From NCBI RefSeq assembly GCF_900103875.1, contig NZ_LT629705.1, positions 5,217,001 to 5,281,000 on the forward strand: 64,000 nucleotides of DNA. The letters run 5' to 3'. This DNA comes from Pseudomonas arsenicoxydans (lineage in GTDB: Bacteria > Pseudomonadota > Gammaproteobacteria > Pseudomonadales > Pseudomonadaceae). Below the pieces are notes generated by a model. The model saw only the letters and a program-made list of their open reading frames with translations, ran no database searches and was not told the origin of the DNA. This document shows positions 1 through 64,000 of this stretch, piece by piece (the stretch's first letter is position 1; every line of letters starts with the position of its first letter). Position numbers and translations under genes: made by a program.

Positions 1-472
1 ATTGCACAGTGTCATTCGGAGGACGGATTGATAACTCCTTAAAAGCAGAGCGGAGCTGGTCGTTTTGAGTTTTATACAACTTGTTTTCGGCAATAACCTG
101 ACGGAACATGGCACGTGCCGCGGGGTCAGACAAGGACTCCACAGCAACATCAAGCTGTGAGCGGCCCCGAGTCAGTTGAGCGCGTCCAATAGCCCCAGCG
201 CAGGCTGCAAATGCTTCTATTACCCGTCGGAAGTCTTGACCGCCTTCATTTCGTAAAGACTGTGTTTTTAGGCCACCAACCTTGGCAAGGTTACGTCCAA
301 CTTCGGCCACAAAATAATTTCGGGCACCCTCCCGCCACATTCCCTCCAGAACCTGCCACAGCAATTCCAAATTCTTGCGCTTGCTCTCACGAACAGCTTG
401 ATGCTTTAGTGTTTGGACCAGACCCCGTGCATCTGCAAATTGAGCTTCAGGCAAACTAGATAACGTGGTCAT
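1..472 (-). CDS. gmtX: GmtX-like protein, C-terminus beyond window edge
   Basis: An open frame runs from an ATG at 472 to the left edge without a stop, so about 157 N-terminal residues are visible (start MTTLSSLPEAQFADARGLVQ). It begins inside the stop of the preceding large recombinase gene (ATGA overlap), so the two are translationally coupled. The visible part is soluble, rich in basic and helical residues, with no signal peptide or membrane segment. I assign it as GmtX because it is the third gene of a gmtY-gmtZ-gmtX order; the sequence alone has no motif I can name. In the family GmtX has no established biochemical role. The island cargo would be expected further left, outside this window. 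Confidence 0.7.
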   Translation of the reverse strand, partial: MTTLSSLPEAQFADARGLVQTLKHQAVRESKRKNLELLWQVLEGMWREGARNYFVAEVGRNLAKVGGLKTQSLRNEGGQDFRRVIEAFAACAGAIGRAQLTRGRSQLDVAVESLSDPAARAMFRQVIAENKLYKTQNDQLRSAFKELSIRPPNDTVQ

Positions 473-3400
473 TCAGCATCACCTTCAACAATAACGGGCT
501 CCGGGGTTAGCCTTAACGGAACAAGGCTCTCCAGCTGCCGGGTCATTTCCGCTTCGACACCAAGCCGCCGTAATGTCTCTTTTCCTGCCATAAGCGCATT
601 AGTGGAGTCCCGACCAAACTTGGCATACATGAAGGCTGCCATCTGGTTGCCTGCCTCCAGCGCCACCTGCTCATCCAAGTCAACAAAGACAGGATTAAGT
701 CCATTGCGCTTGAGCATGGCATCGAACGCCCGCATACGCTTTAAATTGGGCGTTGTGGAGTCGATTCCTTCAAAAAAAACCGCGGATTGACAAATACGGT
801 CGACCTGCTCGAACTCCGAGGTCTGCTCCAAAACCGCCTCAACGTTGGACACCCCTCCGGCAGCGACCAACGCATATTGTTGGTTGCTTTGCGTAGGTTG
901 TTTCTTGCTCGCCCGAATAATGTTCAGGCATTGTTGAATCAGGCGATAAGTTGCATGCCATGAATGAGCCAGATTATCGACCTCATGGGTTCGCTGGTCC
1001 AAATGACTGGCAGCAACCGAGAGCTGATGAACTTCTTGTTTCGCAATAGCGACCCCACTGGCGTGTTTTGCCACATTGGCTGCCTCCAGCGCCTCAAATT
1101 TGGACTTAGCTGCCTGGTAGCGCTCGCTTGCTTCTTTCAACTTGTAGCCAATGTTGTCAAAGTAAGCCTGCAATCCAAGCAAGAATGCCGGACCAGTTAT
1201 AAAGAAGCGGCAGCGTACACAATTGGTGGCCCCCCCCGGTACAGCGCCCCATTTCTGATAAGCCTTCGAATTGATAATAGCTTCGCCGCCTTCGTGACAT
1301 CGAGAACACCCTACGGGGCAAATACCGTGGTCCCGGACGACCCAAGATGTTGGAGAGCCGATCGCTATTACCTCCAGGGCAGACGATGAAGTGTGTGCCA
1401 CTGCGCTAACCAAAATTTCCCGCGTCTGGTTGGCCAACCATGCCTGCCAGTCCATTTGTTCTCGGTTATGCAGCTTAAGTTCTGCCTCATTGAGTTGTTC
1501 ACAGATGTGGTTAGGCGAAAGCTTCATGTAATAAAGAGTCATTATTACGCTTGCGTGGCCCACAACTTTCATGAGTACCGCAGGAGGAACGCCCCCAGAT
1601 TCGGCCAAGGCCGTAATCAAGGTTACCCGCAAAGAGTGCAAGTCATAAACGGGACGGCCCACCTGAGTCTTCTCGACAAGGATAATCGGTGACCCATCCG
1701 GCATCGTTTCACCGGCGCCCGCCAATCTGCGCTCTAACTCCAAATTTAAGTTACGCCACAGGGTATTCAGCCGAACATCACTCACAGGTTGGTCTCGATG
1801 TGGCAAACAAGCCTCTCGGAACAAGAAGCAATTGCTGCCTTTGGCTGCCAATGCTTCGGCCGAGTATCGCTTAGAGATACCGATATCCTTGATGTCCTGC
1901 CACCGCGTCGGGACATTGATAGGGTTGTACTTCTTCTGCCAATCTCGCAGGGCTGTCAGAAGCCGAATAACTTCGAGATGCTGCCAGGGCATGACGTAGC
2001 CAGCATCAGAGCTATCTTTGTTTTGGTCTGCTGTTTTATTGGTGTTGAATCGCAGGAACACAAACTCCTGCCCATCGTTATCCCGGTGTCGAGCAAATAC
2101 TCCCTTAGCTACGGTTTTTTTACCGGTGGGAGCCAGATGCCCCGTATTCTTCAGCCAACTGTTGGAAGCTAGGTCATACTCGTGCGTATCCGCTTCTCCA
2201 CTATCGAGCATACGAACCTGAAATGTGCGGGCAGGCAACAGCAACTTCACCAAAAGCGCAATGGCGCGAACCGGAGACCACACATCTTCGTAAAGTCTGG
2301 TATCGGGGTTAAACCACTTAAAGGTGTCGCCGCCGTGACCGTTCCAACGCGCCTCACCGAATTTTCGGGCCCAAGCGAAATCATCGGCGACCAAAATATC
2401 GTGAAGCATCCGTACAAAGCGAGTAGGCATAGCTTCCCGATGTGTTTCGGCAGGCCGTTTTGGTCGCGATCTGACCTCAATCGGGTTATGAAACCCAGGC
2501 AGGCGCACTTTATACCCGTAGTCGTCTTCGGAGACGCAACGCGTCTCCAATATATGCTCGAAGAATGCATGCAATACTGATTCGTGGCTTTCAGTAGCAG
2601 CCTGAAAAGGTGTCGCTAGTGCATAGTCTCGGCGCAGATATTGTTCTGGAACACGGGTTACTTCAGGGTGTCCCACTAAAAAATCGAAGAAGTAGTTGAG
2701 CGTCGTCCGGTATTTGGTAAGGTTCGATGAGAGGGTTGCCATGAATTGGGATGCAAGCAAAACCCACTCAACCAATGTGACGTCTTTTTCCAGCGCCCAC
2801 TGAAACTTATCATCGGCTCTGACTGGCATACGGCCAAATGATCCGTAATCTTTCAGGACATGGAGAACCGTCGAGCCGTATTTCTGATACTGAAGCGAGA
2901 TGACATCCAGCACGACACGTGATCGCATTCTTACGTCGAGCACCAGTTCAAAGTAGTCCCCGACCACTTCAGGCGTGAAATCTCCAATATCGCGGGAACC
3001 CGCCGATGCCAGCACTAAATTCATCACACCACGAATTCGCATACTACCGGTGTCTTCGTGATTTTCTAGGCTAGCTAGGCTATCTAACAATTCCCGCCGC
3101 TCAGGCTCCCAATTCCACTTTTTTGTAAGCACAAAGGCTCTTGCCTGTTCATTCGGCAGCAGTGGCCATGCCAACAAATCAAAGTGCCATAGTTTGCGAA
3201 GCACTTCGCGGACGTGCACAACGTCATGCGGATCAGGCTTTTGACCCACATAAAAAAGCAGCCTATGCACAAGCGCAATGAGTTGAGCCGGCGTTTCAAT
3301 ATTAGATAGACCTGCCAAAATTTCCTGAAGTGCCGGTTTGTGACGGATTTTACTGGACGTGTCCCGGATGTATTGCTCAATGAACTCTGCACAAATGCGA

Positions 3401-3519
3401 ATTTGCTTAACAGAGAACGTCGGCGGAACGGCGAATTCGGCAGAGGTATTTACGTGGATGGTACGCCCCGTCAAATAGGATTGCGCTGTTCTGAACATAG
3501 AGTCACTGGGCATCATCAT
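469..3519 (-). CDS. gmtZ: Large tyrosine recombinase, GmtZ-type integrase
   Basis: A 1016-residue site-specific recombinase. The C-terminal half carries the tyrosine-recombinase signature: an Arg in PARTFQVRML (about residue 428), the H-x-x-R box in YDLHSLRVTL (about 625), and the late His and Tyr in VVGHASVIMTLYYMKL (about 660-667). After the catalytic domain there is a cysteine cluster (CPVGCSRCHEGG near 736 and CVRCRFF near 770), probably a zinc site, followed by a long helical tail. The long N-terminal region is typical of these oversized integrases. It overlaps the upstream recombinase by 4 nt and the downstream gmtX-like gene by 4 nt, so the three are one operon. Its role is presumed to be integration or transposition of the island. 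Confidence 0.85.
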   Translation of the reverse strand: MMMPSDSMFRTAQSYLTGRTIHVNTSAEFAVPPTFSVKQIRICAEFIEQYIRDTSSKIRHKPALQEILAGLSNIETPAQLIALVHRLLFYVGQKPDPHDVVHVREVLRKLWHFDLLAWPLLPNEQARAFVLTKKWNWEPERRELLDSLASLENHEDTGSMRIRGVMNLVLASAGSRDIGDFTPEVVGDYFELVLDVRMRSRVVLDVISLQYQKYGSTVLHVLKDYGSFGRMPVRADDKFQWALEKDVTLVEWVLLASQFMATLSSNLTKYRTTLNYFFDFLVGHPEVTRVPEQYLRRDYALATPFQAATESHESVLHAFFEHILETRCVSEDDYGYKVRLPGFHNPIEVRSRPKRPAETHREAMPTRFVRMLHDILVADDFAWARKFGEARWNGHGGDTFKWFNPDTRLYEDVWSPVRAIALLVKLLLPARTFQVRMLDSGEADTHEYDLASNSWLKNTGHLAPTGKKTVAKGVFARHRDNDGQEFVFLRFNTNKTADQNKDSSDAGYVMPWQHLEVIRLLTALRDWQKKYNPINVPTRWQDIKDIGISKRYSAEALAAKGSNCFLFREACLPHRDQPVSDVRLNTLWRNLNLELERRLAGAGETMPDGSPIILVEKTQVGRPVYDLHSLRVTLITALAESGGVPPAVLMKVVGHASVIMTLYYMKLSPNHICEQLNEAELKLHNREQMDWQAWLANQTREILVSAVAHTSSSALEVIAIGSPTSWVVRDHGICPVGCSRCHEGGEAIINSKAYQKWGAVPGGATNCVRCRFFITGPAFLLGLQAYFDNIGYKLKEASERYQAAKSKFEALEAANVAKHASGVAIAKQEVHQLSVAASHLDQRTHEVDNLAHSWHATYRLIQQCLNIIRASKKQPTQSNQQYALVAAGGVSNVEAVLEQTSEFEQVDRICQSAVFFEGIDSTTPNLKRMRAFDAMLKRNGLNPVFVDLDEQVALEAGNQMAAFMYAKFGRDSTNALMAGKETLRRLGVEAEMTRQLESLVPLRLTPEPVIVEGDAE

Positions 3520-4940
3520 TTAAGTGGAGGTAGGAGTAGCTCTGGACTATTGAACGGCAACCCTGCAGCAGCCAGTTTTAGCGTAGCGACCTCGATGGCT
3601 TCCCTTACGTCGGCAGCGCTTGGCTGGGTGTAAACTTTTTGAGAAAGAGGTGAAACATGGTGCATGGCGACCTGAATTTCCTTCGTAGAAAGTCCCCCTT
3701 TCTCTAGCCTCTGACCATAGGCGTGCCGATGGCCGTGGGGGGATGTCCCTAAATCTTTCACCGGATCCAGCCCAATGCGTCGAATGGCGCTCGAATGGTT
3801 TTTACTGAAGCTTCCCACGCCAACGGGCTCTCCGTCCTGCGTAACAAAAAGGTAAGGATGGTTTAGCGAAAAAGGACGCACCTGTTGAAGATACATACGA
3901 TACAACGATAGGAACAACTCGCCGATTGACTGAGGAAACCAGAACACCTCAAAGGCATTGCGTGCTCGGTGGGTCAGCAGGGAATTCTTCCAACCGGCAT
4001 GTCTTTTCCCTGTCGCCTCGGTTAACGGTCGCCGGTTGTACTTAAGCTGCAGGTAGTCCGCTCTTGTGCTGGAAATGATCCTTCCGGATATAGGGTCCGG
4101 GTGTTCATAGATGCCATCGGATGGATGATGGACCAGAACCCGAGCAGCTTGGGGATTGGAGGGGTCGATAAAAACATCATCCACCCAGAGGTGCATGGGT
4201 TCACTAACGCGCAGCCCGCCATGATGGAGGAGAATCGTTATGAGGATGTCCCGGATGTTCCACCGTAACCAGGGTGAATTTTTGGCTTGGCCGCCACTGA
4301 GCACAAAACCATCAAACAACAAGCTCTCAATATACTCTTCAGGAAATGCCGGCGCGCTATCAGCGACTATTGGGACGTCCCCTGGCAAGGCAACAGCCCG
4401 CACCACCTTAGCGCTTTCGGTGGCGGCCTCCCGGCCTTTGGTATGGTTTAGCAGCGATGCAGCTTTTGACGTATTCCAACGGCGCCAGAAGGCAATTTGC
4501 TCGGCTACAGAAGCGGGCCGGCGAAAGGGATTAATGGCTGTGGTCTTGTAGCGCTCGTGGAGCCAGTCACTTATCTCGCAGACCAGGTCCACCAATCGAT
4601 TAACTCGCTGCTGCGTCCTGGAATGCCACCAGAGACCTGTGGGGTCATCGCCATCCTGAATGGTTCCATACAAGAGGGCATTAGCAAACGAATTAAGTAG
4701 CCGGCTGCGATCCCCTACCTTAGCAAACTCACAGGCCTTCACCGCCAGGAAGTCTATGAAAAGACCGGCAGCCTCGGCGTAGGTTGCCTCGGTAGAGAAG
4801 TCGAGGTTTCTGGCCTGGAAATAATGAAAAAGTGGCCAAACGGGAGTTCCGCCGGCCACGATGAGATGGATGAGTTTACCATTCCGCTCTGAATCAGCGA
4901 CTACGAGACAGAGATGGGAATGTCCATGTAATGAACGCAT
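3516..4940 (-). CDS. gmtY: Tyrosine recombinase, GmtY-type
   Basis: A 474-residue site-specific integrase and first gene of the mobile trio. All catalytic positions of tyrosine recombinases can be seen: Arg in HGGLRVSEPMHL (about residue 243), the H-x-x-R box in GTSPHGHRHAYG (about 402), and His/Tyr in MHHVSPLSQKVYTQP (Tyr about 436). Order, sizes (474, then 1016 residues, then a small third protein) and the 4-nt overlaps match the gamma-mobile-trio recombination module, from memory of that family. It lies next to the island edge. Base composition is lower in GC than the core genes at the right of the window, consistent with transfer. The alternative is a generic three-recombinase module. Confidence 0.85.
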   Translation of the reverse strand: MRSLHGHSHLCLVVADSERNGKLIHLIVAGGTPVWPLFHYFQARNLDFSTEATYAEAAGLFIDFLAVKACEFAKVGDRSRLLNSFANALLYGTIQDGDDPTGLWWHSRTQQRVNRLVDLVCEISDWLHERYKTTAINPFRRPASVAEQIAFWRRWNTSKAASLLNHTKGREAATESAKVVRAVALPGDVPIVADSAPAFPEEYIESLLFDGFVLSGGQAKNSPWLRWNIRDILITILLHHGGLRVSEPMHLWVDDVFIDPSNPQAARVLVHHPSDGIYEHPDPISGRIISSTRADYLQLKYNRRPLTEATGKRHAGWKNSLLTHRARNAFEVFWFPQSIGELFLSLYRMYLQQVRPFSLNHPYLFVTQDGEPVGVGSFSKNHSSAIRRIGLDPVKDLGTSPHGHRHAYGQRLEKGGLSTKEIQVAMHHVSPLSQKVYTQPSAADVREAIEVATLKLAAAGLPFNSPELLLPPLK

Positions 4941-4950
4941 TTTGTTGAGG

Positions 4951-5682
4951 CTATCCCTTCAACTGAACACCTGGCAGGAGTTCAATACCGATGCGATTAA
5001 CCAGTTCACGATAGGAGATGGGCTTTGTAACGGTGGCATCATCTTTGTTTTCAACCCAGTAGGCCCAAGCTCGCTGCGCATTCGGATCATAAACCAACTT
5101 AAAGAGATGCGTAGGTACCCAGACATGCCCACGACCAATGGTCGTCACCTGTCCCTCAAAAGCCGGGCCAGTGAACACATAAACATCGCCTTGAGCACGC
5201 ATGACGTAATGGCGGGTAGCCGCCTCAACCCGACGTGCCCAAACACCCCTATTATTTTCAGGCGCTTGCGGCACCATATTGGCCAGGGAAAAACTTTGGG
5301 CCATCGAACCAGATGTGGGCATATCGGCTGCGGGTGACATGTGCCCTCGATCATAACCAGAGCCTTTGTAGTCGTTCAGCGAGGCTCGCTCAGCTGAAGG
5401 CAGTCGTGCGTCTTCATAGAACTTGTTTGTGCGTTCTTCGTCCTTGGCATCGGCAAGCCGAGCGCGATTAAGTCGCTCTACCGTATAGACAGGGGTCTTG
5501 CTCTCTCCTGAATGCAGCACTGCAAAGGATTCAAAGCAGATGTCACGCAACTTGGCCTTGTTTACAACCTGAGGGACAACCTTTCCTGGGAAGTAATCAC
5601 GGCACGCGTCAAATGCCGCATATGCACCTGAAGGAGCAATTGCCAAACCAACCAATAAAAAGGCTAAAAGGACTTTCTTCAT
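4951..5682 (-). CDS. Secreted DNA/RNA non-specific endonuclease (NUC1 family)
   Basis: A 243-residue protein with a clear signal peptide (MKKVLLAFLLVGLAIAPSGAYA) and the beta-beta-alpha-metal nuclease active site YDRGHMSPAADM near residue 111, where His is the general base, plus the downstream metal-site Asn in NMVPQAPENNRGVW. The family hydrolyses DNA and RNA without sequence preference in the periplasm or outside the cell. The length is normal and the gene looks intact. It sits between the mobile trio and the island edge, about 10 bp upstream of the gmtY start and on the same strand, so it may be co-transcribed with it. A second, truncated member of the same family lies just across the junction. 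Confidence 0.9.
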   Translation of the reverse strand: MKKVLLAFLLVGLAIAPSGAYAAFDACRDYFPGKVVPQVVNKAKLRDICFESFAVLHSGESKTPVYTVERLNRARLADAKDEERTNKFYEDARLPSAERASLNDYKGSGYDRGHMSPAADMPTSGSMAQSFSLANMVPQAPENNRGVWARRVEAATRHYVMRAQGDVYVFTGPAFEGQVTTIGRGHVWVPTHLFKLVYDPNAQRAWAYWVENKDDATVTKPISYRELVNRIGIELLPGVQLKG

Positions 5683-5814
5683 ACAACGACCATTAGAAGT
5701 ATATAGTTACTGGGGTAATTTAAAAAAACGAACGCTCAGACAACTCTAGAGATGCAGGCTTTTTCGTATAGAAAACTACTAATTTTTAGGCAGATGGCGA
5801 GCTTATACGGCCTG

Positions 5815-6417
5815 CTATGAGTATTCAGTTGGGGTGAAGTACCAGATCTTCCGGTTGTTGGTGGGGTCTTGCGGCACCATGTTCGACAGCGCAAAGGATT
5901 GCGCCATCGCATGAGGACTTGGTGCATCGGCTGCCGGAGATTGATGACCACGGTCCACGGCCGGATGCTGACTACGGTAGTCGCTCAACTCTGCCCGCCC
6001 ACCCTTGGGAATGCGTGGGTCCGCATAGAACTGGTTAGTGCGCTCCTCCCCTTTTGCATCCTGAAGCTGGGCGGCAGTCAGACGCTCGACCACCACCAGC
6101 GGCGTCTTGCTGGTTTGCGAGTACAGCACCGCGAAGTTGTCGGAACACAAAGCCAAAGGGTTCATGGTTGCAGGCACGGTAGCCATGTTGATCGGCTTGG
6201 CTGCCGGAAACAGATCTGCACAGCCCTCGAACGACGCCTGTTTCTGTTTGTTTGAATAGAGGTCCAGCGCCACGTTCTGGCTGATCGAGCCCGAGCGGGA
6301 CGCATGTTCCTGAGACTGGCTGGGCGGCTTGAGGAAATCCAGCAGGCTGCGGGCTTCCACGCCGGTTGAGAGCAAAACAAGGGCCGAAAGCCCAACTGCA
6401 ATTTTGCGTAGGTGCAT
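5815..6417 (-). pseudogene. DNA/RNA endonuclease truncated by island insertion
   Basis: A 200-residue product with an N-terminal signal peptide (MHLRKIAVGLSALVLLSTGVEA), a family-atypical linker, and the nuclease active site VDRGHQSPAADAP near residue 154. Homology to NUC1 endonucleases stops abruptly after NNRKIW and the last eight residues are foreign. The C-terminal third of the domain, including the strands that complete the fold, is missing, so activity is unlikely. It is a paralogue, not a copy, of the intact nuclease at 4951-5682: the two share the active-site region but differ through most other positions. This gene is most simply the original chromosomal target of the mobile element. 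Confidence 0.75.
5825..5850. other. Island/chromosome junction inside a nuclease gene
   Basis: On the minus strand the chromosomal nuclease reads normally through NNRKIW (codons ending about 5841), then continues into eight unrelated residues (YFTPTEYS) and a stop. The intact paralogue reads NNRGVW followed by another hundred residues at this point. The break therefore marks one end of the inserted element to within a few bases. The matching end lies outside the window, so terminal repeats or a target duplication could not be compared. Confidence 0.65.
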
Positions 6418-6748
6418 GCTTTAGATCTTCGAATGGGATTGAGGAGTAAACGTAGGGCGAATGCCGATGGAGACGGCTGCAGATTATGTTGCGGTGAGCA
6501 TGCTTTCACTGTCCTTGATCAAAATACCCAGACGGAACCAGTCGGCTCCAAACAGTACGACCGCTAACGATCGTGCGGGTTATTGACCACCATAAATCCC
6601 TTTAGTGCTGAGCGGCGATTGCATTCTATACGCCAATTCACGTCGACGAAGTGATCGGTAGAGAACGGCCATTGGAATATTCTCCCAGCCATGAGACAAA
6701 AGCCGGGAACCCTGCAAAACTCCACACACTCAAGGAGAGTTACACCTC
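6418..6748. other. Intergenic, promoter region for divergent genes
   Basis: About 330 bp without a supported gene between the truncated nuclease (leftward) and the GNAT gene (rightward). It should hold both promoters. No hairpin terminator, repeat or RNA gene could be recognised by eye. Confidence 0.4.
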
Positions 6749-7246
6749 ATGGACGAAGCCATTACTTACCGAACCGCAACGGTAGAAGACGCATTGAGCA
6801 TGTGCGAGCTGGGGCAATTGCTTAACGCCGTGCACCACGCCGCCCGCCCCGATATTTACGCGGCAGCCACCGAAGACTTCTCTCGCGACCTTCCTCACTG
6901 GTCGGGTCTTTTCGAGAAGCCGGGCCAGGTTGTATTCATTGCGAATGTCGGTCATCAGGCCGCAGCCTTCATTACTGCGAGCCTGTCGGCAAGCTCCGGT
7001 CCGCTGATGCAACCGCTGAATGTTGTTCGCATCGGATCGGTATGTGTTGCCGAGCAATTTTGGGGAAAGGGTATTGGACGAAACCTCATTCAACTCGTTA
7101 AAAACTGGGCCATCGAACATGACGCTCAGGACTTGAGGTTGTCTGTCTGGCCGTTCAATACACGTGCTGCTCGCATGTACACAGAGTTCGGGTTTGAGAC
7201 GCGTGCGTTCGAGATGGGAATGAAGGTGGGTAAAGCGCTTGAGTGA
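6749..7246 (+). CDS. GNAT family N-acetyltransferase
   Basis: A 165-residue acetyltransferase that would transfer acetyl from acetyl-CoA to an unknown amine. The acetyl-CoA binding region is visible as VCVAEQFWGKGIGRNLIQ (motif A, Q/R-x-x-G-x-G/A form) near residues 92-110, followed by the terminal strand region LSVWPFNTRAARMYTEFGF with the conserved Tyr. The start ATG at 6749 has an AAGGAG site at the right distance. Monocistronic in appearance; a lipoprotein gene follows 48 bp later. The substrate cannot be inferred. Confidence 0.85.
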   Translation: MDEAITYRTATVEDALSMCELGQLLNAVHHAARPDIYAAATEDFSRDLPHWSGLFEKPGQVVFIANVGHQAAAFITASLSASSGPLMQPLNVVRIGSVCVAEQFWGKGIGRNLIQLVKNWAIEHDAQDLRLSVWPFNTRAARMYTEFGFETRAFEMGMKVGKALE

Positions 7247-7294
7247 ACGGCGGGGTTGTTCACTGGGCTGTGAAGACAACTTTTTCAGGAGAAA

Positions 7295-7726
7295 ATGATG
7301 CGAAGGATTATCGCAACGGCGGCACTCCTGCTCACCTTGGGCGGGTGCGAAACATCACCAATGCTGGTTTCGGAAGCACGGCCAGTGCCGGCCAACGATA
7401 TGTACGCGATCAAAATCGAAGATGCGGAAGATTCGGGACGCCTGACCATTTTCCGTGATGACGGGTTTGTCGGTGCGGGATGTGACGCGGTGTTCTACAT
7501 CGATGGTCAGCGCGCCGCGAAGATAGGCCCCGGTCAAAAGGCATCTTTCATTTTGCCTGCCGGTGAAGTGAAGCTCGGTACAGGTCTCGCTGAGTCTGGA
7601 TTATGCGCGGGTGCCGCCATCAAAACTGTCGCGGCCAACATCAGGCCGAGGAAGGAAGTGATCTACCAAATCAACTGGGATTCGCAAGGTTTCGACTTGG
7701 GTCCCTACGTTGAAGATAGGCGTTGA
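7295..7726 (+). CDS. Small predicted lipoprotein
   Basis: A 143-residue secreted protein with a lipoprotein signal: basic start (MMRRIIA), hydrophobic stretch and lipobox LTLGGC with Cys at about residue 18. The mature part is a short beta-rich domain with glycine turns and two further cysteines, which might form a disulfide. An AGGAG site lies upstream of the ATG. No enzyme motif is visible and the function is unknown. Membrane anchoring, probably in the outer membrane (no Asp at +2), follows from the lipobox. Confidence 0.7.
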   Translation: MMRRIIATAALLLTLGGCETSPMLVSEARPVPANDMYAIKIEDAEDSGRLTIFRDDGFVGAGCDAVFYIDGQRAAKIGPGQKASFILPAGEVKLGTGLAESGLCAGAAIKTVAANIRPRKEVIYQINWDSQGFDLGPYVEDRR

Positions 7727-7890
7727 GCCCGAAGAGTTTCGGCCAGTTCCGCACGCAACGCTCAATGAAGTGGCAAGGCGGCTAAATAGCCGCCCTCGGA
7801 AAACGCTAAACCACGAAACGCCTGCTGAACGATTTAGCCAAACTGTTGCATCGACCGGTTGAATCCACACCACGACGAATCAATCAGACC

Positions 7891-10800
7891 CTATACGTTC
7901 AGTATTCGCTCGATGCGTTCACGTGCCACCCCTGTGAGACGCCTGACGCCTAATAACCTGGCAACCTCAAGGGCCCGGTCCCCAGAATCGATAATGCTCG
8001 CGGCGATACGCAACTCCTGCGCCGCGATCTCCTCGATTGAACGCGCGTCATTGACCGATGCCGGAACACGGTATGTCGACCACTCCATCACATCGCCCTC
8101 GGCGTGCCAGACGAATGCCTCCTCAAACTCTTCTTGTCGGACGTGATGGTGCTGCTCGACCAGTTCCAGCACTCTGTCTCGAATAAGCCGTCCTGATCGT
8201 TGGAAGCCGTGTGCGCGAGCGATTCGCTGGACCAAGAGTGCGTCGAGAATTGGCGCTTCCTGGCGTAGCACCGCTTCAATGATCTGACGGAGCACTGGAC
8301 TGTAATGCGGTAAGTGAAACTGCTCGGGTTGGATCATGTGCGCAAGCGTAGAAAGATCGGCAACGCGATATTCACCCTTCTGCCCCACAGAAACAGGTTG
8401 ATCGCTGTGAGCGCGAGCAACACGAACGTCCGCAATCTCCGACGGCAATTCACTCACGGAGCTAATGGGCGCTTCTGGCAACTCATCACTAATGCCGGAG
8501 TCGGTTGAGAAATCGATAACGATTGGAGTGGCCGATGGTTCCTCGGTCACTTGGCTACCAACTGCCTCTACTCGGGATTGAGCTAGAAGGTCGTTCAGAG
8601 CTATGTGCAGCTTCTGCAAGGCGCCTTCCTTGTCGACCCACCATTCCGTGGACCAAAGTCGCACCAGGTTCCATCCCAAGCCACTGAGAATCGCGCCTCG
8701 TACTTTGTCGCGATCACGAGCAGTGGCGGCACTGTGATAAGTCGCGCCATCACACTCGACACCCGCCAAATAGTCACCCGGACGATCAGGGTGAACAATC
8801 CCCAGATCGATACGGAAACGCGACACGCCGATCTGCGGGACTACCTGCCAGCCGAGTCGCCGTAGCCCTTGAGCAACAGCTTCTTCGAACGGTGAGTCAT
8901 ATCCACCAACCGAGCCATGTACCGCTTCTGCTAAAGCTTTAGGGCCACGCTGAGCAAACTCTATGAAGTGCTTCAAATCCCGGACCGCGCGAGCATTGGT
9001 CCGGTTAAGGTCGATCATCGACGGGTCGAACGATGTGAATACCAACATCTCTCGACGTGACCGTGTGATGGCGACGTTTAGCCTGCGCCATCCACCGTCC
9101 TTGTTGAGAGGACCGAAGTTCATCGACATAACCTGCGCACCCGGCTCGGTTGGGCCATACCCTATCCCGAGCATAATCAGGTCTCGCTCATCGCCCTGGA
9201 CCGTTTCCAGGTTTTTGACAACCACGGGCTCGGTCTGGGTGTCCTGAAAGAAGGGCTCGATTTGTGGGTATTGCTTACGGGCGGTATCGAGCAAGTCGTT
9301 GATCAGCTTTTGCTGATCAGAGTTGAGCGTAATGATACCGATCGAATGACCCGCAGCGACGAACGCAGGATCAGTAAGGCGTTTGACGGTCTCACTGACG
9401 ATGGCTTCAGCCTCAGCTTGGTTGTAACGCCCTTTTCCTTTCGCATACACGCCCTCAACCCTGCGCCACTCAACAGCACTTGCGCGAGTTTCGGCTGCCG
9501 GGAAGGTAATCAAATTACTATCGTAGTAACGATGGTTGGAGAACGCGATCAGGCTTTCATGGCGACTACGGTAGTGCCAACTCAAACTGTGGCTCGGCAC
9601 CCCTGCTCCCAAGCATTCGTCCAGGATGCTCTCCATGTCTTCTGCTGTGTCGTCGTCGCCAGCATTAGGGCCACGGCTGAAGAAGTTCGTAGGCGGCATC
9701 TGGCGAGGGTCACCGGCGATAACAACTTGCTTGCCCCGAGCTATCGAACCGATTGCATCCCATGGAGCAATCTGCGAAGCCTCGTCGAAGATGACCAGAT
9801 CGAATGGGGGCTGATCGGCAGGCAAGAACTGCGCAATCGACAGTGGGCTCATGAGCATGCACGGTGCGAGGCGATTCAGCGCATCCCCCATCTCAATCGC
9901 CAGCTGCCGGACTGGTTTGTGTCTACGGGACTTCTGCAATTCATGCTTGAGAATGGCGAAGCCGCTGCTCTTGGGTATGTCATTCTTGGAAGGGATCAGG
10001 CCACATAGTTTCGCCCGGATATAACGCACCGTCAGTTTCGCCAGTTCGTCGTCCAGGCGAACGAAAGCTCCAATGTCACTCATGTGCTCGGCAGCGACAA
10101 AATTCCTCAGAAGGGGCTCGCTGTCGATGCCCTGTGTCGCAAACCAATGGGCATAGGCCGTGACAAAAGTTTGCTCGCTTGCAGACGGAATCAGGCTTCC
10201 TGCTTCCAACGCTTGGGCGAGGCTTGCCAAGCCGGCTTCACCAGCCTGCTTGCGTACTCGACACCAGTCGCACCAGGCCTTGAGTTGTTCTTCCTGCTGC
10301 TGGATAGAAAGTGAAGTAGCCCGCAAGGCTGCAACGCTCGGATTCGCGTCTGTGTCCGTTGCAGCCAATCCAGCGAATAGCCGAGCTGCTTCGTTATAGC
10401 GAGACAACGCCTGTTGCAATGCCGATAACGCTGCGCTGATTTGCCCACCTGGCGCCAACATCTCATTCGCATCGATGACTAGACGCGCGACTGCGCCGCG
10501 CAATGAAACCAAGTGGTCGGGTGATTCGGCCAAGCTACTCAGGAGCCCGCGCAGGGTTTCAGCCAGAGTGATAGCTCGCAATGTACGGGCGGTGTCGCTG
10601 GTCAGACCTTGCCAGCCAGGGATCGACTGCATGTCACTTGCCAACGCGTCCAACTCCGTTAACTGCGAATGCAGGCGCTCGAAAATTGCGAGGTCACCCA
10701 GCGTGTCCGGAAGGCCCGCCGCGCCCCCTAAAGAGGCTAGTTTTTTCGCAACCTTTTTCTTGGCGAAAGTAGCCAGGAACCAGAACTTGCCCTCGGCCTC

Positions 10801-13728
10801 TCGCCATTCGCTTTGCATTGCCTCAAGAGGGATGCGACGGCAAGCTTCATCGGCATAATCCAGTGACAGGCTTTCTTCCAACTCCCGATAGCTCTCTAGC
10901 AACTGACAAGCACGCCGGGCTGCTTCGATACGCGTGACAACATCGGGAGCAAATGCGAATGAAAGGTTCATCCCGCAGGATTCCACGATCAGGCTCGTCA
11001 AATCGTGAAGCTGCTGTACCTGTGTGGCTTCAGCCACAGGCAACGCCAAGTGCGTCAGGCCAAGAAGCCTCTCACTTGCAGTATTTAGCGCGTCAAGGGC
11101 CTGTGGCAACTCACGCGAGGCGCTTGCAATTTGTGCCTGCCAGGCGTTCGACCATTGGGTCTGTGCCAGAGCGCCAAACTTGCCTGAAAAGTCGCGCGCC
11201 GCAACGCCGTTAAGCCCAAGCCGACGCGCGAGATCAAGCAACTCGCCATATTCGGCAGCATCGTGTTCCTTGCCTGGTGGCCAAGCCAGTCTCGGCGTCT
11301 GAGGACCGTGATCACGAACGACGCGACCAATCGCCTGATGCAGGGAAAGACCGTTGCTCCAGCGTCGATGCAGGACCTCGACCAACTGGTTAAGTCGCGA
11401 CCGCAGCGTTTGTAGTCGAGCAGCTTCACGCTCCCAATCTTCGGCGCTCAACGCGTCACTCACATCCCATGCGCGATCCAACTGCTTGAGCACTTCAACT
11501 TTGGACGCTTTGTTTGAGTGCAACTCCAGGCAGAACTCGCCTAACCCCTTCTCCGCTAATCGACGATAAACCACGTCAAGGGCAGCACGCTTCTCTGCCA
11601 CGAACAAAACGCGACGGCCTAGAGCAAGGTTATGAGCAATCATGTTGGCAATGGTCTGCGACTTACCGGTTCCCGGAGGTCCATCCATTACGAAACTATG
11701 AGTGCCAGCCGAAGCCACCACGGCAGCTAACTGCGAAGAGTCCGCTGGCAATGGCGCGAAAAGCTGAGCAGGCGTTACTGATGAGTCCAGGCGCTCAGGC
11801 CTGGGAAACTCGTCCGAGCCAGAGAAGCCTTCTCCTGCTTCCTTAGGCTCCAACAAATGCTTGACCAATGGGCTTTGCAGCAGCTGTGCCCCGTTGGCAT
11901 TCAAGTCCTTCCACATCAAATATTTGGCAAATGAGAAAGTGCCCAAAACCAGTTCGGTACTCACCTCAAATCCGGGCACATCGCGTACCGCTCGCCGCAC
12001 CATGTTCCAGATGCCGATCACATCGATGCCACTTTCATCACTTGGTAGCTCGCCATCGAGCCCGGGTATCACCAACTCAAAATCATGACGCAGCAATTCA
12101 AGTAGCGTCAGGTTGAAACGCGGCTCCTCGTCGAGCAACGTCAGCGTCACCCCAGACAAGGCACTTTTGCGCTCAAGTTTCACCGGCAGCAAAATCAGTG
12201 GTGCGGAGTAGGTTTTCGGGTCTTCGGCGCTTTTCTTCCATTTAAGAAAGCCGATTGCCAAAAACAGCGTGTTTGCCCCGCCCTCCTCCAGATCACTGCG
12301 CGCCTTTCGGAATAGATCAATCAAGGTTGCTTCAAGCTTGATCTTCTCCAGGCTGGCGAGCACTTCACCCCGCGCGAGCGCTTGACGGGCGACTTCGTCT
12401 ACCAGACTTTCATTGTTCTGCTGCTCGTACACGGCCACATCACGGCCGCCGCTATTCAGGTCAGGTACCGGCACCACTCGAATGCGCTTGCCACTCGAAA
12501 GAAGGTCTTCAAGCGCTGCAGGATCCGGGCAGAGAAGACGCACGCCTTTAGCGCTGTCTGGCAAATGCAGTAGACGGTTGCGAGTAGTCAGATCGAGGAG
12601 TTTGCGTTGCCAGAGCGTTAATTTACCGGCAGGACCTTCGTTACCCTCGTTGATTTCGACATCGAACCCTGGCAGTACTGGGGCTTCTTCCAAGCTTTCA
12701 GCGGCTGGCGGAGCATCGTCTGTCAGATCGGATGCATTGACTGCTGACACCAGCGCCATTGGGCGGATCTTCTGCATCCGAGCACGGTGCAAATCGATTG
12801 CCATGATGAACTGCTCATCATCGAGTTGCCGCTGCGCAGCTGCGACCGCTTGGCTAAAATTCGGTGCCGGCGATTGGGTCGCCAAGGTGGTCTCGAAAAC
12901 CACCATCTCCTTCAGATCCAAGCGCTTGCGTACTGCCGAAGCTTCGTCAGTCAACAGTTGGGAAAACTCTTGAGGCTGCAACCAAACGCCTGCAAACGCG
13001 TGCCCCTTTGTCATGATAAGCAGGGCATTCAATCCAGCCTGCTCCAAAGCCGCAGCGAACAGCAATGCCATATCCAGACAGGTCGCCACGCCGTTTTCCA
13101 GAATGACGCTTGGCGCCCTGATCTTCTGGCCCTGTTGCTCAAAACTGGCTGGAGGCAATGCATAGCTCAACTGAAAGCTGCACACCCCAGACCAAATGGC
13201 TGAGGCAAGCTCCCATGTGCGGGTGCGTGACTTGCTTTCATAGCCATCGATGCCGTCTTTCTTTCCTGCTCGCCGCAAGACTTGAGAAGCGGCTTTGAGC
13301 ACTCGGTCTACCGAAGGGTCATTGGGCATGCAGAAAGCTGCCAGCAACTCCGGCATGGCGCTCAAACCACCCCATTCAGTGCGAGAAAGCAGTTCAGTGG
13401 GAAAGCGCTGCTCGACGAGTAGGTTCTCGCCTTGGGACAAGCGCAATACCACATCGGCACTCAGGCTTTCACTCAGCCCGGACAGATAGCCAGCGTTGAA
13501 CTTGATGTCGCGCTCAGAAATGCTAAGGCGATCACCCGCATGAATCCGGTCAATATGCCAAGACCGGCTTTCAACGAAATCCGGGTCGGTGCTTAAAGTC
13601 AGTATCAGATTTTCAAGATTTGTTTCTTCCTGGTTCCAAATGCTCAATTCTCGTACAAGCGGAATGGCGTTCTGGTGGGAAGCGAAGCCGATCTTACGAG
13701 CGATCAGCGCCTCAATCTTGATGTTCAT
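7891..13728 (-). CDS. Giant SF1 helicase-nuclease (DUF4011/Vsr-like/DUF3320 architecture)
   Basis: A 1945-residue single-gene protein. The N-terminal 350 residues contain a transglutaminase-like stretch (ENGVATCLDMALLFAAAL). A DUF4011-like region follows (WQRKLLDLTTRNRLLHLPDS, about 380). The helicase has Walker A DGPPGTGKSQTIANMIA near 680, Walker B VIFDEASQIAPWDAIGS near 1313, and SF1 motifs SWHYRSRHESLIAFSN and NVAITRSRREMLVF. A PD-(D/E)XK nuclease of the Vsr/MTES_1575 kind spans about 1616-1700 (FEEAVAQ, RIDLGIVHPD, AGVECDGATYH). The C-terminus resembles DUF3320. Such proteins occur in defence islands and are thought to degrade invading DNA. ATG with GGGAG upstream. It stands alone, outside the trio island but close to it. 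Confidence 0.85.
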   Translation of the reverse strand: MNIKIEALIARKIGFASHQNAIPLVRELSIWNQEETNLENLILTLSTDPDFVESRSWHIDRIHAGDRLSISERDIKFNAGYLSGLSESLSADVVLRLSQGENLLVEQRFPTELLSRTEWGGLSAMPELLAAFCMPNDPSVDRVLKAASQVLRRAGKKDGIDGYESKSRTRTWELASAIWSGVCSFQLSYALPPASFEQQGQKIRAPSVILENGVATCLDMALLFAAALEQAGLNALLIMTKGHAFAGVWLQPQEFSQLLTDEASAVRKRLDLKEMVVFETTLATQSPAPNFSQAVAAAQRQLDDEQFIMAIDLHRARMQKIRPMALVSAVNASDLTDDAPPAAESLEEAPVLPGFDVEINEGNEGPAGKLTLWQRKLLDLTTRNRLLHLPDSAKGVRLLCPDPAALEDLLSSGKRIRVVPVPDLNSGGRDVAVYEQQNNESLVDEVARQALARGEVLASLEKIKLEATLIDLFRKARSDLEEGGANTLFLAIGFLKWKKSAEDPKTYSAPLILLPVKLERKSALSGVTLTLLDEEPRFNLTLLELLRHDFELVIPGLDGELPSDESGIDVIGIWNMVRRAVRDVPGFEVSTELVLGTFSFAKYLMWKDLNANGAQLLQSPLVKHLLEPKEAGEGFSGSDEFPRPERLDSSVTPAQLFAPLPADSSQLAAVVASAGTHSFVMDGPPGTGKSQTIANMIAHNLALGRRVLFVAEKRAALDVVYRRLAEKGLGEFCLELHSNKASKVEVLKQLDRAWDVSDALSAEDWEREAARLQTLRSRLNQLVEVLHRRWSNGLSLHQAIGRVVRDHGPQTPRLAWPPGKEHDAAEYGELLDLARRLGLNGVAARDFSGKFGALAQTQWSNAWQAQIASASRELPQALDALNTASERLLGLTHLALPVAEATQVQQLHDLTSLIVESCGMNLSFAFAPDVVTRIEAARRACQLLESYRELEESLSLDYADEACRRIPLEAMQSEWREAEGKFWFLATFAKKKVAKKLASLGGAAGLPDTLGDLAIFERLHSQLTELDALASDMQSIPGWQGLTSDTARTLRAITLAETLRGLLSSLAESPDHLVSLRGAVARLVIDANEMLAPGGQISAALSALQQALSRYNEAARLFAGLAATDTDANPSVAALRATSLSIQQQEEQLKAWCDWCRVRKQAGEAGLASLAQALEAGSLIPSASEQTFVTAYAHWFATQGIDSEPLLRNFVAAEHMSDIGAFVRLDDELAKLTVRYIRAKLCGLIPSKNDIPKSSGFAILKHELQKSRRHKPVRQLAIEMGDALNRLAPCMLMSPLSIAQFLPADQPPFDLVIFDEASQIAPWDAIGSIARGKQVVIAGDPRQMPPTNFFSRGPNAGDDDTAEDMESILDECLGAGVPSHSLSWHYRSRHESLIAFSNHRYYDSNLITFPAAETRASAVEWRRVEGVYAKGKGRYNQAEAEAIVSETVKRLTDPAFVAAGHSIGIITLNSDQQKLINDLLDTARKQYPQIEPFFQDTQTEPVVVKNLETVQGDERDLIMLGIGYGPTEPGAQVMSMNFGPLNKDGGWRRLNVAITRSRREMLVFTSFDPSMIDLNRTNARAVRDLKHFIEFAQRGPKALAEAVHGSVGGYDSPFEEAVAQGLRRLGWQVVPQIGVSRFRIDLGIVHPDRPGDYLAGVECDGATYHSAATARDRDKVRGAILSGLGWNLVRLWSTEWWVDKEGALQKLHIALNDLLAQSRVEAVGSQVTEEPSATPIVIDFSTDSGISDELPEAPISSVSELPSEIADVRVARAHSDQPVSVGQKGEYRVADLSTLAHMIQPEQFHLPHYSPVLRQIIEAVLRQEAPILDALLVQRIARAHGFQRSGRLIRDRVLELVEQHHHVRQEEFEEAFVWHAEGDVMEWSTYRVPASVNDARSIEEIAAQELRIAASIIDSGDRALEVARLLGVRRLTGVARERIERILNV

Positions 13729-14007
13729 CCACGGGCTCCCGAAGCTACCAGTGCTTGCCTCATAAAGAGGCAGCTAAAAAAGCCCCTATAGTCCATGACT
13801 AATGACCAGTTGGGAATTTCTTTATCTCGCAATCCAGTCGTATTGTTCAGCCAATAGCAGCCGCTCGAACGTGTTTTACCATGCTGTCGAACGAATTATT
13901 TTGCCTCTTCACACCACACTGTTGCGGCAAAATCCATCCCCACTGTATCTGCTTGTGCCTGACGACTACCGGTTAGCATTACCCCACACTCAAGGAGGTA
14001 TCGCTCT

Positions 14008-14637
14008 ATGCCGGACGCCACCAACCTCTACCTATTCGTTGTTGCCGCCTTGCTGTTGCTGATCGTGCCTGGCCCTAACATGGCTTTCGTCAGCAGCCAT
14101 GCAGTTGCTCACGGCTGGCGCGCCGGCCTCGCCGCAGCACTGGGAATATCCCTGGCCGATGTGCTGATGACCGTCATGGTCAGCGCAGGTCTCGGTGCGC
14201 TGGTGATGAGTTGGGCGCCAGCGTTTGACTTAATACGGTGGGCCGGGGCTTGTTATCTGATGTGGCTGGCCTGGCAGGCATTGAAGACTCCTCCTGCGGA
14301 TACTGATACTCAAGCTACACAGGCTCTGTTTCGCAAGATCTTGGCCCGAGCCACGCTCAACAGCCTGTTAAACCCCAAGGCGCTATTGTTCTTCATGGTA
14401 TTCCTGCCGCAGTTCGTCACCGTAGGTGCCAGCAGCGTCACCTCGCAATTGATGTTCTTGGGTTTGTTGCTTGCGCTGATCGCATTGATCTTCCATTCCC
14501 TGCTCGGATTTTGCGCCGGAAAGCTGCATGGGCGTCTGCGCAACGGCTTGATATCCAAACGCCTTGGTGCTTATGGCTTCGCTGCGGTGATGACAGCTCT
14601 GGCGGCACGTTTGCTGGTGCTCAACCGGCCGCTTTAA
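14008..14637 (+). CDS. LysE family amino-acid exporter
   Basis: A 209-residue inner-membrane protein with five to six hydrophobic segments and the family signature LLLIVPGPNMAFVSSHAVAHG at the first helix and loop (residues about 13-33, shown in part: VPGPNMAFVSSHA). LysE/RhtB proteins export amino acids or homoserine lactone-like compounds. A strong AAGGAGG lies 9 nt before the ATG. The gene is single, rightward, 279 bp after the helicase gene that is transcribed away from it. Substrate unknown. Confidence 0.85.
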   Translation: MPDATNLYLFVVAALLLLIVPGPNMAFVSSHAVAHGWRAGLAAALGISLADVLMTVMVSAGLGALVMSWAPAFDLIRWAGACYLMWLAWQALKTPPADTDTQATQALFRKILARATLNSLLNPKALLFFMVFLPQFVTVGASSVTSQLMFLGLLLALIALIFHSLLGFCAGKLHGRLRNGLISKRLGAYGFAAVMTALAARLLVLNRPL

Positions 14638-14719
14638 AGGGTCGCCCGGCTGCCCAACACTAGACTGGCTTTCAAGATGAGCGTGGATCGCTTATGAAGT
14701 ATTCATTGAAGGGATGAGC

Positions 14720-15268
14720 ATGATGAGCCGAACCAGTCATATCCGCCTAATGGCGACCTATAACGAGTGGATGAATGCAAACATTTATGAGGCAGCCAGA
14801 AGCCTGCCAGATGCAGAACTCTCAGTGGATAGGAAAGCATTCTTTGGTTCAATTCTCGGGACGTTGAACCATCTGGTGGCCGGCGATACTGTCTGGCTAA
14901 AGCGATTCGCCAAGCACCCAGCGAACTACTTGGCTCTGGGACCGATTCGGCAGCTTCCTACGCTCAAAAGCCTCGACCAGTTGCTGTTCTCGAATATCCG
15001 AGAACTTTCGGCACATCGAGAGTGGCTCGATCAGACAATTGTCGAGTGGTCTTGCTCCATTGCAGAGTCGGATCTAGATCACACCCTCAATTACACAAGC
15101 ATGAATGGAATACCCGCTGACAGGTGCTTTTATGGTTTGGTCATGCATTTCTTCAATCATCAGACGCATCACCGTGGACAAGTGACTACCTTGCTTTCAC
15201 AAGCGGGTGTCGACATAGGTGATACGGATCTGGTCCTCCTCATTCCATCCGAGCCCTGCACAAAGTAG
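14720..15268 (+). CDS. DinB family protein
   Basis: A four-helix-bundle metalloprotein of 182 residues. The three metal-ligand histidines of the DinB/YfiT fold are visible: one in GTLNHLVAGDTVWLKRF near residue 53 and two in FNHQTHHRGQVTTLL near 150. Related proteins act as thiol transferases or are of unknown role. Three in-frame ATGs occur at 14714, 14720 and 14723; the GAAGGG site directly abuts the first, so 14720 is favoured by spacing. An IS30-type remnant follows. Confidence 0.8.
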   Translation: MMSRTSHIRLMATYNEWMNANIYEAARSLPDAELSVDRKAFFGSILGTLNHLVAGDTVWLKRFAKHPANYLALGPIRQLPTLKSLDQLLFSNIRELSAHREWLDQTIVEWSCSIAESDLDHTLNYTSMNGIPADRCFYGLVMHFFNHQTHHRGQVTTLLSQAGVDIGDTDLVLLIPSEPCTK

Positions 15269-15288
15269 AAAAGCCTAGCGCCAGACCT

Positions 15289-15474
15289 GTGTGGGTCGAC
15301 AGCTGGTGCGGGCTCAAATTTGATGCCACAGGCCTCTCGGTTGCGACGCAACTCCCGACTTACCGTCGAGGGCGCTCGGTTGATCAAGCGGGCGATCCTT
15401 CGCTGACTAAAGCCTTGGGCTTGGCCGAGCGGGATGGTGACGCGTCCTTCGACGCCGAGTTCGTTACAGGACAT
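15289..15474 (-). pseudogene. IS30-family transposase remnant (N-terminal HTH)
   Basis: A leftward fragment reads IPLGQAQGFSQRRIARLI followed by NRAPSTVSRELRRNR, the characteristic N-terminal helix-turn-helix of IS30-family transposases. Only this 60-residue piece is present; the frame then runs into unrelated sequence that overlaps the 3' end of the DinB gene, and the DDE catalytic domain is absent. It is a dead insertion-sequence fragment. Confidence 0.65.
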
Positions 15475-15618
15475 AGGGGCAACACCGTACAGAAAAAGTC
15501 AGGTGCTGCACTCAGTTTTTGCGACCGCGCCCAAGGTTGACGCCTATACCCGGCCACCCGTTCGCTTATCCGTTAGTTTCCTTCTACATTAAAGAGGTGC
15601 ACACGGAGCCAGCAGCGA

Positions 15619-16740
15619 ATGAAGTCTCTGAAATATTATGAAAAAAATCGACACGCCACATGGTTAGAGTTGTTTTTTGACCTGATTTTTGTTGTTGCAA
15701 TTGGCAAGGTTACGCATATTCTCGGAGATGTTCATCAAGGCCACTTTGAGCATGAACAGTTATGGACGTTTTTACTGCTTTTTGTTCCATTATGGTGGCT
15801 CTGGTCTAGTCACACGATTTACTCCAACAGGTTTGATACAGACAGTAACCCTCACCGTTTGGCAACATTATTTATAATGTTGCTGCTCATCGTGCTTTCT
15901 GCACTGATTGGGGAAAAACCAGAAGTAAACTATCCACTTGTTATTGCCTGTTATTTTGGTATACGTGTCATCATCAGTATTATGTACATTTCGTCCAGAA
16001 GTAAACTCGATGGCCGTGGCGAATTCGCCTCCAGGCTTGGCTTTGCCCTGTTAGTTAGCGCAGTTGTTACTATTTCATCCGTTCTTTTTGACCCACCTAT
16101 GCGTTACCTCGTCGCTTACTTTGGGATTTTTCTTGACGTTCTCTTGCCTGTATTTGTTGGGAGTATACTAAAGCCATTGCCAGCACATACAGAACACTTG
16201 GTTGAACGATTAGGCTTGCTCACCCTCATCTTATTGGGCGAGTCAGTAATTAGCCTTTCTGCAGGGTTATCTAACATTCAATGGGATCGTTATAATGTGA
16301 TGACGGCAATCACCGGATTTATCATGATTTGCAGTATCTGGTGGATCTATTTTGAAAGCTTTTACCTGCTGAGCAATAATGAAAGCAATATGACTGGGCA
16401 CGCCTTAATCTACTCGCACCTTTTTCTATTTATGGGGCTAGCACTTCTTGCAAATTTGATCAGACATGCGATCCTGAATGACATTGCGATACGCGATTTC
16501 CAGATTATGTCAATCATCGGCATGGCCTTATTTTTCATAGGCAAGCAATATGGCTATTTCATAGCCGTACCTAAAATAAGAAAATACATACTACAAAACA
16601 CCTTGATCGTGTTGTCTTTGGGTGGGTTGGTTATATTCATGCCCCGCGTCGAGTACATATTGGTCGGCCTAACAGCAACCATGATCTGTTATGTTTTCCT
16701 AAATTTCAGATATCGTGGAATCTTTATTAATAGGCCATAG
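15619..16740 (+). CDS. ltrA: Low temperature requirement protein A (LtrA)
   Basis: A 373-residue integral membrane protein with about ten hydrophobic segments. The N-terminal signature WLELFFDLIFVVAIGKVTHIL is typical of LtrA (quoted here to the 20-residue limit as LELFFDLIFVVAIGKVTHI), and ERLGLLTLILLGESVISLSAG is the second conserved block. The family takes its name from a Listeria gene needed for growth in the cold; the molecular role is unknown. The gene is markedly more AT-rich than its neighbours and lies between an IS30 remnant and an IS66 element, so it was probably acquired by transfer. GGAG lies upstream of the ATG. Confidence 0.85.
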   Translation: MKSLKYYEKNRHATWLELFFDLIFVVAIGKVTHILGDVHQGHFEHEQLWTFLLLFVPLWWLWSSHTIYSNRFDTDSNPHRLATLFIMLLLIVLSALIGEKPEVNYPLVIACYFGIRVIISIMYISSRSKLDGRGEFASRLGFALLVSAVVTISSVLFDPPMRYLVAYFGIFLDVLLPVFVGSILKPLPAHTEHLVERLGLLTLILLGESVISLSAGLSNIQWDRYNVMTAITGFIMICSIWWIYFESFYLLSNNESNMTGHALIYSHLFLFMGLALLANLIRHAILNDIAIRDFQIMSIIGMALFFIGKQYGYFIAVPKIRKYILQNTLIVLSLGGLVIFMPRVEYILVGLTATMICYVFLNFRYRGIFINRP

Positions 16741-16903
16741 TTTGGGGTGAGCGCCCGCGAGCAAGGAAAAGGGGATTGATCAATTTTCCAATCCAACTGC
16801 CCTATGTTGCTCGTAGGCTGGGCTAATCCTTGCCGGGCGAGTAAGTCGCTATTGGGGTTGCCTTTGCAGCTTTGGGTCCTGCTATCGCCGTCGCGGCAAG
16901 GAA

Positions 16904-16911
16904 GAACGTTA
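16904..16911. repeat. Target-site duplication, left copy (IS66 element)
   Basis: GAACGTTA directly precedes the left inverted repeat of the IS66 element and recurs exactly at 19246-19253 after the right inverted repeat. Eight base pairs is the duplication length of the IS66 family. Confidence 0.9.
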
Positions 16912-16996
16912 GTAAGCGCTCCATAAACCCCACATTCAAAGTCATCACCTGATCCCCGATGCTGTGCTCCCGATTCCTTTCCGGAGCCAGCACCTC

Positions 16997-17356
16997 ATGA
17001 TGCGTCCCGACGCAAAAGTCGAAAAAGTCTATCTCTATCCCAAGCCTGTCGACTTCCGAAAATCCATTGACGGCCTCGCCGCTCTGGTCGAACTGGACAT
17101 CAAGGTCGCGGTGTTTGACCCGGTGCTTTTCGTGTTCCTCAACAAGCCTCGCAACCGAGTGAAGATTTTGTATTGGGAGCGCAACGGCTTTTGCCTTTGG
17201 CTAAAGCGGCTGGAATCCGAGCGCTTCAAAACATCGCCGGATTGTTCGGATGAAGCCATCGTGCTGACGGTTCAAGAACTCAACTGGTTATTGGACGGTT
17301 TTGATTTGTGGCGCAACCGTCCGCATCAAGTTTTGACGCCTCGATTTGTCGCCTGA
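16997..17356 (+). CDS. tnpB: IS66 family accessory protein TnpB
   Basis: About 119 residues from the ATG at 16997 (an upstream in-frame ATG at 16964 would add 11). The family block KVYLYPKPVDFRKSIDGLAA and the later LYWERNGFCLWLKRLE are clear. TnpB is needed for IS66 transposition alongside TnpC but its chemistry is unknown. It is complete and precedes tnpC by 18 bp. Confidence 0.9.
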   Translation: MMRPDAKVEKVYLYPKPVDFRKSIDGLAALVELDIKVAVFDPVLFVFLNKPRNRVKILYWERNGFCLWLKRLESERFKTSPDCSDEAIVLTVQELNWLLDGFDLWRNRPHQVLTPRFVA

Positions 17357-17374
17357 TTCGGTATAATCCAGGGC

Positions 17375-18870
17375 ATGATTTCCATGCCCAAAGACCTTCC
17401 TGACGGCCCTGTTTTGCTCAAGCAGCTGCTTGAGCAAATGCTGAGTGAGCGCGAGTCGGATAAGGGCAAGATCGTTCATCTCGAAGAAGAAAACGCGCTG
17501 TTGCGTCAGCGTCTTTTCGGGCGCAAGTCAGAGCAGACTGCCGATCCTGCGACCCCGCAAATGGCCTTGTTCAACGAAGCTGAAAGCGTCGCCGAGTTGG
17601 TCGACGAAGCGGTTGAAGAAGAGGTCGTAGCGCCGACCTTCCGCGTATCGAAGTCATTCACGAACTGCCCGAGCACGAGCTGACCTGCGCCTGCGGTTGC
17701 CGCAAGTACGCCATTGGCGAGGAAATCAGCGAGCAGCTGGAGATCGTGCCGATGCAAATCCGCGTGATCAAACATGTGCGCAAGGTCTACGGTTGCCGCG
17801 ATTGCGAAACCGCACCGGTTACCGCAGACAAGCCTGCGCAACTGATCGAAAAGAGCATGGCCAGCCCCAGTGTGTTGGCGATGTTGCTGACGACCAAATA
17901 CGTCGACGGTTTGCCGCTGCATCGCTTCGAAAAAGTCCTCGGTCGCCACGGCGTCGATATTCCACGCCAGACCTTGGCGCGCTGGGTTATCCAGTGCGGC
18001 GAACACCTGCAGCCCTTGATCAATTTGATGCGGGATCGGCTGCTGGAAAGTCGTGTGATCCACTGCGATGAAACGCGTATCCAAGTGATGAAAGAGCCTG
18101 ATCGAGACCCCGCCAGCCAATCCTGGATGTGGGTGCAAACCGGCGGGCCGCCGAATCAGCCGGTGATCCTTTTTGACTACTCGACCAGTCGGGCGCAGGA
18201 GGTTCCGTCGCGCCTGCTCGAAGGTTATCGCGGTTACCTGATGACCGACGATTACGCCGGTTATAACGCCTTGGGTGCGCAATCCGGTGTCGAACGTTTA
18301 GGCTGTTGGGCACATGCGCGACGCAAGTTTGTCGAGGCGCAAAAGGTGCAGCCTAAGGGCAAAACCGGGCGTGCGGATATCGCCCTGAATCTGATCAACA
18401 AGCTGTACGGTATCGAGCGAGATTTAAAAGAAGTCGGCGATGAACATCGCCATGAAAGCCGACAGCAAAACAGCCTGCCGGTGTTGGCCCAGTTGCACAC
18501 ATGGCTGGAGAAAACCCAGCCACAAGTGACTGCGCAAAATGCATTGGGCAAAGCCATCAGCTACCTGGCCAGCAACTGGATCAAGTTGGTGCGCTACACC
18601 GAAGCCGGTTACTTGCCGATCGACAACAACGCCGCCGAGCGTGCGATCCGGCCCTTCGTGATCGGGCGCAAGAATTGGCTGTTCAGCGACACGCCCAAAG
18701 GCGCGACGGCCAGCGCTCAACTTTACAGCCTGGTCGAGACGGCTAAAGCCAACGGCCAAGAGCCCTATGCGTGGCTGCGCCACGCACTTGAGCGCCTGCC
18801 GACAGCTTCTTCGGTTGAGGATTACGAAGCTTTACTGCCCTGGAACTGCTCGCCGGTATCGCATAGTTAA
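17375..18870 (+). pseudogene. tnpC: IS66 transposase TnpC, frameshifted
   Basis: The first frame (17375-17683) gives the N-terminal leucine-zipper region (VHLEEENALLRQRLFGRKSE) and then runs off into a stop. The second frame picks up at about 17641 with [20 protein letters not shown] and continues to 18870 through the zinc-like cysteine region and the DDE domain ([41 protein letters not shown]). The join falls at GCGCCGACCTTCCG around 17629-17642, where a basic, proline-rich linker normally sits. This looks like a small deletion between two GCCGACC repeats that also changed frame. A programmed shift is unlikely because linker residues are missing as well. Confidence 0.85.
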
Positions 18871-18937
18871 ACGCGCTGTCCATCTTGATGGCTGGTAGGG
18901 TTTACGGTGAGTTTAAAGAACGAGCGGAGCAACGATC

Positions 18938-19198
18938 ATGGAATACGACGACAAACTGATTGAAGAAGCCGTGCTTGCCCTGTTGGTAACCTTCAGTTTT
19001 GATAACGGCAATGCTTGGAAAGGGTTCGACTTCGAGACCATGAGCCGATTGCATGAACATGGTTTCATCAGCAATCCGGTGAACAAGAACAAATCGATTT
19101 GGTTGACGGCTGAAGGGCTGGAGCGCGGTCGGCAGATAGCCGACCGATTGTTTGGGGTAAGAACTCAAGTGGAGCATGGATCCGACTCGGATACCTGA
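18938..19198 (+). CDS. DUF6429-type protein, IS66 passenger
   Basis: An 86-residue protein starting MEYDDKLIEEAVLALLVTF, with a compact winged-helix look (SRLHEHGFISNPVNKNKSIW, then TAEGLERGRQIADRLFG). GAGCGGAGCAACG precedes the ATG. It lies inside the inverted repeats of the IS66 element, 67 bp after tnpC, which is where small proteins of this family are usually found. A regulatory or accessory role in the element is likely but unproven. Confidence 0.75.
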   Translation: MEYDDKLIEEAVLALLVTFSFDNGNAWKGFDFETMSRLHEHGFISNPVNKNKSIWLTAEGLERGRQIADRLFGVRTQVEHGSDSDT

Positions 19199-19245
19199 CT
19201 TCATACCACGGCCATACGGTAGGTGGGGTTTATGGATCGCATACG

Positions 19246-19253
19246 AACGTTAT
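19246..19253. repeat. Target-site duplication, right copy (IS66 element)
   Basis: GAACGTTA, identical to the left copy at 16904-16911, immediately after the right inverted repeat. Confidence 0.9.
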
Positions 19254-19592
19254 GCGGAGGCACCGCGTTTTAAATCTAATGACACATTTTGATCCTTGGC
19301 AACGCCCAGACCTTGATCATTGATCATCGATCTTTTGCAGCGCGTATCTGAATCGGAACGGTATTGCTATTACGCAAGACTGTATCAAATCCGTCATAAT
19401 CAAACCGCCTATTTCCACAGAGGCCTCACAATTTTTTCACAACTAACAACTTTTTAAAATATACAGCCGGACTTGTGACTGGGAACCGATCTCACTTATT
19501 TTAATTGAGCAGACCTCACGTTAAATATCTGAATATTTTAAATATGACGCCGATAGTATTAACTCAAACTACTGTTCCTTAAGGGGATCAAC
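19254..19592. other. AT-rich intergenic region upstream of a small gene
   Basis: About 340 bp without a supported gene. It is clearly AT-rich, with runs such as TTTTTAAAATATA near 19450 and TATTTTAAATATGA near 19535, and a cluster of TGATCA palindromes at 19314-19326. It probably holds the promoter of the small protein that follows; no terminator was recognised. Confidence 0.4.
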
Positions 19593-19829
19593 ATGACATC
19601 GGCAATTAATGGTTCGACCCATACTACTCTGCCTCAAACCGCAGCCATCAAACCCCAAAAGCCCCCAGTTGTGCAGGTAGACAGCGACAGCGATCATGAC
19701 GGTAGCAAACCGGGCGAAGTCGAGCAGAGCAAAGCGACCTCGGGGTCGGTCGGTACGCGAATCAACACCACTGCGTATCCAATTGTAGGCGTATGTCCCC
19801 AAGGCATTGGGAACATACGTCGCTTCTGA
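19593..19829 (+). CDS. Small acidic hypothetical protein
   Basis: A 78-residue product from an ATG with AAGGGG at good spacing. The middle is acidic and polar (QVDSDSDHDGSKPGEVEQSK) and low in hydrophobic residues, so it is probably disordered. The natural tail may have ended near GTRINTTA; the last 17 residues (YPIVGVCPQGIGNIRRF) differ in character and coincide with a sequence change, so the 3' end may have been replaced. Function unknown. Confidence 0.5.
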   Translation: MTSAINGSTHTTLPQTAAIKPQKPPVVQVDSDSDHDGSKPGEVEQSKATSGSVGTRINTTAYPIVGVCPQGIGNIRRF

Positions 19830-20145
19830 CCGTCGTCAATGCTGGCAGCTTTCCTAGTCATCCAAGCCGTATCTTGCTTCGTGGCCCAGCGCGCCACCTG
19901 CTGCCTTATCACTAGCTTTACCCTACTGCTATCGAATAGATACCGCTTACCCCATTTCTGGAACGTTCCCCTAACAGTTTTGTTTTGTCCCGCTTCAAAA
20001 GCGGGTTACTGAGTAAGGTAGGGGCGTCGACTTTTATCGCCCGCGGTTTCGTATATGCAGCAAAGGGCCGCAGTGGGTCCTTTTCTGAGCGCCGCGAGAG
20101 GCAGAAAATCGCTAAAACCGGCCGCTCACGAGCGACCGTTTTCGA
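19830..20145. other. Intergenic, probable decayed mobile DNA
   Basis: About 315 bp between the small acidic protein and the IS1182-type element. On the minus strand a start-less open frame (about 20006-19694) reads GTFQKWGKRYLFDSSRVKL and so on, basic and aromatic, but I cannot name a family. No promoter or terminator was recognised. Probably a remnant of an element. Confidence 0.35.
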
Positions 20146-21758
20146 CCGATTCTGTTGAAAAAGTCGGATTTTCAGCTCGCCTGAACTCAGGCACGACCAC
20201 CACCGGAGAACCTACTCACCACATTCAGTGGTTTCTCGGCCCTTCGTTGACCTTTGCTGCTCTGTTATTGGGTTAATTTGAGGTTTTTTGCTTCGTGCAG
20301 GCGCACCTATCCCGTAGAAGGTGGCCCTTGAGATGCAAGTTTGGCCAGACGTCGCAGGTTCTGTACCGCGGCCGCCAGCGTGAACTCATCGGACGCGCCA
20401 CTCATGCCACGTAGTCGCAAGCGATCCAGTTTCAGGATGCGCTTGAGGTGGGCAAACAACATTTCAACCTTCTTACGTTCGTGGCGAGAGCGCACATACT
20501 CCGGCGTCGCCGCGATGCGTCGAGCCACATCGCGAGCGGCTTCATGGACGCTGCGAGCGATCTTGCGGAACGCAGTGTTCGGGCAGCACTTGGCTTTCAT
20601 CGGACACGTAGCGCAGTCGGCCTGTCGGGATCGGAAGATGATGGTGTTGGCTTTGGTGACGTGTGAACGCTCATTCTTGAAGGCTCGCCATTCGCTGCGC
20701 AATGGGTTGCCGGCCGGGCAGCGGTATTCCTCAGCCTCTTCATTCCAGTGGAAATCGTTACTCGAAAAGCTGTCGTTCTTGCGCTCGGTTTTGTCCCACA
20801 CCGGCACATGCGGCTCGATGTCTTTTTCCTCCACCATCCAGGCCAGCATCGGAGCTGTACCGTAAGCGGTGTCGCCGATGAGGCGCTCTGGCTTGATGTC
20901 GAACTGCGCTTCGACCCGATCGATCATCGTCTTGGTGCTCTCGACTTCTGCGGTTCGATGAGCCGGTGTGGGTTCCACATCCATGATCACGCCGTGCTCG
21001 GTATCGATCAGATAATTCGTGGAGTAAGCGTAGAAAGCTGGGCCGCCTGAAGCAGCGGTCCAGCGGGCCTGAGGATCCGTCAGCGACAGGCGCTTCGGTA
21101 GCGTTTCGGCCAGAGCCTCTTCATCGAGTGCCTCAAGATACTCACGCACGGCGCGGGTGCTCAGGGATGGATCGCTCCAGTTGACCGGTTCATCTCCCGG
21201 TACGCCGCGCTGCCGACTCGCATCCGCTTTGATGATGCTGGCGTCCACGGCAAAGCCTTCGCCCTTGACCAGACCGGCGTCCATGCAGCGACGCAGGACT
21301 TCATTGAACAACCAGCGAAACAGATCACTGTCCCGAAAACGGCCGTGTCGATTTTTGGAAAAGGTCGAGTGGTTGGGGATTTCGTCTTCAAGGCTCAACC
21401 GGCAGAACCAGCGATACGCCAGGTTCAAATGGGCCTCTTCGCACAACCGCCGCTCTGAGCGAATGCCGTAGCAATAGCCGACGATCAGCATGCGAATCAT
21501 CAGTTCGGGATCAATCGACGGACGCCCAATCGGGCTATAGAAATCGGCGAGGTAATGGCGCAGGTCGCTCAGATCAAGACACTGATCAATGCTGCGCAGA
21601 AGGTGATTGGCTGGGATGTGATCTTCAAGGTTGAACGAGTAAAACAGTCGCTCCTGCCCACTCGATAACTGTCCCATCATGCTGTGTGATCCCCCTCCGG
21701 CCAATGCGGAGATTTTGCCGGAGGCCAGCCAGGGGAGCTACTTTTTCAACAGAATCGG
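20146..21758. mobile_element. IS1182-type insertion sequence
   Basis: A perfect 19-bp inverted repeat bounds it: CCGATTCTGTTGAAAAAGT at 20146-20164 and its reverse complement at 21740-21758. The single gene inside is a full-length transposase on the minus strand. The exact outer boundary could be a few bases further out, because a target duplication could not be fixed by eye. The element looks intact and potentially active. Confidence 0.75.
20307..21680 (-). CDS. IS1182-type transposase
   Basis: A 457-residue DDE transposase when started at the second in-frame Met cluster (MMGQLSSGQERLFYSFNLED); 8 extra residues are possible. Visible blocks: the N-terminal domain IGRPSIDPELMIRMLIVGYC, the catalytic Asp in EGFAVDASIIKADASR, the second Asp in ERLIGDTAYGTAPM, a zinc-like CATCPMKAKCCP, and the late Glu region RKKVEMLFAHLKRIL. 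It catalyses cut-and-paste movement of its own element. No disruption is seen. It lies inside the inverted repeats at 20146 and 21758. Confidence 0.9.
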   Translation of the reverse strand: MMGQLSSGQERLFYSFNLEDHIPANHLLRSIDQCLDLSDLRHYLADFYSPIGRPSIDPELMIRMLIVGYCYGIRSERRLCEEAHLNLAYRWFCRLSLEDEIPNHSTFSKNRHGRFRDSDLFRWLFNEVLRRCMDAGLVKGEGFAVDASIIKADASRQRGVPGDEPVNWSDPSLSTRAVREYLEALDEEALAETLPKRLSLTDPQARWTAASGGPAFYAYSTNYLIDTEHGVIMDVEPTPAHRTAEVESTKTMIDRVEAQFDIKPERLIGDTAYGTAPMLAWMVEEKDIEPHVPVWDKTERKNDSFSSNDFHWNEEAEEYRCPAGNPLRSEWRAFKNERSHVTKANTIIFRSRQADCATCPMKAKCCPNTAFRKIARSVHEAARDVARRIAATPEYVRSRHERKKVEMLFAHLKRILKLDRLRLRGMSGASDEFTLAAAVQNLRRLAKLASQGPPSTG

Positions 21759-21912
21759 CCGGTTTCAGCCCTTCGAGACAGACAGAAGTCGGACAGAAGC
21801 AGTCAGTCAGGAACACATCAAAATCACTCATTCCGAAGGCGATCTGGCACCTTTCGAATTTGGCAGGCTCTAAATCCTGGATTCGTAGAGCTTTTCGGGT
21901 CAGAAGAGGAAA

Positions 21913-22137
21913 GTGAGAGCAACGGTCATATGCGTGAGAGATGGGCAAATCTTGCTCGTTCGCAAGCCCAAGTCAAAATGGGCTCTTCCTGGTGGCAGGG
22001 TAGAAAGTAGCGAATCCACTGCTGGAGCTGCTGCTCGGGAACTCCTGGAAGAAACGGGACTGAACAAAATCAATTGTCAGGTCATTCCTACGCCGCCTTT
22101 AACTCTCCCCGGCTCGTTCTGTTTCGCGCCAAGGTAA
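21913..22137 (+). pseudogene. NUDIX hydrolase, C-terminally truncated
   Basis: Seventy-four residues with a start MRATVICVRDGQILLVRKPK and a full NUDIX box (GGRVESSESTAG then ARELLEETGL, about residues 27-51). The frame ends soon after, at PPLTLPGSFCFAPR, where a NUDIX domain needs another 60-70 residues of beta strands. The break lies near 22110. It is flanked by the IS1182-type element and a damaged response regulator, so a deletion or rearrangement is likely. Confidence 0.7.
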
Positions 22138-22182
22138 ATCGTCTCTTAGCACCGTTGAGCTTTTGCAATGGTGGTGCTGGGA

Positions 22183-22537
22183 CTAAACCGGCAGGTACGC
22201 CCTGACCGCTTGATGTAATGCATCCAGTGACCAAGGTTTTCGCATGAACATAGCGTGGGCAGGCAACAATCCGACGGGAACCGTTCTATCACCCGATGTC
22301 AGGATGACGGGCAAGCGCGGCCAGCGTGTCCAGATGACCTTCGCCAATTCCAGTCCGTCCATGCTGCCCGGCATGCAAATGTCGGTAATCACCAGTGCAA
22401 TAGAAGGATGGTCTTCCAGCACAAAGAGAGCATCATCGGCCGAGGCACAGTCCACCATCTCCAGATCAAGATATGGCGTCAACCGTCAGGCTACGCAGGA
22501 TTTCGTCATCTTCTACGATCAGCACAGTTGACGTCAT
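22183..22537 (-). pseudogene. Single-domain response regulator, frameshifted
   Basis: The start ATG at 22537 gives MTSTVLIVEDDEILRSLTVDA, with the acidic pocket EDD, then hits a stop at about 22466. A neighbouring frame continues from about 22490 with PYLDLEMVDCASADDALFVL, the phospho-acceptor Asp in VITDICMPGSMDGLEL, and the switch Lys in MFMRKPWSLDALHQAV, ending at 22183. A single-base indel around 22466-22490 explains both halves. It would have been a receiver-only protein of about 117 residues. Upstream its promoter region is occupied by an IS4-type remnant. Confidence 0.8.
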
Positions 22538-22624
22538 GGTGTGGGTTCTCGATTGCCCATCTTTTAATAATGCTGCAACCGATGCTGGCGTTTCGGTCAT
22601 CTGATCAGCGGTGTTTACTGCACC

Positions 22625-23263
22625 ATGGATTGCCGTTTTCAGCCCTTCGCGATAGGCAGAAAACGGCCGATCGAGTTGAAAAAGCCCGAAAGAAGGCCAC
22701 CCTGGATGAGTCAGGCGCATTACGAACAGGCGCCTGAAAGACTGACAGTGCGGGAGCTGAAGGCTGGCGGAAAGACATTGGTGACCACGTTGCATTGCCC
22801 GAGGCAGACACCCAAAACAGCCCTCAAATCTTTGTACAAGGGGCGATGGCATGTCGAGCTGGATTTGCGAAATCTCAAAGCTACGCTGGGACTTGGAAAG
22901 TTGAGCTGCAAAACCCCAGGCATGGCAGTAAAGGAGTTATGGGTCTATCTGTTAGCTCACAATATGATCCGAATGCTGATGGCACAATCGGCTCTGTTAG
23001 CTGACTGTTTACCTCGCGAACTGAGCTTCAAACACAGCCTTCAGCTATGGCTGGCGCTGCGACAATATGGCAGCCCTGAAGAAGAGAATGGCCTTTCAAA
23101 TTTATTGACGCTGATCGCTCAAAGGCGCGTTGGAAACCGGCCTGGTCGTATCGAGCCGCGAGCCATAAAACGAAGACCTCAAGCCTACCCCTTGCTGACC
23201 AAACCACGTCGGTCAGCAAGGGCAGATGTCAGGAAAAATGGGCACGCAAAACATGTTAAGTAA
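22625..23263 (+). pseudogene. IS4-family transposase, C-terminal remnant
   Basis: Up to 212 residues. The blocks KSLYKGRWHVELDLRNLK (the Y-x2-R-x3-E-x6-K signature of the IS4 catalytic domain) and KELWVYLLAHNMIRMLMAQS are clear. The N-terminal half with the first two catalytic Asp residues is absent; homology seems to begin near 22670. A hairpin, GCCGTTTTC and GAAAACGGC, marks 22632-22670 just before it. The remnant lies against the promoter end of the response regulator and cannot encode an active enzyme. Confidence 0.8.
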
Positions 23264-23429
23264 GTGCCATTCGGGACGGACCTATTTTCCTAAAAATAAA
23301 TCTGAGAATCATCTGGCCGACCTCCCCACCTAATGGATGTGGCGAAGGAAAATTGTTCAAAGCAAGGTAATGCGGATAACGAAACATGTGTGGCATCATA
23401 AGGCCATCAATCATACGCTGAGACTGAAG

Positions 23430-24068
23430 ATGGAACTGATAAGTCAAGAAAAGATAATGCAAGTCCTCGACTGGGCCTACGAGAGATCTGTGAATGGATT
23501 CTCCGGTCTTGATTCCGCCGAGGAGCTCGCAGCCAGCTATGCCAAGGATGAAGGCCCTACCTACGATCAAGCTAATTCTCTGATTCGCTGGCAGAACACC
23601 AAATCGGCCACCTCAGGCTTCATTACCGGCCTGGGTGGATTGATCACACTGCCCGTCGCGTTGCCCGCCAACATCACGAGTGTGCTTTTCGTACAAATTC
23701 GCATGATCGCCGCCATCGCCCACTTGGGCGGCTACGACGTCAAGGATGACAAGGTAAAGACCCTAGTATTCGCCTGCCTCACAGCCAACTCCGCCAAGGA
23801 AGTGTTGAAAGACATCGGCATTGCCGTCGGCAACAAGCTGGCGATGAACGCCGTGAAGTCGATTTCCGGTAAAACGCTGATAGAGATAAACAAAAAGGTA
23901 GGCTTCAAGCTGTTCACCAAATTTGGTGAAAAAGGCGTGATCAATCTCGGTAAAGCCGTGCCCCTGCTGGGTGGCTTGATTGGTGGAAGTTTCGATGCCT
24001 ACACGACCAACACCATCGGTAACGTCGCGCGCGATACATTTACACCAAAAGAAGTCGCGACGGCATAA
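23430..24068 (+). CDS. EcsC family protein
   Basis: A 212-residue protein from the ATG at 23430 (MELISQEKIMQVLDWAYER); the longer frame from 23337 starts in IS-derived sequence and is less likely. The centre is hydrophobic and glycine-rich (ATSGFITGLGGLITLPVALP) and the tail has another such block (AVPLLGGLIGGSFDAYTTN), as in EcsC-like proteins. In Bacillus EcsC is linked to an ABC transporter; in Proteobacteria the role is unknown. It looks intact although surrounded by IS debris. Confidence 0.7.
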   Translation: MELISQEKIMQVLDWAYERSVNGFSGLDSAEELAASYAKDEGPTYDQANSLIRWQNTKSATSGFITGLGGLITLPVALPANITSVLFVQIRMIAAIAHLGGYDVKDDKVKTLVFACLTANSAKEVLKDIGIAVGNKLAMNAVKSISGKTLIEINKKVGFKLFTKFGEKGVINLGKAVPLLGGLIGGSFDAYTTNTIGNVARDTFTPKEVATA

Positions 24069-24434
24069 CGTCCCGCGTGAGTGATAGCCGGATTTCCCCG
24101 TGGCCAAGGCGTGAGCCCCCTCGCCACTGGTTAAGTTTGCGGGGGTAATTGGAAAAAAGGGACGGGTTTACTTTTGTCTAGTGTCTAGTCCTGAATAGGT
24201 TTACACCTGTTTCACCCCAACGCCCGATGCATTGCATCGGGCGTTTTGTATTTCAACGACATCAGCGGCCGCCGCAGCATTTGTCTTAACGTGCTTAATT
24301 TTCCGTTTTCTGAGCCTCTAATCGAGGACTGTTTCCTGATCGATGTGCCACCTAGCCAGTTGGAAGCGTTCCCTGGCTCTCACATCTGAAGCGGCAACAA
24401 CACCTTTCGTGGGCGCCAGAACCCGGGGAAAGCA
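24069..24434. other. Intergenic with possible IS-end remnant and strong hairpin
   Basis: About 365 bp without a gene. It contains CGCCCGATGCATTGCATCGG at 24221 with completing bases, an almost perfect palindrome with 11-bp arms around one base, followed by TTTTGTATTT. The preceding stretch from about 24175 (CTAGTGTCTAGTCCTGAATA) resembles the terminal sequence of a transposon, but I cannot name the family. The palindrome could also act as a terminator for the EcsC gene. The remaining sequence up to the LysR stop shows nothing recognisable. Confidence 0.35.
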
Positions 24435-25328
24435 CTAGGGCGACTCCTGCTCCGCCACATGCGTGAGCAAATGCGCAATAAAATGGGTGAGCTTTGGCAG
24501 CGGTCGCCGATCGTGTCGATGCACGATATGGATAGGGTGTGGTTCGGGCAAGTAGGCTTGCAGGACCGGCACCAACGTCCCGCTTGCAAGATCGTGGGCC
24601 ACCAGAACTTCGGGCTGCAGCAACAACCCCGCACCGGCGATCGCTGCCATGCGCAGTCCGTTGCCATCATTGCATGTGAAGACTGGGTCAATCGGCAACT
24701 GCACCCCATCCCAGCCTTTGAGTTTCCAGCCGTTGCGGCTGTTCCACACTGTGTGAGAAAGGCAGTGATGCGCGCTCAGGTCCTGTGGTGTCTCTGGTCG
24801 GCCATGTCGGGCGAGGTAGTCCGGCGACGCACAGATCACCATTCGATACATGGTCAGCGGCCTTGCTATCAGGTCGGCATCGCCCAGATCACCAATGCGG
24901 ATCGCCAGATCAAAACCGTCGTCAATAAGGTCAACGACGCGATTGCTCAATTCCAGTTCAATGCGCACGAGCGGATATTTCTGCTGGAAAGTCGCAGCCA
25001 GAGGAGCGATGACACACGAGCCAAAGGTGATTGGAGCGCTAATGCGCAACGTGCCGGATGGCGAAGCGCGCAACCGTTCGATCGAGGTTTCGGCGATACG
25101 TACGTGTTCAAGCACACGCTTGGCGTCTTCGTAAAAAGCGCGACCAGCATCAGTCAGGCTCTGACGTCGTGTGGTGCGCTCAAGCAAGCGCGCACCGAGG
25201 CGCCCTTCTAGTTCACGCACATACTTTCCAACCATTACCGCCGATATTTCAAGCCGCCGCGCTGCCTCGGTGAAGTTGCCTCCCTCCACGACGGCAACGA
25301 AGGTTTCCATAGAACGAAGTTTGTCCAT
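24435..25328 (-). CDS. LysR family transcriptional regulator
   Basis: A 297-residue regulator: N-terminal winged helix (MDKLRSMETFVAVVEGGNFT, ARRLEISAVMVGKYVRELEG, residues 1-60) and a periplasmic-binding-like effector domain (SGTLRISAPITFGSCVIAPL onward). It belongs to the CrgA-like group with the typical IDDGFDLAIRIGDL segment. It is divergent from the SDR gene at 25436, 107 bp away, the usual arrangement for a LysR protein that controls its neighbour. The ATG at 25328 is the natural start. Confidence 0.9.
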   Translation of the reverse strand: MDKLRSMETFVAVVEGGNFTEAARRLEISAVMVGKYVRELEGRLGARLLERTTRRQSLTDAGRAFYEDAKRVLEHVRIAETSIERLRASPSGTLRISAPITFGSCVIAPLAATFQQKYPLVRIELELSNRVVDLIDDGFDLAIRIGDLGDADLIARPLTMYRMVICASPDYLARHGRPETPQDLSAHHCLSHTVWNSRNGWKLKGWDGVQLPIDPVFTCNDGNGLRMAAIAGAGLLLQPEVLVAHDLASGTLVPVLQAYLPEPHPIHIVHRHDRRPLPKLTHFIAHLLTHVAEQESP

Positions 25329-25435
25329 ATTGCTAACTGTAGGTTAGTAGAGTCTGAAATTAGAGCACATTTATCACCTTGATGGTTCGATACACAATAG
25401 TGGCGTTCCAACCTGAACTCGAAAAGGAGTGTTCT

Positions 25436-26044
25436 ATGAAGATCGTAATAATTGGTGCCAGTGGTGATGTAGGTCGTTCGGTAGCGGATGAGCTTGGGCG
25501 TGGCGGCAAACACGAAATCATTCGCGTCGGTCGCACCCAAGGCGACCACCAGGTTGACATCGCCAGTGATGACAGCGTGGGGGCGTTGTTCAAGAAGATC
25601 GGAAAAATCGACGCCATCATTGCTACCGCAGGTAATGTAATCCTCGCTCCAATCGAAAAAATGACGGCGGCCGACTTCAACAAAGGCTTGCAGGACAAGC
25701 TGCTAAGTCAGGTGCGCGTCGCGCTGGTTGGTCAGCATTATCTGAACGACGGCGGGTCGATCACGCTGACCTCTGGCATCGCTGTCGATGATCCGATTGC
25801 GCAGGGCTCCAATGCCGCAGCGTCGAACGCTGGGATAGAAGGGTTCGTGCGTGCTGCTGCGTGCGATCTTTCACGAGGCATCCGCATCAACGCAGTTAGT
25901 CCGACAGTGCTGACGGAATCGATGGACCGGTTTGGTCCGTACTTTCCTGGCTACGAAAGCGTGCCGGCGATCCGTGTAGCAATGGCCTATCGACGCAGCG
26001 TGGAAGGCGTGCAGAGCGGTCGCGTATATCGGGTTGGTCATTGA
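25436..26044 (+). CDS. Short-chain dehydrogenase-like protein, about 200 residues
   Basis: From the ATG at 25436, preceded by AAAGGAG, the product is 202 residues with an NAD(P)-binding start MKIVIIGASGDVGRSVADEL and the NAG-like segment AIIATAGNVILAPI. The usual catalytic Y-x-x-x-K is not seen: the corresponding place reads GSNAAASNAGIEGFVRAAAC. This short SDR subgroup commonly lacks the classic tyrosine, so the reaction is uncertain. The gene is divergent from, and probably controlled by, the LysR regulator at 24435. Confidence 0.85.
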   Translation: MKIVIIGASGDVGRSVADELGRGGKHEIIRVGRTQGDHQVDIASDDSVGALFKKIGKIDAIIATAGNVILAPIEKMTAADFNKGLQDKLLSQVRVALVGQHYLNDGGSITLTSGIAVDDPIAQGSNAAASNAGIEGFVRAAACDLSRGIRINAVSPTVLTESMDRFGPYFPGYESVPAIRVAMAYRRSVEGVQSGRVYRVGH

Positions 26045-26133
26045 ATTAGAGAGCTCGCGGCACTCTGCGTATGCCCCGACTGCCACGATCGATAACAGAC
26101 ATGTCCGGTTGAGCTATACCCTATCCCCACGTT

Positions 26134-26856
26134 TCAATGGAGCAGACGCGCAGGCGGCACGATGATGGACCCGCCCCCTACCCCGCTGAACAATTCCATC
26201 CGGGCGGCCACGAAAGCATCCCACGCCACCCGATGGGCAAACGTGGGTAGCGAGATGGCTTCTCCACAATCAAAATCCTCTAGCGCTGCGTCCACGATGG
26301 CCACTGCGCTCTGGAATTGGATCGGCTGTAACCCCGCATACAAAACGGCTTGAACACGTACGGCTACGTTATTGAAGCGCTGTTGCAGCGTGTCGGATAG
26401 CGAGAGCAGAAAAGCGCTACTCGCCGACTCTATGGCAGCGCCGGAACTCGCCTCGAACACGGGCACCAGGTTGATCACTGTTCCGGTGTCCCGTTTTACG
26501 AAACCATTCGCCAAGGCATAAGACAAGCATACGGGAGCTGTCACGCCCAAGGCGATTGTCGCCCCTATCTCATGCTCCTCCGTGATGTCGTGATGGTTGA
26601 TCAGCAACGTGATACTGGCGTCCTGGCTTAGTACGCTCTCAATGCGGAGCACTTCGGCGGACACTGCCAAATCGGCATTCAACACTTCAACAGAACGACC
26701 GCTGGAGTCGGTGAGCGATGCAGCGAGTGTCATTAATCGCGGCCGATTTTCCGCAATCAAAATCAAGTCGTAACCCCGCTGTGCCAGTCGATGGGCGAAA
26801 GCTGTGCCTATTGCGGTATCTGCGCCGGTTATGACGGCCGTGCCTTTATGAGACAT
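26134..26856 (-). CDS. SDR-fold protein lacking the catalytic Tyr-Lys pair
   Basis: From the ATG at 26856 (GGAGC upstream) the protein is 240 residues: MSHKGTAVITGADTAIGTAF carries a variant nucleotide motif, and the middle has a DxA-type strand end (VLNADLAVSAEV) and INHHDITEEHEIG where NNAG normally stands. At the active site the family pattern Y-x-x-x-K is replaced in SGAAIESASSAFLLSLSD: no Tyr or Lys is in place. It is therefore likely non-catalytic. An upstream in-frame start at 26982 adds 42 unlikely residues. It is divergent from the GlxA-type regulator at 27112 and may be its target. Confidence 0.75.
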   Translation of the reverse strand: MSHKGTAVITGADTAIGTAFAHRLAQRGYDLILIAENRPRLMTLAASLTDSSGRSVEVLNADLAVSAEVLRIESVLSQDASITLLINHHDITEEHEIGATIALGVTAPVCLSYALANGFVKRDTGTVINLVPVFEASSGAAIESASSAFLLSLSDTLQQRFNNVAVRVQAVLYAGLQPIQFQSAVAIVDAALEDFDCGEAISLPTFAHRVAWDAFVAARMELFSGVGGGSIIVPPARLLH

Positions 26857-27111
26857 GCGGTTTGCTCCAAAGGCGGGTGCATGAAATACGATCAGAGTAG
26901 AGAGCGCCTTAATGTCGGTAAAGGCCGTAAAACCATCGTTTTCGGCCTTCGCGCGCGCCGGCCCTACTGATTTACCCGGCACAAAACGCTAACCCCCTGG
27001 CGAAATCGCGGTTCTGCTTGCAGTCCCGCGATTTTCGCGCATGCTAACGTTTCGCATGTCACCAGGGTCCATGCGTCAAGCCAGTGTTCAACTGGGCGAA
27101 CGGGAGTCTTT

Positions 27112-28056
27112 ATGCAAAGTGTGGCGTTAATCGTACGGCCCGATTTTCAGTTGATGAGCCTGGCTGCGCTTTCAGCTTTCGAGTTTGCCAACCTGGCTGC
27201 GGGTGAAAAACTCTACGACATCAGCGTGCTCTCCGAGCATGGTGGCCTGGTCGCCAGCTCGCTGTTCACCTCGGTTGATACTCAGCAGTTCAACAAGACT
27301 GATTTCGATACCGTCTTGATCAGCGGTGCAATGGATCGCAGTTCGGCGTCGGACGGTATTCACTCCTTTCTGGTTGAAGCCAATGCCGATTCACGGCGGG
27401 TAGGTGCTTTGTGCGTCGGCGCTTTTGCGCTTGCCGAGTCCGGGTTGCTCGATGGGCGTCGAGCCACAGTGCACTGGGCTCGCGCCAAGGAAATGCGCGA
27501 CAGATTCCCTGCAATCAAGGTTGAAGAAGATCGCATCTTCATCATCGATGGCAAGATCTGGACCTCGGCGGGCATGACCGCTGCGCTCGATTTAACCATC
27601 GGTATGGTCGAGAAGGATTACGGTGCCGCACTGGCCCGGACCGTCTCGCAGCGGCTGGTGCTTTACCATCGCCGTGCGGGTGGGCAGTCCCAGCATTCGG
27701 CGATGCTGGAGCTGAGTCCGAGCTCCGACCGCATTCAGCAGTCACTGGACTTCGCTCGAAAAAACCTGCGTCGCGACCTTTCCGTAGAAGACCTGGCGGA
27801 TGCGGCGTGCCTGAGCCCTCGGCAGTTCAGTCGAAGCTTTCGCGAGCAGACCGGAAGCTCCCCCGCCAAGGCCATCGAAAACCTGCGGCTGGAGGCCGCC
27901 CGATTGATGATCGAACAGGGCCGTCTAACGCTCGAAGCGGTGGCCTCGGAGACCGGCTTTGGCGACCGCGAACGTATGCGCCGGGCCTTCCTGCGCGTAT
28001 ATGGCCAATCCCCGCAATCGTTGCGCCGGACCTTCGGTTCTAACGCCGACGTATAA
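27112..28056 (+). CDS. GlxA-type transcriptional regulator (DJ-1/PfpI + AraC)
   Basis: A 314-residue fusion: residues 1-190 form a DJ-1/PfpI domain (with VGALCVGAFALAESGLLDGR, the nucleophile-elbow Cys position) and residues about 205-310 form an AraC double helix-turn-helix (VEDLADAACLSPRQFSRSFR and LEAVASETGFGDRERMRRAF). These regulators sense small metabolites, for example in amino-acid or quaternary-amine catabolism. It is divergent from the SDR-like gene on its left, with about 255 bp between them, and convergent with the MFS gene on its right. Confidence 0.9.
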   Translation: MQSVALIVRPDFQLMSLAALSAFEFANLAAGEKLYDISVLSEHGGLVASSLFTSVDTQQFNKTDFDTVLISGAMDRSSASDGIHSFLVEANADSRRVGALCVGAFALAESGLLDGRRATVHWARAKEMRDRFPAIKVEEDRIFIIDGKIWTSAGMTAALDLTIGMVEKDYGAALARTVSQRLVLYHRRAGGQSQHSAMLELSPSSDRIQQSLDFARKNLRRDLSVEDLADAACLSPRQFSRSFREQTGSSPAKAIENLRLEAARLMIEQGRLTLEAVASETGFGDRERMRRAFLRVYGQSPQSLRRTFGSNADV

Positions 28057-28077
28057 GCTTCTATTTTTTCGCAGCAG

Positions 28078-28106
28078 AATAACGGCGGCCATTGGTCGCC
28101 GTTATT
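28078..28106. terminator. Hairpin between convergent genes
   Basis: A perfect 10-bp stem, AATAACGGCG at 28078-28087 and CGCCGTTATT at 28097-28106, with a 9-nt loop, lies between the convergent GlxA-type and MFS genes. The T-tract is weak on the plus strand and a run of six T (from the plus strand, TATTTTTTCG) lies on the left side, so terminator function is plausible but not certain. Confidence 0.5.
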
Positions 28107-28143
28107 CATTCTTGGAACGCTACTTTTTGAGCGTGCAGATTAT

Positions 28144-29355
28144 TTAATTTGAAGGCTGAAGTTGCGGTGCAGGTCGACGACCGGATGTGTAGGCCAGGAT
28201 CAAGGCCGTTGCTGTGCAGAGGGCGCTGACAAAGCCAAGGTTGGCCAACGAGCTGTAGTGCAATGTCAGGGAGCCAAGACCCGCACCCAGTGAGAAACCG
28301 AGGTACATGAAGGAGGCGTTGAGCGACAACACCACCGGCGCGCTCGCAACGCCAGCCACGCCGACCAGCCTCGTTTGCTGGGCAGGATAAAAAGCCCAGT
28401 GCGCCACGCCCCAGGCAGCGATGGCGAGGACAACCGGCACAATTACAAACTGTTTGTCGATAAAGTGCGGCGCCAGCGACAGGACGACGAACGCGGTAGT
28501 GGATGTCGCCAACGCTGGCAGGATCACTGCGCGCGGACCGCTGCGGTCTACCGTTCGGCCGCTGATGGCCAGGCCGATTGCGGCTGAAACACCCCAGCCA
28601 AATAGCACGAAGCCTATCGCCGGGCCATTTATCAGGGTGGTGGCCTCCAACAGCGGAGCGAGGTAGGTGTAAGTGGTGTAGCTCGCCATCGCCCACAACG
28701 TAGTGATCAGCAGCGTATGCAAAACCGCAGGCTGAGCCGCAGTTGAAATGCGCTGGCGCAGGCTGGCAGTAGCGAGTCCGGTTCCTATCTCACGTGGAAG
28801 GCCTATCAGCAAACCGGCAACGGCCAACGCGGCAATGATCGCGACGCTGCCGAACGTGGCGCGCCAACCCATTGCCGCTCCCAGCACGGTGCCCGCCGGA
28901 ACACCCAGGGCAATGGCGAGCGACAGTCCACCGTTGACGATAGCGATGGCGCGGCCTCGCTGTTCAGGCGGCACGACCACGCTGGCCAGTGCGTTCGCAC
29001 CGGGCACATACACTGCCGCCGCGAGCGCCAGCACCAGTCTCGCGGCCATCAACGACCAATAGCCACTGGCCGTGAAGGCCAGCAGATTGGCCACCGCAAA
29101 TAATGCCATGGCCCCAATCAGCAGCCTGCGCCGGTTCAGGTTCCCGGTCAGCGCAGCCAGCACTGGAGAACTCAGTGCATAGGCCAGGGCAAATACAGTG
29201 ACTAACTGGCCCGCCGTGGCAACGCTGACGTCGAGATCCTTGGCCATGCCGGGAAGCAGGCCCGCGATCATGAAGCTTTCGGTACCGACGGCAAACGTGC
29301 CTAAGGCCAGCCAATACAGCGGCCGGTTGCTTTTGATGTATTGGGTTGAGTTCAT
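28144..29355 (-). CDS. MFS transporter, DHA1-type drug/metabolite exporter
   Basis: A 403-residue inner-membrane protein with twelve hydrophobic segments, started at MNSTQYIKSNRPLYWLALGT (29355) rather than 15 codons upstream. The N-terminal TESFMIAGLLPGMAKDLDVS and the loop 2-3 region LNRRRLLIGAM are typical of the DHA1/AraJ-PbuE branch of the major facilitator superfamily, which exports small molecules by proton antiport. It is the last gene of a four-gene leftward operon with an alkene reductase (46 bp upstream), a hypothetical protein and an alpha/beta hydrolase. Confidence 0.85.
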   Translation of the reverse strand: MNSTQYIKSNRPLYWLALGTFAVGTESFMIAGLLPGMAKDLDVSVATAGQLVTVFALAYALSSPVLAALTGNLNRRRLLIGAMALFAVANLLAFTASGYWSLMAARLVLALAAAVYVPGANALASVVVPPEQRGRAIAIVNGGLSLAIALGVPAGTVLGAAMGWRATFGSVAIIAALAVAGLLIGLPREIGTGLATASLRQRISTAAQPAVLHTLLITTLWAMASYTTYTYLAPLLEATTLINGPAIGFVLFGWGVSAAIGLAISGRTVDRSGPRAVILPALATSTTAFVVLSLAPHFIDKQFVIVPVVLAIAAWGVAHWAFYPAQQTRLVGVAGVASAPVVLSLNASFMYLGFSLGAGLGSLTLHYSSLANLGFVSALCTATALILAYTSGRRPAPQLQPSN

Positions 29356-29400
29356 GGTATTCCAGCTGTGGAAATGTGAATTAAGCCACCCGGGTCTCAA

Positions 29401-30510
29401 TCAAGCCGAAACTAGCGTCGGATAGTCCGTGTAGCCCACTTCGGCGCCGCCGTAAAAAGTGTTGCGGTCGTACGCGTTCAATTCAGCACCGGATTTGAAA
29501 CGAGCGGCCAGATCCGGGTTGGCAATGAACATGCGCCCGTAAGCGATGGCATCGGCATCCCCGGCAGCAATCGCTTCGCTGCCACTCTGCGCGGTGTAGC
29601 CTCCCGCCGAGATCACCGGTCCTTTAAAAAGACGGCGGAATAATCGAGCGTTGTTGGCGACATCCAAACTCAGGTCATCACCCAGGCCTACCGACGAAGC
29701 GCGAGGCTCGATCAAATGCAGATAAGCGACGCCACGCTCGCTCAATGCCTGGATGACATAGCTGAACAGGTCCGTGGGGTTGCTTTCCTTCATGTCATTG
29801 AAATTGCCCGACGGCGACAGACGTACCCCCACTTTGTCCGCGCCGATGGTGTGGGCGATCGCATCGACCACATTCAGAAGCAGGCGAGCGCGGCCTGCTA
29901 TCGAACCGCCGTAGGCATCTTCACGCAGGTTGCTGTTGTCCTGAAGAAATTGGTCGAGGAGGTAACCGTTGGCACTGTGAATTTCGACCCCATCAAAGCC
30001 TGCGGCCATCGCATTTTCAGCGGCCTGACGAAAGTCATTGACGATGCCGGGCAGTTCATCGATGTCCAGAGCGCGCGGGGTTTCGAAAGGCACCAGCGAA
30101 AATTCGGGTGTGAACGCCTGGCCGTCGACCGGAGCCAATGCAGATGGCGCCACCGGCAAAGCGCCCTCGGGGCTATAGGAAGAATGTGAGGTCCGCCCGC
30201 TATGCACGATTTGCGCAATGATGCGCCCGCCTTGAGCGTGCACTGCCTTGGTCACTGCGGACCATCCGGCCACTTGCTCGGCCGAGTACAGCCCCGGCAT
30301 ATTCGGATAACCCATGCCCTGCACACTGACGCCCGTGGCTTCGGTAATGATTAACGCGGCTGAAGCACGTTGAGCGTAATACTCGGCGCTCAGGGCAGTC
30401 GGTACGCCACCGGCAGCTGAACGCATGCGCGTCAGGGGGGCCATGACGATGCGATGAGGCAGTTGCAGCGAACCCAATCGCAGGGGGGCATAAAGATTTT
30501 CGATGGACAT
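29401..30510 (-). CDS. Alkene reductase, Old Yellow Enzyme family
   Basis: A 369-residue FMN-dependent ene-reductase, started at MSIENLYAPLRLGSLQLPHR (30510; GGAG upstream). Visible family features are PHRIVMAPLTRMRS near residue 20, the substrate-binding His/Asn pair in VEIHSANGYLLDQFLQDNSN near 180, and the FMN-phosphate region SAGGYTAQSGSEAIAAGDAD near 305. Such enzymes reduce the C=C bond of enones, maleimides or nitro compounds with NADPH. It is paralogous to the reductase at 32531-33637. Third gene in the operon from the motif-bearing promoter near 32240. Confidence 0.9.
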   Translation of the reverse strand: MSIENLYAPLRLGSLQLPHRIVMAPLTRMRSAAGGVPTALSAEYYAQRASAALIITEATGVSVQGMGYPNMPGLYSAEQVAGWSAVTKAVHAQGGRIIAQIVHSGRTSHSSYSPEGALPVAPSALAPVDGQAFTPEFSLVPFETPRALDIDELPGIVNDFRQAAENAMAAGFDGVEIHSANGYLLDQFLQDNSNLREDAYGGSIAGRARLLLNVVDAIAHTIGADKVGVRLSPSGNFNDMKESNPTDLFSYVIQALSERGVAYLHLIEPRASSVGLGDDLSLDVANNARLFRRLFKGPVISAGGYTAQSGSEAIAAGDADAIAYGRMFIANPDLAARFKSGAELNAYDRNTFYGGAEVGYTDYPTLVSA

Positions 30511-30601
30511 GAGCAAGTACTCCGCAATAGCTGAAGTCAAAAAGGGGTAATGAATTGCAGACGCAGGACTTGGGTTTCACCCAGCGTGGCGGACGAGCCG
30601 A

Positions 30602-31321
30602 TTAGCTGAAAATGAGCTTGCTGAAGTCCAGCGACACAAGCAAAGGCTCGGGGATTTTTTGCCCCGCTTCGTCGTAGGCGTAGATACGGCGTTTGGTCGG
30701 CATCATCAGACCCTGTACCTCGCAATAATCACTGACGTAGTTAGCGCCGGTAGCTCCGCCAAGAATGTCGACGGTGTAATCATGGCGACGCATCAGGCCA
30801 TCCGGCCCGAAGTGGGTGATCTGCTTGCGGGTATGGCTCTCGATATGATCAGGAAAGGTGACTTCCAGACGCCGCCATACTTCGCCGTTTTCCTTCCATG
30901 GCTCGATCTCCCTGGATTCGAAGCCGGGGTAGGTGTAGAGAAAAGGCGAAGTCAGGTAGGTCCACAACGCTTCGCTGGCAAAATAGGCCACATGCAGCAG
31001 GTCCCAAGGGCTTTCCAAGGTATGACCAACGAAGGAGTCGGCGGGTTGGTCGCGTTGTTCGACGATGGTTCCATCGAGGGTTTCCAAGGTCAGTTGACCT
31101 GGTAAGAACACGCTGCGTTGGTTCGGTCCGGCGAAGGGGGTGATGCTCAGGCGCTGGGTCTGCGTCTCGATATCCAGTTCTTTATCGAACAGCTGACCCG
31201 GCTGCTGCTTGAGGTGCCAGATAGCACCGTCGATCGAAACGTTGGCTCGCAGTTTTGCGAAGCTATTCCAGCAATCCAGGCCACCGTGGGCCTCAACGGC
31301 GAAAGCGAGTAGATCATTCAT
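30602..31321 (-). CDS. Conserved hypothetical protein
   Basis: A 239-residue protein starting MNDLLAFAVEAHGGLDCWNS (31321). No signal peptide or transmembrane segment. The sequence alternates strands with aromatic residues (LDGTIVEQRDQPADSFVGHT, LLHVAYFASEALWTYLTSPF) and ends in PEPLLVSLDFSKLIFS, suggestive of a beta-barrel lipid- or ligand-binding fold, but this is an impression only. I do not recognise the family. Its position between an alpha/beta hydrolase and an alkene reductase in one operon suggests a role in the same small-molecule pathway. Confidence 0.7.
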   Translation of the reverse strand: MNDLLAFAVEAHGGLDCWNSFAKLRANVSIDGAIWHLKQQPGQLFDKELDIETQTQRLSITPFAGPNQRSVFLPGQLTLETLDGTIVEQRDQPADSFVGHTLESPWDLLHVAYFASEALWTYLTSPFLYTYPGFESREIEPWKENGEVWRRLEVTFPDHIESHTRKQITHFGPDGLMRRHDYTVDILGGATGANYVSDYCEVQGLMMPTKRRIYAYDEAGQKIPEPLLVSLDFSKLIFS

Positions 31322-31397
31322 CAGGTGTGCTCCAAAAAGAGGTTTTATATCGATGCGCAAGGGTTCGGTAGGGATTTCACCGCGCCGGACCGGCGAC

Positions 31398-32078
31398 TCA
31401 GAGTGCGGCGCGAAGCACCAGTTCAGCGACTGCGCCAGGCTGGGAAATCATCGAGCAATGCCCAGCGTCAACCGTGGCCTGCACGGCTCCGATCTTGGTC
31501 ACAAACATTGATTGAAGTTCAGGCGGGATGGCGTTGTCTTGTGTCGCGAGCAGATACCAGCTTGGCTTGCTGTGCCAGGCGGCCTCGGTGACGGGCGTGG
31601 ATAAAGCCTCGGCAGAGGTTGGCCGCTGGTTCTTGAACAGTGCAACTTTCTCCTGTTCAGAGACGTCCTGGGCAAAGCCTTCAAAGACACCCGTGTGGGT
31701 CAAACTGAGGAAACCTTTTTCGTCCGGACGCAATTCCGCGCTCATTGGTGATGGCGCGACAAGGGCTGTCAGGCCAAGTGCCGACTCGCCGACATCAGGA
31801 ACGAACGCATTGATGTAGACCAATCCCGCGACGTTCTTGTGGACACCCGCCTGGGTAATCACCGCGCCACCGTAGGAGTGACCAACCAGCAACACTGGGC
31901 CGCTTTCTGCTTCGAGTGCCTCTGCGACCGCAGCCACATCTTCGTTCAACCTTGTCAGGGGAAGATGCACCACGCTGGTGGCGACCCCACCGGCTTCGAT
32001 CAACGCCCGGGCTTTGTCCCAGCAGTCACTGTCGGCCCAGGCGCCGTGGACAAAAATGGCTTTCTTGATAGCGGTCAT
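31398..32078 (-). CDS. Alpha/beta hydrolase
   Basis: A 226-residue serine hydrolase of the small esterase/hydroxynitrile-lyase-like branch. The oxyanion region AIFVHGAWADSDCWDK is at the N-terminus, the nucleophile elbow GHSYGG (Ser near residue 87) and the late catalytic His in VDAGHCSMISQPGAV. It has no signal peptide. First gene of a leftward four-gene operon; a long 5' region (about 130 nt) separates it from a -10 element that follows a 28-bp motif shared with two other promoters in the window. Confidence 0.9.
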   Translation of the reverse strand: MTAIKKAIFVHGAWADSDCWDKARALIEAGGVATSVVHLPLTRLNEDVAAVAEALEAESGPVLLVGHSYGGAVITQAGVHKNVAGLVYINAFVPDVGESALGLTALVAPSPMSAELRPDEKGFLSLTHTGVFEGFAQDVSEQEKVALFKNQRPTSAEALSTPVTEAAWHSKPSWYLLATQDNAIPPELQSMFVTKIGAVQATVDAGHCSMISQPGAVAELVLRAAL

Positions 32079-32210
32079 ATTGAACTCCCCTACGGGATAG
32101 CGAAGTTGAAATGGGTGGTGAAGATCCGCAGAAAAGAAGTACTAACTTCTGGCCGAGGCTCACCGTGAGGAGTGCGGAGCCTTAACTGCTCTGCGCTGCT
32201 CATGGGAAGT

Positions 32211-32266
32211 ATCTTGGGCTGTATAGGTTGAGGACATCGGTCGAAAAACCAACATTTCAAGCCATT
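32211..32266 (-). promoter_or_regulatory. Shared 28-bp promoter motif, copy A
   Basis: Plus-strand 32239-32266 begins GGTCGAAAAACC and ends ATTTCAAGCCATT. It holds the inverted repeat GAAA-N8-TTTC and matches copies B (34743) and C (39083) at most positions. On the minus strand the TTCGAC edge is followed by 23 nt and then CAAGAT (32211-32216) as a -10 candidate, at the same distance as in B and C. It precedes the alpha/beta hydrolase operon. No good -35 is present, suggesting dependence on an activator. Confidence 0.65.
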
Positions 32267-32463
32267 GTGTGTTGACCGAAAAAGGCGTTTTTTTTGGCGC
32301 GTGCCGAAGCGCCGCAGTGACCACATGTGTCGCTGAAACGAGTGGGTAGGAAGGGATGGAGACTAACGCCACTGGGACGCGTCTTCAGACGGTAAGGCCC
32401 TGACAGCTGAATTACATCCGGTAGGCAAACGATAAACGGGCTCATCAGAGCTCGTGTACAACC

Positions 32464-32487
32464 AAAAAGCCCCCATGAGGGGGCTTC
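32464..32487 (-). terminator. Rho-independent terminator after alkene reductase
   Basis: The stem AAGCCCCC/GGGGGCTT (32467-32474 and 32479-32486) with a 4-nt loop is followed on the minus strand by a T-run (TTTTTGG), about 45 nt downstream of the alkene reductase stop at 32531. Confidence 0.85.
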
Positions 32488-32530
32488 GTTTGGTCTCTAC
32501 GCTACAGCCGTTCGCGCTCGGCGAACGACG

Positions 32531-33637
32531 TTACGCAGTCGCTTCTTCTTTATAGAACTCGTAGTCGGTGTAACCCACTTCGGTACCGCCAAAGAAGGTC
32601 GGACGGTCATACGCGTTCAGCGGCAGGTTGTGGCGCAGGCGCTCCGGCAAGTCCGGGTTGGCGATGAAGTGGCGACCGAAAGCCACCAGATCGGCGTCGC
32701 CAGCCTGAAGGATGGCCTCGGCGGATTCGCCGTCAAAGCCACCGGCAGCAATGATCACGCCTTTGTAGTGTTTGCGCATCAGCTGGGCAGCGACCGGCGC
32801 CGGGTCGGCATTCTCATCCTCGATGTTGCCCAGGATGCGCGGCTCGATCAGGTGCAGGTAAGCCAGGTTCAGCGGCGCCAGTTGTTGCGCGACGTAGGTG
32901 AACAGGCCTTCTGGATCGCTGTCGCCCATGTCACCCCAGGTGCCGCTCGGGCCGACACGTACTGCCACCCGATCACTGCCCCACACCGAAATCAGCGCGT
33001 TGGTCACTTCCAGCAGAAAGCGTGCGCGGTTTTCGAACGAGCCGCCGTAGATGTCGGTGCGCTTGTTGCTGTTGTCCTGCAGGAACTGGTCGATCAAATA
33101 ACCGTTGGCACCATGCAGTTCCACGCCGTCAAAACCGGCTTTCACGCCACGTTCGGCAGCAGTGCGGAAGTTTTCTACCAGGCCTGCGATGTCTTCGATG
33201 GTCAGGGCGCGGTTCGGGGTATTGGGTACCCAACCTTCGGTGGTGTAAGCAACGCCGCCGTGCAGGACTTCCGATGGGCCGACGGGGATGCTGCCTGCAG
33301 GCTGCACGTCGACATTGGATTGGCGACCGGCATGATAAAGCTGCAGAAAGATCTTGCCGCCTTTAGCGTGCACGGCGTCAGTGACGTGTTTCCAGCCCGC
33401 GATCTGGCTGTCGTCAAACAGGCCCGGTGCGCCGAGATAGCCGTTGCCGTTTGGCGCGGCGATGGTGGCTTCACCGATCAGCAAACCGCCTTCGGAAGTG
33501 CGCTGGGCGTAGTACTCGGCCATCAGGGCGCCAGGACGAGCGCCCTCTTCGGCACGCATGCGGGTCAGCGGTGCCAATACAATGCGATGGGCGAAGGTGA
33601 ACCGCCCGACTTTAACTGGGGAATGAAGTTTGGACAT
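32531..33637 (-). CDS. Alkene reductase, Old Yellow Enzyme family (second copy)
   Basis: A 368-residue FMN ene-reductase of the NemA/xenobiotic reductase branch. It shows HRIVLAPLTRMRAEEGARPG near residue 18, the substrate His/Asn pair in VELHGANGYLIDQFLQDNSN near 180, and the flavin-phosphate loop AAGGFDGESAEAILQAGDAD near 300. It would use NADPH to reduce activated alkenes or nitrate esters. It is a single-gene leftward unit with its own terminator. It differs throughout from the paralogue at 29401, so the pair is not a recent duplication. Confidence 0.9.
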   Translation of the reverse strand: MSKLHSPVKVGRFTFAHRIVLAPLTRMRAEEGARPGALMAEYYAQRTSEGGLLIGEATIAAPNGNGYLGAPGLFDDSQIAGWKHVTDAVHAKGGKIFLQLYHAGRQSNVDVQPAGSIPVGPSEVLHGGVAYTTEGWVPNTPNRALTIEDIAGLVENFRTAAERGVKAGFDGVELHGANGYLIDQFLQDNSNKRTDIYGGSFENRARFLLEVTNALISVWGSDRVAVRVGPSGTWGDMGDSDPEGLFTYVAQQLAPLNLAYLHLIEPRILGNIEDENADPAPVAAQLMRKHYKGVIIAAGGFDGESAEAILQAGDADLVAFGRHFIANPDLPERLRHNLPLNAYDRPTFFGGTEVGYTDYEFYKEEATA

Positions 33638-33873
33638 GGTTGCCTCGATTGAAGTGTATGTGTAGAGCGATTGGATATCTGCCCGGGTCGATAGCCATGT
33701 GGCCTTTCGGGGTTGGGGCGCTTGGCATCAGTAAAGGTGATTTTCCGCAGTGGATAAATGGGCCGTGTTTCCCAACACTTCGGACTTTTTGGCTGTAATG
33801 CCGGTGATCATGGAGATCGAACTGTCGATGTTCGGATAACGGCGCCCGCACTCATGCAAGCGCCGCAGGTTGC

Positions 33874-34629
33874 TCACTGGGCGTAGAGTTCCAATACCTG
33901 TGTGTTGAACTCAGTGACAAAGGCGTGTTCATCCGCCCCGGCATTAGCGCGCATTGGCTTGGCCCGCTCGACCAGGATTTCCACCGCGTCCGTGCCCAGC
34001 ACCGCTATCGTCTCGGCAATGAACTCATCTAATGGCATCGCCAGTTCGACTTCGGAACTGTTCATCAACTCGGTACGTACCCATGGCGGCGCGATTTCCA
34101 GCACCTTGACCGAGGTATCGCGCAGCATGAAGCGCTGTGACAGTGCATAAGAATGCAGCGCCGCCTTGGTGGCGCTATACACCGCCGTCAGCGCCATGGG
34201 CACGAAACCGAGTACCGAAGAGGTGTACGCCACATAGGCGTCATCGGCCTTTTTCAGGTGCTCGATCAGCGCCGATGTCATGCGAATGGGGCCCATCAAA
34301 TTGGTGGTAACGGTCGACACCAGCAATTCGTCATCCACTTGGCCGGCCGCAGTGTCCGGCAACATGATCCCGGCGTTATTGATCAGCACGTTGAGCTGCG
34401 GGAATTCGCTGATCAACTGTTTCGCGACCGCGGTAATACTGGCGGGATCGGTAATATCCAGTTCGACCGCGTGCATGCCCGGGTTGGCCGCAACGACGGC
34501 TTCCAGATGGCCCTTGCGTCGACCGGAGATAATCACCTGGTTTCCCAGTTTGTGCAGTGCTTCGGCCAGCCCACGGCCAATGCCAGAACCGCCGCCGGTG
34601 ATGAAGATGGTGTTTTGAGTAAGTTTCAT
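33874..34629 (-). CDS. SDR family oxidoreductase (DltE-like)
   Basis: A 251-residue classical short-chain dehydrogenase started at MKLTQNTIFITGGGSGIGRG (34629; AGAGGA upstream), with the nucleotide motif TGGGSGIG, the NNAG motif (INNAGIMLP), catalytic Ser region YVAYTSSVLGFVP and the Y-x-x-x-K pair in VYSATKAALHSYA. The C-terminal half matches the DltE-like subgroup. A longer in-frame start (34797) would cover the promoter and is rejected. It is divergent from the LysR gene at 34943 and preceded by motif copy B. Confidence 0.9.
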   Translation of the reverse strand: MKLTQNTIFITGGGSGIGRGLAEALHKLGNQVIISGRRKGHLEAVVAANPGMHAVELDITDPASITAVAKQLISEFPQLNVLINNAGIMLPDTAAGQVDDELLVSTVTTNLMGPIRMTSALIEHLKKADDAYVAYTSSVLGFVPMALTAVYSATKAALHSYALSQRFMLRDTSVKVLEIAPPWVRTELMNSSEVELAMPLDEFIAETIAVLGTDAVEILVERAKPMRANAGADEHAFVTEFNTQVLELYAQ

Positions 34630-34942
34630 GGGTAAGTCCTCTGAGATTGCGCAAATGCAAAGCGTGAATGATTGAGAAAAAGGGCGGGTTGCCCGTGCTG
34701 TGAATTCAGGGTCTATGCTAGGCGCGAACAAAAAAGCACATGGGTCGAAATACCGACGTTTCAGGCCATTCGCTGGCTGCACGATTGGCAAACTCAAATG
34801 CAGAGCGTGCAGCCAGACTGGGCCGTCACTTCAGGTTCATGAAAGTTACCGGCCCCCATGAATAGCCGGTGTCCCTTCCCAATTCCCCCGCCCGCCTCTA
34901 CTCTGCATTGACCTTCCCTGCGCACCGAGCACACCTCAAATG
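34630..34942. other. Divergent intergenic region with motif promoter
   Basis: About 310 bp between the leftward SDR gene and the rightward LysR gene. It contains motif copy B and its -10 element. A repeated GCTGCACG/CGTGCAGC pair (34776-34816) can fold into a short hairpin. No small open frame with a convincing ribosome site was found. Confidence 0.5.
34715..34770 (-). promoter_or_regulatory. Shared 28-bp promoter motif, copy B
   Basis: Plus-strand 34743-34770 begins GGTCGAAATACC and ends GTTTCAGGCCATT, with the GAAA-N8-TTTC inverted repeat. On the minus strand TTCGAC is followed by 23 nt and then TAGCAT (34715-34720), the same hexamer at the same distance as copy C. The promoter reads into the SDR gene starting at 34629. 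Confidence 0.7.
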
Positions 34943-35830
34943 ATGGACAGCCTCAGCGGCATTACGGCCTTCATTCATGTGGCCGAAACCCGCAGCTTTA
35001 CCGAAGCCGGTCGACTGTTGGAAATCTCCTCATCAGCAGTGGGCAAGAGCGTGGCGCGCATGGAAGAACGCCTGGGTGTGCGGCTGTTCCATCGCAGCAC
35101 CCGCAGCGTCACCCTGACCACCGAAGGCGAGCTGTTCCTGGACCGCTGCAAGCGCATCCTCAGCGAAGTGGAAGCGGCAGAAATGGAGCTGCTGGAACTG
35201 TCCGCCACGCCACGCGGCAAGGTTCGAATCAGCGTTCCGATTCAGAATGTGTTGATCATGCCGGTGCTGGCCGGATTCATGCGCGCCTACCCGGACATCG
35301 AACTGGACGTGGACATGTCCGACCGCATGGTGGATGTGATCGAGGAAGGTTTCGACGCGGTGATCCGCACAGGCGCACCGCAGGACTCGCGGTTAATGGC
35401 GCGCAAGTTGGGCGGCTACCAATTGCAATTGGTGGCCTCGCCGACGTATCTGGAACGCCATGGCGACCCGACGCACCCGGACGATTTGATCCGCCACGTG
35501 TGCCTGCTGCACAAGTTTCCGGCCACCGGAATGATCGAGCGCTGGCCGCTGCGCGTCGGCGACACGCACATCGAGCCGAACCTGACGCGTGCCTTGACTT
35601 GCACCACGATGGACCCGCTGACGTACCTGGCAATCGATGGAGTGGGGATTGCCTGTCTGCCGGACTTTTCAATCCGTGAACCGCTGGCGGACGGCAGGCT
35701 GAAGGTGGTGCTGGAGGATTACACCGACCACACCGGCAACCTGTGGATGCTCTGGCCTGCGTCGAAGCAGACAGCACCGAGGCTGCGAGTGTTGATCGAC
35801 TTTTTCAAAGACAACATTCTGAAGGGTTGA
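34943..35830 (+). CDS. LysR family transcriptional regulator
   Basis: A 295-residue regulator with the N-terminal winged helix MDSLSGITAFIHVAETRSFT and LLEISSSAVGKSVARMEERL, and an effector-binding domain starting SATPRGKVRISVPIQNVLIM. It is of the CrgA-like subgroup with VIEEGFDAVIRTGAP. It is divergent from the SDR gene and convergent with an MFS gene (2 bp from stop to stop), so it is the obvious candidate regulator of the SDR gene. An ATG three bases upstream (34940) is also possible. Confidence 0.9.
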   Translation: MDSLSGITAFIHVAETRSFTEAGRLLEISSSAVGKSVARMEERLGVRLFHRSTRSVTLTTEGELFLDRCKRILSEVEAAEMELLELSATPRGKVRISVPIQNVLIMPVLAGFMRAYPDIELDVDMSDRMVDVIEEGFDAVIRTGAPQDSRLMARKLGGYQLQLVASPTYLERHGDPTHPDDLIRHVCLLHKFPATGMIERWPLRVGDTHIEPNLTRALTCTTMDPLTYLAIDGVGIACLPDFSIREPLADGRLKVVLEDYTDHTGNLWMLWPASKQTAPRLRVLIDFFKDNILKG

Positions 35831-35832
35831 AA

Positions 35833-37053
35833 TCAGCGTTGCAGGGACTGGGCGATCGGAGTCTTTTGGATGCCGAAACTGAGCATCACCGCCAGCCCGA
35901 GCAAACCGATGCCCGCGCCCAACCAGAGAGCCGACGGCACACCGGCATGATCGACCATCAAACCACCCAATAATGAACCTGAGGCAATGGCAATCTGAAA
36001 GGTCGTGACCAGCATTGCCGAACTCGCCTCTGGCAGTTGGGGTGATGTCAGTTGCATCCAGCTGCTCACGCCCAGAGGGATCGCACCGTAAGCGATTCCC
36101 CACACCAATACCGCCAGCGACACGGCCATCCCCTGCAACGCAGGCAAGGCCAATTGTGCTGTCACCATCAGCAATACCACGGCGCCCAATGAGGCGCGCA
36201 AATGGGTGGTGATGGTCCCGGCCATCGCAAAATTCGCCAGCATGCCGACCAGGCCGAAACCCAACAGAATCGCGGTGATGGCCGTTGGTGAGAAGCCGGC
36301 GTCATGGCCAAGGAAGGGAGCAATGTAGGTGTAGGCCGTAAAATGTGCCGCCACCACAGTGCCCAATAGCAACATGCTGCGACGGGCATTGCTGCGCGAC
36401 AGAAATGCCACGAGCGCGCGCCACTTCAAGCCTTCGTTGGAAGGCAATGACGGCAAGGTCAACGCTTGCGCAATCAGCGCCAGCAACGCGAGCCCTGCTG
36501 TCACGGCAAAGGACATGCGCCATGAAAACAGCGTGCTGACAAACGTCCCGAACGGCACTCCGAATACCGTAGCCAGAGTGATCCCCGCGAAGATCAAAGC
36601 AGTGGCCTTGGCTGCCTTCGACTGGCTGACCAACCGCCCCGCCGCCGCAATGGCCACAGCCCAAAATCCCCCAAGCGCAACACCGAGAAGCCCGCGCCCC
36701 AGCAACATGACTGCCAGTGAAGGAGCCAATGCCGACACCACATTGGAAGCCACCAACACCAGGGTCAGCAGCAGCAATAAGTGACGCCGGTTCATACGGC
36801 CCGCTCCCAGCATGATCGCCGGCGCCGACACTGCGGCGACCACACCCGGCACGGTGACCATCAGCCCTGCAACACCCTCGGTGACGTTGAGGCTGTTGGC
36901 GATCTGCGGCAAGACGCCTACCGGTAGATATTCAGTAGTAACAAAGGCAAATGCGCCAAGGGCAACGGAATACACCGACAACCAATCGCGTGAGGAAGGC
37001 GCTTGCTCCTGAGGCTGCGCTGAAGCAGCAGGTATTGCGTGTGAATCGTTCAT
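35833..37053 (-). CDS. MFS transporter, DHA1-type
   Basis: A 406-residue, twelve-segment membrane protein, started at MNDSHAIPAASAQPQEQAPS (37053). Typical blocks are TTEYLPVGVLPQIANSLNVT in the first helix pair and MNRRHLLLLLTLVLVASNVV after the 2-3 loop. It resembles arabinose-efflux and purine-efflux permeases, which export small organic molecules with protons. Its gene runs head-on into the LysR gene at 34943 and is divergent from the Gfo/Idh/MocA gene at 37285. Substrate unknown. Confidence 0.85.
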   Translation of the reverse strand: MNDSHAIPAASAQPQEQAPSSRDWLSVYSVALGAFAFVTTEYLPVGVLPQIANSLNVTEGVAGLMVTVPGVVAAVSAPAIMLGAGRMNRRHLLLLLTLVLVASNVVSALAPSLAVMLLGRGLLGVALGGFWAVAIAAAGRLVSQSKAAKATALIFAGITLATVFGVPFGTFVSTLFSWRMSFAVTAGLALLALIAQALTLPSLPSNEGLKWRALVAFLSRSNARRSMLLLGTVVAAHFTAYTYIAPFLGHDAGFSPTAITAILLGFGLVGMLANFAMAGTITTHLRASLGAVVLLMVTAQLALPALQGMAVSLAVLVWGIAYGAIPLGVSSWMQLTSPQLPEASSAMLVTTFQIAIASGSLLGGLMVDHAGVPSALWLGAGIGLLGLAVMLSFGIQKTPIAQSLQR

Positions 37054-37284
37054 GGGACAGTTCCACAAGAAATGAGTGGCGCCATGTTAGGTATCGAGCA
37101 GCCGGCGAAAAACAGGGCGCAACTCCAATCACTGCGGATCAATCACTCCACAATCAGACGATTCACACCGTTCATTAGCGCCATCCGTGTCCGAAGTGTT
37201 CTGCCCTCTGGCCGGTTTTTTCCCACGCGCTCACTCCATAGACTCCACCTCGACAATCATTCATTACCTTGCGAGGACTTTCCC

Positions 37285-38388
37285 ATGAGATCCAAACACT
37301 CACCGATTCGCGTCGGCATTATTGGCGTAGGCAACTGGGCACGCCATGGCCACCTGCGCGTGCTTAACCTTTTGCCGCAGTATCATTTACAGGTGGTCTA
37401 CAGCGAACGGCGTGAACGTGCTGAAGCAGCGGCCGGCGAGTATTCAATCTCCGAGGTTGCCGACTCGGTAGAAGCACTGGTCAATAACCCCGAAGTTGAT
37501 TTGGTAGTGGTGCTCAACACCGCGCCCCAGCACGAAAAAACCGTGCGTGCCGCCATTGCTGCCGGCAAGGATGTTTATTGCGAATGGCCATTGACGACGA
37601 CCACCGCTGACTCGCAGAACCTGCTGCAACTGGCCAACAAGACGGGCGTGCGTCACATCGTCGGTCTGCAGCGCCGCCATGCACCGCACAACCGTTACCT
37701 GCAAGATCTGCTGCAGCAAGGTTACGTCGGCAAAGTGCGTTCAGTGCGCATGCATGTCAGCATGAATTACTTCCAGGCCGTGCGACCCAATGCGCTGCGC
37801 TGGACCGCACCGGAAGAAAACTTCTCCAGCGTGATTGCAATCTATGCCGGCCATTTCCTGGACATGCTTTTCACGGCGACTGGCTGGCCGCTCAGCGTGT
37901 CAGGCCTGATGGTCAGCCAGTTCCCGCAGGTGACCATCAAGGAAACCGGCGAAGTACTGCCGAGTACCGCGCCTGACCAACTGGTGCTCAGCGGCATGCT
38001 GGAGGATGGAGGTGTTATCTCCATCCACATTGAAGGCGGCAAGCGAAACGGCTCCGGCGTGCAAATCGACATCACCGGTGATCAGGGCGACCTGAAAATC
38101 AGCAACCGTTCGGCGTTTGGCGATGTAGGCGACGACTATGTCATCGAGGGCGCGCATGGCGATAACCTGACGCTGGAGGTGTTGCCGCTGCCTGACAATT
38201 ATCAGCGCCTGCCGGCCTCGTCGTTGCCGTCAGCGGTGCTTGAACTGGCAGAGCTCTATCACGTGTATGCGCAGGATGTTGCCGAAGGCACTCAAGCGGC
38301 GGCGACGTTCAACGATGCATTGCGCCTGCATCAGCTGCTGGATGCGGCAAAGGGCGGGACTCAAACTCCCCTCAATTGGGTCGCGTAA
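37285..38388 (+). CDS. Gfo/Idh/MocA family oxidoreductase
   Basis: A 367-residue NAD(P)-dependent oxidoreductase. From the ATG at 37285 (GCGAGGAC upstream) it begins with a dinucleotide motif, IRVGIIGVGNWARHGHL (G-x-G-x-x-A form), and has the family catalytic-site region AGKDVYCEWPLTTTTADS (the usual EKP replaced by EWP, near residue 97) and a C-terminal substrate domain. The family acts on sugars, inositol or their derivatives. An EWP rather than EKP loses the usual catalytic Lys, seen in some members. A longer start at 37072 overlaps the opposite promoter and is rejected. Confidence 0.85.
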   Translation: MRSKHSPIRVGIIGVGNWARHGHLRVLNLLPQYHLQVVYSERRERAEAAAGEYSISEVADSVEALVNNPEVDLVVVLNTAPQHEKTVRAAIAAGKDVYCEWPLTTTTADSQNLLQLANKTGVRHIVGLQRRHAPHNRYLQDLLQQGYVGKVRSVRMHVSMNYFQAVRPNALRWTAPEENFSSVIAIYAGHFLDMLFTATGWPLSVSGLMVSQFPQVTIKETGEVLPSTAPDQLVLSGMLEDGGVISIHIEGGKRNGSGVQIDITGDQGDLKISNRSAFGDVGDDYVIEGAHGDNLTLEVLPLPDNYQRLPASSLPSAVLELAELYHVYAQDVAEGTQAAATFNDALRLHQLLDAAKGGTQTPLNWVA

Positions 38389-38526
38389 CGACTGATGCCT
38401 GTGAAACTTCTCGGTATTGAACAATCGAGTATGAGACTCCGTTGGCGCAACCGGGGCGGATACAGACTCGCCCCGATGCGCCATTTAATCTCAGGGGCCA
38501 TTGTTGGGTCATCGCGGAACCAGCTC

Positions 38527-38931
38527 TTACTCAACCGAATCCGGGAAACGTGCGCCGAACATCGGTAGGCCGCTTGCCGAACTGCCGGTGGTTGCCTCGT
38601 CCTGGAGAACGTCCCAGTGCTCGACCAGAATGCCATTTTCGAGACGCACGATATCGACTGCAATGAGCGCGGCAGGTTGACCATTGCCAGAGAAACGGCC
38701 GTGCACCATAACCTTGTCACCTTCCGCCATGATGACGCCAGGTTCGTAAGTCAATGTATCGGGCAGGCTTTTGATCAGGTCAAACAGCCCCTGACGCCCA
38801 GGCGCAATAAGGGCACTGTGCTGAATGTAGGCAGGAGACCAATACGCTTCGGCAGCAACGTAGTCCCGTTTATTGAACAACGTATCAAAAGCTTCAAGCA
38901 CGATGGATTTGTTCTGCGTTTCAATAGTCAT
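38527..38931 (-). CDS. NTF2-like / SnoaL-type protein
   Basis: A 134-residue cone-shaped fold protein, started at MTIETQNKSIVLEAFDTLFN (38931). The pattern RDYVAAEAYWSPAYIQHSAL followed by IVRLENGILVEHWDVLQDEA is typical of the SnoaL-like polyketide-cyclase/ester cyclase group within the NTF2 superfamily. These bind or isomerise small organic molecules. It is preceded by motif copy C, linking it to the same control as the SDR and alpha/beta hydrolase genes. Confidence 0.85.
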   Translation of the reverse strand: MTIETQNKSIVLEAFDTLFNKRDYVAAEAYWSPAYIQHSALIAPGRQGLFDLIKSLPDTLTYEPGVIMAEGDKVMVHGRFSGNGQPAALIAVDIVRLENGILVEHWDVLQDEATTGSSASGLPMFGARFPDSVE

Positions 38932-39669
38932 GATCGTTCCTGTCTGGATGAGATTAGTTGGGTGACGACGCACGCAGACTAATGGGAGGTGGTGATTGCA
39001 GTGGCAAGGGGGATGGCTTGACCTACCGTCCACTCGGGTTGTTGGTGCCCATGCATGCTAGTCCGGCGGATTTGAATGCATAGGTCGAAAAACCCGCATT
39101 TCTTGCCATACCTTTTGAGCGGCAGCGGATCTCGATCATTGCGGCGTAACCGGCAATTGTGTCGGGGCACAGTCCTGAAAATCAGACGATAAGATAAATT
39201 TTCAGACCCCAACGCAGAACTCCATCTCCCCAGGCAAGGCGCTCCCTGCGCCTTTCTCACACACTCGGCTCTAACGCTATCGCGCTGCATAACAACAAGA
39301 GCCGCGAAAAATGACTAGTTTCCCATCTGCTATCGAAAACCAAACAGGCCATATCGGCGCCCTTATCTATTTAAAATAGATAAATTAATTCACCACTCAG
39401 CGTCATCAGGAATAATTTTAAATAGTGGTATTTCGATTGTCATCGCAATAGTTGCGATGAGCGGTTTTGGAGCTTGCATTACACGGCACCACATTAATAC
39501 AGGGGGCGACCTTTCGCTTTCAGCAGGATATTCAGAACAATAAAATCACGCGCCATTTATCGGGCTAGTTAACATTAACTACATACTGATCCTTCGCGCG
39601 CATTGCGTTGACCTGGAAGTTTTTCCGTTGCTTCTATTACTTAAAAACAACAAATGGAGCGCTATACAA
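38932..39669. other. Long intergenic region with motif promoter and AT-rich OprD upstream region
   Basis: About 740 bp without a supported gene. The left part holds motif copy C and its -10 element. The right part (39340-39660) is AT-rich, with TTTAAAATAGATAAATTAAT near 39369, and probably carries the OprD-type promoter and its control sites. A pair TTGCGATGAGCGG / GTCATCGCAATAG near 39438-39462 could form a hairpin. No small ORF with a convincing ribosome site was recognised. Confidence 0.5.
39055..39110 (-). promoter_or_regulatory. Shared 28-bp promoter motif, copy C
   Basis: Plus-strand 39083-39110 begins GGTCGAAAAACC and ends CATTTCTTGCCATA. It has the GAAA-N8-TTTC inverted repeat. On the minus strand TTCGAC is followed by 23 nt and then TAGCAT (39055-39060), exactly as in copy B. 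It reads into the NTF2-like gene starting at 38931. Confidence 0.7.
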
Positions 39670-40977
39670 GTGAGTAGAAAAACAATCGCTGCAAGTTCGC
39701 TGTTTCTTTGTTTCACCCTGAGTACCCAGGCGCATGCTGACTTCCTAAGTGACAGCAAAGCCACCTTGGGAATGAGAAACTTCTACTTCAATAACGACAA
39801 CCGCGATGGCATTGCCGCCCCTTCCAAAAACGAAGAATGGGCGCAGGGTTTCATGCTGGACTTCAAATCGGGCTATACCGATGGCATGGTTGGCTTTGGT
39901 GTCGATGGGCTGGGGCTGCTGGGGGTTACCTTGGACAGCGGCAAAGGACGGCATGTCGGCAGCACCATGATGCCTTCTGACAGTGACAACCGTGCCGTCG
40001 ACGAGTGGAGCCGGTTGGGGCTGACCGGAAAAGTCAAAATGTCGAAAACTGAACTTCGCTACGGCACCTTGATTCCGAAACTCCCCATTCTGGTCGCCAA
40101 CGATGGGCGCGTGCTTCCACAAACCTTCGAGGGCGGTCAAATCACCTCGAGCGAGTTCAAGGGGCTGACCTTGACTGGAGGTCGGATCGAACATGCAACA
40201 GGACGTGGTTCGAGCGATCAGACGGGGTTGGCCGTTGCGGGTGGTACGCGTGAAAGCAATCAGTTTGACTTCGCCGGGGGCGATTGGAACGTCACCAAGG
40301 ATCTGACAGCTCAGTACTACTACGCCAACCTCGATAACTACTATACGCAGCATTTTTTTGGATTAATTCACACCCTTGCCCTCTCGGACAACCAGTCCCT
40401 TAAAACCGACTTGCGCTACTTCAAAACTGACTCTTCAGGTGCAAATAGCTCCGGTACGTCAGGCTACAGAATGAGTGGCTACACCAAAAACGGTGATGGA
40501 GAGATCGACAACCGTACCTGGAGTGCCGCGTTGATTTACACGCTGGGTGGCCACGCGATTACCGCGGGGTACCAAAGTGTGTCGGATGGCAGCAACTTCA
40601 CTCAACTCAGTCAGGGTAGCCTGGTAGACAAGGGCGCCGGTGGAGCAAGCCTGTACCTGTATACAGACCGCCTGATCCAAACTTTCACCCGCGCAGGCGA
40701 GCGCACAGCTTTCGGTCAGTATGCTTACGATTTCGCCGCTCTGGGTGTCCCCGGCCTGAAAGGCTCGGTGATGTACCTCTCCGGCGATAATATTAAAACT
40801 ACGTCAGGCGACAACCAAAAGGAATGGGAAAGAGACATTAGCCTGGACTACGTCCTTCAGTCCGGAGCGCTCAAAGGCGTCGGGTTCGGCTGGCGTAACG
40901 GCAAGTCCAACAGCGAAGCGGCTCGTAACGTAGATCAGAATCGAGTTATTGTAAGCTATAGCATTCCGCTTCTCTAA
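39670..40977 (+). CDS. OprD family outer-membrane porin
   Basis: A 435-residue porin. The GTG at 39670, preceded by GGAGCG, gives a signal peptide (MSRKTIAASSLFLCFTLSTQ, then AHA cleavage before DFLSDSK). The mature protein shows alternating beta strands, the OprD signature SKNEEWAQGFMLDFKSGYTD and DGLGLLGVTLDSGKGRHVGS, and a C-terminal strand ending in hydrophobic Ile-Pro-Leu-Leu. OprD-type proteins take up amino acids or small carboxylates. An upstream in-frame ATG at 39628 would spoil the signal peptide. A strong terminator follows. Confidence 0.9.
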   Translation: MSRKTIAASSLFLCFTLSTQAHADFLSDSKATLGMRNFYFNNDNRDGIAAPSKNEEWAQGFMLDFKSGYTDGMVGFGVDGLGLLGVTLDSGKGRHVGSTMMPSDSDNRAVDEWSRLGLTGKVKMSKTELRYGTLIPKLPILVANDGRVLPQTFEGGQITSSEFKGLTLTGGRIEHATGRGSSDQTGLAVAGGTRESNQFDFAGGDWNVTKDLTAQYYYANLDNYYTQHFFGLIHTLALSDNQSLKTDLRYFKTDSSGANSSGTSGYRMSGYTKNGDGEIDNRTWSAALIYTLGGHAITAGYQSVSDGSNFTQLSQGSLVDKGAGGASLYLYTDRLIQTFTRAGERTAFGQYAYDFAALGVPGLKGSVMYLSGDNIKTTSGDNQKEWERDISLDYVLQSGALKGVGFGWRNGKSNSEAARNVDQNRVIVSYSIPLL

Positions 40978-41028
40978 CTAGCGGCATGAGCGGTTAATAC
41001 AATAACTTATTTTTTATTACCAAAAAGT

Positions 41029-41070
41029 GGACGGATTTATGTTCCTAACAATAAATCCGTCCTCTTTTTT
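41029..41070 (+). terminator. Rho-independent terminator after OprD-type gene
   Basis: A perfect 12-bp stem, GGACGGATTTAT at 41029-41040 and ATAAATCCGTCC at 41051-41062, with a 10-nt loop and a following TCTTTTTT run. It lies between the porin and the convergent DUF2867 gene and probably serves the porin. Confidence 0.9.
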
Positions 41071-41082
41071 CCGCTCTCAGCC

Positions 41083-41613
41083 TTAGAGGCAGGTAGCCAG
41101 AGGCCAACCGACGCGCGCAGCACGGAGAAGGCTGGCCTTAACAACCAAGCGGTGAAATGGGGCAATAACGAAGATGTAGGCCCGGCCTAGACGGTTGTGG
41201 CAATGGACCACGGTTGAAAAAACGAGTTGGCGACTGCCTTCTGGCTCTGCCTCTTCAGAACATAGGATCGATATCCGGAAATCGAGGTGCTTGTCGTCCT
41301 CTCCCATCACGATTTCAGTCTGGTTCGTGCTGTAGACCTTGAAGACTCCAATCCGATTAGCAAGTGATGCCAAATGTTTGGCAGTCTTGAGACCAAAACA
41401 GGCAACGATAGTGTCTCGGACTTTCATGAGCCATCCGATCCAGGATGGCTGGTGGGAAAGGATGAATCGAGCTAGCAAATCTGGATTGGTAGATGCGCCC
41501 GCAGGGAGCCTAATCGCAAAAGCGTCCGCTAGGTTTATCGACTTGTAAAGGTGGGTGATGCCGGACCTCGAGGGGACTGGCACGGACATAATAAGCTCAA
41601 ATTCTCGGGGCAT
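41083..41613 (-). CDS. DUF2867 domain-containing protein
   Basis: A 176-residue soluble protein; the family pattern is visible in NLADAFAIRLPAGASTNPDL, a middle WMKVRD-type segment (IGWLMKVRDTIVACFGLKTA) and a C-terminal FSTVVHCHNRLGRAYIFVIA with FHRLVVKASL. The ATG at 41613 has AGGAG at good spacing. The function of DUF2867 is unknown; it is often found near NAD(P)-dependent oxidoreductases, which agrees with this neighbourhood. Confidence 0.8.
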   Translation of the reverse strand: MPREFELIMSVPVPSRSGITHLYKSINLADAFAIRLPAGASTNPDLLARFILSHQPSWIGWLMKVRDTIVACFGLKTAKHLASLANRIGVFKVYSTNQTEIVMGEDDKHLDFRISILCSEEAEPEGSRQLVFSTVVHCHNRLGRAYIFVIAPFHRLVVKASLLRAARVGWPLATCL

Positions 41614-41738
41614 CGGGGATCTCTCCTGAGTTCTAACTACTAATTAGACGACACGCCATGTCGCGTTTCTTGTTGCGATGGTTTGTCGTATAACGCTCCT
41701 TGTCGCCCTGTAGTGCTTGTCTAGCTTAGAAGTGACGG

Positions 41739-42371
41739 TTACCGACTTTCAAGCCGGACAGGGACAACCGCGCCAACTTCTCCTTGTCGGATACTGAGCC
41801 CGATCAAGGCATCATAGAGCTCCTGCTGCCCAGCTGGCAGAACAGGGAGCAACGTCGCACGGCGCTTGTCGATATCGAACCAGGATTCAACCAACCATCC
41901 CACCAGATAGAGCGCCGAAAGGCATCCGCCAGCGGTTGCAACGTTCCCTTTGCATACAAGAGGCTGGTCCATGGGAACAAGTCCCAGAGCTTGCAAGCTC
42001 GACCGTGCATCCGGGTGTGTAGTTGCTTGGCCGCTGAGCAGCCCAAGCCGTTCGAGAATGAAAGCTCCGGCGCATATGGAGCCGATTCGCTGGCGTCTTG
42101 AGTCAAGTTCAAACGACGGCAGGAAATCTGGGGCGGCAAGTGCAGCGGGTATTCCTTCCTTGCCGCTGACGAACAATACCGCGTCGGCACTATTGGCCTC
42201 GCAAAGCGGACCGTGCACCGAAACAGGCAGGCCGTGCGCCGAGCGCACGATAGAGCTAGAACCCAATATTCGGACGTGCCAGTCCTCAGTGTTGCGGCCT
42301 AAGATGTCCCACATCAGGAATAGGTCGATATCGGTAAATCGGTCAAAAGCAACCAGAGCGATTTTCTTCAA
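41739..42371 (-). CDS. DJ-1/PfpI family protein
   Basis: A 210-residue DJ-1 superfamily protein with the nucleophile-elbow Cys in RIGSICAGAFILERLGLLSG. I chose a TTG start at 42371 because CGGAG lies just upstream and the protein then starts MKKIALVAFDRFTDIDLFLM, as homologues do; an ATG at 42461 would add 30 residues unlike the family. Related proteins act as isonitrile hydratases or deglycases. It is divergent from the TetR gene at 42498, so TetR probably controls it. Confidence 0.75.
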   Translation of the reverse strand: MKKIALVAFDRFTDIDLFLMWDILGRNTEDWHVRILGSSSIVRSAHGLPVSVHGPLCEANSADAVLFVSGKEGIPAALAAPDFLPSFELDSRRQRIGSICAGAFILERLGLLSGQATTHPDARSSLQALGLVPMDQPLVCKGNVATAGGCLSALYLVGWLVESWFDIDKRRATLLPVLPAGQQELYDALIGLSIRQGEVGAVVPVRLESR

Positions 42372-42497
42372 GGCGAGCTCCGTGAAAGGTGCTGGCGTGC
42401 AAAACGCAACGGCCATCTTTGTTGGTGTTCGCAGCGTATCAATCGGTTGCGCACCATACACAGCCTGTATGGCGCTAAATAGGGAGCGAAATAACTG

Positions 42498-43052
42498 GTG
42501 AGAAAACTAACTCGTAACCATTGGATCGCGGCAGGTTTTGAGGCCCTCGACCAAATAGGGCATGTTGGCGTTTCGGCCGAGAGTCTATCGCGCCGATTGA
42601 ATGTGACTCGCGGATCGTTCTATCACCATTTCCGCAATCGCGAAGACTTTGTCCGCACCTTGCTGGCCGCTTGGGAAGAAGACTATACGGAGCGCATGCT
42701 CGCTTATGCGGCGCAGGGTCGTAGCGCGGGCGAAACCTTGAAACGCTACTTGAGTATTGCCGCTGAGAAACAACCTGGTCGGGAAGTTTCCATCCGAGCC
42801 TGGTCGCTGCACGATCCGTTGGTAGGCGAGTTTCAGCAGCGTGTTGACACAAGACGACTGGAGTTCGCGATACGCACGTGCCGCCGCTTGGTCCATCTGC
42901 CAGGCCAAGCAGAAGTGATTGGTCAGATGGCCCATCTGTGCCTGATTGGTGGTCAACAGGTAGGGCTGCGGCGTGATGCCGCTCGCTTCAACAGTTTCCT
43001 GCATCGAGCCTTTTCACTTTTCGAAGGGGCTCTTCCACCGTGGCGAGCCTAA
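42498..43052 (+). CDS. TetR/AcrR family regulator
   Basis: A 184-residue repressor. The N-terminal helix-turn-helix is clear (WIAAGFEALDQIGHVGVSAE, then LSRRLNVTRGSFYHHFRNRE). The ligand domain is generic. It starts with GTG at 42498, preceded by AGGGAGCG. It is divergent from the DJ-1/PfpI gene across about 125 bp and convergent with the carbon-nitrogen hydrolase gene. Confidence 0.9.
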   Translation: MRKLTRNHWIAAGFEALDQIGHVGVSAESLSRRLNVTRGSFYHHFRNREDFVRTLLAAWEEDYTERMLAYAAQGRSAGETLKRYLSIAAEKQPGREVSIRAWSLHDPLVGEFQQRVDTRRLEFAIRTCRRLVHLPGQAEVIGQMAHLCLIGGQQVGLRRDAARFNSFLHRAFSLFEGALPPWRA

Positions 43053-43101
43053 GTCATGGGCTAAATGGGGTAACTGAATAAATAGCAAAAAAGAAGCGGG
43101 G

Positions 43102-43947
43102 TTACCGCTTCATCCGTGCCCAATCAATACAACCCCTGCCGCCGATCCTGGTGCAGATCATTGCGTGCACTGATGCGCTTGTTCCGCGCCTCGGCGAGGT
43201 TAAGTGTCGCCAACAAAATCTGTTCCCCCCCTGCTCCGCTGGCCCTGCCAACGGATAACCATCAGCATCGACGATGACCGAGCCCTGCACCCAACCAACA
43301 CCGCGCTCGTGGCCATGCCGATCACACGCGGCGATAAACATCCGGTTGATCGAGGCATTGGCTTGCACGCGCACGACTTCAGCCGGACGCTCGGTCGGTG
43401 GCCTCGGTCCGTCGGGCCAGTTGACTGGCGCGCAGAGCAAATCGGCACCAGCCAGCGCCGGCAATCTGACCCATTCGGGGAATTCCAGGTCGTAGCAAAT
43501 CAGCATGCCGATCCGGCCATGGACTGTGTCGATGACCGGTGGCGCGTCGTTGCCGGGGCTGAAGATGTCTTTCTCGGCATCCCAGAGATGCGCCTTGCGA
43601 TACACGGCGCGCAGGCCTTGGGCATCGATCATCGCGGCGCTGTTGGCCAGTTCATCGTCGTCCAGTCGCTCGCAGAATCCGCCGACCACGATGATGTCCA
43701 GTTCCTTCGCCAGTGCCTTCCACAGCGTCAGGGCCGGGCCATCTGCGGTTTCGGACAGCGACAGCGCTTCGTTGCGGTCCGCAAACACGTAACCGCTCTG
43801 AACCAGTTCGGGCAGCACCACCACGCGTGCGCCCTGGAGCGCCGCCGAACGAATCACACGCTCGGACAGCGTCCGGTTGTAAGCGAGGTCGCCGATTTTT
43901 GGCGCCACCTGGCAGCAGGCGACCGTGGTGTTTTTTACGCTGTTCAA
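43102..43947 (-). CDS. Carbon-nitrogen hydrolase (nitrilase superfamily), frameshifted tail
   Basis: A 281-residue amidase/N-carbamoylase-like hydrolase. The Glu-Lys-Cys triad is visible: VVVLPELVQSG (Glu), VYRKAHLWD (Lys) and MLICYDLEFPEW (Cys). It starts with TTG at 43947 behind GGAGGAGGT, overlapping the permease stop (TTGA). After AEQGG at a run of seven G (43225-43231) the reading changes to basic, unfamily-like residues. One more G would give EQILLATLNLAEARNKRISA and an earlier stop near 43124, which fits the family end. The core enzyme is intact either way. Confidence 0.85.
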   Translation of the reverse strand: MNSVKNTTVACCQVAPKIGDLAYNRTLSERVIRSAALQGARVVVLPELVQSGYVFADRNEALSLSETADGPALTLWKALAKELDIIVVGGFCERLDDDELANSAAMIDAQGLRAVYRKAHLWDAEKDIFSPGNDAPPVIDTVHGRIGMLICYDLEFPEWVRLPALAGADLLCAPVNWPDGPRPPTERPAEVVRVQANASINRMFIAACDRHGHERGVGWVQGSVIVDADGYPLAGPAEQGGNRFCWRHLTSPRRGTSASVHAMICTRIGGRGCIDWARMKR

Positions 43948-45443
43948 CGCACCTCCTCCAGCGGTTGATGGGCCAAGGCGACAATGTCGTGCTCGGTGAT
44001 CGCGTCGATGATGCGGCGCTCGTACTTGAGGTCGATTGAACGGCTGAGCAGGTAATACGTCAGGCCCGACACCACCAGACCTACGAGCCAGGCAATGTCC
44101 ACGCCTTCGAGCATGCGCGCCAGCGGACCGACGAACACTTCTTTACCGGCCGCCGCATCGAAGATGTAGAAAAACGGCACCATCGCGGCGAATCCGATCA
44201 GGTAGGAGGCGATCCCGCGAAACTGCCAAGCGCCGTAAATGCCCTTCGGTGTGAAGAAATGCGGGATGGCGTAGCGCCCTTTGCGCACGAAAAAGTAATC
44301 GACCAGATTGACCGCGGTCCAAGGCACGAGGAAGTACAGCAACAGCACGAGGAAGGTGTTCAACAAGGCGATGCCATCGCCTTTGATCGAGAGCACGCAG
44401 GTCAGCAGGATGAGGCTGATTGCACTGATTGACATCACTCGGGCGCGGGGCGTTGGCGTGATTTTCTTGATCGAGTCGACGCCCGTCAGCAAGGTGAGCA
44501 TGGCGCTGTACGTGTTGAGGGCGATGATCGGCAGGAAGCCCGCCACCGAGACAATCACCAACACATTGCCCAGGCCCGGAATCATCGATGAACCGACCTG
44601 GTTAAGGGCGACCAGCGCGTCCGTCGCTTTCAATTGCTGCGCGAGCCAGGCACCGAGGCCGATCATCCAGCTCCCCGACAACGAGGCACCGATGAAGATC
44701 GCCGCGATCAGTTTTGGCCGGCTGGTGTTTTTCGGCAGGTAGCGGGAATAGTCGGAGACATACGGTGCATAGGAAATGTTGTAGCTGGCGCCGATGGCAA
44801 ACAGCGTGGCAAACGCCACCCAGCTGAACCCCAGATCAGTCGCGGGGGCGACGCCCTCCTGGCCGGCACCGAACATCAAGGCGATGGTGACCAGCGCATA
44901 CAACGGCAAGGTTGCCAGCAGCGCCCATTTGAAAGCTTTGTGCATCAGGTCGTGGCCGTAAATCGACAACAGCGCACCGATCAGCACCACAGTCACCGCC
45001 ACGATGGTCGGGTCGATACCGAACACGTGTTCCAGGCCGTTCATGATCAGCGAGACGTTGACCACGTTGAAGCCGACGAACACAAACATCGTCGCCATCA
45101 AGGCCAGGATCACTCCGCGATAACCGAACTGGGCACGGGACTGGATCATTTGCGGCAGGCCCATCTCCGGACCTTGCGAGCCGTGGAAAGCCATGAAGAT
45201 GGTGCCGAACATGATGCCCAGCGCACCGGCCAGCATCGTCCACAGCGCCGACAATCCGAGGCTCGGGCCGACAAAACCGATGGAAATGGTAAAGAAGTGG
45301 AAGTTGCCCAAAAACCAGAAAGGCCCTTGGCTGCTGAGTTTGGCGTGACGTTCACTGTGTGGGATGTAATCGATCGAATGGCCTTCGATGGCCAGTCCGC
45401 TACTCGCCTCGACGGCGCGCACAGAATGAGGGGACCCTGACAT
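43944..45443 (-). CDS. NCS1 family nucleobase/hydantoin permease
   Basis: A 499-residue inner-membrane transporter with about twelve hydrophobic segments. The N-terminal NFHFFTISIGFVGPSLGLSA and the loop HGSQGPEMGLPQMIQSRAQF are typical of purine-cytosine permeases of the NCS1 family, which import nucleobases or related heterocycles with sodium or protons. AGGAAC precedes its ATG. It is the first gene of a two-gene unit with the hydrolase and is divergent from the LysR gene at 45592, the likely regulator. Confidence 0.85.
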   Translation of the reverse strand: MSGSPHSVRAVEASSGLAIEGHSIDYIPHSERHAKLSSQGPFWFLGNFHFFTISIGFVGPSLGLSALWTMLAGALGIMFGTIFMAFHGSQGPEMGLPQMIQSRAQFGYRGVILALMATMFVFVGFNVVNVSLIMNGLEHVFGIDPTIVAVTVVLIGALLSIYGHDLMHKAFKWALLATLPLYALVTIALMFGAGQEGVAPATDLGFSWVAFATLFAIGASYNISYAPYVSDYSRYLPKNTSRPKLIAAIFIGASLSGSWMIGLGAWLAQQLKATDALVALNQVGSSMIPGLGNVLVIVSVAGFLPIIALNTYSAMLTLLTGVDSIKKITPTPRARVMSISAISLILLTCVLSIKGDGIALLNTFLVLLLYFLVPWTAVNLVDYFFVRKGRYAIPHFFTPKGIYGAWQFRGIASYLIGFAAMVPFFYIFDAAAGKEVFVGPLARMLEGVDIAWLVGLVVSGLTYYLLSRSIDLKYERRIIDAITEHDIVALAHQPLEEVR

Positions 45444-45591
45444 ACGAATGTTCCTATGCTGGTGATTGTTGTTTTTATGGGCAAAGCGCCGGTTTCATTG
45501 CAATGTAGGGCCTTGATCAGGGCGGTTAAATATCGCAGGCACACTGTTTACATAGGTCCGCATCTATGTGACTGAGCTTTGGGGGACACAC

Positions 45592-46491
45592 ATGCTGGGA
45601 ACTGTATCGGAGCTGGATCTTCGCTTGATCCGGGTATTTCTGACCGTCGTCGAGGCTGGCGGTATTTCGGCCGCGCAAACCGCGCTCAACACCACGCAAC
45701 CGACCATCAGCGCACAACTGGCCACGCTGGAAGCGCGGGTCGGGTTTCGTCTGTGCGAGCGCGGGCGCGGCGGTTTTTCGGTGACGCCCAAGGGCGGTCA
45801 GTTCGTCGAGGCGGCCCGACGACTGCTGGCGGCGGCCGAAGGCTTCCGGGTGGAGGTGCAGCACATCAATCGCAAAGTGTCGGGCAACATCAACATTGGC
45901 TTGCTCGGTCAGATCGATCCCGGTGCCAACAAGAAAATCGCCCTGGCCATTGCGCGTTTGCGGTCTCGTCATGAAGGACTGTATTTCCACTTCACGGAGC
46001 TGTCGTCCTCCCTGCTGGAAGAAAAAATCATCAACGGCCATATCGATCTGGCGATTGGTTATTTTTGGCACCGCTTGCCCAGCATTGATTACTTTCCCCT
46101 GTTCCAGGAAACCCAGATCGCCTATTGCGCCCCGGCTCACCCGTTGTCCGGGCAAGCGGGTGATCTGACCCGGGAGGACGTCAGCGCCTACGACTGGGTA
46201 TGGCCCAGCCATCCGTTGCCGGAAATGCCGGCGCCCACTTCGATCGAACGCTTGACCGTGCTCACCGACAGCATGGACGGCGCCGCCCTGCTCATTCTGT
46301 CGGGCCAGCATCTGGGCTTCTTGCCGCAACACTATGCGGCCAAGCATGAACAGCTGGGGCAACTGCATCCGTTGAATCCTGAACTGCTGCGCTATGAAGT
46401 GGGCTTTCATGCGGCGGTTCGGCATTCGTCGCGGCAGCGGGATCTGGTGAGTGCGTTCCTGAGTGAGTTGATCGAGATTTTTGCTGCTTAA
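45592..46491 (+). CDS. LysR family transcriptional regulator
   Basis: A 299-residue regulator started at MLGTVSELDLRLIRVFLTVV (45592; GGGGGA upstream), with the helix-turn-helix NTTQPTISAQLATLEARVGF and an effector domain beginning RKVSGNINIGLLGQIDPGAN. It lies between the NCS1 permease (divergent) and an isochorismatase-like hydrolase (convergent, 4-bp overlap), and probably controls the permease-hydrolase unit. An upstream start at 45568 lacks a ribosome site. Confidence 0.9.
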   Translation: MLGTVSELDLRLIRVFLTVVEAGGISAAQTALNTTQPTISAQLATLEARVGFRLCERGRGGFSVTPKGGQFVEAARRLLAAAEGFRVEVQHINRKVSGNINIGLLGQIDPGANKKIALAIARLRSRHEGLYFHFTELSSSLLEEKIINGHIDLAIGYFWHRLPSIDYFPLFQETQIAYCAPAHPLSGQAGDLTREDVSAYDWVWPSHPLPEMPAPTSIERLTVLTDSMDGAALLILSGQHLGFLPQHYAAKHEQLGQLHPLNPELLRYEVGFHAAVRHSSRQRDLVSAFLSELIEIFAA

Positions 46492-47021
46492 AAGCGTATG
46501 TCGCGGGTCCGGGTGACGTCGATCCGTGCCACCGATCCCGTCAGGTGCGCCAGATCCTTGTTGTGTTCGGCAATGATGTCTTCAGCGGTCATGCTCGCGT
46601 TGTCGACGGTGGAATGAGCGTCGGCGGCGAGTACCACGTCGTAACCCAGCTTCAACGCCTGGCGCACAGTTGCGTTGACGCAGTAGTCGGTTTGCAGGCC
46701 GCAGATGATCAGCCGTTCGAAGTCCTCCCTCGGCACCAGCTTTTGCAGGTTGGTCTGGTAAAACGAATCCGGCGTGGTTTTGCGCACCCGCAGATCCTTG
46801 GGTGAGGTTTCCAGTCCTTCAGCCAGTTGCCAGCCTTGGGCGTTATGCGCCAAGGGGCTGCCCTCTTCTTCGTGCTGGATCAGGATGACCGAAACGCCGG
46901 CGTCACGGGCTGCGGCACTCAGATCGTTGATGTTATCGATGACGCGTTTGATCTCGAAGCATTCGTACTCGCCAGTGCACAGGGCATGCTGGACGTCGAT
47001 GATCAGCAGTGCAGTTGTCAT
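46488..47021 (-). CDS. Isochorismatase-like cysteine hydrolase
   Basis: A 177-residue hydrolase started at MTTALLIIDVQHALCTGEYE (47021; AAGGAAGG upstream). The triad is visible: Asp in LLIIDVQ (about 9), Lys in RVRKTTPDSFYQTNL (about 86), and the nucleophile Cys in IICGLQTDYCVNATVR (about 119; the Gly-x-x-T-x-x-C pattern). The family includes ureidoacrylate, biuret and N-carbamoyl amidohydrolases. Its place beside an NCS1 permease and a nitrilase-like hydrolase suggests nitrogen-compound catabolism. Confidence 0.85.
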   Translation of the reverse strand: MTTALLIIDVQHALCTGEYECFEIKRVIDNINDLSAAARDAGVSVILIQHEEEGSPLAHNAQGWQLAEGLETSPKDLRVRKTTPDSFYQTNLQKLVPREDFERLIICGLQTDYCVNATVRQALKLGYDVVLAADAHSTVDNASMTAEDIIAEHNKDLAHLTGSVARIDVTRTRDIRF

Positions 47022-47090
47022 GGTGCCTTCCTTGATGTGTCGGCAAATCTGGGGACAGAAAATAGATCTGTCCCCTTTGAAAAACAATCC

Positions 47091-48818
47091 TCAATAACCG
47101 AGCGACAGCCCGGTGTTGCGACGTGGGTCGTTAGCGCCGTAGAAGCGGTTCTTGCCGACCGGTTTGCCTTCCAGCGAAGGCGCCCCTACCAGAATCGCCG
47201 CCAAGTGGTTGGCGTCCTGTGGACCGGCAAATTTATGTCCCCAGCTTTCGAGCATTTTCACTGTGTCCGGGCTCGTGGTGAAGGCTTCCAGGTTGGTCTC
47301 TTCCGGCATCCACTGCTGGTGGAAACGTGGCGCATCGACCGCCTCCTGAATGTTCATGCCGTAATCGATGACGTTGAGCATGGTCAACAAGGTCGCCGTG
47401 ATGATGCGACTGCCGCCGGGGGTGCCGACGACCATGACGACTTTGCCGTCCTTGGTGACGATGGTCGGGCTCATCGATGACAGCGGCGCCTTGCCCGGAG
47501 CGATGGCATTGGCTTCGCCCTGGACCAGGCCGTACATGTTCGGCACACCGATTTTCGAGGTGAAGTCGTCCATTTCGTCGTTAAGAATGACCCCGGTTTT
47601 GCTGGCCATGACGCCGGCGCCGAACCAGTCGTTGAGGGTATAGGTCACCGATACCGCGTTGCCCCATTTGTCGACGATGGAGTAATGCGTGGTGTTGTTG
47701 CCTTCATGCGGCGCTACACCGGGTTTGAGGTCGCGGGACACACCGGCCTTCTGCGGATTGATCGCTTCGCGGAGTTTGGTCGCGTAGTTTTTATCGAGCA
47801 GGTGCGCGATCGGATTTTTCACGAAATCCGGGTCGCCCAGATAGCTGTTGCGGTCCACATAGGCGTGGCGCATCGCTTCGATCTGGTAGTGCATGCCTTG
47901 GGCCGAGTGGTAGCCCAAGTCTTTCATCGGGTAGCCTTCGAGGATGTTCATGATCTCGCAGATCACTACCCCGCCGGAGCTTGGCGGCGGTGCCGAGACC
48001 ACGTGATAGCCCCGGTAGTCGCACTCGATCGGCGCCAGTTCACGGGTCTTGTATTTGTCGAGGTCGGCCTGGGTGATGATGCCTTTGTTGGCCTGGCTGG
48101 AGGTGACGATAGCGTCGGCCACCCAGCCTTTATAGAAACCGTCGGCGCCCTTCTCGGAAATTTCCCGCAAGGTCTTGGCCAGATCTTTCTGCACCAGTTT
48201 TTGCCCGACCTGCATCGGCTCGCCATTGCTGAGGAAGATCGAGCCGGAATCCTTGATGTCCTTCTTGAACACGTCGGTGGCATAGTCCAGCAAATCGACA
48301 TCGCCCTGCTCCAGCACGAAACCGTCTTCAGCGAGCTTGATCGCCGGCGCTATAACGTCCTTGCGCGGTTTGGTGCCGTACTTCTGAAGGGCCAGTTCCA
48401 TGCCGGACACGGTGCCCGGCACGCCAACGGCCAAGTGCCCCCGGGTGCTGAGGTCCGGGACGACATTGCCCTCTTTGTCGAGGTACATGTCGGCTTTGGC
48501 TGCCAGCGGTGCTTTTTCGCGGAAATCGAGAAAGGTTTTGCGCCCGTCCGCCAGCTGAATGGTCATGAAGCCGCCACCGCCCAGGTTACCCGCTGCGGGA
48601 TAGACCACCGCCAGCGCATAACCCACCGCGACTGCGGCATCGACGGCGTTGCCACCATTCTTGAGCACATCGACGCCCACATGGGACGCCAGATGCTGGG
48701 CCGTCACGACCATGCCGTTTTCGGCGGCGACCGGGGCCACCGAGGCCGCGTACGTGCTGAGGCAGCTGAGCGCCAACGAGGTCGCAATCAGCGATTTGGC
48801 AAAAGGTTCGAACTTCAT
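47091..48818 (-). CDS. ggt: Gamma-glutamyltransferase
   Basis: A 575-residue periplasmic proenzyme started at MKFEPFAKSLIATSLALSCL, with a signal peptide ending near AAS. The protein self-cleaves before the Thr of GNNTTHYSIVDKWGNAVS (about residue 375) to give large and small subunits; the Thr is the N-terminal nucleophile. It transfers or hydrolyses the gamma-glutamyl bond of glutathione. Blocks PGTVSGMELALQKYG and NLGGGGFMTIQL are also present. It is a monocistronic leftward gene, divergent from ogt. Confidence 0.95.
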   Translation of the reverse strand: MKFEPFAKSLIATSLALSCLSTYAASVAPVAAENGMVVTAQHLASHVGVDVLKNGGNAVDAAVAVGYALAVVYPAAGNLGGGGFMTIQLADGRKTFLDFREKAPLAAKADMYLDKEGNVVPDLSTRGHLAVGVPGTVSGMELALQKYGTKPRKDVIAPAIKLAEDGFVLEQGDVDLLDYATDVFKKDIKDSGSIFLSNGEPMQVGQKLVQKDLAKTLREISEKGADGFYKGWVADAIVTSSQANKGIITQADLDKYKTRELAPIECDYRGYHVVSAPPPSSGGVVICEIMNILEGYPMKDLGYHSAQGMHYQIEAMRHAYVDRNSYLGDPDFVKNPIAHLLDKNYATKLREAINPQKAGVSRDLKPGVAPHEGNNTTHYSIVDKWGNAVSVTYTLNDWFGAGVMASKTGVILNDEMDDFTSKIGVPNMYGLVQGEANAIAPGKAPLSSMSPTIVTKDGKVVMVVGTPGGSRIITATLLTMLNVIDYGMNIQEAVDAPRFHQQWMPEETNLEAFTTSPDTVKMLESWGHKFAGPQDANHLAAILVGAPSLEGKPVGKNRFYGANDPRRNTGLSLGY

Positions 48819-48967
48819 GAGTCGGTCTCTTCTTTTTATGGTTTGTGTAAAAAATCTGAGAAAACGCGTCAAGAGCAGAGGCAAGTATGGCTGGGATTGC
48901 GTATTGCGCCTCCCCGTCGAGTCAGTATGCTGAGCCCCTGTTCAGCCCTGTTGCGGAGTCCGCCAGC

Positions 48968-49483
48968 ATGCCTTACACCTTCACCACCCTGGCTTCCCCG
49001 GTTGGCGAGCTGAAGCTGGTCGCGAAAGATTCAAGACTGGCAGCCATCCTCTGGGAAAACGACAAGCCGAATCGGGTAAGGCTGGGGCCGATGCGCGAGG
49101 CGCCGGATAACCCGATCCTCGTGCGCGCTGCTCAGCAGCTAGAGGAATACTTCGCGGGAACGCGCAACCGGTTCGAGCTGGAACTGGATTTCGCCGGCAC
49201 AGATTTTCAGAAGAAGGTCTGGCAGGCGCTGCTGACCATTCCGTTTGGCCAGACCCGCAGCTACAGCCAGATTGCCGAGCAGATCGGCCATCCGAGCGCG
49301 GTGCGCGCAGTGGGCGCGGCGAATGGCAAGAATCCGATTTCGATTGTTGCGCCGTGCCATCGGGTAATCGGTGCCTCCGGGAAGCTCACCGGGTTTGCCG
49401 GTGGGCTTACGGCCAAAAAGCGGTTGCTGACGCTGGAAGGATGCGAATGGTCAGGGGCCAGCAGGATGGATGATTTATTTTGA
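48968..49483 (+). CDS. ogt: Methylated-DNA-[protein]-cysteine S-methyltransferase
   Basis: A 171-residue single-turnover repair protein that removes alkyl groups from O6-alkylguanine by transferring them to its active-site Cys in IVAPCHRVIGASGKLTGFAG (Cys near residue 128). The DNA-binding helix region FQKKVWQALLTIPFGQTRSY is typical of the Ogt/Ada C-terminal domain. Start chosen at MPYTFTTLASPVGELKLVA (48968). The 3' end overlaps the convergent nudK gene by 9 nt. Confidence 0.92.
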   Translation: MPYTFTTLASPVGELKLVAKDSRLAAILWENDKPNRVRLGPMREAPDNPILVRAAQQLEEYFAGTRNRFELELDFAGTDFQKKVWQALLTIPFGQTRSYSQIAEQIGHPSAVRAVGAANGKNPISIVAPCHRVIGASGKLTGFAGGLTAKKRLLTLEGCEWSGASRMDDLF

Positions 49484-50071
49484 CGGTCCAAAAAGATCCT
49501 TCATCGCCGCGTACTGCAGCAACATGATGGTCTTCGCATCGCAGATCTCCCCGCGATAAAACGCCTCAAGCGCCTCCTCGAAAGCCCACTCCAGCACTTC
49601 CAGTTCTTCGGTCTCCTCTTCCAGCCCACCGCCTTCACTGACTTTCGATGCGGTGTCGTATTCGGCGATGAAGAAGTGCAGTTTTTCGGTGACCGAACCG
49701 GGGCTCATGTAGGACTCGAAGATCTTTTGCACATGGTGAACGCGATAGCCGGTTTCTTCTTCGGCCTCGGACCGGATGCGCTCTTCAGGATCGGCGCCTT
49801 CAAGCAATCCGGCTGCAACCTCGATCAGCAAGCCATCGTGGCCGTTGACGAAGACCGGCAGCCGGAACTGGCGGGTCAGCACGACCGTCCTCTTTTCGCG
49901 GTTGAACAGCAGAATGGCGGCGCCATTGCCACGGTCGTAGACCTCGCGTGTCTGGCGTTGCCATTCACCGTTGTTGCGCTGGTAGTCGAAGCTGATTTTC
50001 CTCAGCAGGTACCAGTCGTGGGACAACACCTGAGATTCGATGATGTTGACTCGCTCGGCGGTGTTCGACAT
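49475..50071 (-). CDS. nudK: NUDIX hydrolase, GDP-mannose pyrophosphatase NudK-like
   Basis: A 198-residue NUDIX enzyme that in relatives hydrolyses GDP-mannose and related sugar nucleotides. The NUDIX box region is AAGLLEGADPEERIRSEAEE followed by ETGYR, with the substrate-binding segment FESYMSPGSVTEKLHFFIAE after it; both closely follow E. coli NudK as I remember it. Start is the ATG at 50071 (MSNTAERVNIIESQVLSHDW) with AAGGA upstream. It converges on ogt. Confidence 0.85.
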   Translation of the reverse strand: MSNTAERVNIIESQVLSHDWYLLRKISFDYQRNNGEWQRQTREVYDRGNGAAILLFNREKRTVVLTRQFRLPVFVNGHDGLLIEVAAGLLEGADPEERIRSEAEEETGYRVHHVQKIFESYMSPGSVTEKLHFFIAEYDTASKVSEGGGLEEETEELEVLEWAFEEALEAFYRGEICDAKTIMLLQYAAMKDLFGPSK

Positions 50072-50155
50072 CACAATCCATCCTTATTTTGTCGGGAGGG
50101 GCACATGGTAGGCGAAAACTGAAAAGCTCGGCATGACTGCTGTGATGCTGTTCAC

Positions 50156-51054
50156 TTAAGAAAGTTTTGGGGTTGAGGGTTGGATTGGATTGGGGTTGGG
50201 TACATATCCGTTTCTGCGGTAACGGCGGCTTAGGGTTCCGCCCTGACGGCGGGTCACTTGGAGAAGCGCCAAGTAACCAAGCGCTCTTGCCCCTGACGTT
50301 CGGTGCCTCGCTAAGGCTCGGCATGCCCTCGTTCCGGTCCTGCTCCGTGGGCCCGCCGCCATCGGCCATCCATGGCCGGGGGCGGCTAACCCGGCATCCA
50401 TGCCGGGTTGCCCACTGCGCAGAACCTCCACTCGGCCTCACGAGGGGGCGTGCACCGCCAAAGCCAAAGCGAGGCGGCCTACCGGCCGGCCTGTTTGCTC
50501 AACGCTTGCGCGTGCTGATCGTTCCCATGCTCGGCGTGGGAATGCATCCCGTGACTCTCCGCGTCACCCTTGCGCAAGACTCAAGTCTGGTGTCGATAGT
50601 TGGGACGCAGAGCGTCCCCGGCGGCATTCCCACGCGGAGCGTGGGAACGATCAACGACAAGTTCAACAGCATCGCGAGCAGGCTCACTTCCACATAAAGC
50701 AGAGCAGGCCGGCGCGCAGCTTTTGCTCCTCACCACTCATCAGGTCGAGCGTTAGCTCGCCTTCCGCTTTTGATCTTGATCTGCCCCATCGGAAGGCCGA
50801 ACGCAGGTTCTGCGCAGTGGGCAACCCGGCATGGATGCCGGGTTAGCCGCCCCCGGCCATGGATGGCCGATGGTGGCGGGCCCACGGAGCAGGACCGGAG
50901 TGAGGGAATGCCGAGCCTAGGCGAGGCACCGTACGTCAGGGGCGCAAGCGCTTGGTTACTTGGCGCTTTTCCAAGTAACCCGCCGTCAGGGCGGAACCAA
51001 TAGCCGCCGTTACCCCAAAAACGGATATGCCCCCAACCCCAAAACATTCTTAAT
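50156..51054. repeat. Long imperfect inverted repeat with nested palindrome
   Basis: A left arm of about 275 bp (50156-50431) and a right arm (about 50797-51054) are inverted copies, roughly nine bases in ten identical by eye. Shared blocks include CATATCCGTTT, ACTTGG-A-AAGCGCCAAGTAA, CCGTGGGCCCGCC and GGCCATCCATGGCCGGGGGC. Both arms end near TTTTGGGG close to TTAAGAA. The 365-bp centre contains a second palindrome. Both arms also contain short open frames, but these look like by-products of the repeat. Such repeats are dispersed in fluorescent pseudomonads. No transposase is present. Confidence 0.85.
50514..50665. repeat. Nested palindromic repeat
   Basis: TGATCGTTCCCATGCTCGGC opens it and the inverted form GCGTGGGAACGATCA closes it, with a further inner pair GGGAATGC/GCATTCCC and CGCGTC/GACGC. 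The region forms a hairpin of about 150 nt. It resembles a common intergenic repeat of Pseudomonas. Confidence 0.75.
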
Positions 51055-51098
51055 GAGAACAACATCAGGCATAACTACCGGACCTTTTTACCGACCCG

Positions 51099-51734
51099 TT
51101 ACTGGAAGTCCACATCGAACGCTTGATAGAACGCATTCCCGGTATTGGCCACAATCCACATCAGCACGATGACATGGTGGCCCTTCTTGTTACCCGGCAA
51201 AGTCACATGGTGATTGACCTTGGCTTTCATCTCAGCGGAATGACTGTAATACGGCACCTGGGTGTAGAAGTCGCCGAAGAACGACGTCGGCTCCAGCTGC
51301 GCACGGCTGATCCGCTGTTTGGGGTTCCAGCCGTCCCGGGTGATAAACCAGCTGTAGCCACGGGTAACGTGGGCCGCGGTGTATTCCCAGGTGACGTCAA
51401 AGGTCTGGCCCGGATTGACGCTCAGCATCGGCCAGGTGAACGGACGGTTGAGCTTGAGGCTCATTTCCTCATTTGTGAAATTCAGACAGTCACGAGCATC
51501 GACCTTGCCGCCGCTGAGGATATGACCATCGCCGGGCGGAGCGACGCTGTCGCTGTCTGTGTGGTATGGCGCCGGGAAAGGCCCGGCCGTCAATGCCGGG
51601 AAATTCTTGCCGCCTTCCATTTCGTTGACTTGCCAGTTGCCCAGCAGCCCCAGTTCCACGGCGACCGAGCCACGGCTTGCAGGGGAAGTAACGCGGCCGT
51701 GCCGCAGTTGGGTTTGAGCGTGTGGTTGGTTCAT
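51099..51734 (-). CDS. AA10 lytic polysaccharide monooxygenase, no signal peptide seen
   Basis: A 211-residue AA10 (chitin-binding/LPMO) protein, ATG at 51734 with GGAG upstream. The family start is HGRVTSPASRGSVAVELG, and the second copper-ligand region is EYTAAHVTRGYSWFITRDGW; the axial Phe position is in FYQAFDVDFQ at the end. Mature LPMOs need His as the first residue, but here eleven residues (MNQPHAQTQLR) precede it and are not a signal peptide. None is present in the upstream frame either. The enzyme would need unusual export and processing, or may not act as a classical LPMO. Confidence 0.85.
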   Translation of the reverse strand: MNQPHAQTQLRHGRVTSPASRGSVAVELGLLGNWQVNEMEGGKNFPALTAGPFPAPYHTDSDSVAPPGDGHILSGGKVDARDCLNFTNEEMSLKLNRPFTWPMLSVNPGQTFDVTWEYTAAHVTRGYSWFITRDGWNPKQRISRAQLEPTSFFGDFYTQVPYYSHSAEMKAKVNHHVTLPGNKKGHHVIVLMWIVANTGNAFYQAFDVDFQ

Positions 51735-51955
51735 TTTTTCACTCCGTTGATTTGAGAACTCTCCTTCCCGAGGAGAGGCCTTCAAACTAACGGAGCTACT
51801 TTTTTTGTCCATGGGACCAAAACCCGTGGCTGCATGACTTCTCAAACCCACACTGAGCAAATACTGTATGGATAACCAGTTGTTTGAGCTGACGCTTACT
51901 CGCAGCATGGCAAAAGGACTACAGCGCAAAGTGCCAACCTGGAGCACTGCTGCGA

Positions 51956-52393
51956 TCAGGAAAGCTGAGCGTTGTATTCCTTCACATACTGGCCAGCCAG
52001 CGTCTCTTTCTGCTTGTCATCGAGCAACTTGCCGGCCATCTGGAAGAACTTCTGCTCTTCCTCTTTCAGGTGGTGATGAACCTTCTCGCAAAGCTTCTTG
52101 GCGGTCGCCAGCCAGGCCGGGCTGGACATCTCGGTCTTATCCAACTCTTCCATCATTTCGTCCATCTCGTGGTGCTCGGAGATGGCATGACGGCTCAGGT
52201 CGACGCCGTTGTCGAACTCCATCAGCGGGATGTAGAAATGCCGCTCTTCCGCCGTTTCGTGGGCCTGCAATTCGGACTTGAGCTGTTTGTAAGCCTCGAC
52301 CCGCTCCGGGGTGTCGCCACTGGTCTTGATCAGCGCGTCGGCATACGTGCGTTGACGGTCATGGCTTTCACGCAAGGCTTCAAAAATATTCAC
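51956..52393 (-). CDS. Hemerythrin domain protein
   Basis: A 145-residue four-helix bundle with a di-iron site. The ligands appear as HETAEERHFYIPLM (about residues 50-58), HAISEHHEMDEMM (about 73-79) and KVHHHLKEEEQKFF (about 110-116). Hemerythrin domains bind oxygen, sense oxidants or store iron. The C-terminal third is polar. Monocistronic, leftward, between the LPMO gene and a divergent GNAT gene. Confidence 0.9.
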   Translation of the reverse strand: MNIFEALRESHDRQRTYADALIKTSGDTPERVEAYKQLKSELQAHETAEERHFYIPLMEFDNGVDLSRHAISEHHEMDEMMEELDKTEMSSPAWLATAKKLCEKVHHHLKEEEQKFFQMAGKLLDDKQKETLAGQYVKEYNAQLS

Positions 52394-52542
52394 GGAGGAT
52401 CCTCATAGGCTGCGTTCTGGAATGACGCTGTTTAGGCTAGACATCCGCGGGCAAGAAGGGGTTCCGCCCGTAGGGCTGGAAACAGGACTGCCTGGCGCGA
52501 TAGGCTTGGGCTTGTTATCCAATTGCCATAAGGATGTAGCTG

Positions 52543-52962
52543 ATGACCCTGCGTATTGAACGCTCGCAAAACCCCACGGATGAAGAGGAACAGGCGATCC
52601 TGCTGCCGCTGCGCGCCTATAACGCCTCGAAGGCTGGCGTCTCGAGGCAGGAACCCATTGCCCTGCTGGTGCGTGACGACAGCGGCGAGATCCTCGGCGG
52701 ACTTTACGCTCGGGTGTTTTACCAGTGGATGTTCATCGAATTGTTGTCGGTGCCGGAACAGGCCCGGGGACAAGGCCTGGGCACGAAGCTGATGCGTATG
52801 GCCGAAGACGTGGCTCGGGAGAAGGAATGCGTTGGGGTCTGGCTCGACACGTTCGACTTTCAGGCGCCGGGGTTCTACCAGAAGCTGGGCTACAGCGAGC
52901 TGGGCGAGATTGTCGACTATCCGCCAGGCCACAAGCGCCTGTTTTTCCAGAAGCGCCTGTGA
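52543..52962 (+). CDS. GNAT family N-acetyltransferase
   Basis: A 139-residue acetyltransferase. The acetyl-CoA site is visible as LLSVPEQARGQGLGTKLMRM (Q/R-x-x-G-x-G motif near residues 70-85), followed by VWLDTFDFQAPGFYQKLGY with the conserved Tyr and the terminal strand. Substrate unknown. The ATG at 52543 is the only reasonable start. Downstream is a leftward lipoprotein gene. Confidence 0.9.
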   Translation: MTLRIERSQNPTDEEEQAILLPLRAYNASKAGVSRQEPIALLVRDDSGEILGGLYARVFYQWMFIELLSVPEQARGQGLGTKLMRMAEDVAREKECVGVWLDTFDFQAPGFYQKLGYSELGEIVDYPPGHKRLFFQKRL

Positions 52963-53003
52963 CGAAATAGCTTCCCCGAGGGAAACTATTTCAGCCCTTC
53001 AGA

Positions 53004-53354
53004 TCACAGGCAGGTTGCCAGCGCCGCCAGACGGCGCTTGGCGACAAAGTCGTCATGCTGCGCGTAGTAACTCAGCACGGTTCCGGAAGCATCGGTCGTA
53101 ACGTCGACAAACGATTCCGCCGAACGCGTGTAGACCGTGGTCCCACCCTTCTCACCCGATTGCAGGTAAGCAGCGGCATCGACACCGAACACCGCCTCGT
53201 CCTGCCAGGAAAACTGCACGCACTGGGCGACAACTTTTTCCGCTTTGTCCGATTTCAGGGTTTTGTAAGGGGCTTTGGTGCGGGCATCGTTCATCACCGA
53301 ACCGGCGCATCCGGCCAGCAACGTTACGGCCAGCGCCACCATCAGAATTCGCAT
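53004..53354 (-). CDS. Small predicted lipoprotein
   Basis: A 116-residue protein with signal MRILMVALAVTLLAG and lipobox LLAGC (Cys at residue 16). The mature part starts AGSVMNDARTKAPYKTLKSD and contains an aromatic strand SWQDEAVFGVDAAAYLQSGE; no enzymatic motif. Function unknown, probably outer-membrane anchored. Confidence 0.75.
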   Translation of the reverse strand: MRILMVALAVTLLAGCAGSVMNDARTKAPYKTLKSDKAEKVVAQCVQFSWQDEAVFGVDAAAYLQSGEKGGTTVYTRSAESFVDVTTDASGTVLSYYAQHDDFVAKRRLAALATCL

Positions 53355-53516
53355 CGCGTTCGCTCATCAAGAAAAAGCGGACTGTATCACCGTGGCACGG
53401 CGTATCGTTCTGCTTTACTTCATTTATAGCGCGACATCGACTGACGATTCGCGCACCCTGTCGCGCCATTACCGTCGCATCGCCCGTTTTTTCGGGCTCA
53501 TTTTTCTGGAACGTCC

Positions 53517-53765
53517 ATGACACCCAACGCCGAGTATTACAAACCGACCGCTGAATACGCTGACAAGCTGATCAGCCAGATCGGTCAGACCCCTTCCTGG
53601 ATCGCCAAGCGAATTGGCGTCACCGACAAGCGGATTCGCTACATCCTCGACGGCGAACGGACCGTCAAGGGCGAAACCACGCCGATCCAGATGACTTACC
53701 CCGAGCAGTTTGCACTTGAGTGCCTGGCCGCTGCGGCCAAGGCCAGCAAGAAGCAATCTTCGTAA
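53517..53765 (+). CDS. Small helix-turn-helix-like protein
   Basis: An 82-residue product with a predicted lambda-repressor-like core: LISQIGQTPSWIAKRIGVTD then KRIRYILDGERTVKG (residues about 16-50). It starts MTPNAEYYKPTAEYADK. It is followed 21 bp later by the DUF6388 gene in the same direction, so the two may be co-transcribed. I cannot name the family; a small DNA-binding protein is the plain guess. Confidence 0.7.
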   Translation: MTPNAEYYKPTAEYADKLISQIGQTPSWIAKRIGVTDKRIRYILDGERTVKGETTPIQMTYPEQFALECLAAAAKASKKQSS

Positions 53766-53786
53766 GAGCAGCCTCAAGGAGTGACC

Positions 53787-54116
53787 ATGGCGGCAACCGA
53801 ACAGCAACACGAACAGGCGCTGGAGAAATTTCTCGACGAGCGCCCCGAGCTGCGCCACGAACTCGACAACCTCAATCCGCTGTTGGCCCAGGCCAAAGGC
53901 GAGACGGCAGCACAATACCGTGACGAGCGCTTGCATGAAGCGTTCGAAGCCGAAGCCGAGCGCCTCGGTTTGTTCGCCTGGGAGCTGACGCTGAAACTGA
54001 CTGTCGACACGCCTGAGGACTACGAGACTCAGCGCATGGAAGTGCACAAGGAAGTGGCTGAGATGGCGGGTCTGGACTGGCTGGAATATTGCGAGTTATA
54101 TGGGTTGAGCAAGTAA
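53787..54116 (+). CDS. DUF6388 family protein
   Basis: A 109-residue acidic helical protein with start MAATEQQHEQALEKFLDERP behind CAAGGAG. It is rich in Glu and Leu and contains TAAQYRDERLHEAFEAEAER and a C-terminal EMAGLDWLEYCELYG. It fits a small pseudomonad family of unknown function (DUF6388 by recall). Confidence 0.75.
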   Translation: MAATEQQHEQALEKFLDERPELRHELDNLNPLLAQAKGETAAQYRDERLHEAFEAEAERLGLFAWELTLKLTVDTPEDYETQRMEVHKEVAEMAGLDWLEYCELYGLSK

Positions 54117-54132
54117 CCTCCGCCGCTCAAGG

Positions 54133-54849
54133 ATGCCTCCACCGATGCTACCGTCGCTTTCAAGTACCCGCGCCAGCCCGGGCCATCTGCACGCCCGCAA
54201 ATGGCGTGGCCGCATCGGCATGTCGCTGGTTGCAGCACTCTCGGTCCTCGCCGGCATGACCGATGCCATCGGCTTCATGGCCAGCGGTGACTTTGTCTCC
54301 TTCATGAGCGGCAACACCACCCGCCTTGCCGTCGCCATCAGCGACGGCGATCTCGGGCTGACCTTGCGCCTGTTGATCCTTGTGGCCACCTTTATCGTCG
54401 GCAACGCCTTGGGCATTGTGATCAGTCGCCTGGGCGGGCGACGGGCACTGCCGTTGTTGCTGTGCATCGCCATGCTGCTTTGCGGCGCCGCTGCCTGGCC
54501 TTATGACGAACAGCTGCCGGCGTTGCTCGCGGCCATCATCGCCATGGGCATGCTCAATGCGGCGGTGGAAGAAGTGAACGGTCTGCCCGTCGGCCTGACC
54601 TATGTGACCGGCGCCCTGTCGCGCTTCGGTCGTGGCCTGGGGCGCTGGATGCTCGGCGAACGGCGCAATGGCTGGCGGGTTCAGTTGATTCCCTGGACGG
54701 GCATGTTTGCCGGCGCCGTGCTGGGCGCCGTGCTGGAGCATCAACTGGGGCTCAAGGCGTTGTTTGCCAGCGGCTTGCTGGCCGCGGCGCTAGGGGTGCT
54801 GTCGTTAAGCATTCCGCGGCGTTGGCAGTTGGGTTATATGCCGCGCTGA
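54133..54849 (+). CDS. DUF1275 (YoaK) family membrane protein
   Basis: A 238-residue protein of about six hydrophobic segments. The family block AGMTDAIGFMASGDFVSFMS followed by GNTTRLAVAIS is near residue 37. The ATG at 54133 directly abuts AAGG, so the ATG at 54145 may be the true start. The role of YoaK-type proteins is unknown; they are inner-membrane proteins often found as single genes. Confidence 0.8.
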   Translation: MPPPMLPSLSSTRASPGHLHARKWRGRIGMSLVAALSVLAGMTDAIGFMASGDFVSFMSGNTTRLAVAISDGDLGLTLRLLILVATFIVGNALGIVISRLGGRRALPLLLCIAMLLCGAAAWPYDEQLPALLAAIIAMGMLNAAVEEVNGLPVGLTYVTGALSRFGRGLGRWMLGERRNGWRVQLIPWTGMFAGAVLGAVLEHQLGLKALFASGLLAAALGVLSLSIPRRWQLGYMPR

Positions 54850-54862
54850 ATCGTGTATTGAC

Positions 54863-54980
54863 TGTTCGGGCCCTATCGCGGGCAAGCCCGCTCCCACAAG
54901 GGCTTTGTGTCGTACACGAAATCAAAATTCGCCACAAAACTCCTGTGGGAGCGGGCTTGCCCGCGATAGGGCCTGAACAA
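54863..54980. repeat. REP-like hairpin
   Basis: Arms GGCAAGCCCGCTCCCACA (left, within 54863-54899) and TGTGGGAGCGGGCTTGCC (right, within 54943-54980) are nearly perfect inverted copies separated by about 43 bp, preceded by CCCTATCGCG. The motif is the widely repeated pseudomonad REP sequence. It sits between the YoaK-type gene and the tus operon. Confidence 0.85.
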
Positions 54981-55049
54981 ACCACATCGATTTAGCCGCC
55001 TCGCCGATAAAGCTTTATCATGGCCACAGTTTTGCTGATCGAGTCCGTC

Positions 55050-55442
55050 ATGAAGTTCGCCATCGCGCTGTTTTCCGCCGCCCATGCGCCCTCCTCGCGC
55101 CGCGCCTTGATGTTTGCCCAGGCTGCATTGGCGGGCGGGCATGAAATCGTCCGGCTGTTTTTTTATCAGGACGGCGTTTATAACGCTTCCGGCAGCGTGG
55201 TCACGCCCCAGGATGAACTGGACTTGCCCAAGCAATGGCGCGCCTTTGTCACTGAGCATCAACTGGACGGCGTTGTTTGCATCGCCGCCGCCCTGCGTCG
55301 TGGTGTGCTGGACGCAGAAGAAGCCGGGCGCTATCAGCGCGAGGCCGTATCGGTCGACGCACCGTGGGAATTGTCCGGTCTGGGTCAGTTGCATGACGCC
55401 GTGCAGGACGCCGACCGCCTGATCTGTTTTGGAGGCGCGTGA
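55050..55442 (+). CDS. tusD: Sulfurtransferase TusD
   Basis: A 130-residue protein started at MKFAIALFSAAHAPSSRRAL (55050). TusD is the subunit of the TusBCD complex that receives persulfide sulfur from TusA and passes it to TusE, for 2-thiouridine in tRNA. The active Cys is in GVVCIAAALRRGVLDAEEAG (about residue 75). It is the first of the tusD-tusC-tusB-tusE operon. A longer frame to 55020 lacks a ribosome site. Confidence 0.9.
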   Translation: MKFAIALFSAAHAPSSRRALMFAQAALAGGHEIVRLFFYQDGVYNASGSVVTPQDELDLPKQWRAFVTEHQLDGVVCIAAALRRGVLDAEEAGRYQREAVSVDAPWELSGLGQLHDAVQDADRLICFGGA

Positions 55443-55443
55443 G

Positions 55444-55806
55444 ATGCCAAGATCCTTGCTGATCATCAGCCGCCAGGCCCCGTGGTCCGGGCCGAATGCG
55501 CGCGAAGCGCTGGACATCGTGCTGGCCGGCGGTGCTTTCGATCTGCCGATCGGTTTGTTGTTTCTCGATGACGGCGTGTTCCAGCTCGCCGCCAAACAGA
55601 ACGCCAAGGCCCTGCAGCAAAAAGACCTGAGCGCCAACCTGCAAGCGTTGCCGATGTTCGGTGTTGAAGAGCTGTTTGTCTGTGCCGACAGCGCTGCAGA
55701 ACGCGGCCTGGACCCGAGCCGTTTCTCGCTCGAAGAAGCCCAGGTGCTGGCTGCCGAGCAAATCACTGCGCTTATTGACCGTTACGACCAGGTGATCACC
55801 CTCTGA
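55444..55806 (+). CDS. tusC: Sulfurtransferase complex subunit TusC
   Basis: A 120-residue DsrF-like subunit, started at MPRSLLIISRQAPWSGPNAR (55444, one base after the tusD stop). The GGAFDLPIGLLFLDDGVFQL segment is characteristic. It joins TusB and TusD in a hexamer; it has no catalytic Cys role. Translation is coupled to both neighbours. Confidence 0.9.
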   Translation: MPRSLLIISRQAPWSGPNAREALDIVLAGGAFDLPIGLLFLDDGVFQLAAKQNAKALQQKDLSANLQALPMFGVEELFVCADSAAERGLDPSRFSLEEAQVLAAEQITALIDRYDQVITL

Positions 55807-56099
55807 TGTCGACTTTGCATGTGTTGTCTCATTCCCCATTCGGCGACGACCGCCTGACCAGTTGCCTGCGGGTGATCGGCACGAACGATGCGTTGTTGCT
55901 GACCGGTGACGCGGTGTATGCGTTGCAGCCCGGCACAGCGCCGTTCAACGCGCTGAGTGCTCGCCAGTTGAAACTGTTCGCACTGGCCGAGGACGTCCAG
56001 GCTCGTGCGCTGGAGATTCCTGACGCGGTCAAGGCAATCGATTACCCGGCCTTCGTCGAGCTGTCGATTCACTACGACAAGGTCAACAGTTGGCTATGA
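55806..56099 (+). CDS. tusB: Sulfurtransferase complex subunit TusB
   Basis: A 97-residue DsrH-like protein starting at ATG 55806, overlapping the tusC stop by one base (TGATG). MSTLHVLSHSPFGDDRLTSC matches the family start. It is the smallest TusBCD subunit. Confidence 0.9.
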   Translation: MSTLHVLSHSPFGDDRLTSCLRVIGTNDALLLTGDAVYALQPGTAPFNALSARQLKLFALAEDVQARALEIPDAVKAIDYPAFVELSIHYDKVNSWL

Positions 56100-56431
56100 A
56101 TTCCCTGACCGTCGGCGCCCGCGCCATCGAGCTGGACAAGGACGGCTTCCTGGTCCACCTGAGCGACTGGTCCAACGAGGTTGCCGCCGCCCTCGCCGCC
56201 GCCGAAGACATCGAGTTGAGCCCGGAACATTGGGAAGTCCTCGAAGTGCTGCGCGGTTTCTACGACGAATTCCAGCTGTCGCCTGCGACCCGTCCATTGA
56301 TCAAGTACACCGCATTGAAGCTCGGCCCGGAAAAAGGCAACAGCCTGCACCTGAACCGACTGTTCAAAGGCACCCCTGCCAAACTCGCCGCAAAACTGGC
56401 GGGCCTGCCCAAACCGACGAATTGTTTATGA
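56096..56431 (+). CDS. tusE: Sulfur relay protein TusE
   Basis: A 111-residue DsrC-type protein, ATG at 56096 overlapping the tusB stop (ATGA). The C-terminal arm carries the essential penultimate Cys (KPTNCL). It accepts sulfur from TusBCD and delivers it to MnmA. The YGDEF-type segment LEVLRGFYDEFQLSPATRPL is typical. Confidence 0.9.
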   Translation: MNSLTVGARAIELDKDGFLVHLSDWSNEVAAALAAAEDIELSPEHWEVLEVLRGFYDEFQLSPATRPLIKYTALKLGPEKGNSLHLNRLFKGTPAKLAAKLAGLPKPTNCL

Positions 56432-57429
56432 CCGACTATCCAGCGCTGACCCTCGAAACGCCTGCCGAACACCCTTTCGCCCAGTTCGTGCGAATCCTCG
56501 GCAAAGGCAAGCGTGGCGCTCGTGACCTGACCCGGATCGAAGCGCGCGAAGCCATGGGCATGGTGCTCGACGACAAGGTCGAAGACACCCAGCTCGGTGC
56601 GTTTCTGATGTTGCTGCGGCACAAGGAAGAAAGCGCCGAGGAAATGGCCGGCTTCGCCGAAGCCTTGCGTGAACGGCTGAACCCGCTGGCACTGGCGGTC
56701 GATCTGGACTGGCCGACGTATGCGGGCAAGAAGCGCCACCTGCCGTGGTATCTGCTGGCGGCCAAGTGCCTGGCGCAGAACGGCGTGCGCATCTTCATGC
56801 ATGGCGGTGGCGCACACACGGCCGGGCGGCTGTACAGCGAACAATTGCTCGATGAGTTAAACATCCCGCTGTGCCGAAACTGGCAGCAGGTCGGCGAGGC
56901 GCTGGATCAGGGCGGTCTGGCCTTCATGCCGCTGGTGGATTGGGCGCCGCAACTGCAACGCATGATCGACCTGCGCAACACCTTGGGCCTGCGTTCGCCG
57001 ATTCATTCGCTGACGCGGATCCTCAATCCGCTGGGCGCCCGCTGTGGCCTGCAGAGCATTTTCCACCCCGGCTATCAGGCCGTGCATCGCGACGCCAGCG
57101 GTTTACTCGGCGATACCGCAATCGTGGTCAAGGGCGATGGCGGCGAAATCGAGATCAACCCGGACGCCGACAGTCACTTGTACGGCACTACCGGCGGCGA
57201 AAGCTGGGACGAGGAATGGCCGCAGATGTCGACCCAGCGCCACGTCAAACCCGCCACGCTCGATCCCGAACAGTTGAAAGCCGTGTGGCGCGGCGATGTG
57301 GTCGACAGCTATCCGCAAATGGCCCTGATTTCGACCATGGCCCTGGCGCTGCGCGGGCTCGGTCAATCCCGCGAGCAAGCCTTCGAAACCGCACAACAGT
57401 ATTGGGACGCACGGGATAGATCTATTTAA
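56428..57429 (+). CDS. ybiB: Glycosyl transferase family protein (YbiB-type, TrpD-like fold)
   Basis: A 333-residue protein whose fold is that of anthranilate phosphoribosyltransferases (TrpD2/YbiB family). The phosphate-ribose region is GVRIFMHGGGAHTAGRLYSE and later HSLTRILNPLGARCGLQSIF. YbiB-type proteins bind nucleic acid and do not act in tryptophan synthesis. It overlaps tusE by 4 nt (ATGA), so it is part of the tus transcription unit. Confidence 0.85.
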   Translation: MTDYPALTLETPAEHPFAQFVRILGKGKRGARDLTRIEAREAMGMVLDDKVEDTQLGAFLMLLRHKEESAEEMAGFAEALRERLNPLALAVDLDWPTYAGKKRHLPWYLLAAKCLAQNGVRIFMHGGGAHTAGRLYSEQLLDELNIPLCRNWQQVGEALDQGGLAFMPLVDWAPQLQRMIDLRNTLGLRSPIHSLTRILNPLGARCGLQSIFHPGYQAVHRDASGLLGDTAIVVKGDGGEIEINPDADSHLYGTTGGESWDEEWPQMSTQRHVKPATLDPEQLKAVWRGDVVDSYPQMALISTMALALRGLGQSREQAFETAQQYWDARDRSI

Positions 57430-57519
57430 CCGATCATAACCCGTTAACCTTTGCGCTTTTTTATCGAACCTATCCGAATAGACTCCTCTCCAACGCTTAT
57501 CGGTTAAGGAGTCTTGAAC

Positions 57520-58521
57520 ATGGGTTTGTTAGTTGAAGGTCGCTGGCATGATCAGTGGTACGAAAGCAGCAAGGACGGCGCGTTCCAGCGTGAACAGGCG
57601 CAACGCCGCAACTGGCTGACCGTCGACGGCAAGCCGGGCCCGACCGGTGTCGGTGGCTTTGCCGCCGAGGCTGGGCGCTATCACCTTTATGTGTCCCTCG
57701 CCTGTCCCTGGGCGCATCGCACGCTGATCCTGCGCAAACTCAAAGGCCTTGAAAACCTGATCGACGTGTCGGTGGTCAGTTGGCTGATGCTGGAAAACGG
57801 CTGGACGTTCGACCAGAACCTCGGCTCGACCGGCGACAAACTCGATCACTTCACATTCATGCACCAGCGCTACACCGCCGATACCGCCGACTACACCGGC
57901 CGTGTCACCGTACCGGTGCTGTGGGACAAGCAGCAGAACCGCATCGTTAACAATGAATCGGCGGAGATCATCCGCATGTTCAATGGCGCCTTCGATGAAC
58001 TGACCGGCAATGACCTGGATTTCTATCCGGCGCCTCTGCGCGGTGAAATCGATGCGCTGAACGAGCGGATTTACCCGGCTGTGAACAACGGTGTCTACCG
58101 TGCCGGGTTTGCCACCTCTCAGGGCGCTTATGAAGAAGCCTTCGATGATGTGTTCGCCGAGCTGGATCGACTCGAACTGCTGTTGAGCGAGAACCGTTAC
58201 CTGGTCGGCGAATACCTGACGGAAGCCGATATCCGGTTGTTCACCACGCTGATTCGTTTTGATGCGGTGTACCACGGGCACTTCAAGTGCAACCTGCGGC
58301 GGATCGCTGATTATCCGAATCTGTCGAACTGGCTACGGGAGATGTATCAGTGGCCGGGGATTGCCGAGACAGTGGATTTCCAGCACATCAAAAATCACTA
58401 CTACGGCAGCCACAAGACCATTAACCCGACGGGTGTCGTGCCCAAGGGACCGGCGCAGGATTTCACCGCACCCCATGATCGGGAACGGTTGAGCGGGAAA
58501 GGGGTTTGGCGTAAAGCCTGA
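57520..58521 (+). CDS. yqjG: Glutathionyl-hydroquinone reductase
   Basis: A 333-residue GST-fold enzyme of the Xi class. The active-site Cys is in SLACPWAHRTLILRKLKGL (about residue 61), the family signature. It removes glutathione from glutathionyl-hydroquinones. The start ATG at 57520 has AAGGAG at normal spacing; the TTG two codons before is less likely. It is a single gene with a hairpin after it. Confidence 0.9.
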   Translation: MGLLVEGRWHDQWYESSKDGAFQREQAQRRNWLTVDGKPGPTGVGGFAAEAGRYHLYVSLACPWAHRTLILRKLKGLENLIDVSVVSWLMLENGWTFDQNLGSTGDKLDHFTFMHQRYTADTADYTGRVTVPVLWDKQQNRIVNNESAEIIRMFNGAFDELTGNDLDFYPAPLRGEIDALNERIYPAVNNGVYRAGFATSQGAYEEAFDDVFAELDRLELLLSENRYLVGEYLTEADIRLFTTLIRFDAVYHGHFKCNLRRIADYPNLSNWLREMYQWPGIAETVDFQHIKNHYYGSHKTINPTGVVPKGPAQDFTAPHDRERLSGKGVWRKA

Positions 58522-58547
58522 GGTTTGTGCCGTTTTTGAGGACCCCA

Positions 58548-58622
58548 ATCGCCAGCAGACTAGCTCCCACAGTGGATTTGTGTCGTTCACAAATCCACTG
58601 TGGGAGCTAGCCTGCTGGCGAT
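58548..58622. terminator. Long hairpin between convergent yqjG and cysG
   Basis: Two 35-nt arms (58548-58582, 58588-58622) are inverted copies differing at one position, with a 5-nt loop TCGTT. They contain TAGCTCCCACAGTGGATTTG and its complement. It may act as a bidirectional terminator; it also resembles a dispersed REP-type repeat. Confidence 0.75.
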
Positions 58623-58638
58623 GGGAGCGACTCGGTTT

Positions 58639-60033
58639 TCAGACCTGCGCCTGAGCCCCTTCGAACCACGCCAGTTTCTCGCGCAGTTGCACCACTTCCC
58701 CAACGATCACCAAGGTCGGCGCATGCACTTCGTGCTCCGCCACCAGCCGTGGAAGATCGGCCAGGGTGCCGGTAAACACTCGCTGGTTGACCGTGGTGCC
58801 CTGCTGGATCAACGCCGCCGGGGTATCGGCGGCGCGACCATGCTTGATCAACTGCTCGCAAATGATCGGCAAGCCCACCAACCCCATGTAAAACACCAGG
58901 GTTTGTGCCGGTGCGACCAGGTCGCCCCAAGGCAAATCGGTAGAGCCATCCTTGAGGTGCCCGGTGACAAACCGCACTGACTGTGCGTAATCACGGTGCG
59001 TCAGCGGAATCCCGGCATACGCCGCGCAACCACTGGCCGCAGTGATACCCGGTACGACCTGGAACGGGATACCGTGGGCCGCCAGTTCTTCGATCTCTTC
59101 ACCGCCGCGCCCGAAGATGAACGGATCACCGCCCTTCAGTCGCACCACACGCTTGCCTTGCTTGGCCAGATCGACCAATTGCTGGTTGATCTGATCCTGC
59201 GGCACGGCGTGATCGGCGCGGCGCTTGCCGACGTAAATCCGCTCGGCATCACGACGACACAAATCGAGGATGGCCGGTGCAACCAGACGGTCATACAGCA
59301 CCACATCGGCTTGCTGCATCAGGCGCAAGGCGCGGAAGGTAAGCAGATCAGGATCTCCCGGCCCCGCGCCTACCAAATACACTTCACCGGTAGCAACCGG
59401 CGCTTCACCGTTGATTTTCGCCAGCATCAGGCGCTCGGCTTCGGCGCCCTGCCCGGCCAGTTGTCGGTCGGCAATCGGGCCCTGGAACACATCTTCCCAG
59501 AACGCCCGACGCTGCTGCACATCCGGGAACAAGCCTTTGACCTGAGTGCGAAAACGCGCCGCCAGGCCGGCCAGTTGACCGTAGGTGGACGGTATCCAGG
59601 TTTCCAGCTTGGCGCGGATCAACCGCGCCAGCACCGGCGCGTCGCCGCCGCTGGACACCGCAATGATCAATGGGGATCGGTCGACGATCGCCGGGAAGAT
59701 CACGCTGCACAAGGCAGGCGCATCCACCACGTTGACCGGCACGCAACGCCGATGGGCATCGGCGGAGACTTGCGCGTTGAGCGGTTCGTCGTCGGTGGCG
59801 GCAATGATCAGCCCGCAACTGTCCAGGTCCGACTCGACGTAACCCCGTACCAGGCACTCGCCACCGCTGCCGACAACCAGCTCGCGCAGTTGCGGTTCGA
59901 TTTCAGGTGCAACTACCCGCAGCAGCGCACCGGCTTCGGCCAGCAGGCGGGATTTGCGCAAGGCAATTTCCCCCCCGCCGACGACCAACACACGACTGCC
60001 GCGAAGGTTGTGAAACAGCGGCAGATAGTCCAT
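58639..60033 (-). CDS. cysG: Siroheme synthase (trifunctional)
   Basis: A 464-residue enzyme. The N-terminal half is an NAD-dependent precorrin-2 dehydrogenase/ferrochelatase ([20 protein letters not shown]), the C-terminal half a SAM-dependent uroporphyrinogen-III methyltransferase ([55 protein letters not shown]). It makes siroheme for sulfite and nitrite reductases. Its ATG directly follows the serS stop, so it is the distal gene of the rarA-crcB-serS-cysG unit. Confidence 0.95.
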
Positions 60034-61704
<1,671 letters not shown>

Positions 61705-61705
<1 letters not shown>

Positions 61706-63030
61706 TATTTTCTCCGCTGCCGGGGGCTTAAACGGTCAAGTTGTGCAAGGTGGTTGAGCTTCTCGCCGATCTTCAACTCCAGGCCGCGTGGCACCGGTTG
61801 ATAGAACGGTTGGGGCTCGAGTTCTTCCGGGAAATAGTCTTCGCCCGCGGCGTACGCGTCTGGCTCATCGTGGGCATAACGGTATTCATCGCCATAACCC
61901 AGCTGCTTCATCAGCTTGGTCGGCGCGTTGCGCAGGTGCAGCGGCACTTCGAGCGAGCCGTGTTCGGTGGCGCTGCGCATCGCGGCTTTGAAGCCCATGT
62001 ACACCGCGTTGCTTTTCGGCGCGCACGCCAGATAAGTGATGGCCTGGGCCACTGCCAACTCGCCTTCAGGGCTGCCGAGGCGCTCCTGCACTTCCCACGC
62101 TGCCAGGCACAGGCTCAGGGCACGCGGGTCAGCGTTGCCGATGTCTTCGCTGGCCATGCGCACCACGCGCCGGGCCAGGTACAACGGGTCGCAACCGCCA
62201 TCGATCATCCGCGCGAACCAGTACAGCGCGCCATCTGGATTGGAGCCGCGTACCGATTTATGCAGCGCCGATATCTGGTCGTAGAACGCCTCGCCGCCCT
62301 TGTCGAAACGCCGCCGCGTATCGCCGAGCAGGCTTTGCAGCAGGTCGATACCGATCTCGCTGTTGTCTTCCGCCAGGTCCGAGGCGTTCTCCAACAGGTT
62401 GAGCAAACGACGGCCATCGCCATCGGCGGCAGACAGCAGCATCTGGAAGCCTTCATCGCTGAGGGTCAGTTGCCGCTTGCCCAAGCCACGCTCTTCGGTC
62501 AGCGCGCGATGCACCAACTTGCGCAGGGCCGCTTCGTCGAGGCTTTTGAGCACGTAGACACGCGCCCGCGAGAGCAAGGCGTTGTTGAGTTCGAACGAGG
62601 GGTTTTCAGTGGTCGCGCCGATGAAAATCAGCGTGCCGTCTTCAACGTAGGGCAGAAACGCATCCTGCTGCGACTTGTTGAAACGATGCACTTCATCGAC
62701 GAACAGGATGGTCCGCTTGCCGTATTGCCCGGCCTGCTGCTTGGCGATTTCCACCGCCTGACGGATCTCCTTCACGCCGGCCAGCACCGCCGAGACCGTT
62801 TCGAAGTGCGCATCCGAGACTTCCGCCAGCAACCGCGCCAGGGTGGTCTTGCCCACCCCCGGCGGTCCCCAGAAAATCATCGAGTGCAGGGCACCCTGCT
62901 CCAGGGCTTCGCGCAAAGGCTTGCCGCGAGCGAGCAGGTGTTCCTGACCGACGTACTCGTCCAGATTGGCCGCACGCAGGCGAGCGGCCAGGGGCTGAGC
63001 TATCGGGGCACTGCGAAACAGGTCCATCAC
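61705..63030 (-). CDS. rarA: Replication-associated recombination protein A
   Basis: A 441-residue AAA+ ATPase (RarA/MgsA/WRNIP1 family). Walker A is [18 protein letters not shown] (about residue 55), Walker [20 protein letters not shown] (about 108-125), sensor region [20 protein letters not shown], and the C-terminal tetramerisation region [20 protein letters not shown]. It acts at stalled replication forks. It follows lolA by 30 bp. Confidence 0.95.
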
Positions 63031-63060
63031 TACTTATGAAACCTCACTGGGGACTGCGTT

Positions 63061-63684
63061 TTATTCCTGGATCACGTCCGCACCCTTGGGGATGTCGAAC
63101 TTGAACTTGGATGCAGGGATCGGCTCGTTGGCCTTCACGCCGGTGAACAGGATGTTGGTGCGCTGGCCGACACTGTCGATCAGTTGCATGTCATTGACCA
63201 GACCGTTACGGAACGACAGGCGCAGGCTGTCAAACAGCGTGTCTTTGGTTTTCGGCTTCAAGGTGAAGTCGATCACGCCGCCGGCTTCCTTGGCGCTGAT
63301 GTCGAAGCTCTGGCTGATCTTGGACACGTCACCCGACAACAACAGGGCTGGAGTCTGGGTCAAGCGCAGGTCGAGGGTCTTGATGGTGACCTGTTCAAGA
63401 TCCGGGTCCCACAGGGTGACCTTCTTGCCGTCGGAAACCATCGTTTGTTCAGCGGGTGCATTGGTGTGCCAGTAAAACAGGCCTGGACGCTGCAGCGACA
63501 TGTCACCGGCGGTTTCCTGCAATTGGGTGCCGCTGCCATCGAGGGTCAGTTGCGAAAAGCGTGCAGTCAGGGTCTTGGATGTTTCCAGCAATTGGGTCAG
63601 ACGCGCCACGTCCTTGTCATCGGCGTGAGCCGAGAGCGTGGTCAAAGCCAGTACCGGCAGCAACAGCATGCGGATAAGACGCAT
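63061..63684 (-). CDS. lolA: Outer-membrane lipoprotein carrier protein LolA
   Basis: A 207-residue periplasmic chaperone started at [20 protein letters not shown] (63684), which has AGGA seven bases upstream; four extra residues from 63696 are also possible. A signal peptide ends at AHA. Blocks [20 protein letters not shown] and [20 protein letters not shown] are typical. It ferries lipoproteins from LolCDE to LolB. It sits between ftsK and rarA. Confidence 0.95.
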
Positions 63685-63748
63685 GGGAGTCCTCATAACA
63701 TTCGTGGGAGTACGGGCATCGCATGTCGCGACGCCCTTTCAATTCAAA

Positions 63749-64000
63749 TCAGTCGCGTACCGGGCCTGGAGCCAGGACTTCACGCGAACCGTTGGTATTC
63801 ATGGACGTCACGACCCCGGCCATTTCCATGGCTTCGATCATGCGCGCGGCGCGGTTGTAGCCGATTTTCAGCTTGCGCTGAACTGCAGAGATGGAGGCAC
63901 GGCGGCTTTCCAGAACGAACTGGACGGCTTCGTCGTACAAGGCATCGGTTTCAGCATCGTCGTCACCGCCACTGCCGCCATTTTCAAAGCCACTGCCGGC
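63749..64000 (-). CDS. ftsK: DNA translocase FtsK, C-terminal end only
   Basis: The frame is open from the right edge to the stop at 63749, giving 83 residues. It is the gamma winged-helix domain that reads KOPS and activates Xer[42 protein letters not shown] and the end [12 protein letters not shown]. The preceding [12 protein letters not shown] linker is visible. The motor and membrane parts lie outside the window. Confidence 0.9.

Follow-up and report, generated by a model that had tools for sequence, protein, structure and literature searches.

A 27-bp promoter element in Pseudomonas arsenicoxydans as the probable operator of a GlxA-type AraC-family regulator

The window, a stretch of 64,000 nucleotides of the P. 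arsenicoxydans genome, carries a GlxA-type regulator gene, a LysR-type regulator gene, and leftward genes for SDR proteins, alkene reductases, a hydrolase, an exporter, and a SnoaL/NTF2-like protein. A preliminary description of this DNA, made from its sequence, had placed a shared promoter motif before a hydrolase operon with an alkene reductase and an exporter, an SDR gene, and an NTF2-like gene, and these gene assignments agree with Pfam. The features are listed below; genes are referred to by their first coordinate, operators are predicted, and distances are measured from the 27-bp element.

26134..26856, minus strand: SDR gene, relatives of which adjoin GlxA in many of the inspected loci (start codon picked by us within a longer open reading frame)
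26894..26899, minus strand: TACTCT, the -10 of operator 4, at 23 nt
26923..26949, minus strand (leftward): operator 4, the weaker site (score 23.4; relaxed genome pattern), before SDR 26134 and divergent from the GlxA gene; a site is present in 5/5 of the loci L129-L133
27112..28056, plus strand: GlxA-type regulator with DJ-1/PfpI and AraC HTH domains (PF01965, PF12833, PF00165), proposed owner of the operator from its co-occurrence with the site
28144..29400, minus strand: MFS exporter (PF07690)
29401..30540, minus strand: alkene reductase of the Old-yellow-enzyme type (PF00724)
30602..31360, minus strand: protein without a Pfam match, with homologues beyond an SDR gene beside GlxA in three other genomes
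31398..32078, minus strand: alpha/beta hydrolase (PF12697), leading gene of the predicted operon behind operator 1
32211..32216, minus strand: CAAGAT, a poor -10 candidate (3/6) of operator 1, assigned by its position at 22 nt
32239..32265, minus strand (leftward): operator 1, exact match, before hydrolase 31398, unknown protein 30602, alkene reductase 29401, and MFS exporter 28144
32531..33637, minus strand: second alkene reductase, N-ethylmaleimide-reductase like (under the NCBIfam cut-off), after SDR 33874-34629
33874..34629, minus strand: SDR gene behind operator 2, with relatives (65-70%) directly before GlxA in L134-L137 and L139
34715..34720, minus strand: TAGCAT, the -10 of operator 2, at 22 nt
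34743..34769, minus strand (leftward): operator 2, exact match, before SDR 33874 and alkene reductase 32531; a site at the matching position in 5/5 of the loci L129-L133
34940..35830, plus strand: LysR-type regulator, unsupported as operator owner
38527..38931, minus strand: SnoaL/NTF2-like gene (PF12680) behind operator 3
39055..39060, minus strand: TAGCAT, the -10 of operator 3, at 22 nt
39083..39109, minus strand (leftward): operator 3, exact match, before SnoaL/NTF2-like gene 38527, which is also preceded by a site in L129, L130, and L133

A pattern search of the window found three exact plus-strand copies of the 27-mer GGTCGAAANACCNNCNTTTCNNGCCAT, at 32239, 34743, and 39083, against a mean of 0.00 matches in window shuffles; transcription, which runs leftward at these sites, reads the element as ATGGCNNGAAANGNNGGTNTTTCGACC. 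At up to three mismatches, the whole genome of 6,502,878 bases holds only three matches, all in the window (backwards control, 0). The motif earlier described at three promoters was thus borne out, together with its GAAA-N8-TTTC repeat, which is present in all three copies. The count of three sites stood as far as it went, but a fourth, weaker site at 26923-26949 had been overlooked. This site has a matrix score of 23.4, compared with 14.5 for the next-best window match, at 39412, which we treated as chance. When a relaxed pattern was run over the whole genome with three mismatches allowed, it returned the four window sites and one three-mismatch match elsewhere (control, 0); none of the patterns used brought up a convincing further site. 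The four sites span 12 kb. A shorter core pattern was unselective (16 genome matches at up to two mismatches versus 14 for the control); it was excluded from the evidence, as were single three-mismatch matches in other genomes.

The element lies at a near-fixed distance from candidate -10 sequences. At 34743 and 39083, TAGCAT begins exactly 22 nt after the 27-mer, i.e., 23 nt after TTCGAC, and for these two promoters the shared hexamer and the fixed spacing previously claimed both hold. The claim of a -10 at this spacing is weak for 32239, where only the poor CAAGAT (three of six consensus bases) is found at 22 nt, with GATACT 3 nt further along. The same three promoters had been said to have no good -35, and inspection by eye agreed, revealing no -35-like hexamer 17 nt upstream of the -10 positions at 32239, 34743, and 39083. 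Operator 4 is followed after 23 nt by TACTCT, and a passable -35, TTTACC (4/6), stands 17 nt ahead of that hexamer, which suggests that the other three promoters depend more strongly on an activator. The spacing recurs among relatives when offsets 0-37 are scanned for TANNNT: for 19 non-redundant sites of the window type, 17 of 21 occurrences fall at offsets 22-24 (12 at 22), and for 56 sites of a variant type, described below, 44 of 66 do so (40 at 23), with 10 more at 12. As read off the site sequences, many variant sites also have a TTTGAG- or TTGAGG-like hexamer after the operator, 17 nt ahead of the -10.

We propose, and hold to be highly probable, that the 27-bp element serves as operator for the AraC-family regulator of GlxA type encoded at 27112-28056, which would activate four leftward promoters; binding, activation, and the operon structure are what we infer from sequence. 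The idea of one activator with a small local regulon, already put forward in the preliminary description, fits these data and is supported by the four sites within 12 kb, the want of further convincing sites under the patterns used, the near-fixed -10 spacing, and the three promoters without a -35; activation is read from the position of the sites alone. The C-terminal double HTH (PF12833 at 228-306) would bind adjoining the -35 position, from about -35 to -62 as reckoned from the -10, and the bound protein would contact RNA polymerase, compensating for the missing or weak -35. The DJ-1/PfpI domain (PF01965 at 56-167) would sense a signal, upon which the four promoters would fire jointly and yield SDR 26134; the hydrolase, the unknown protein, the alkene reductase, and the exporter; the second SDR and alkene reductase; and the SnoaL-like protein. 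The GlxA gene and SDR 26134 flank operator 4 and are transcribed away from each other, and the SDR gene is a presumed target. From the alkene reductases, SDRs, hydrolase, and exporter, and from the invariant Cys101 of the DJ-1 domain, we guess at a reactive or nitrile-like small molecule as the signal.

There is a small chance that GlxA binds the element yet chiefly represses. A site that extends up to the -35 position is compatible with repression; however, three of the four promoters have no -35 and would be weak unaided, and AraC-family regulators are mostly activators (PMC8151288), which also counts against repression.

The assignment of this element to GlxA gains support from distant relatives of the protein, beside which the operator takes a variant form, approximately ATGKCCTRAAAAGTGGYATMTATGACA. 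Among 69 loci whose GlxA relatives have 55-61% identity, 60 carry this form between positions -600 and +1500 relative to the start of GlxA; the other nine loci have no match near GlxA at the cut-off. The variant matrix gave 80 matches in the 69 loci (65 inside these limits and 15 elsewhere in the loci), compared with 0 for 20 column-shuffled matrices, which served as the control for matrix seeding. The window-type matrix (group A) was seeded with the sites of the window and its relatives, and the variant matrix (group B) with matches to the group A matrix, so that the scores of the seeds are not independent; about nine of the 60 positive loci supplied seeds, and the first round, before retraining, had already given 60 loci. 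The distant loci span Pseudomonas, Burkholderiaceae, Phyllobacterium, Bradyrhizobium, Mesorhizobium, Rhodanobacter, Nevskia, Caulobacteraceae, and others. Outside Pseudomonas, the variant operator lies by an SDR gene of the 26134 family (36-41% identity) in 9 of the 10 loci checked, the exception being L191. In the four Pseudomonas loci checked (L173, L185, L187, and L188), it lies between the GlxA relative (~57%) and a nitrilase-like gene, the one in L187 matching the Nit6803-like family at 472.9 bits, under the cut-off of 502.6. The three-mismatch matches of this nitrilase-type variant in the window's genome are operators 1 and 2 only, and a second, GlxA-directed operator that some relatives have is absent from the window.

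A Pseudomonas clade of GlxA paralogues (59-61% identity), with a copy in the window's genome at 5024604 (59%), shows how operator and protein co-vary. Neither the window-type nor the variant operator was found in this clade. The paralogues have a block of their own, ATGTCCNNAAANCGTACTTTAAACGTCA, usually followed by TTTGAG, before a divergent SDR gene; the expression used for it matches in 22 of 25 loci and once in the window's genome, which holds four sites of one operator code and one of the other. Block and operator are alike on the ATGTCC side, whereas their promoter-proximal sides differ. The second recognition helix has E287/R291 in 80/80 proteins with a site nearby and in all seven members of their own clade without one, compared with R287/E291 in 25/25 paralogues; R291 aligns with an arginine of AraC (2k9s). 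By the same criterion, seven other positions differ between site-associated proteins and paralogues, and because the paralogues form one clade, the helix swap may be a single event. The 112 proteins in the helix comparison include some fetched twice, 107 being different. Cys101 is kept in 80/80 site-associated proteins and 25/25 paralogues.

The symmetry of the sites was compared with shuffled columns using hand-picked sets (14 sites of group A and 20 of group B). The best direct repeat has a period of 21 in both groups, a result reached by 7-76% of shuffles. In group B, the inverted reading was reached by 1-6% of shuffles and the direct reading by 7-33%; in group A, neither stands out (inverted, 11-39%; direct, 61-76%). 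The paralogue block prefers a direct repeat with a period of 11 (1-7% of shuffles).

These data also bear on whether the element is used by an alternative sigma factor or by a regulator other than GlxA that is co-inherited with it, as the missing -35 in three of the four window promoters and the rigid -10 spacing might suggest. We consider this improbable: the co-variation of the second HTH with the operator points to the GlxA protein itself, and GlxA stands beside the site across alpha-, beta-, and gammaproteobacteria (the loci having been chosen by GlxA), while the other neighbours vary, being SDR or nitrilase-like. A broader reading, which we offer tentatively and hold to be somewhat less likely than its opposite, is that a whole GlxA subfamily spread over these three classes has a single cassette of operator and promoter in common (ATGKCC-RAAA-core-GACM, about 22-23 nt, then the -10). 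The charge swap from E287/R291 to R287/E291 would re-code the promoter-proximal half of the operator and insulate two paralogues per cell, and the DJ-1 cysteine would suggest a sensor of reactive small molecules.

The GlxA and LysR proteins of the window can be told apart by where the site occurs. In a sample of 398 Pseudomonas genomes, drawn from a larger group, a GlxA orthologue (at least 82%) is present in six, and all six have sites. One of the six is the window's own genome. G150, G355, G074, and G184 have two each, beside relatives of window genes; G228 has three, of which one adjoins GlxA and an SDR gene, a second precedes a different LysR gene, and a third has no related genes around it. 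Matches to the 27-mer pattern occur in 49/398 genomes, many of them single three-mismatch matches, and the backwards control, counted by eye, gave about 38 genomes. Among 11 GlxA orthologues (at least 80%) from named genomes, five (L129-L133) have LysR 34940 near them (96-98%) and six (L134-L139) have no LysR 34940 within 10 kb. A site at a score of at least 16 is present in five of these six, and in L138 it takes the variant matrix to pick one up (25.8). In L134-L137 and L139, a gene like SDR 33874 directly precedes GlxA on the same strand, with a match to SDR 26134 on the opposite side. At score 16, no site precedes the SnoaL-like gene that L131 carries. Over 80 loci, the best 80 of 248 confirmed GlxA matches, the window-type matrix gave 42 matches versus 1-2 for column-shuffled matrices; loci inside one clade are not independent.

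LysR 34940 is divergent from SDR 33874 with operator 2 between them, like classic LysR pairs. It is near a site in L129-L133, and one site of G228 (contig C37) precedes another LysR gene; LysR 34940 might thus be the activator, with the GAAA-N8-TTTC repeat as its box. Its orthologues (at least 92%) occur in 15/398 genomes, and ten 18-kb stretches around them (LysR, 92-97%), nine from genomes that lack this GlxA and one from G228, whose LysR locus is a separate one, contained no site at a score of at least 16 (best scores, 15.9 and 15.3). Exporter 35833 is kept beside LysR in nine of these stretches and an alkene reductase in seven (69-70%, one 94%), but the operator is not kept where this LysR is kept without this GlxA. 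Conversely, all six GlxA loci without the LysR nearby have a site, one only by the variant matrix, and in distant loci the site adjoins GlxA. We therefore rejected LysR 34940 as the owner, a role that now seems very improbable for it. Among the candidates of the preliminary description (LysR 24435, LysR 34943, and GlxA-type 27112), genome comparison favours the GlxA-type protein over LysR 34940, and the GlxA-type protein is most likely the owner of the operator. It is scarcely credible that the element is a dispersed repeat without a regulatory role: single three-mismatch matches in other genomes are near chance and a repeat resembling the element occurs in G046, but whole-genome scans confine the sites of the window's genome to the neighbourhood of GlxA, before genes, and the -10 spacing is near-fixed in relatives.

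Unknown protein 30602 has homologues in 23/398 genomes. Among 20 fetched loci with such homologues, a site in the short flanks was found only at the window's own locus, and 30602 was rejected as a regulon marker. G224, G288, and G118 each have a GlxA relative and an SDR gene of the 26134 family in divergent orientation. Beyond the SDR gene lies a 30602 homologue, immediately adjacent in two of these genomes and about 1 kb away in the other, which supports the place of 30602 in the window regulon.

GlxA-kind regulators are frequent, 162/398 Pseudomonas genomes having a match with an E value of at most 1e-80, and to our knowledge most have no known targets. An operator recognisable in genome sequences offers candidate target genes for this GlxA subfamily, and the paralogue comparison singles out two residues and one half-site as possibly connected. 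In the literature searched, with subscription journals mostly outside its scope, we found none of the four operator strings in full text, no report on this regulator, and no account of the pair, its spread, or the recognition-helix contrast. We judge the regulator-operator pair to be new and the kind of system to be known.

Among known systems, PinR/pinA of P. fluorescens SBW25 is a regulator beside a nitrilase gene; our literature searches found no paper on PinR or pinA with nitrilase. A nitrilase neighbour of the PinR type is shared by the relatives in the four loci inspected, L173, L185, L187, and L188, whereas the presumed window targets comprise SDR and alkene reductase genes along with those for a hydrolase and an exporter. 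The best NCBIfam match of GlxA 27112 is FtrA (NF006902; 207.7 bits, under the equivalog cut-off of 425), and its score for the GbdR equivalog is 152.6, below the cut-off of 480. With an N-terminal DJ-1/PfpI domain and a C-terminal AraC-type double HTH, GlxA 27112 has both parts of the GATase-1-like AraC family, to which CdhR, GbdR, SouR, and ArgR of Pseudomonas aeruginosa belong. Their genes are divergent from a target, as GlxA 27112 is from SDR 26134, its presumed target. According to PMC5806209, CdhR and its kin use direct GGTCGC half-sites with a 15-bp spacer, i.e., a 21-bp period. Groups A and B give this period for their best direct repeat too, which is not significant against shuffled columns; the half-sites here are ATGGCC- and CGACC-like rather than GGTCGC twice, and the inverted reading does at least as well as the direct one in both groups. 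CdhR binds well upstream, in a class I arrangement (PMC5806209), whereas the site predicted here abuts the -35 position.

In two loci from other genomes in which the GlxA orthologue and LysR 34940 lie near each other (L129 and L132), a single operator is followed by the hydrolase, SDR, alkene reductase, and exporter genes in one row. Compared with these loci, the window contains, within 28144-34629, an additional block (29401-32078) that has an operator to itself, and the hydrolases of the window and of L129/L132 are only 65-67% identical. The relatives L129, L131, and L132 also have a second operator, directed toward the GlxA side; in the alignment, it is absent from the window (at 26950-27111) and from L133.

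Other features of the window are:
within 41083-42461, near the regulon, one gene each of the DUF2867 and DJ-1/PfpI types
22625-23263, a transposase DDE domain match

The matrix scan of the window gave no operator for the DUF2867 and DJ-1/PfpI genes at the scores listed. The transposase match is possibly the remnant of a mobile element.

Elsewhere in the genus sample, G046:C1 carries four identical 27-mers, scattered within this one genome and each with three mismatches to the pattern, which are probably a dispersed repeat unrelated to the operator. At L054 (G228:C37), sequence comparison showed an operator (9454-9480) and promoter closely resembling those of SDR 33874, located ~90 bp upstream of a different LysR gene (51% to LysR 34940); they may represent a captured promoter or the remnant of a lost operon. 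In Burkholderia sp. Ac-20365 (L155), the variant matrix identified a variant operator at 20130-20156 (score 31.4), ~10 kb away from GlxA and 160 bp upstream of a long open frame that contains CxxCH motifs and is a possible further target.
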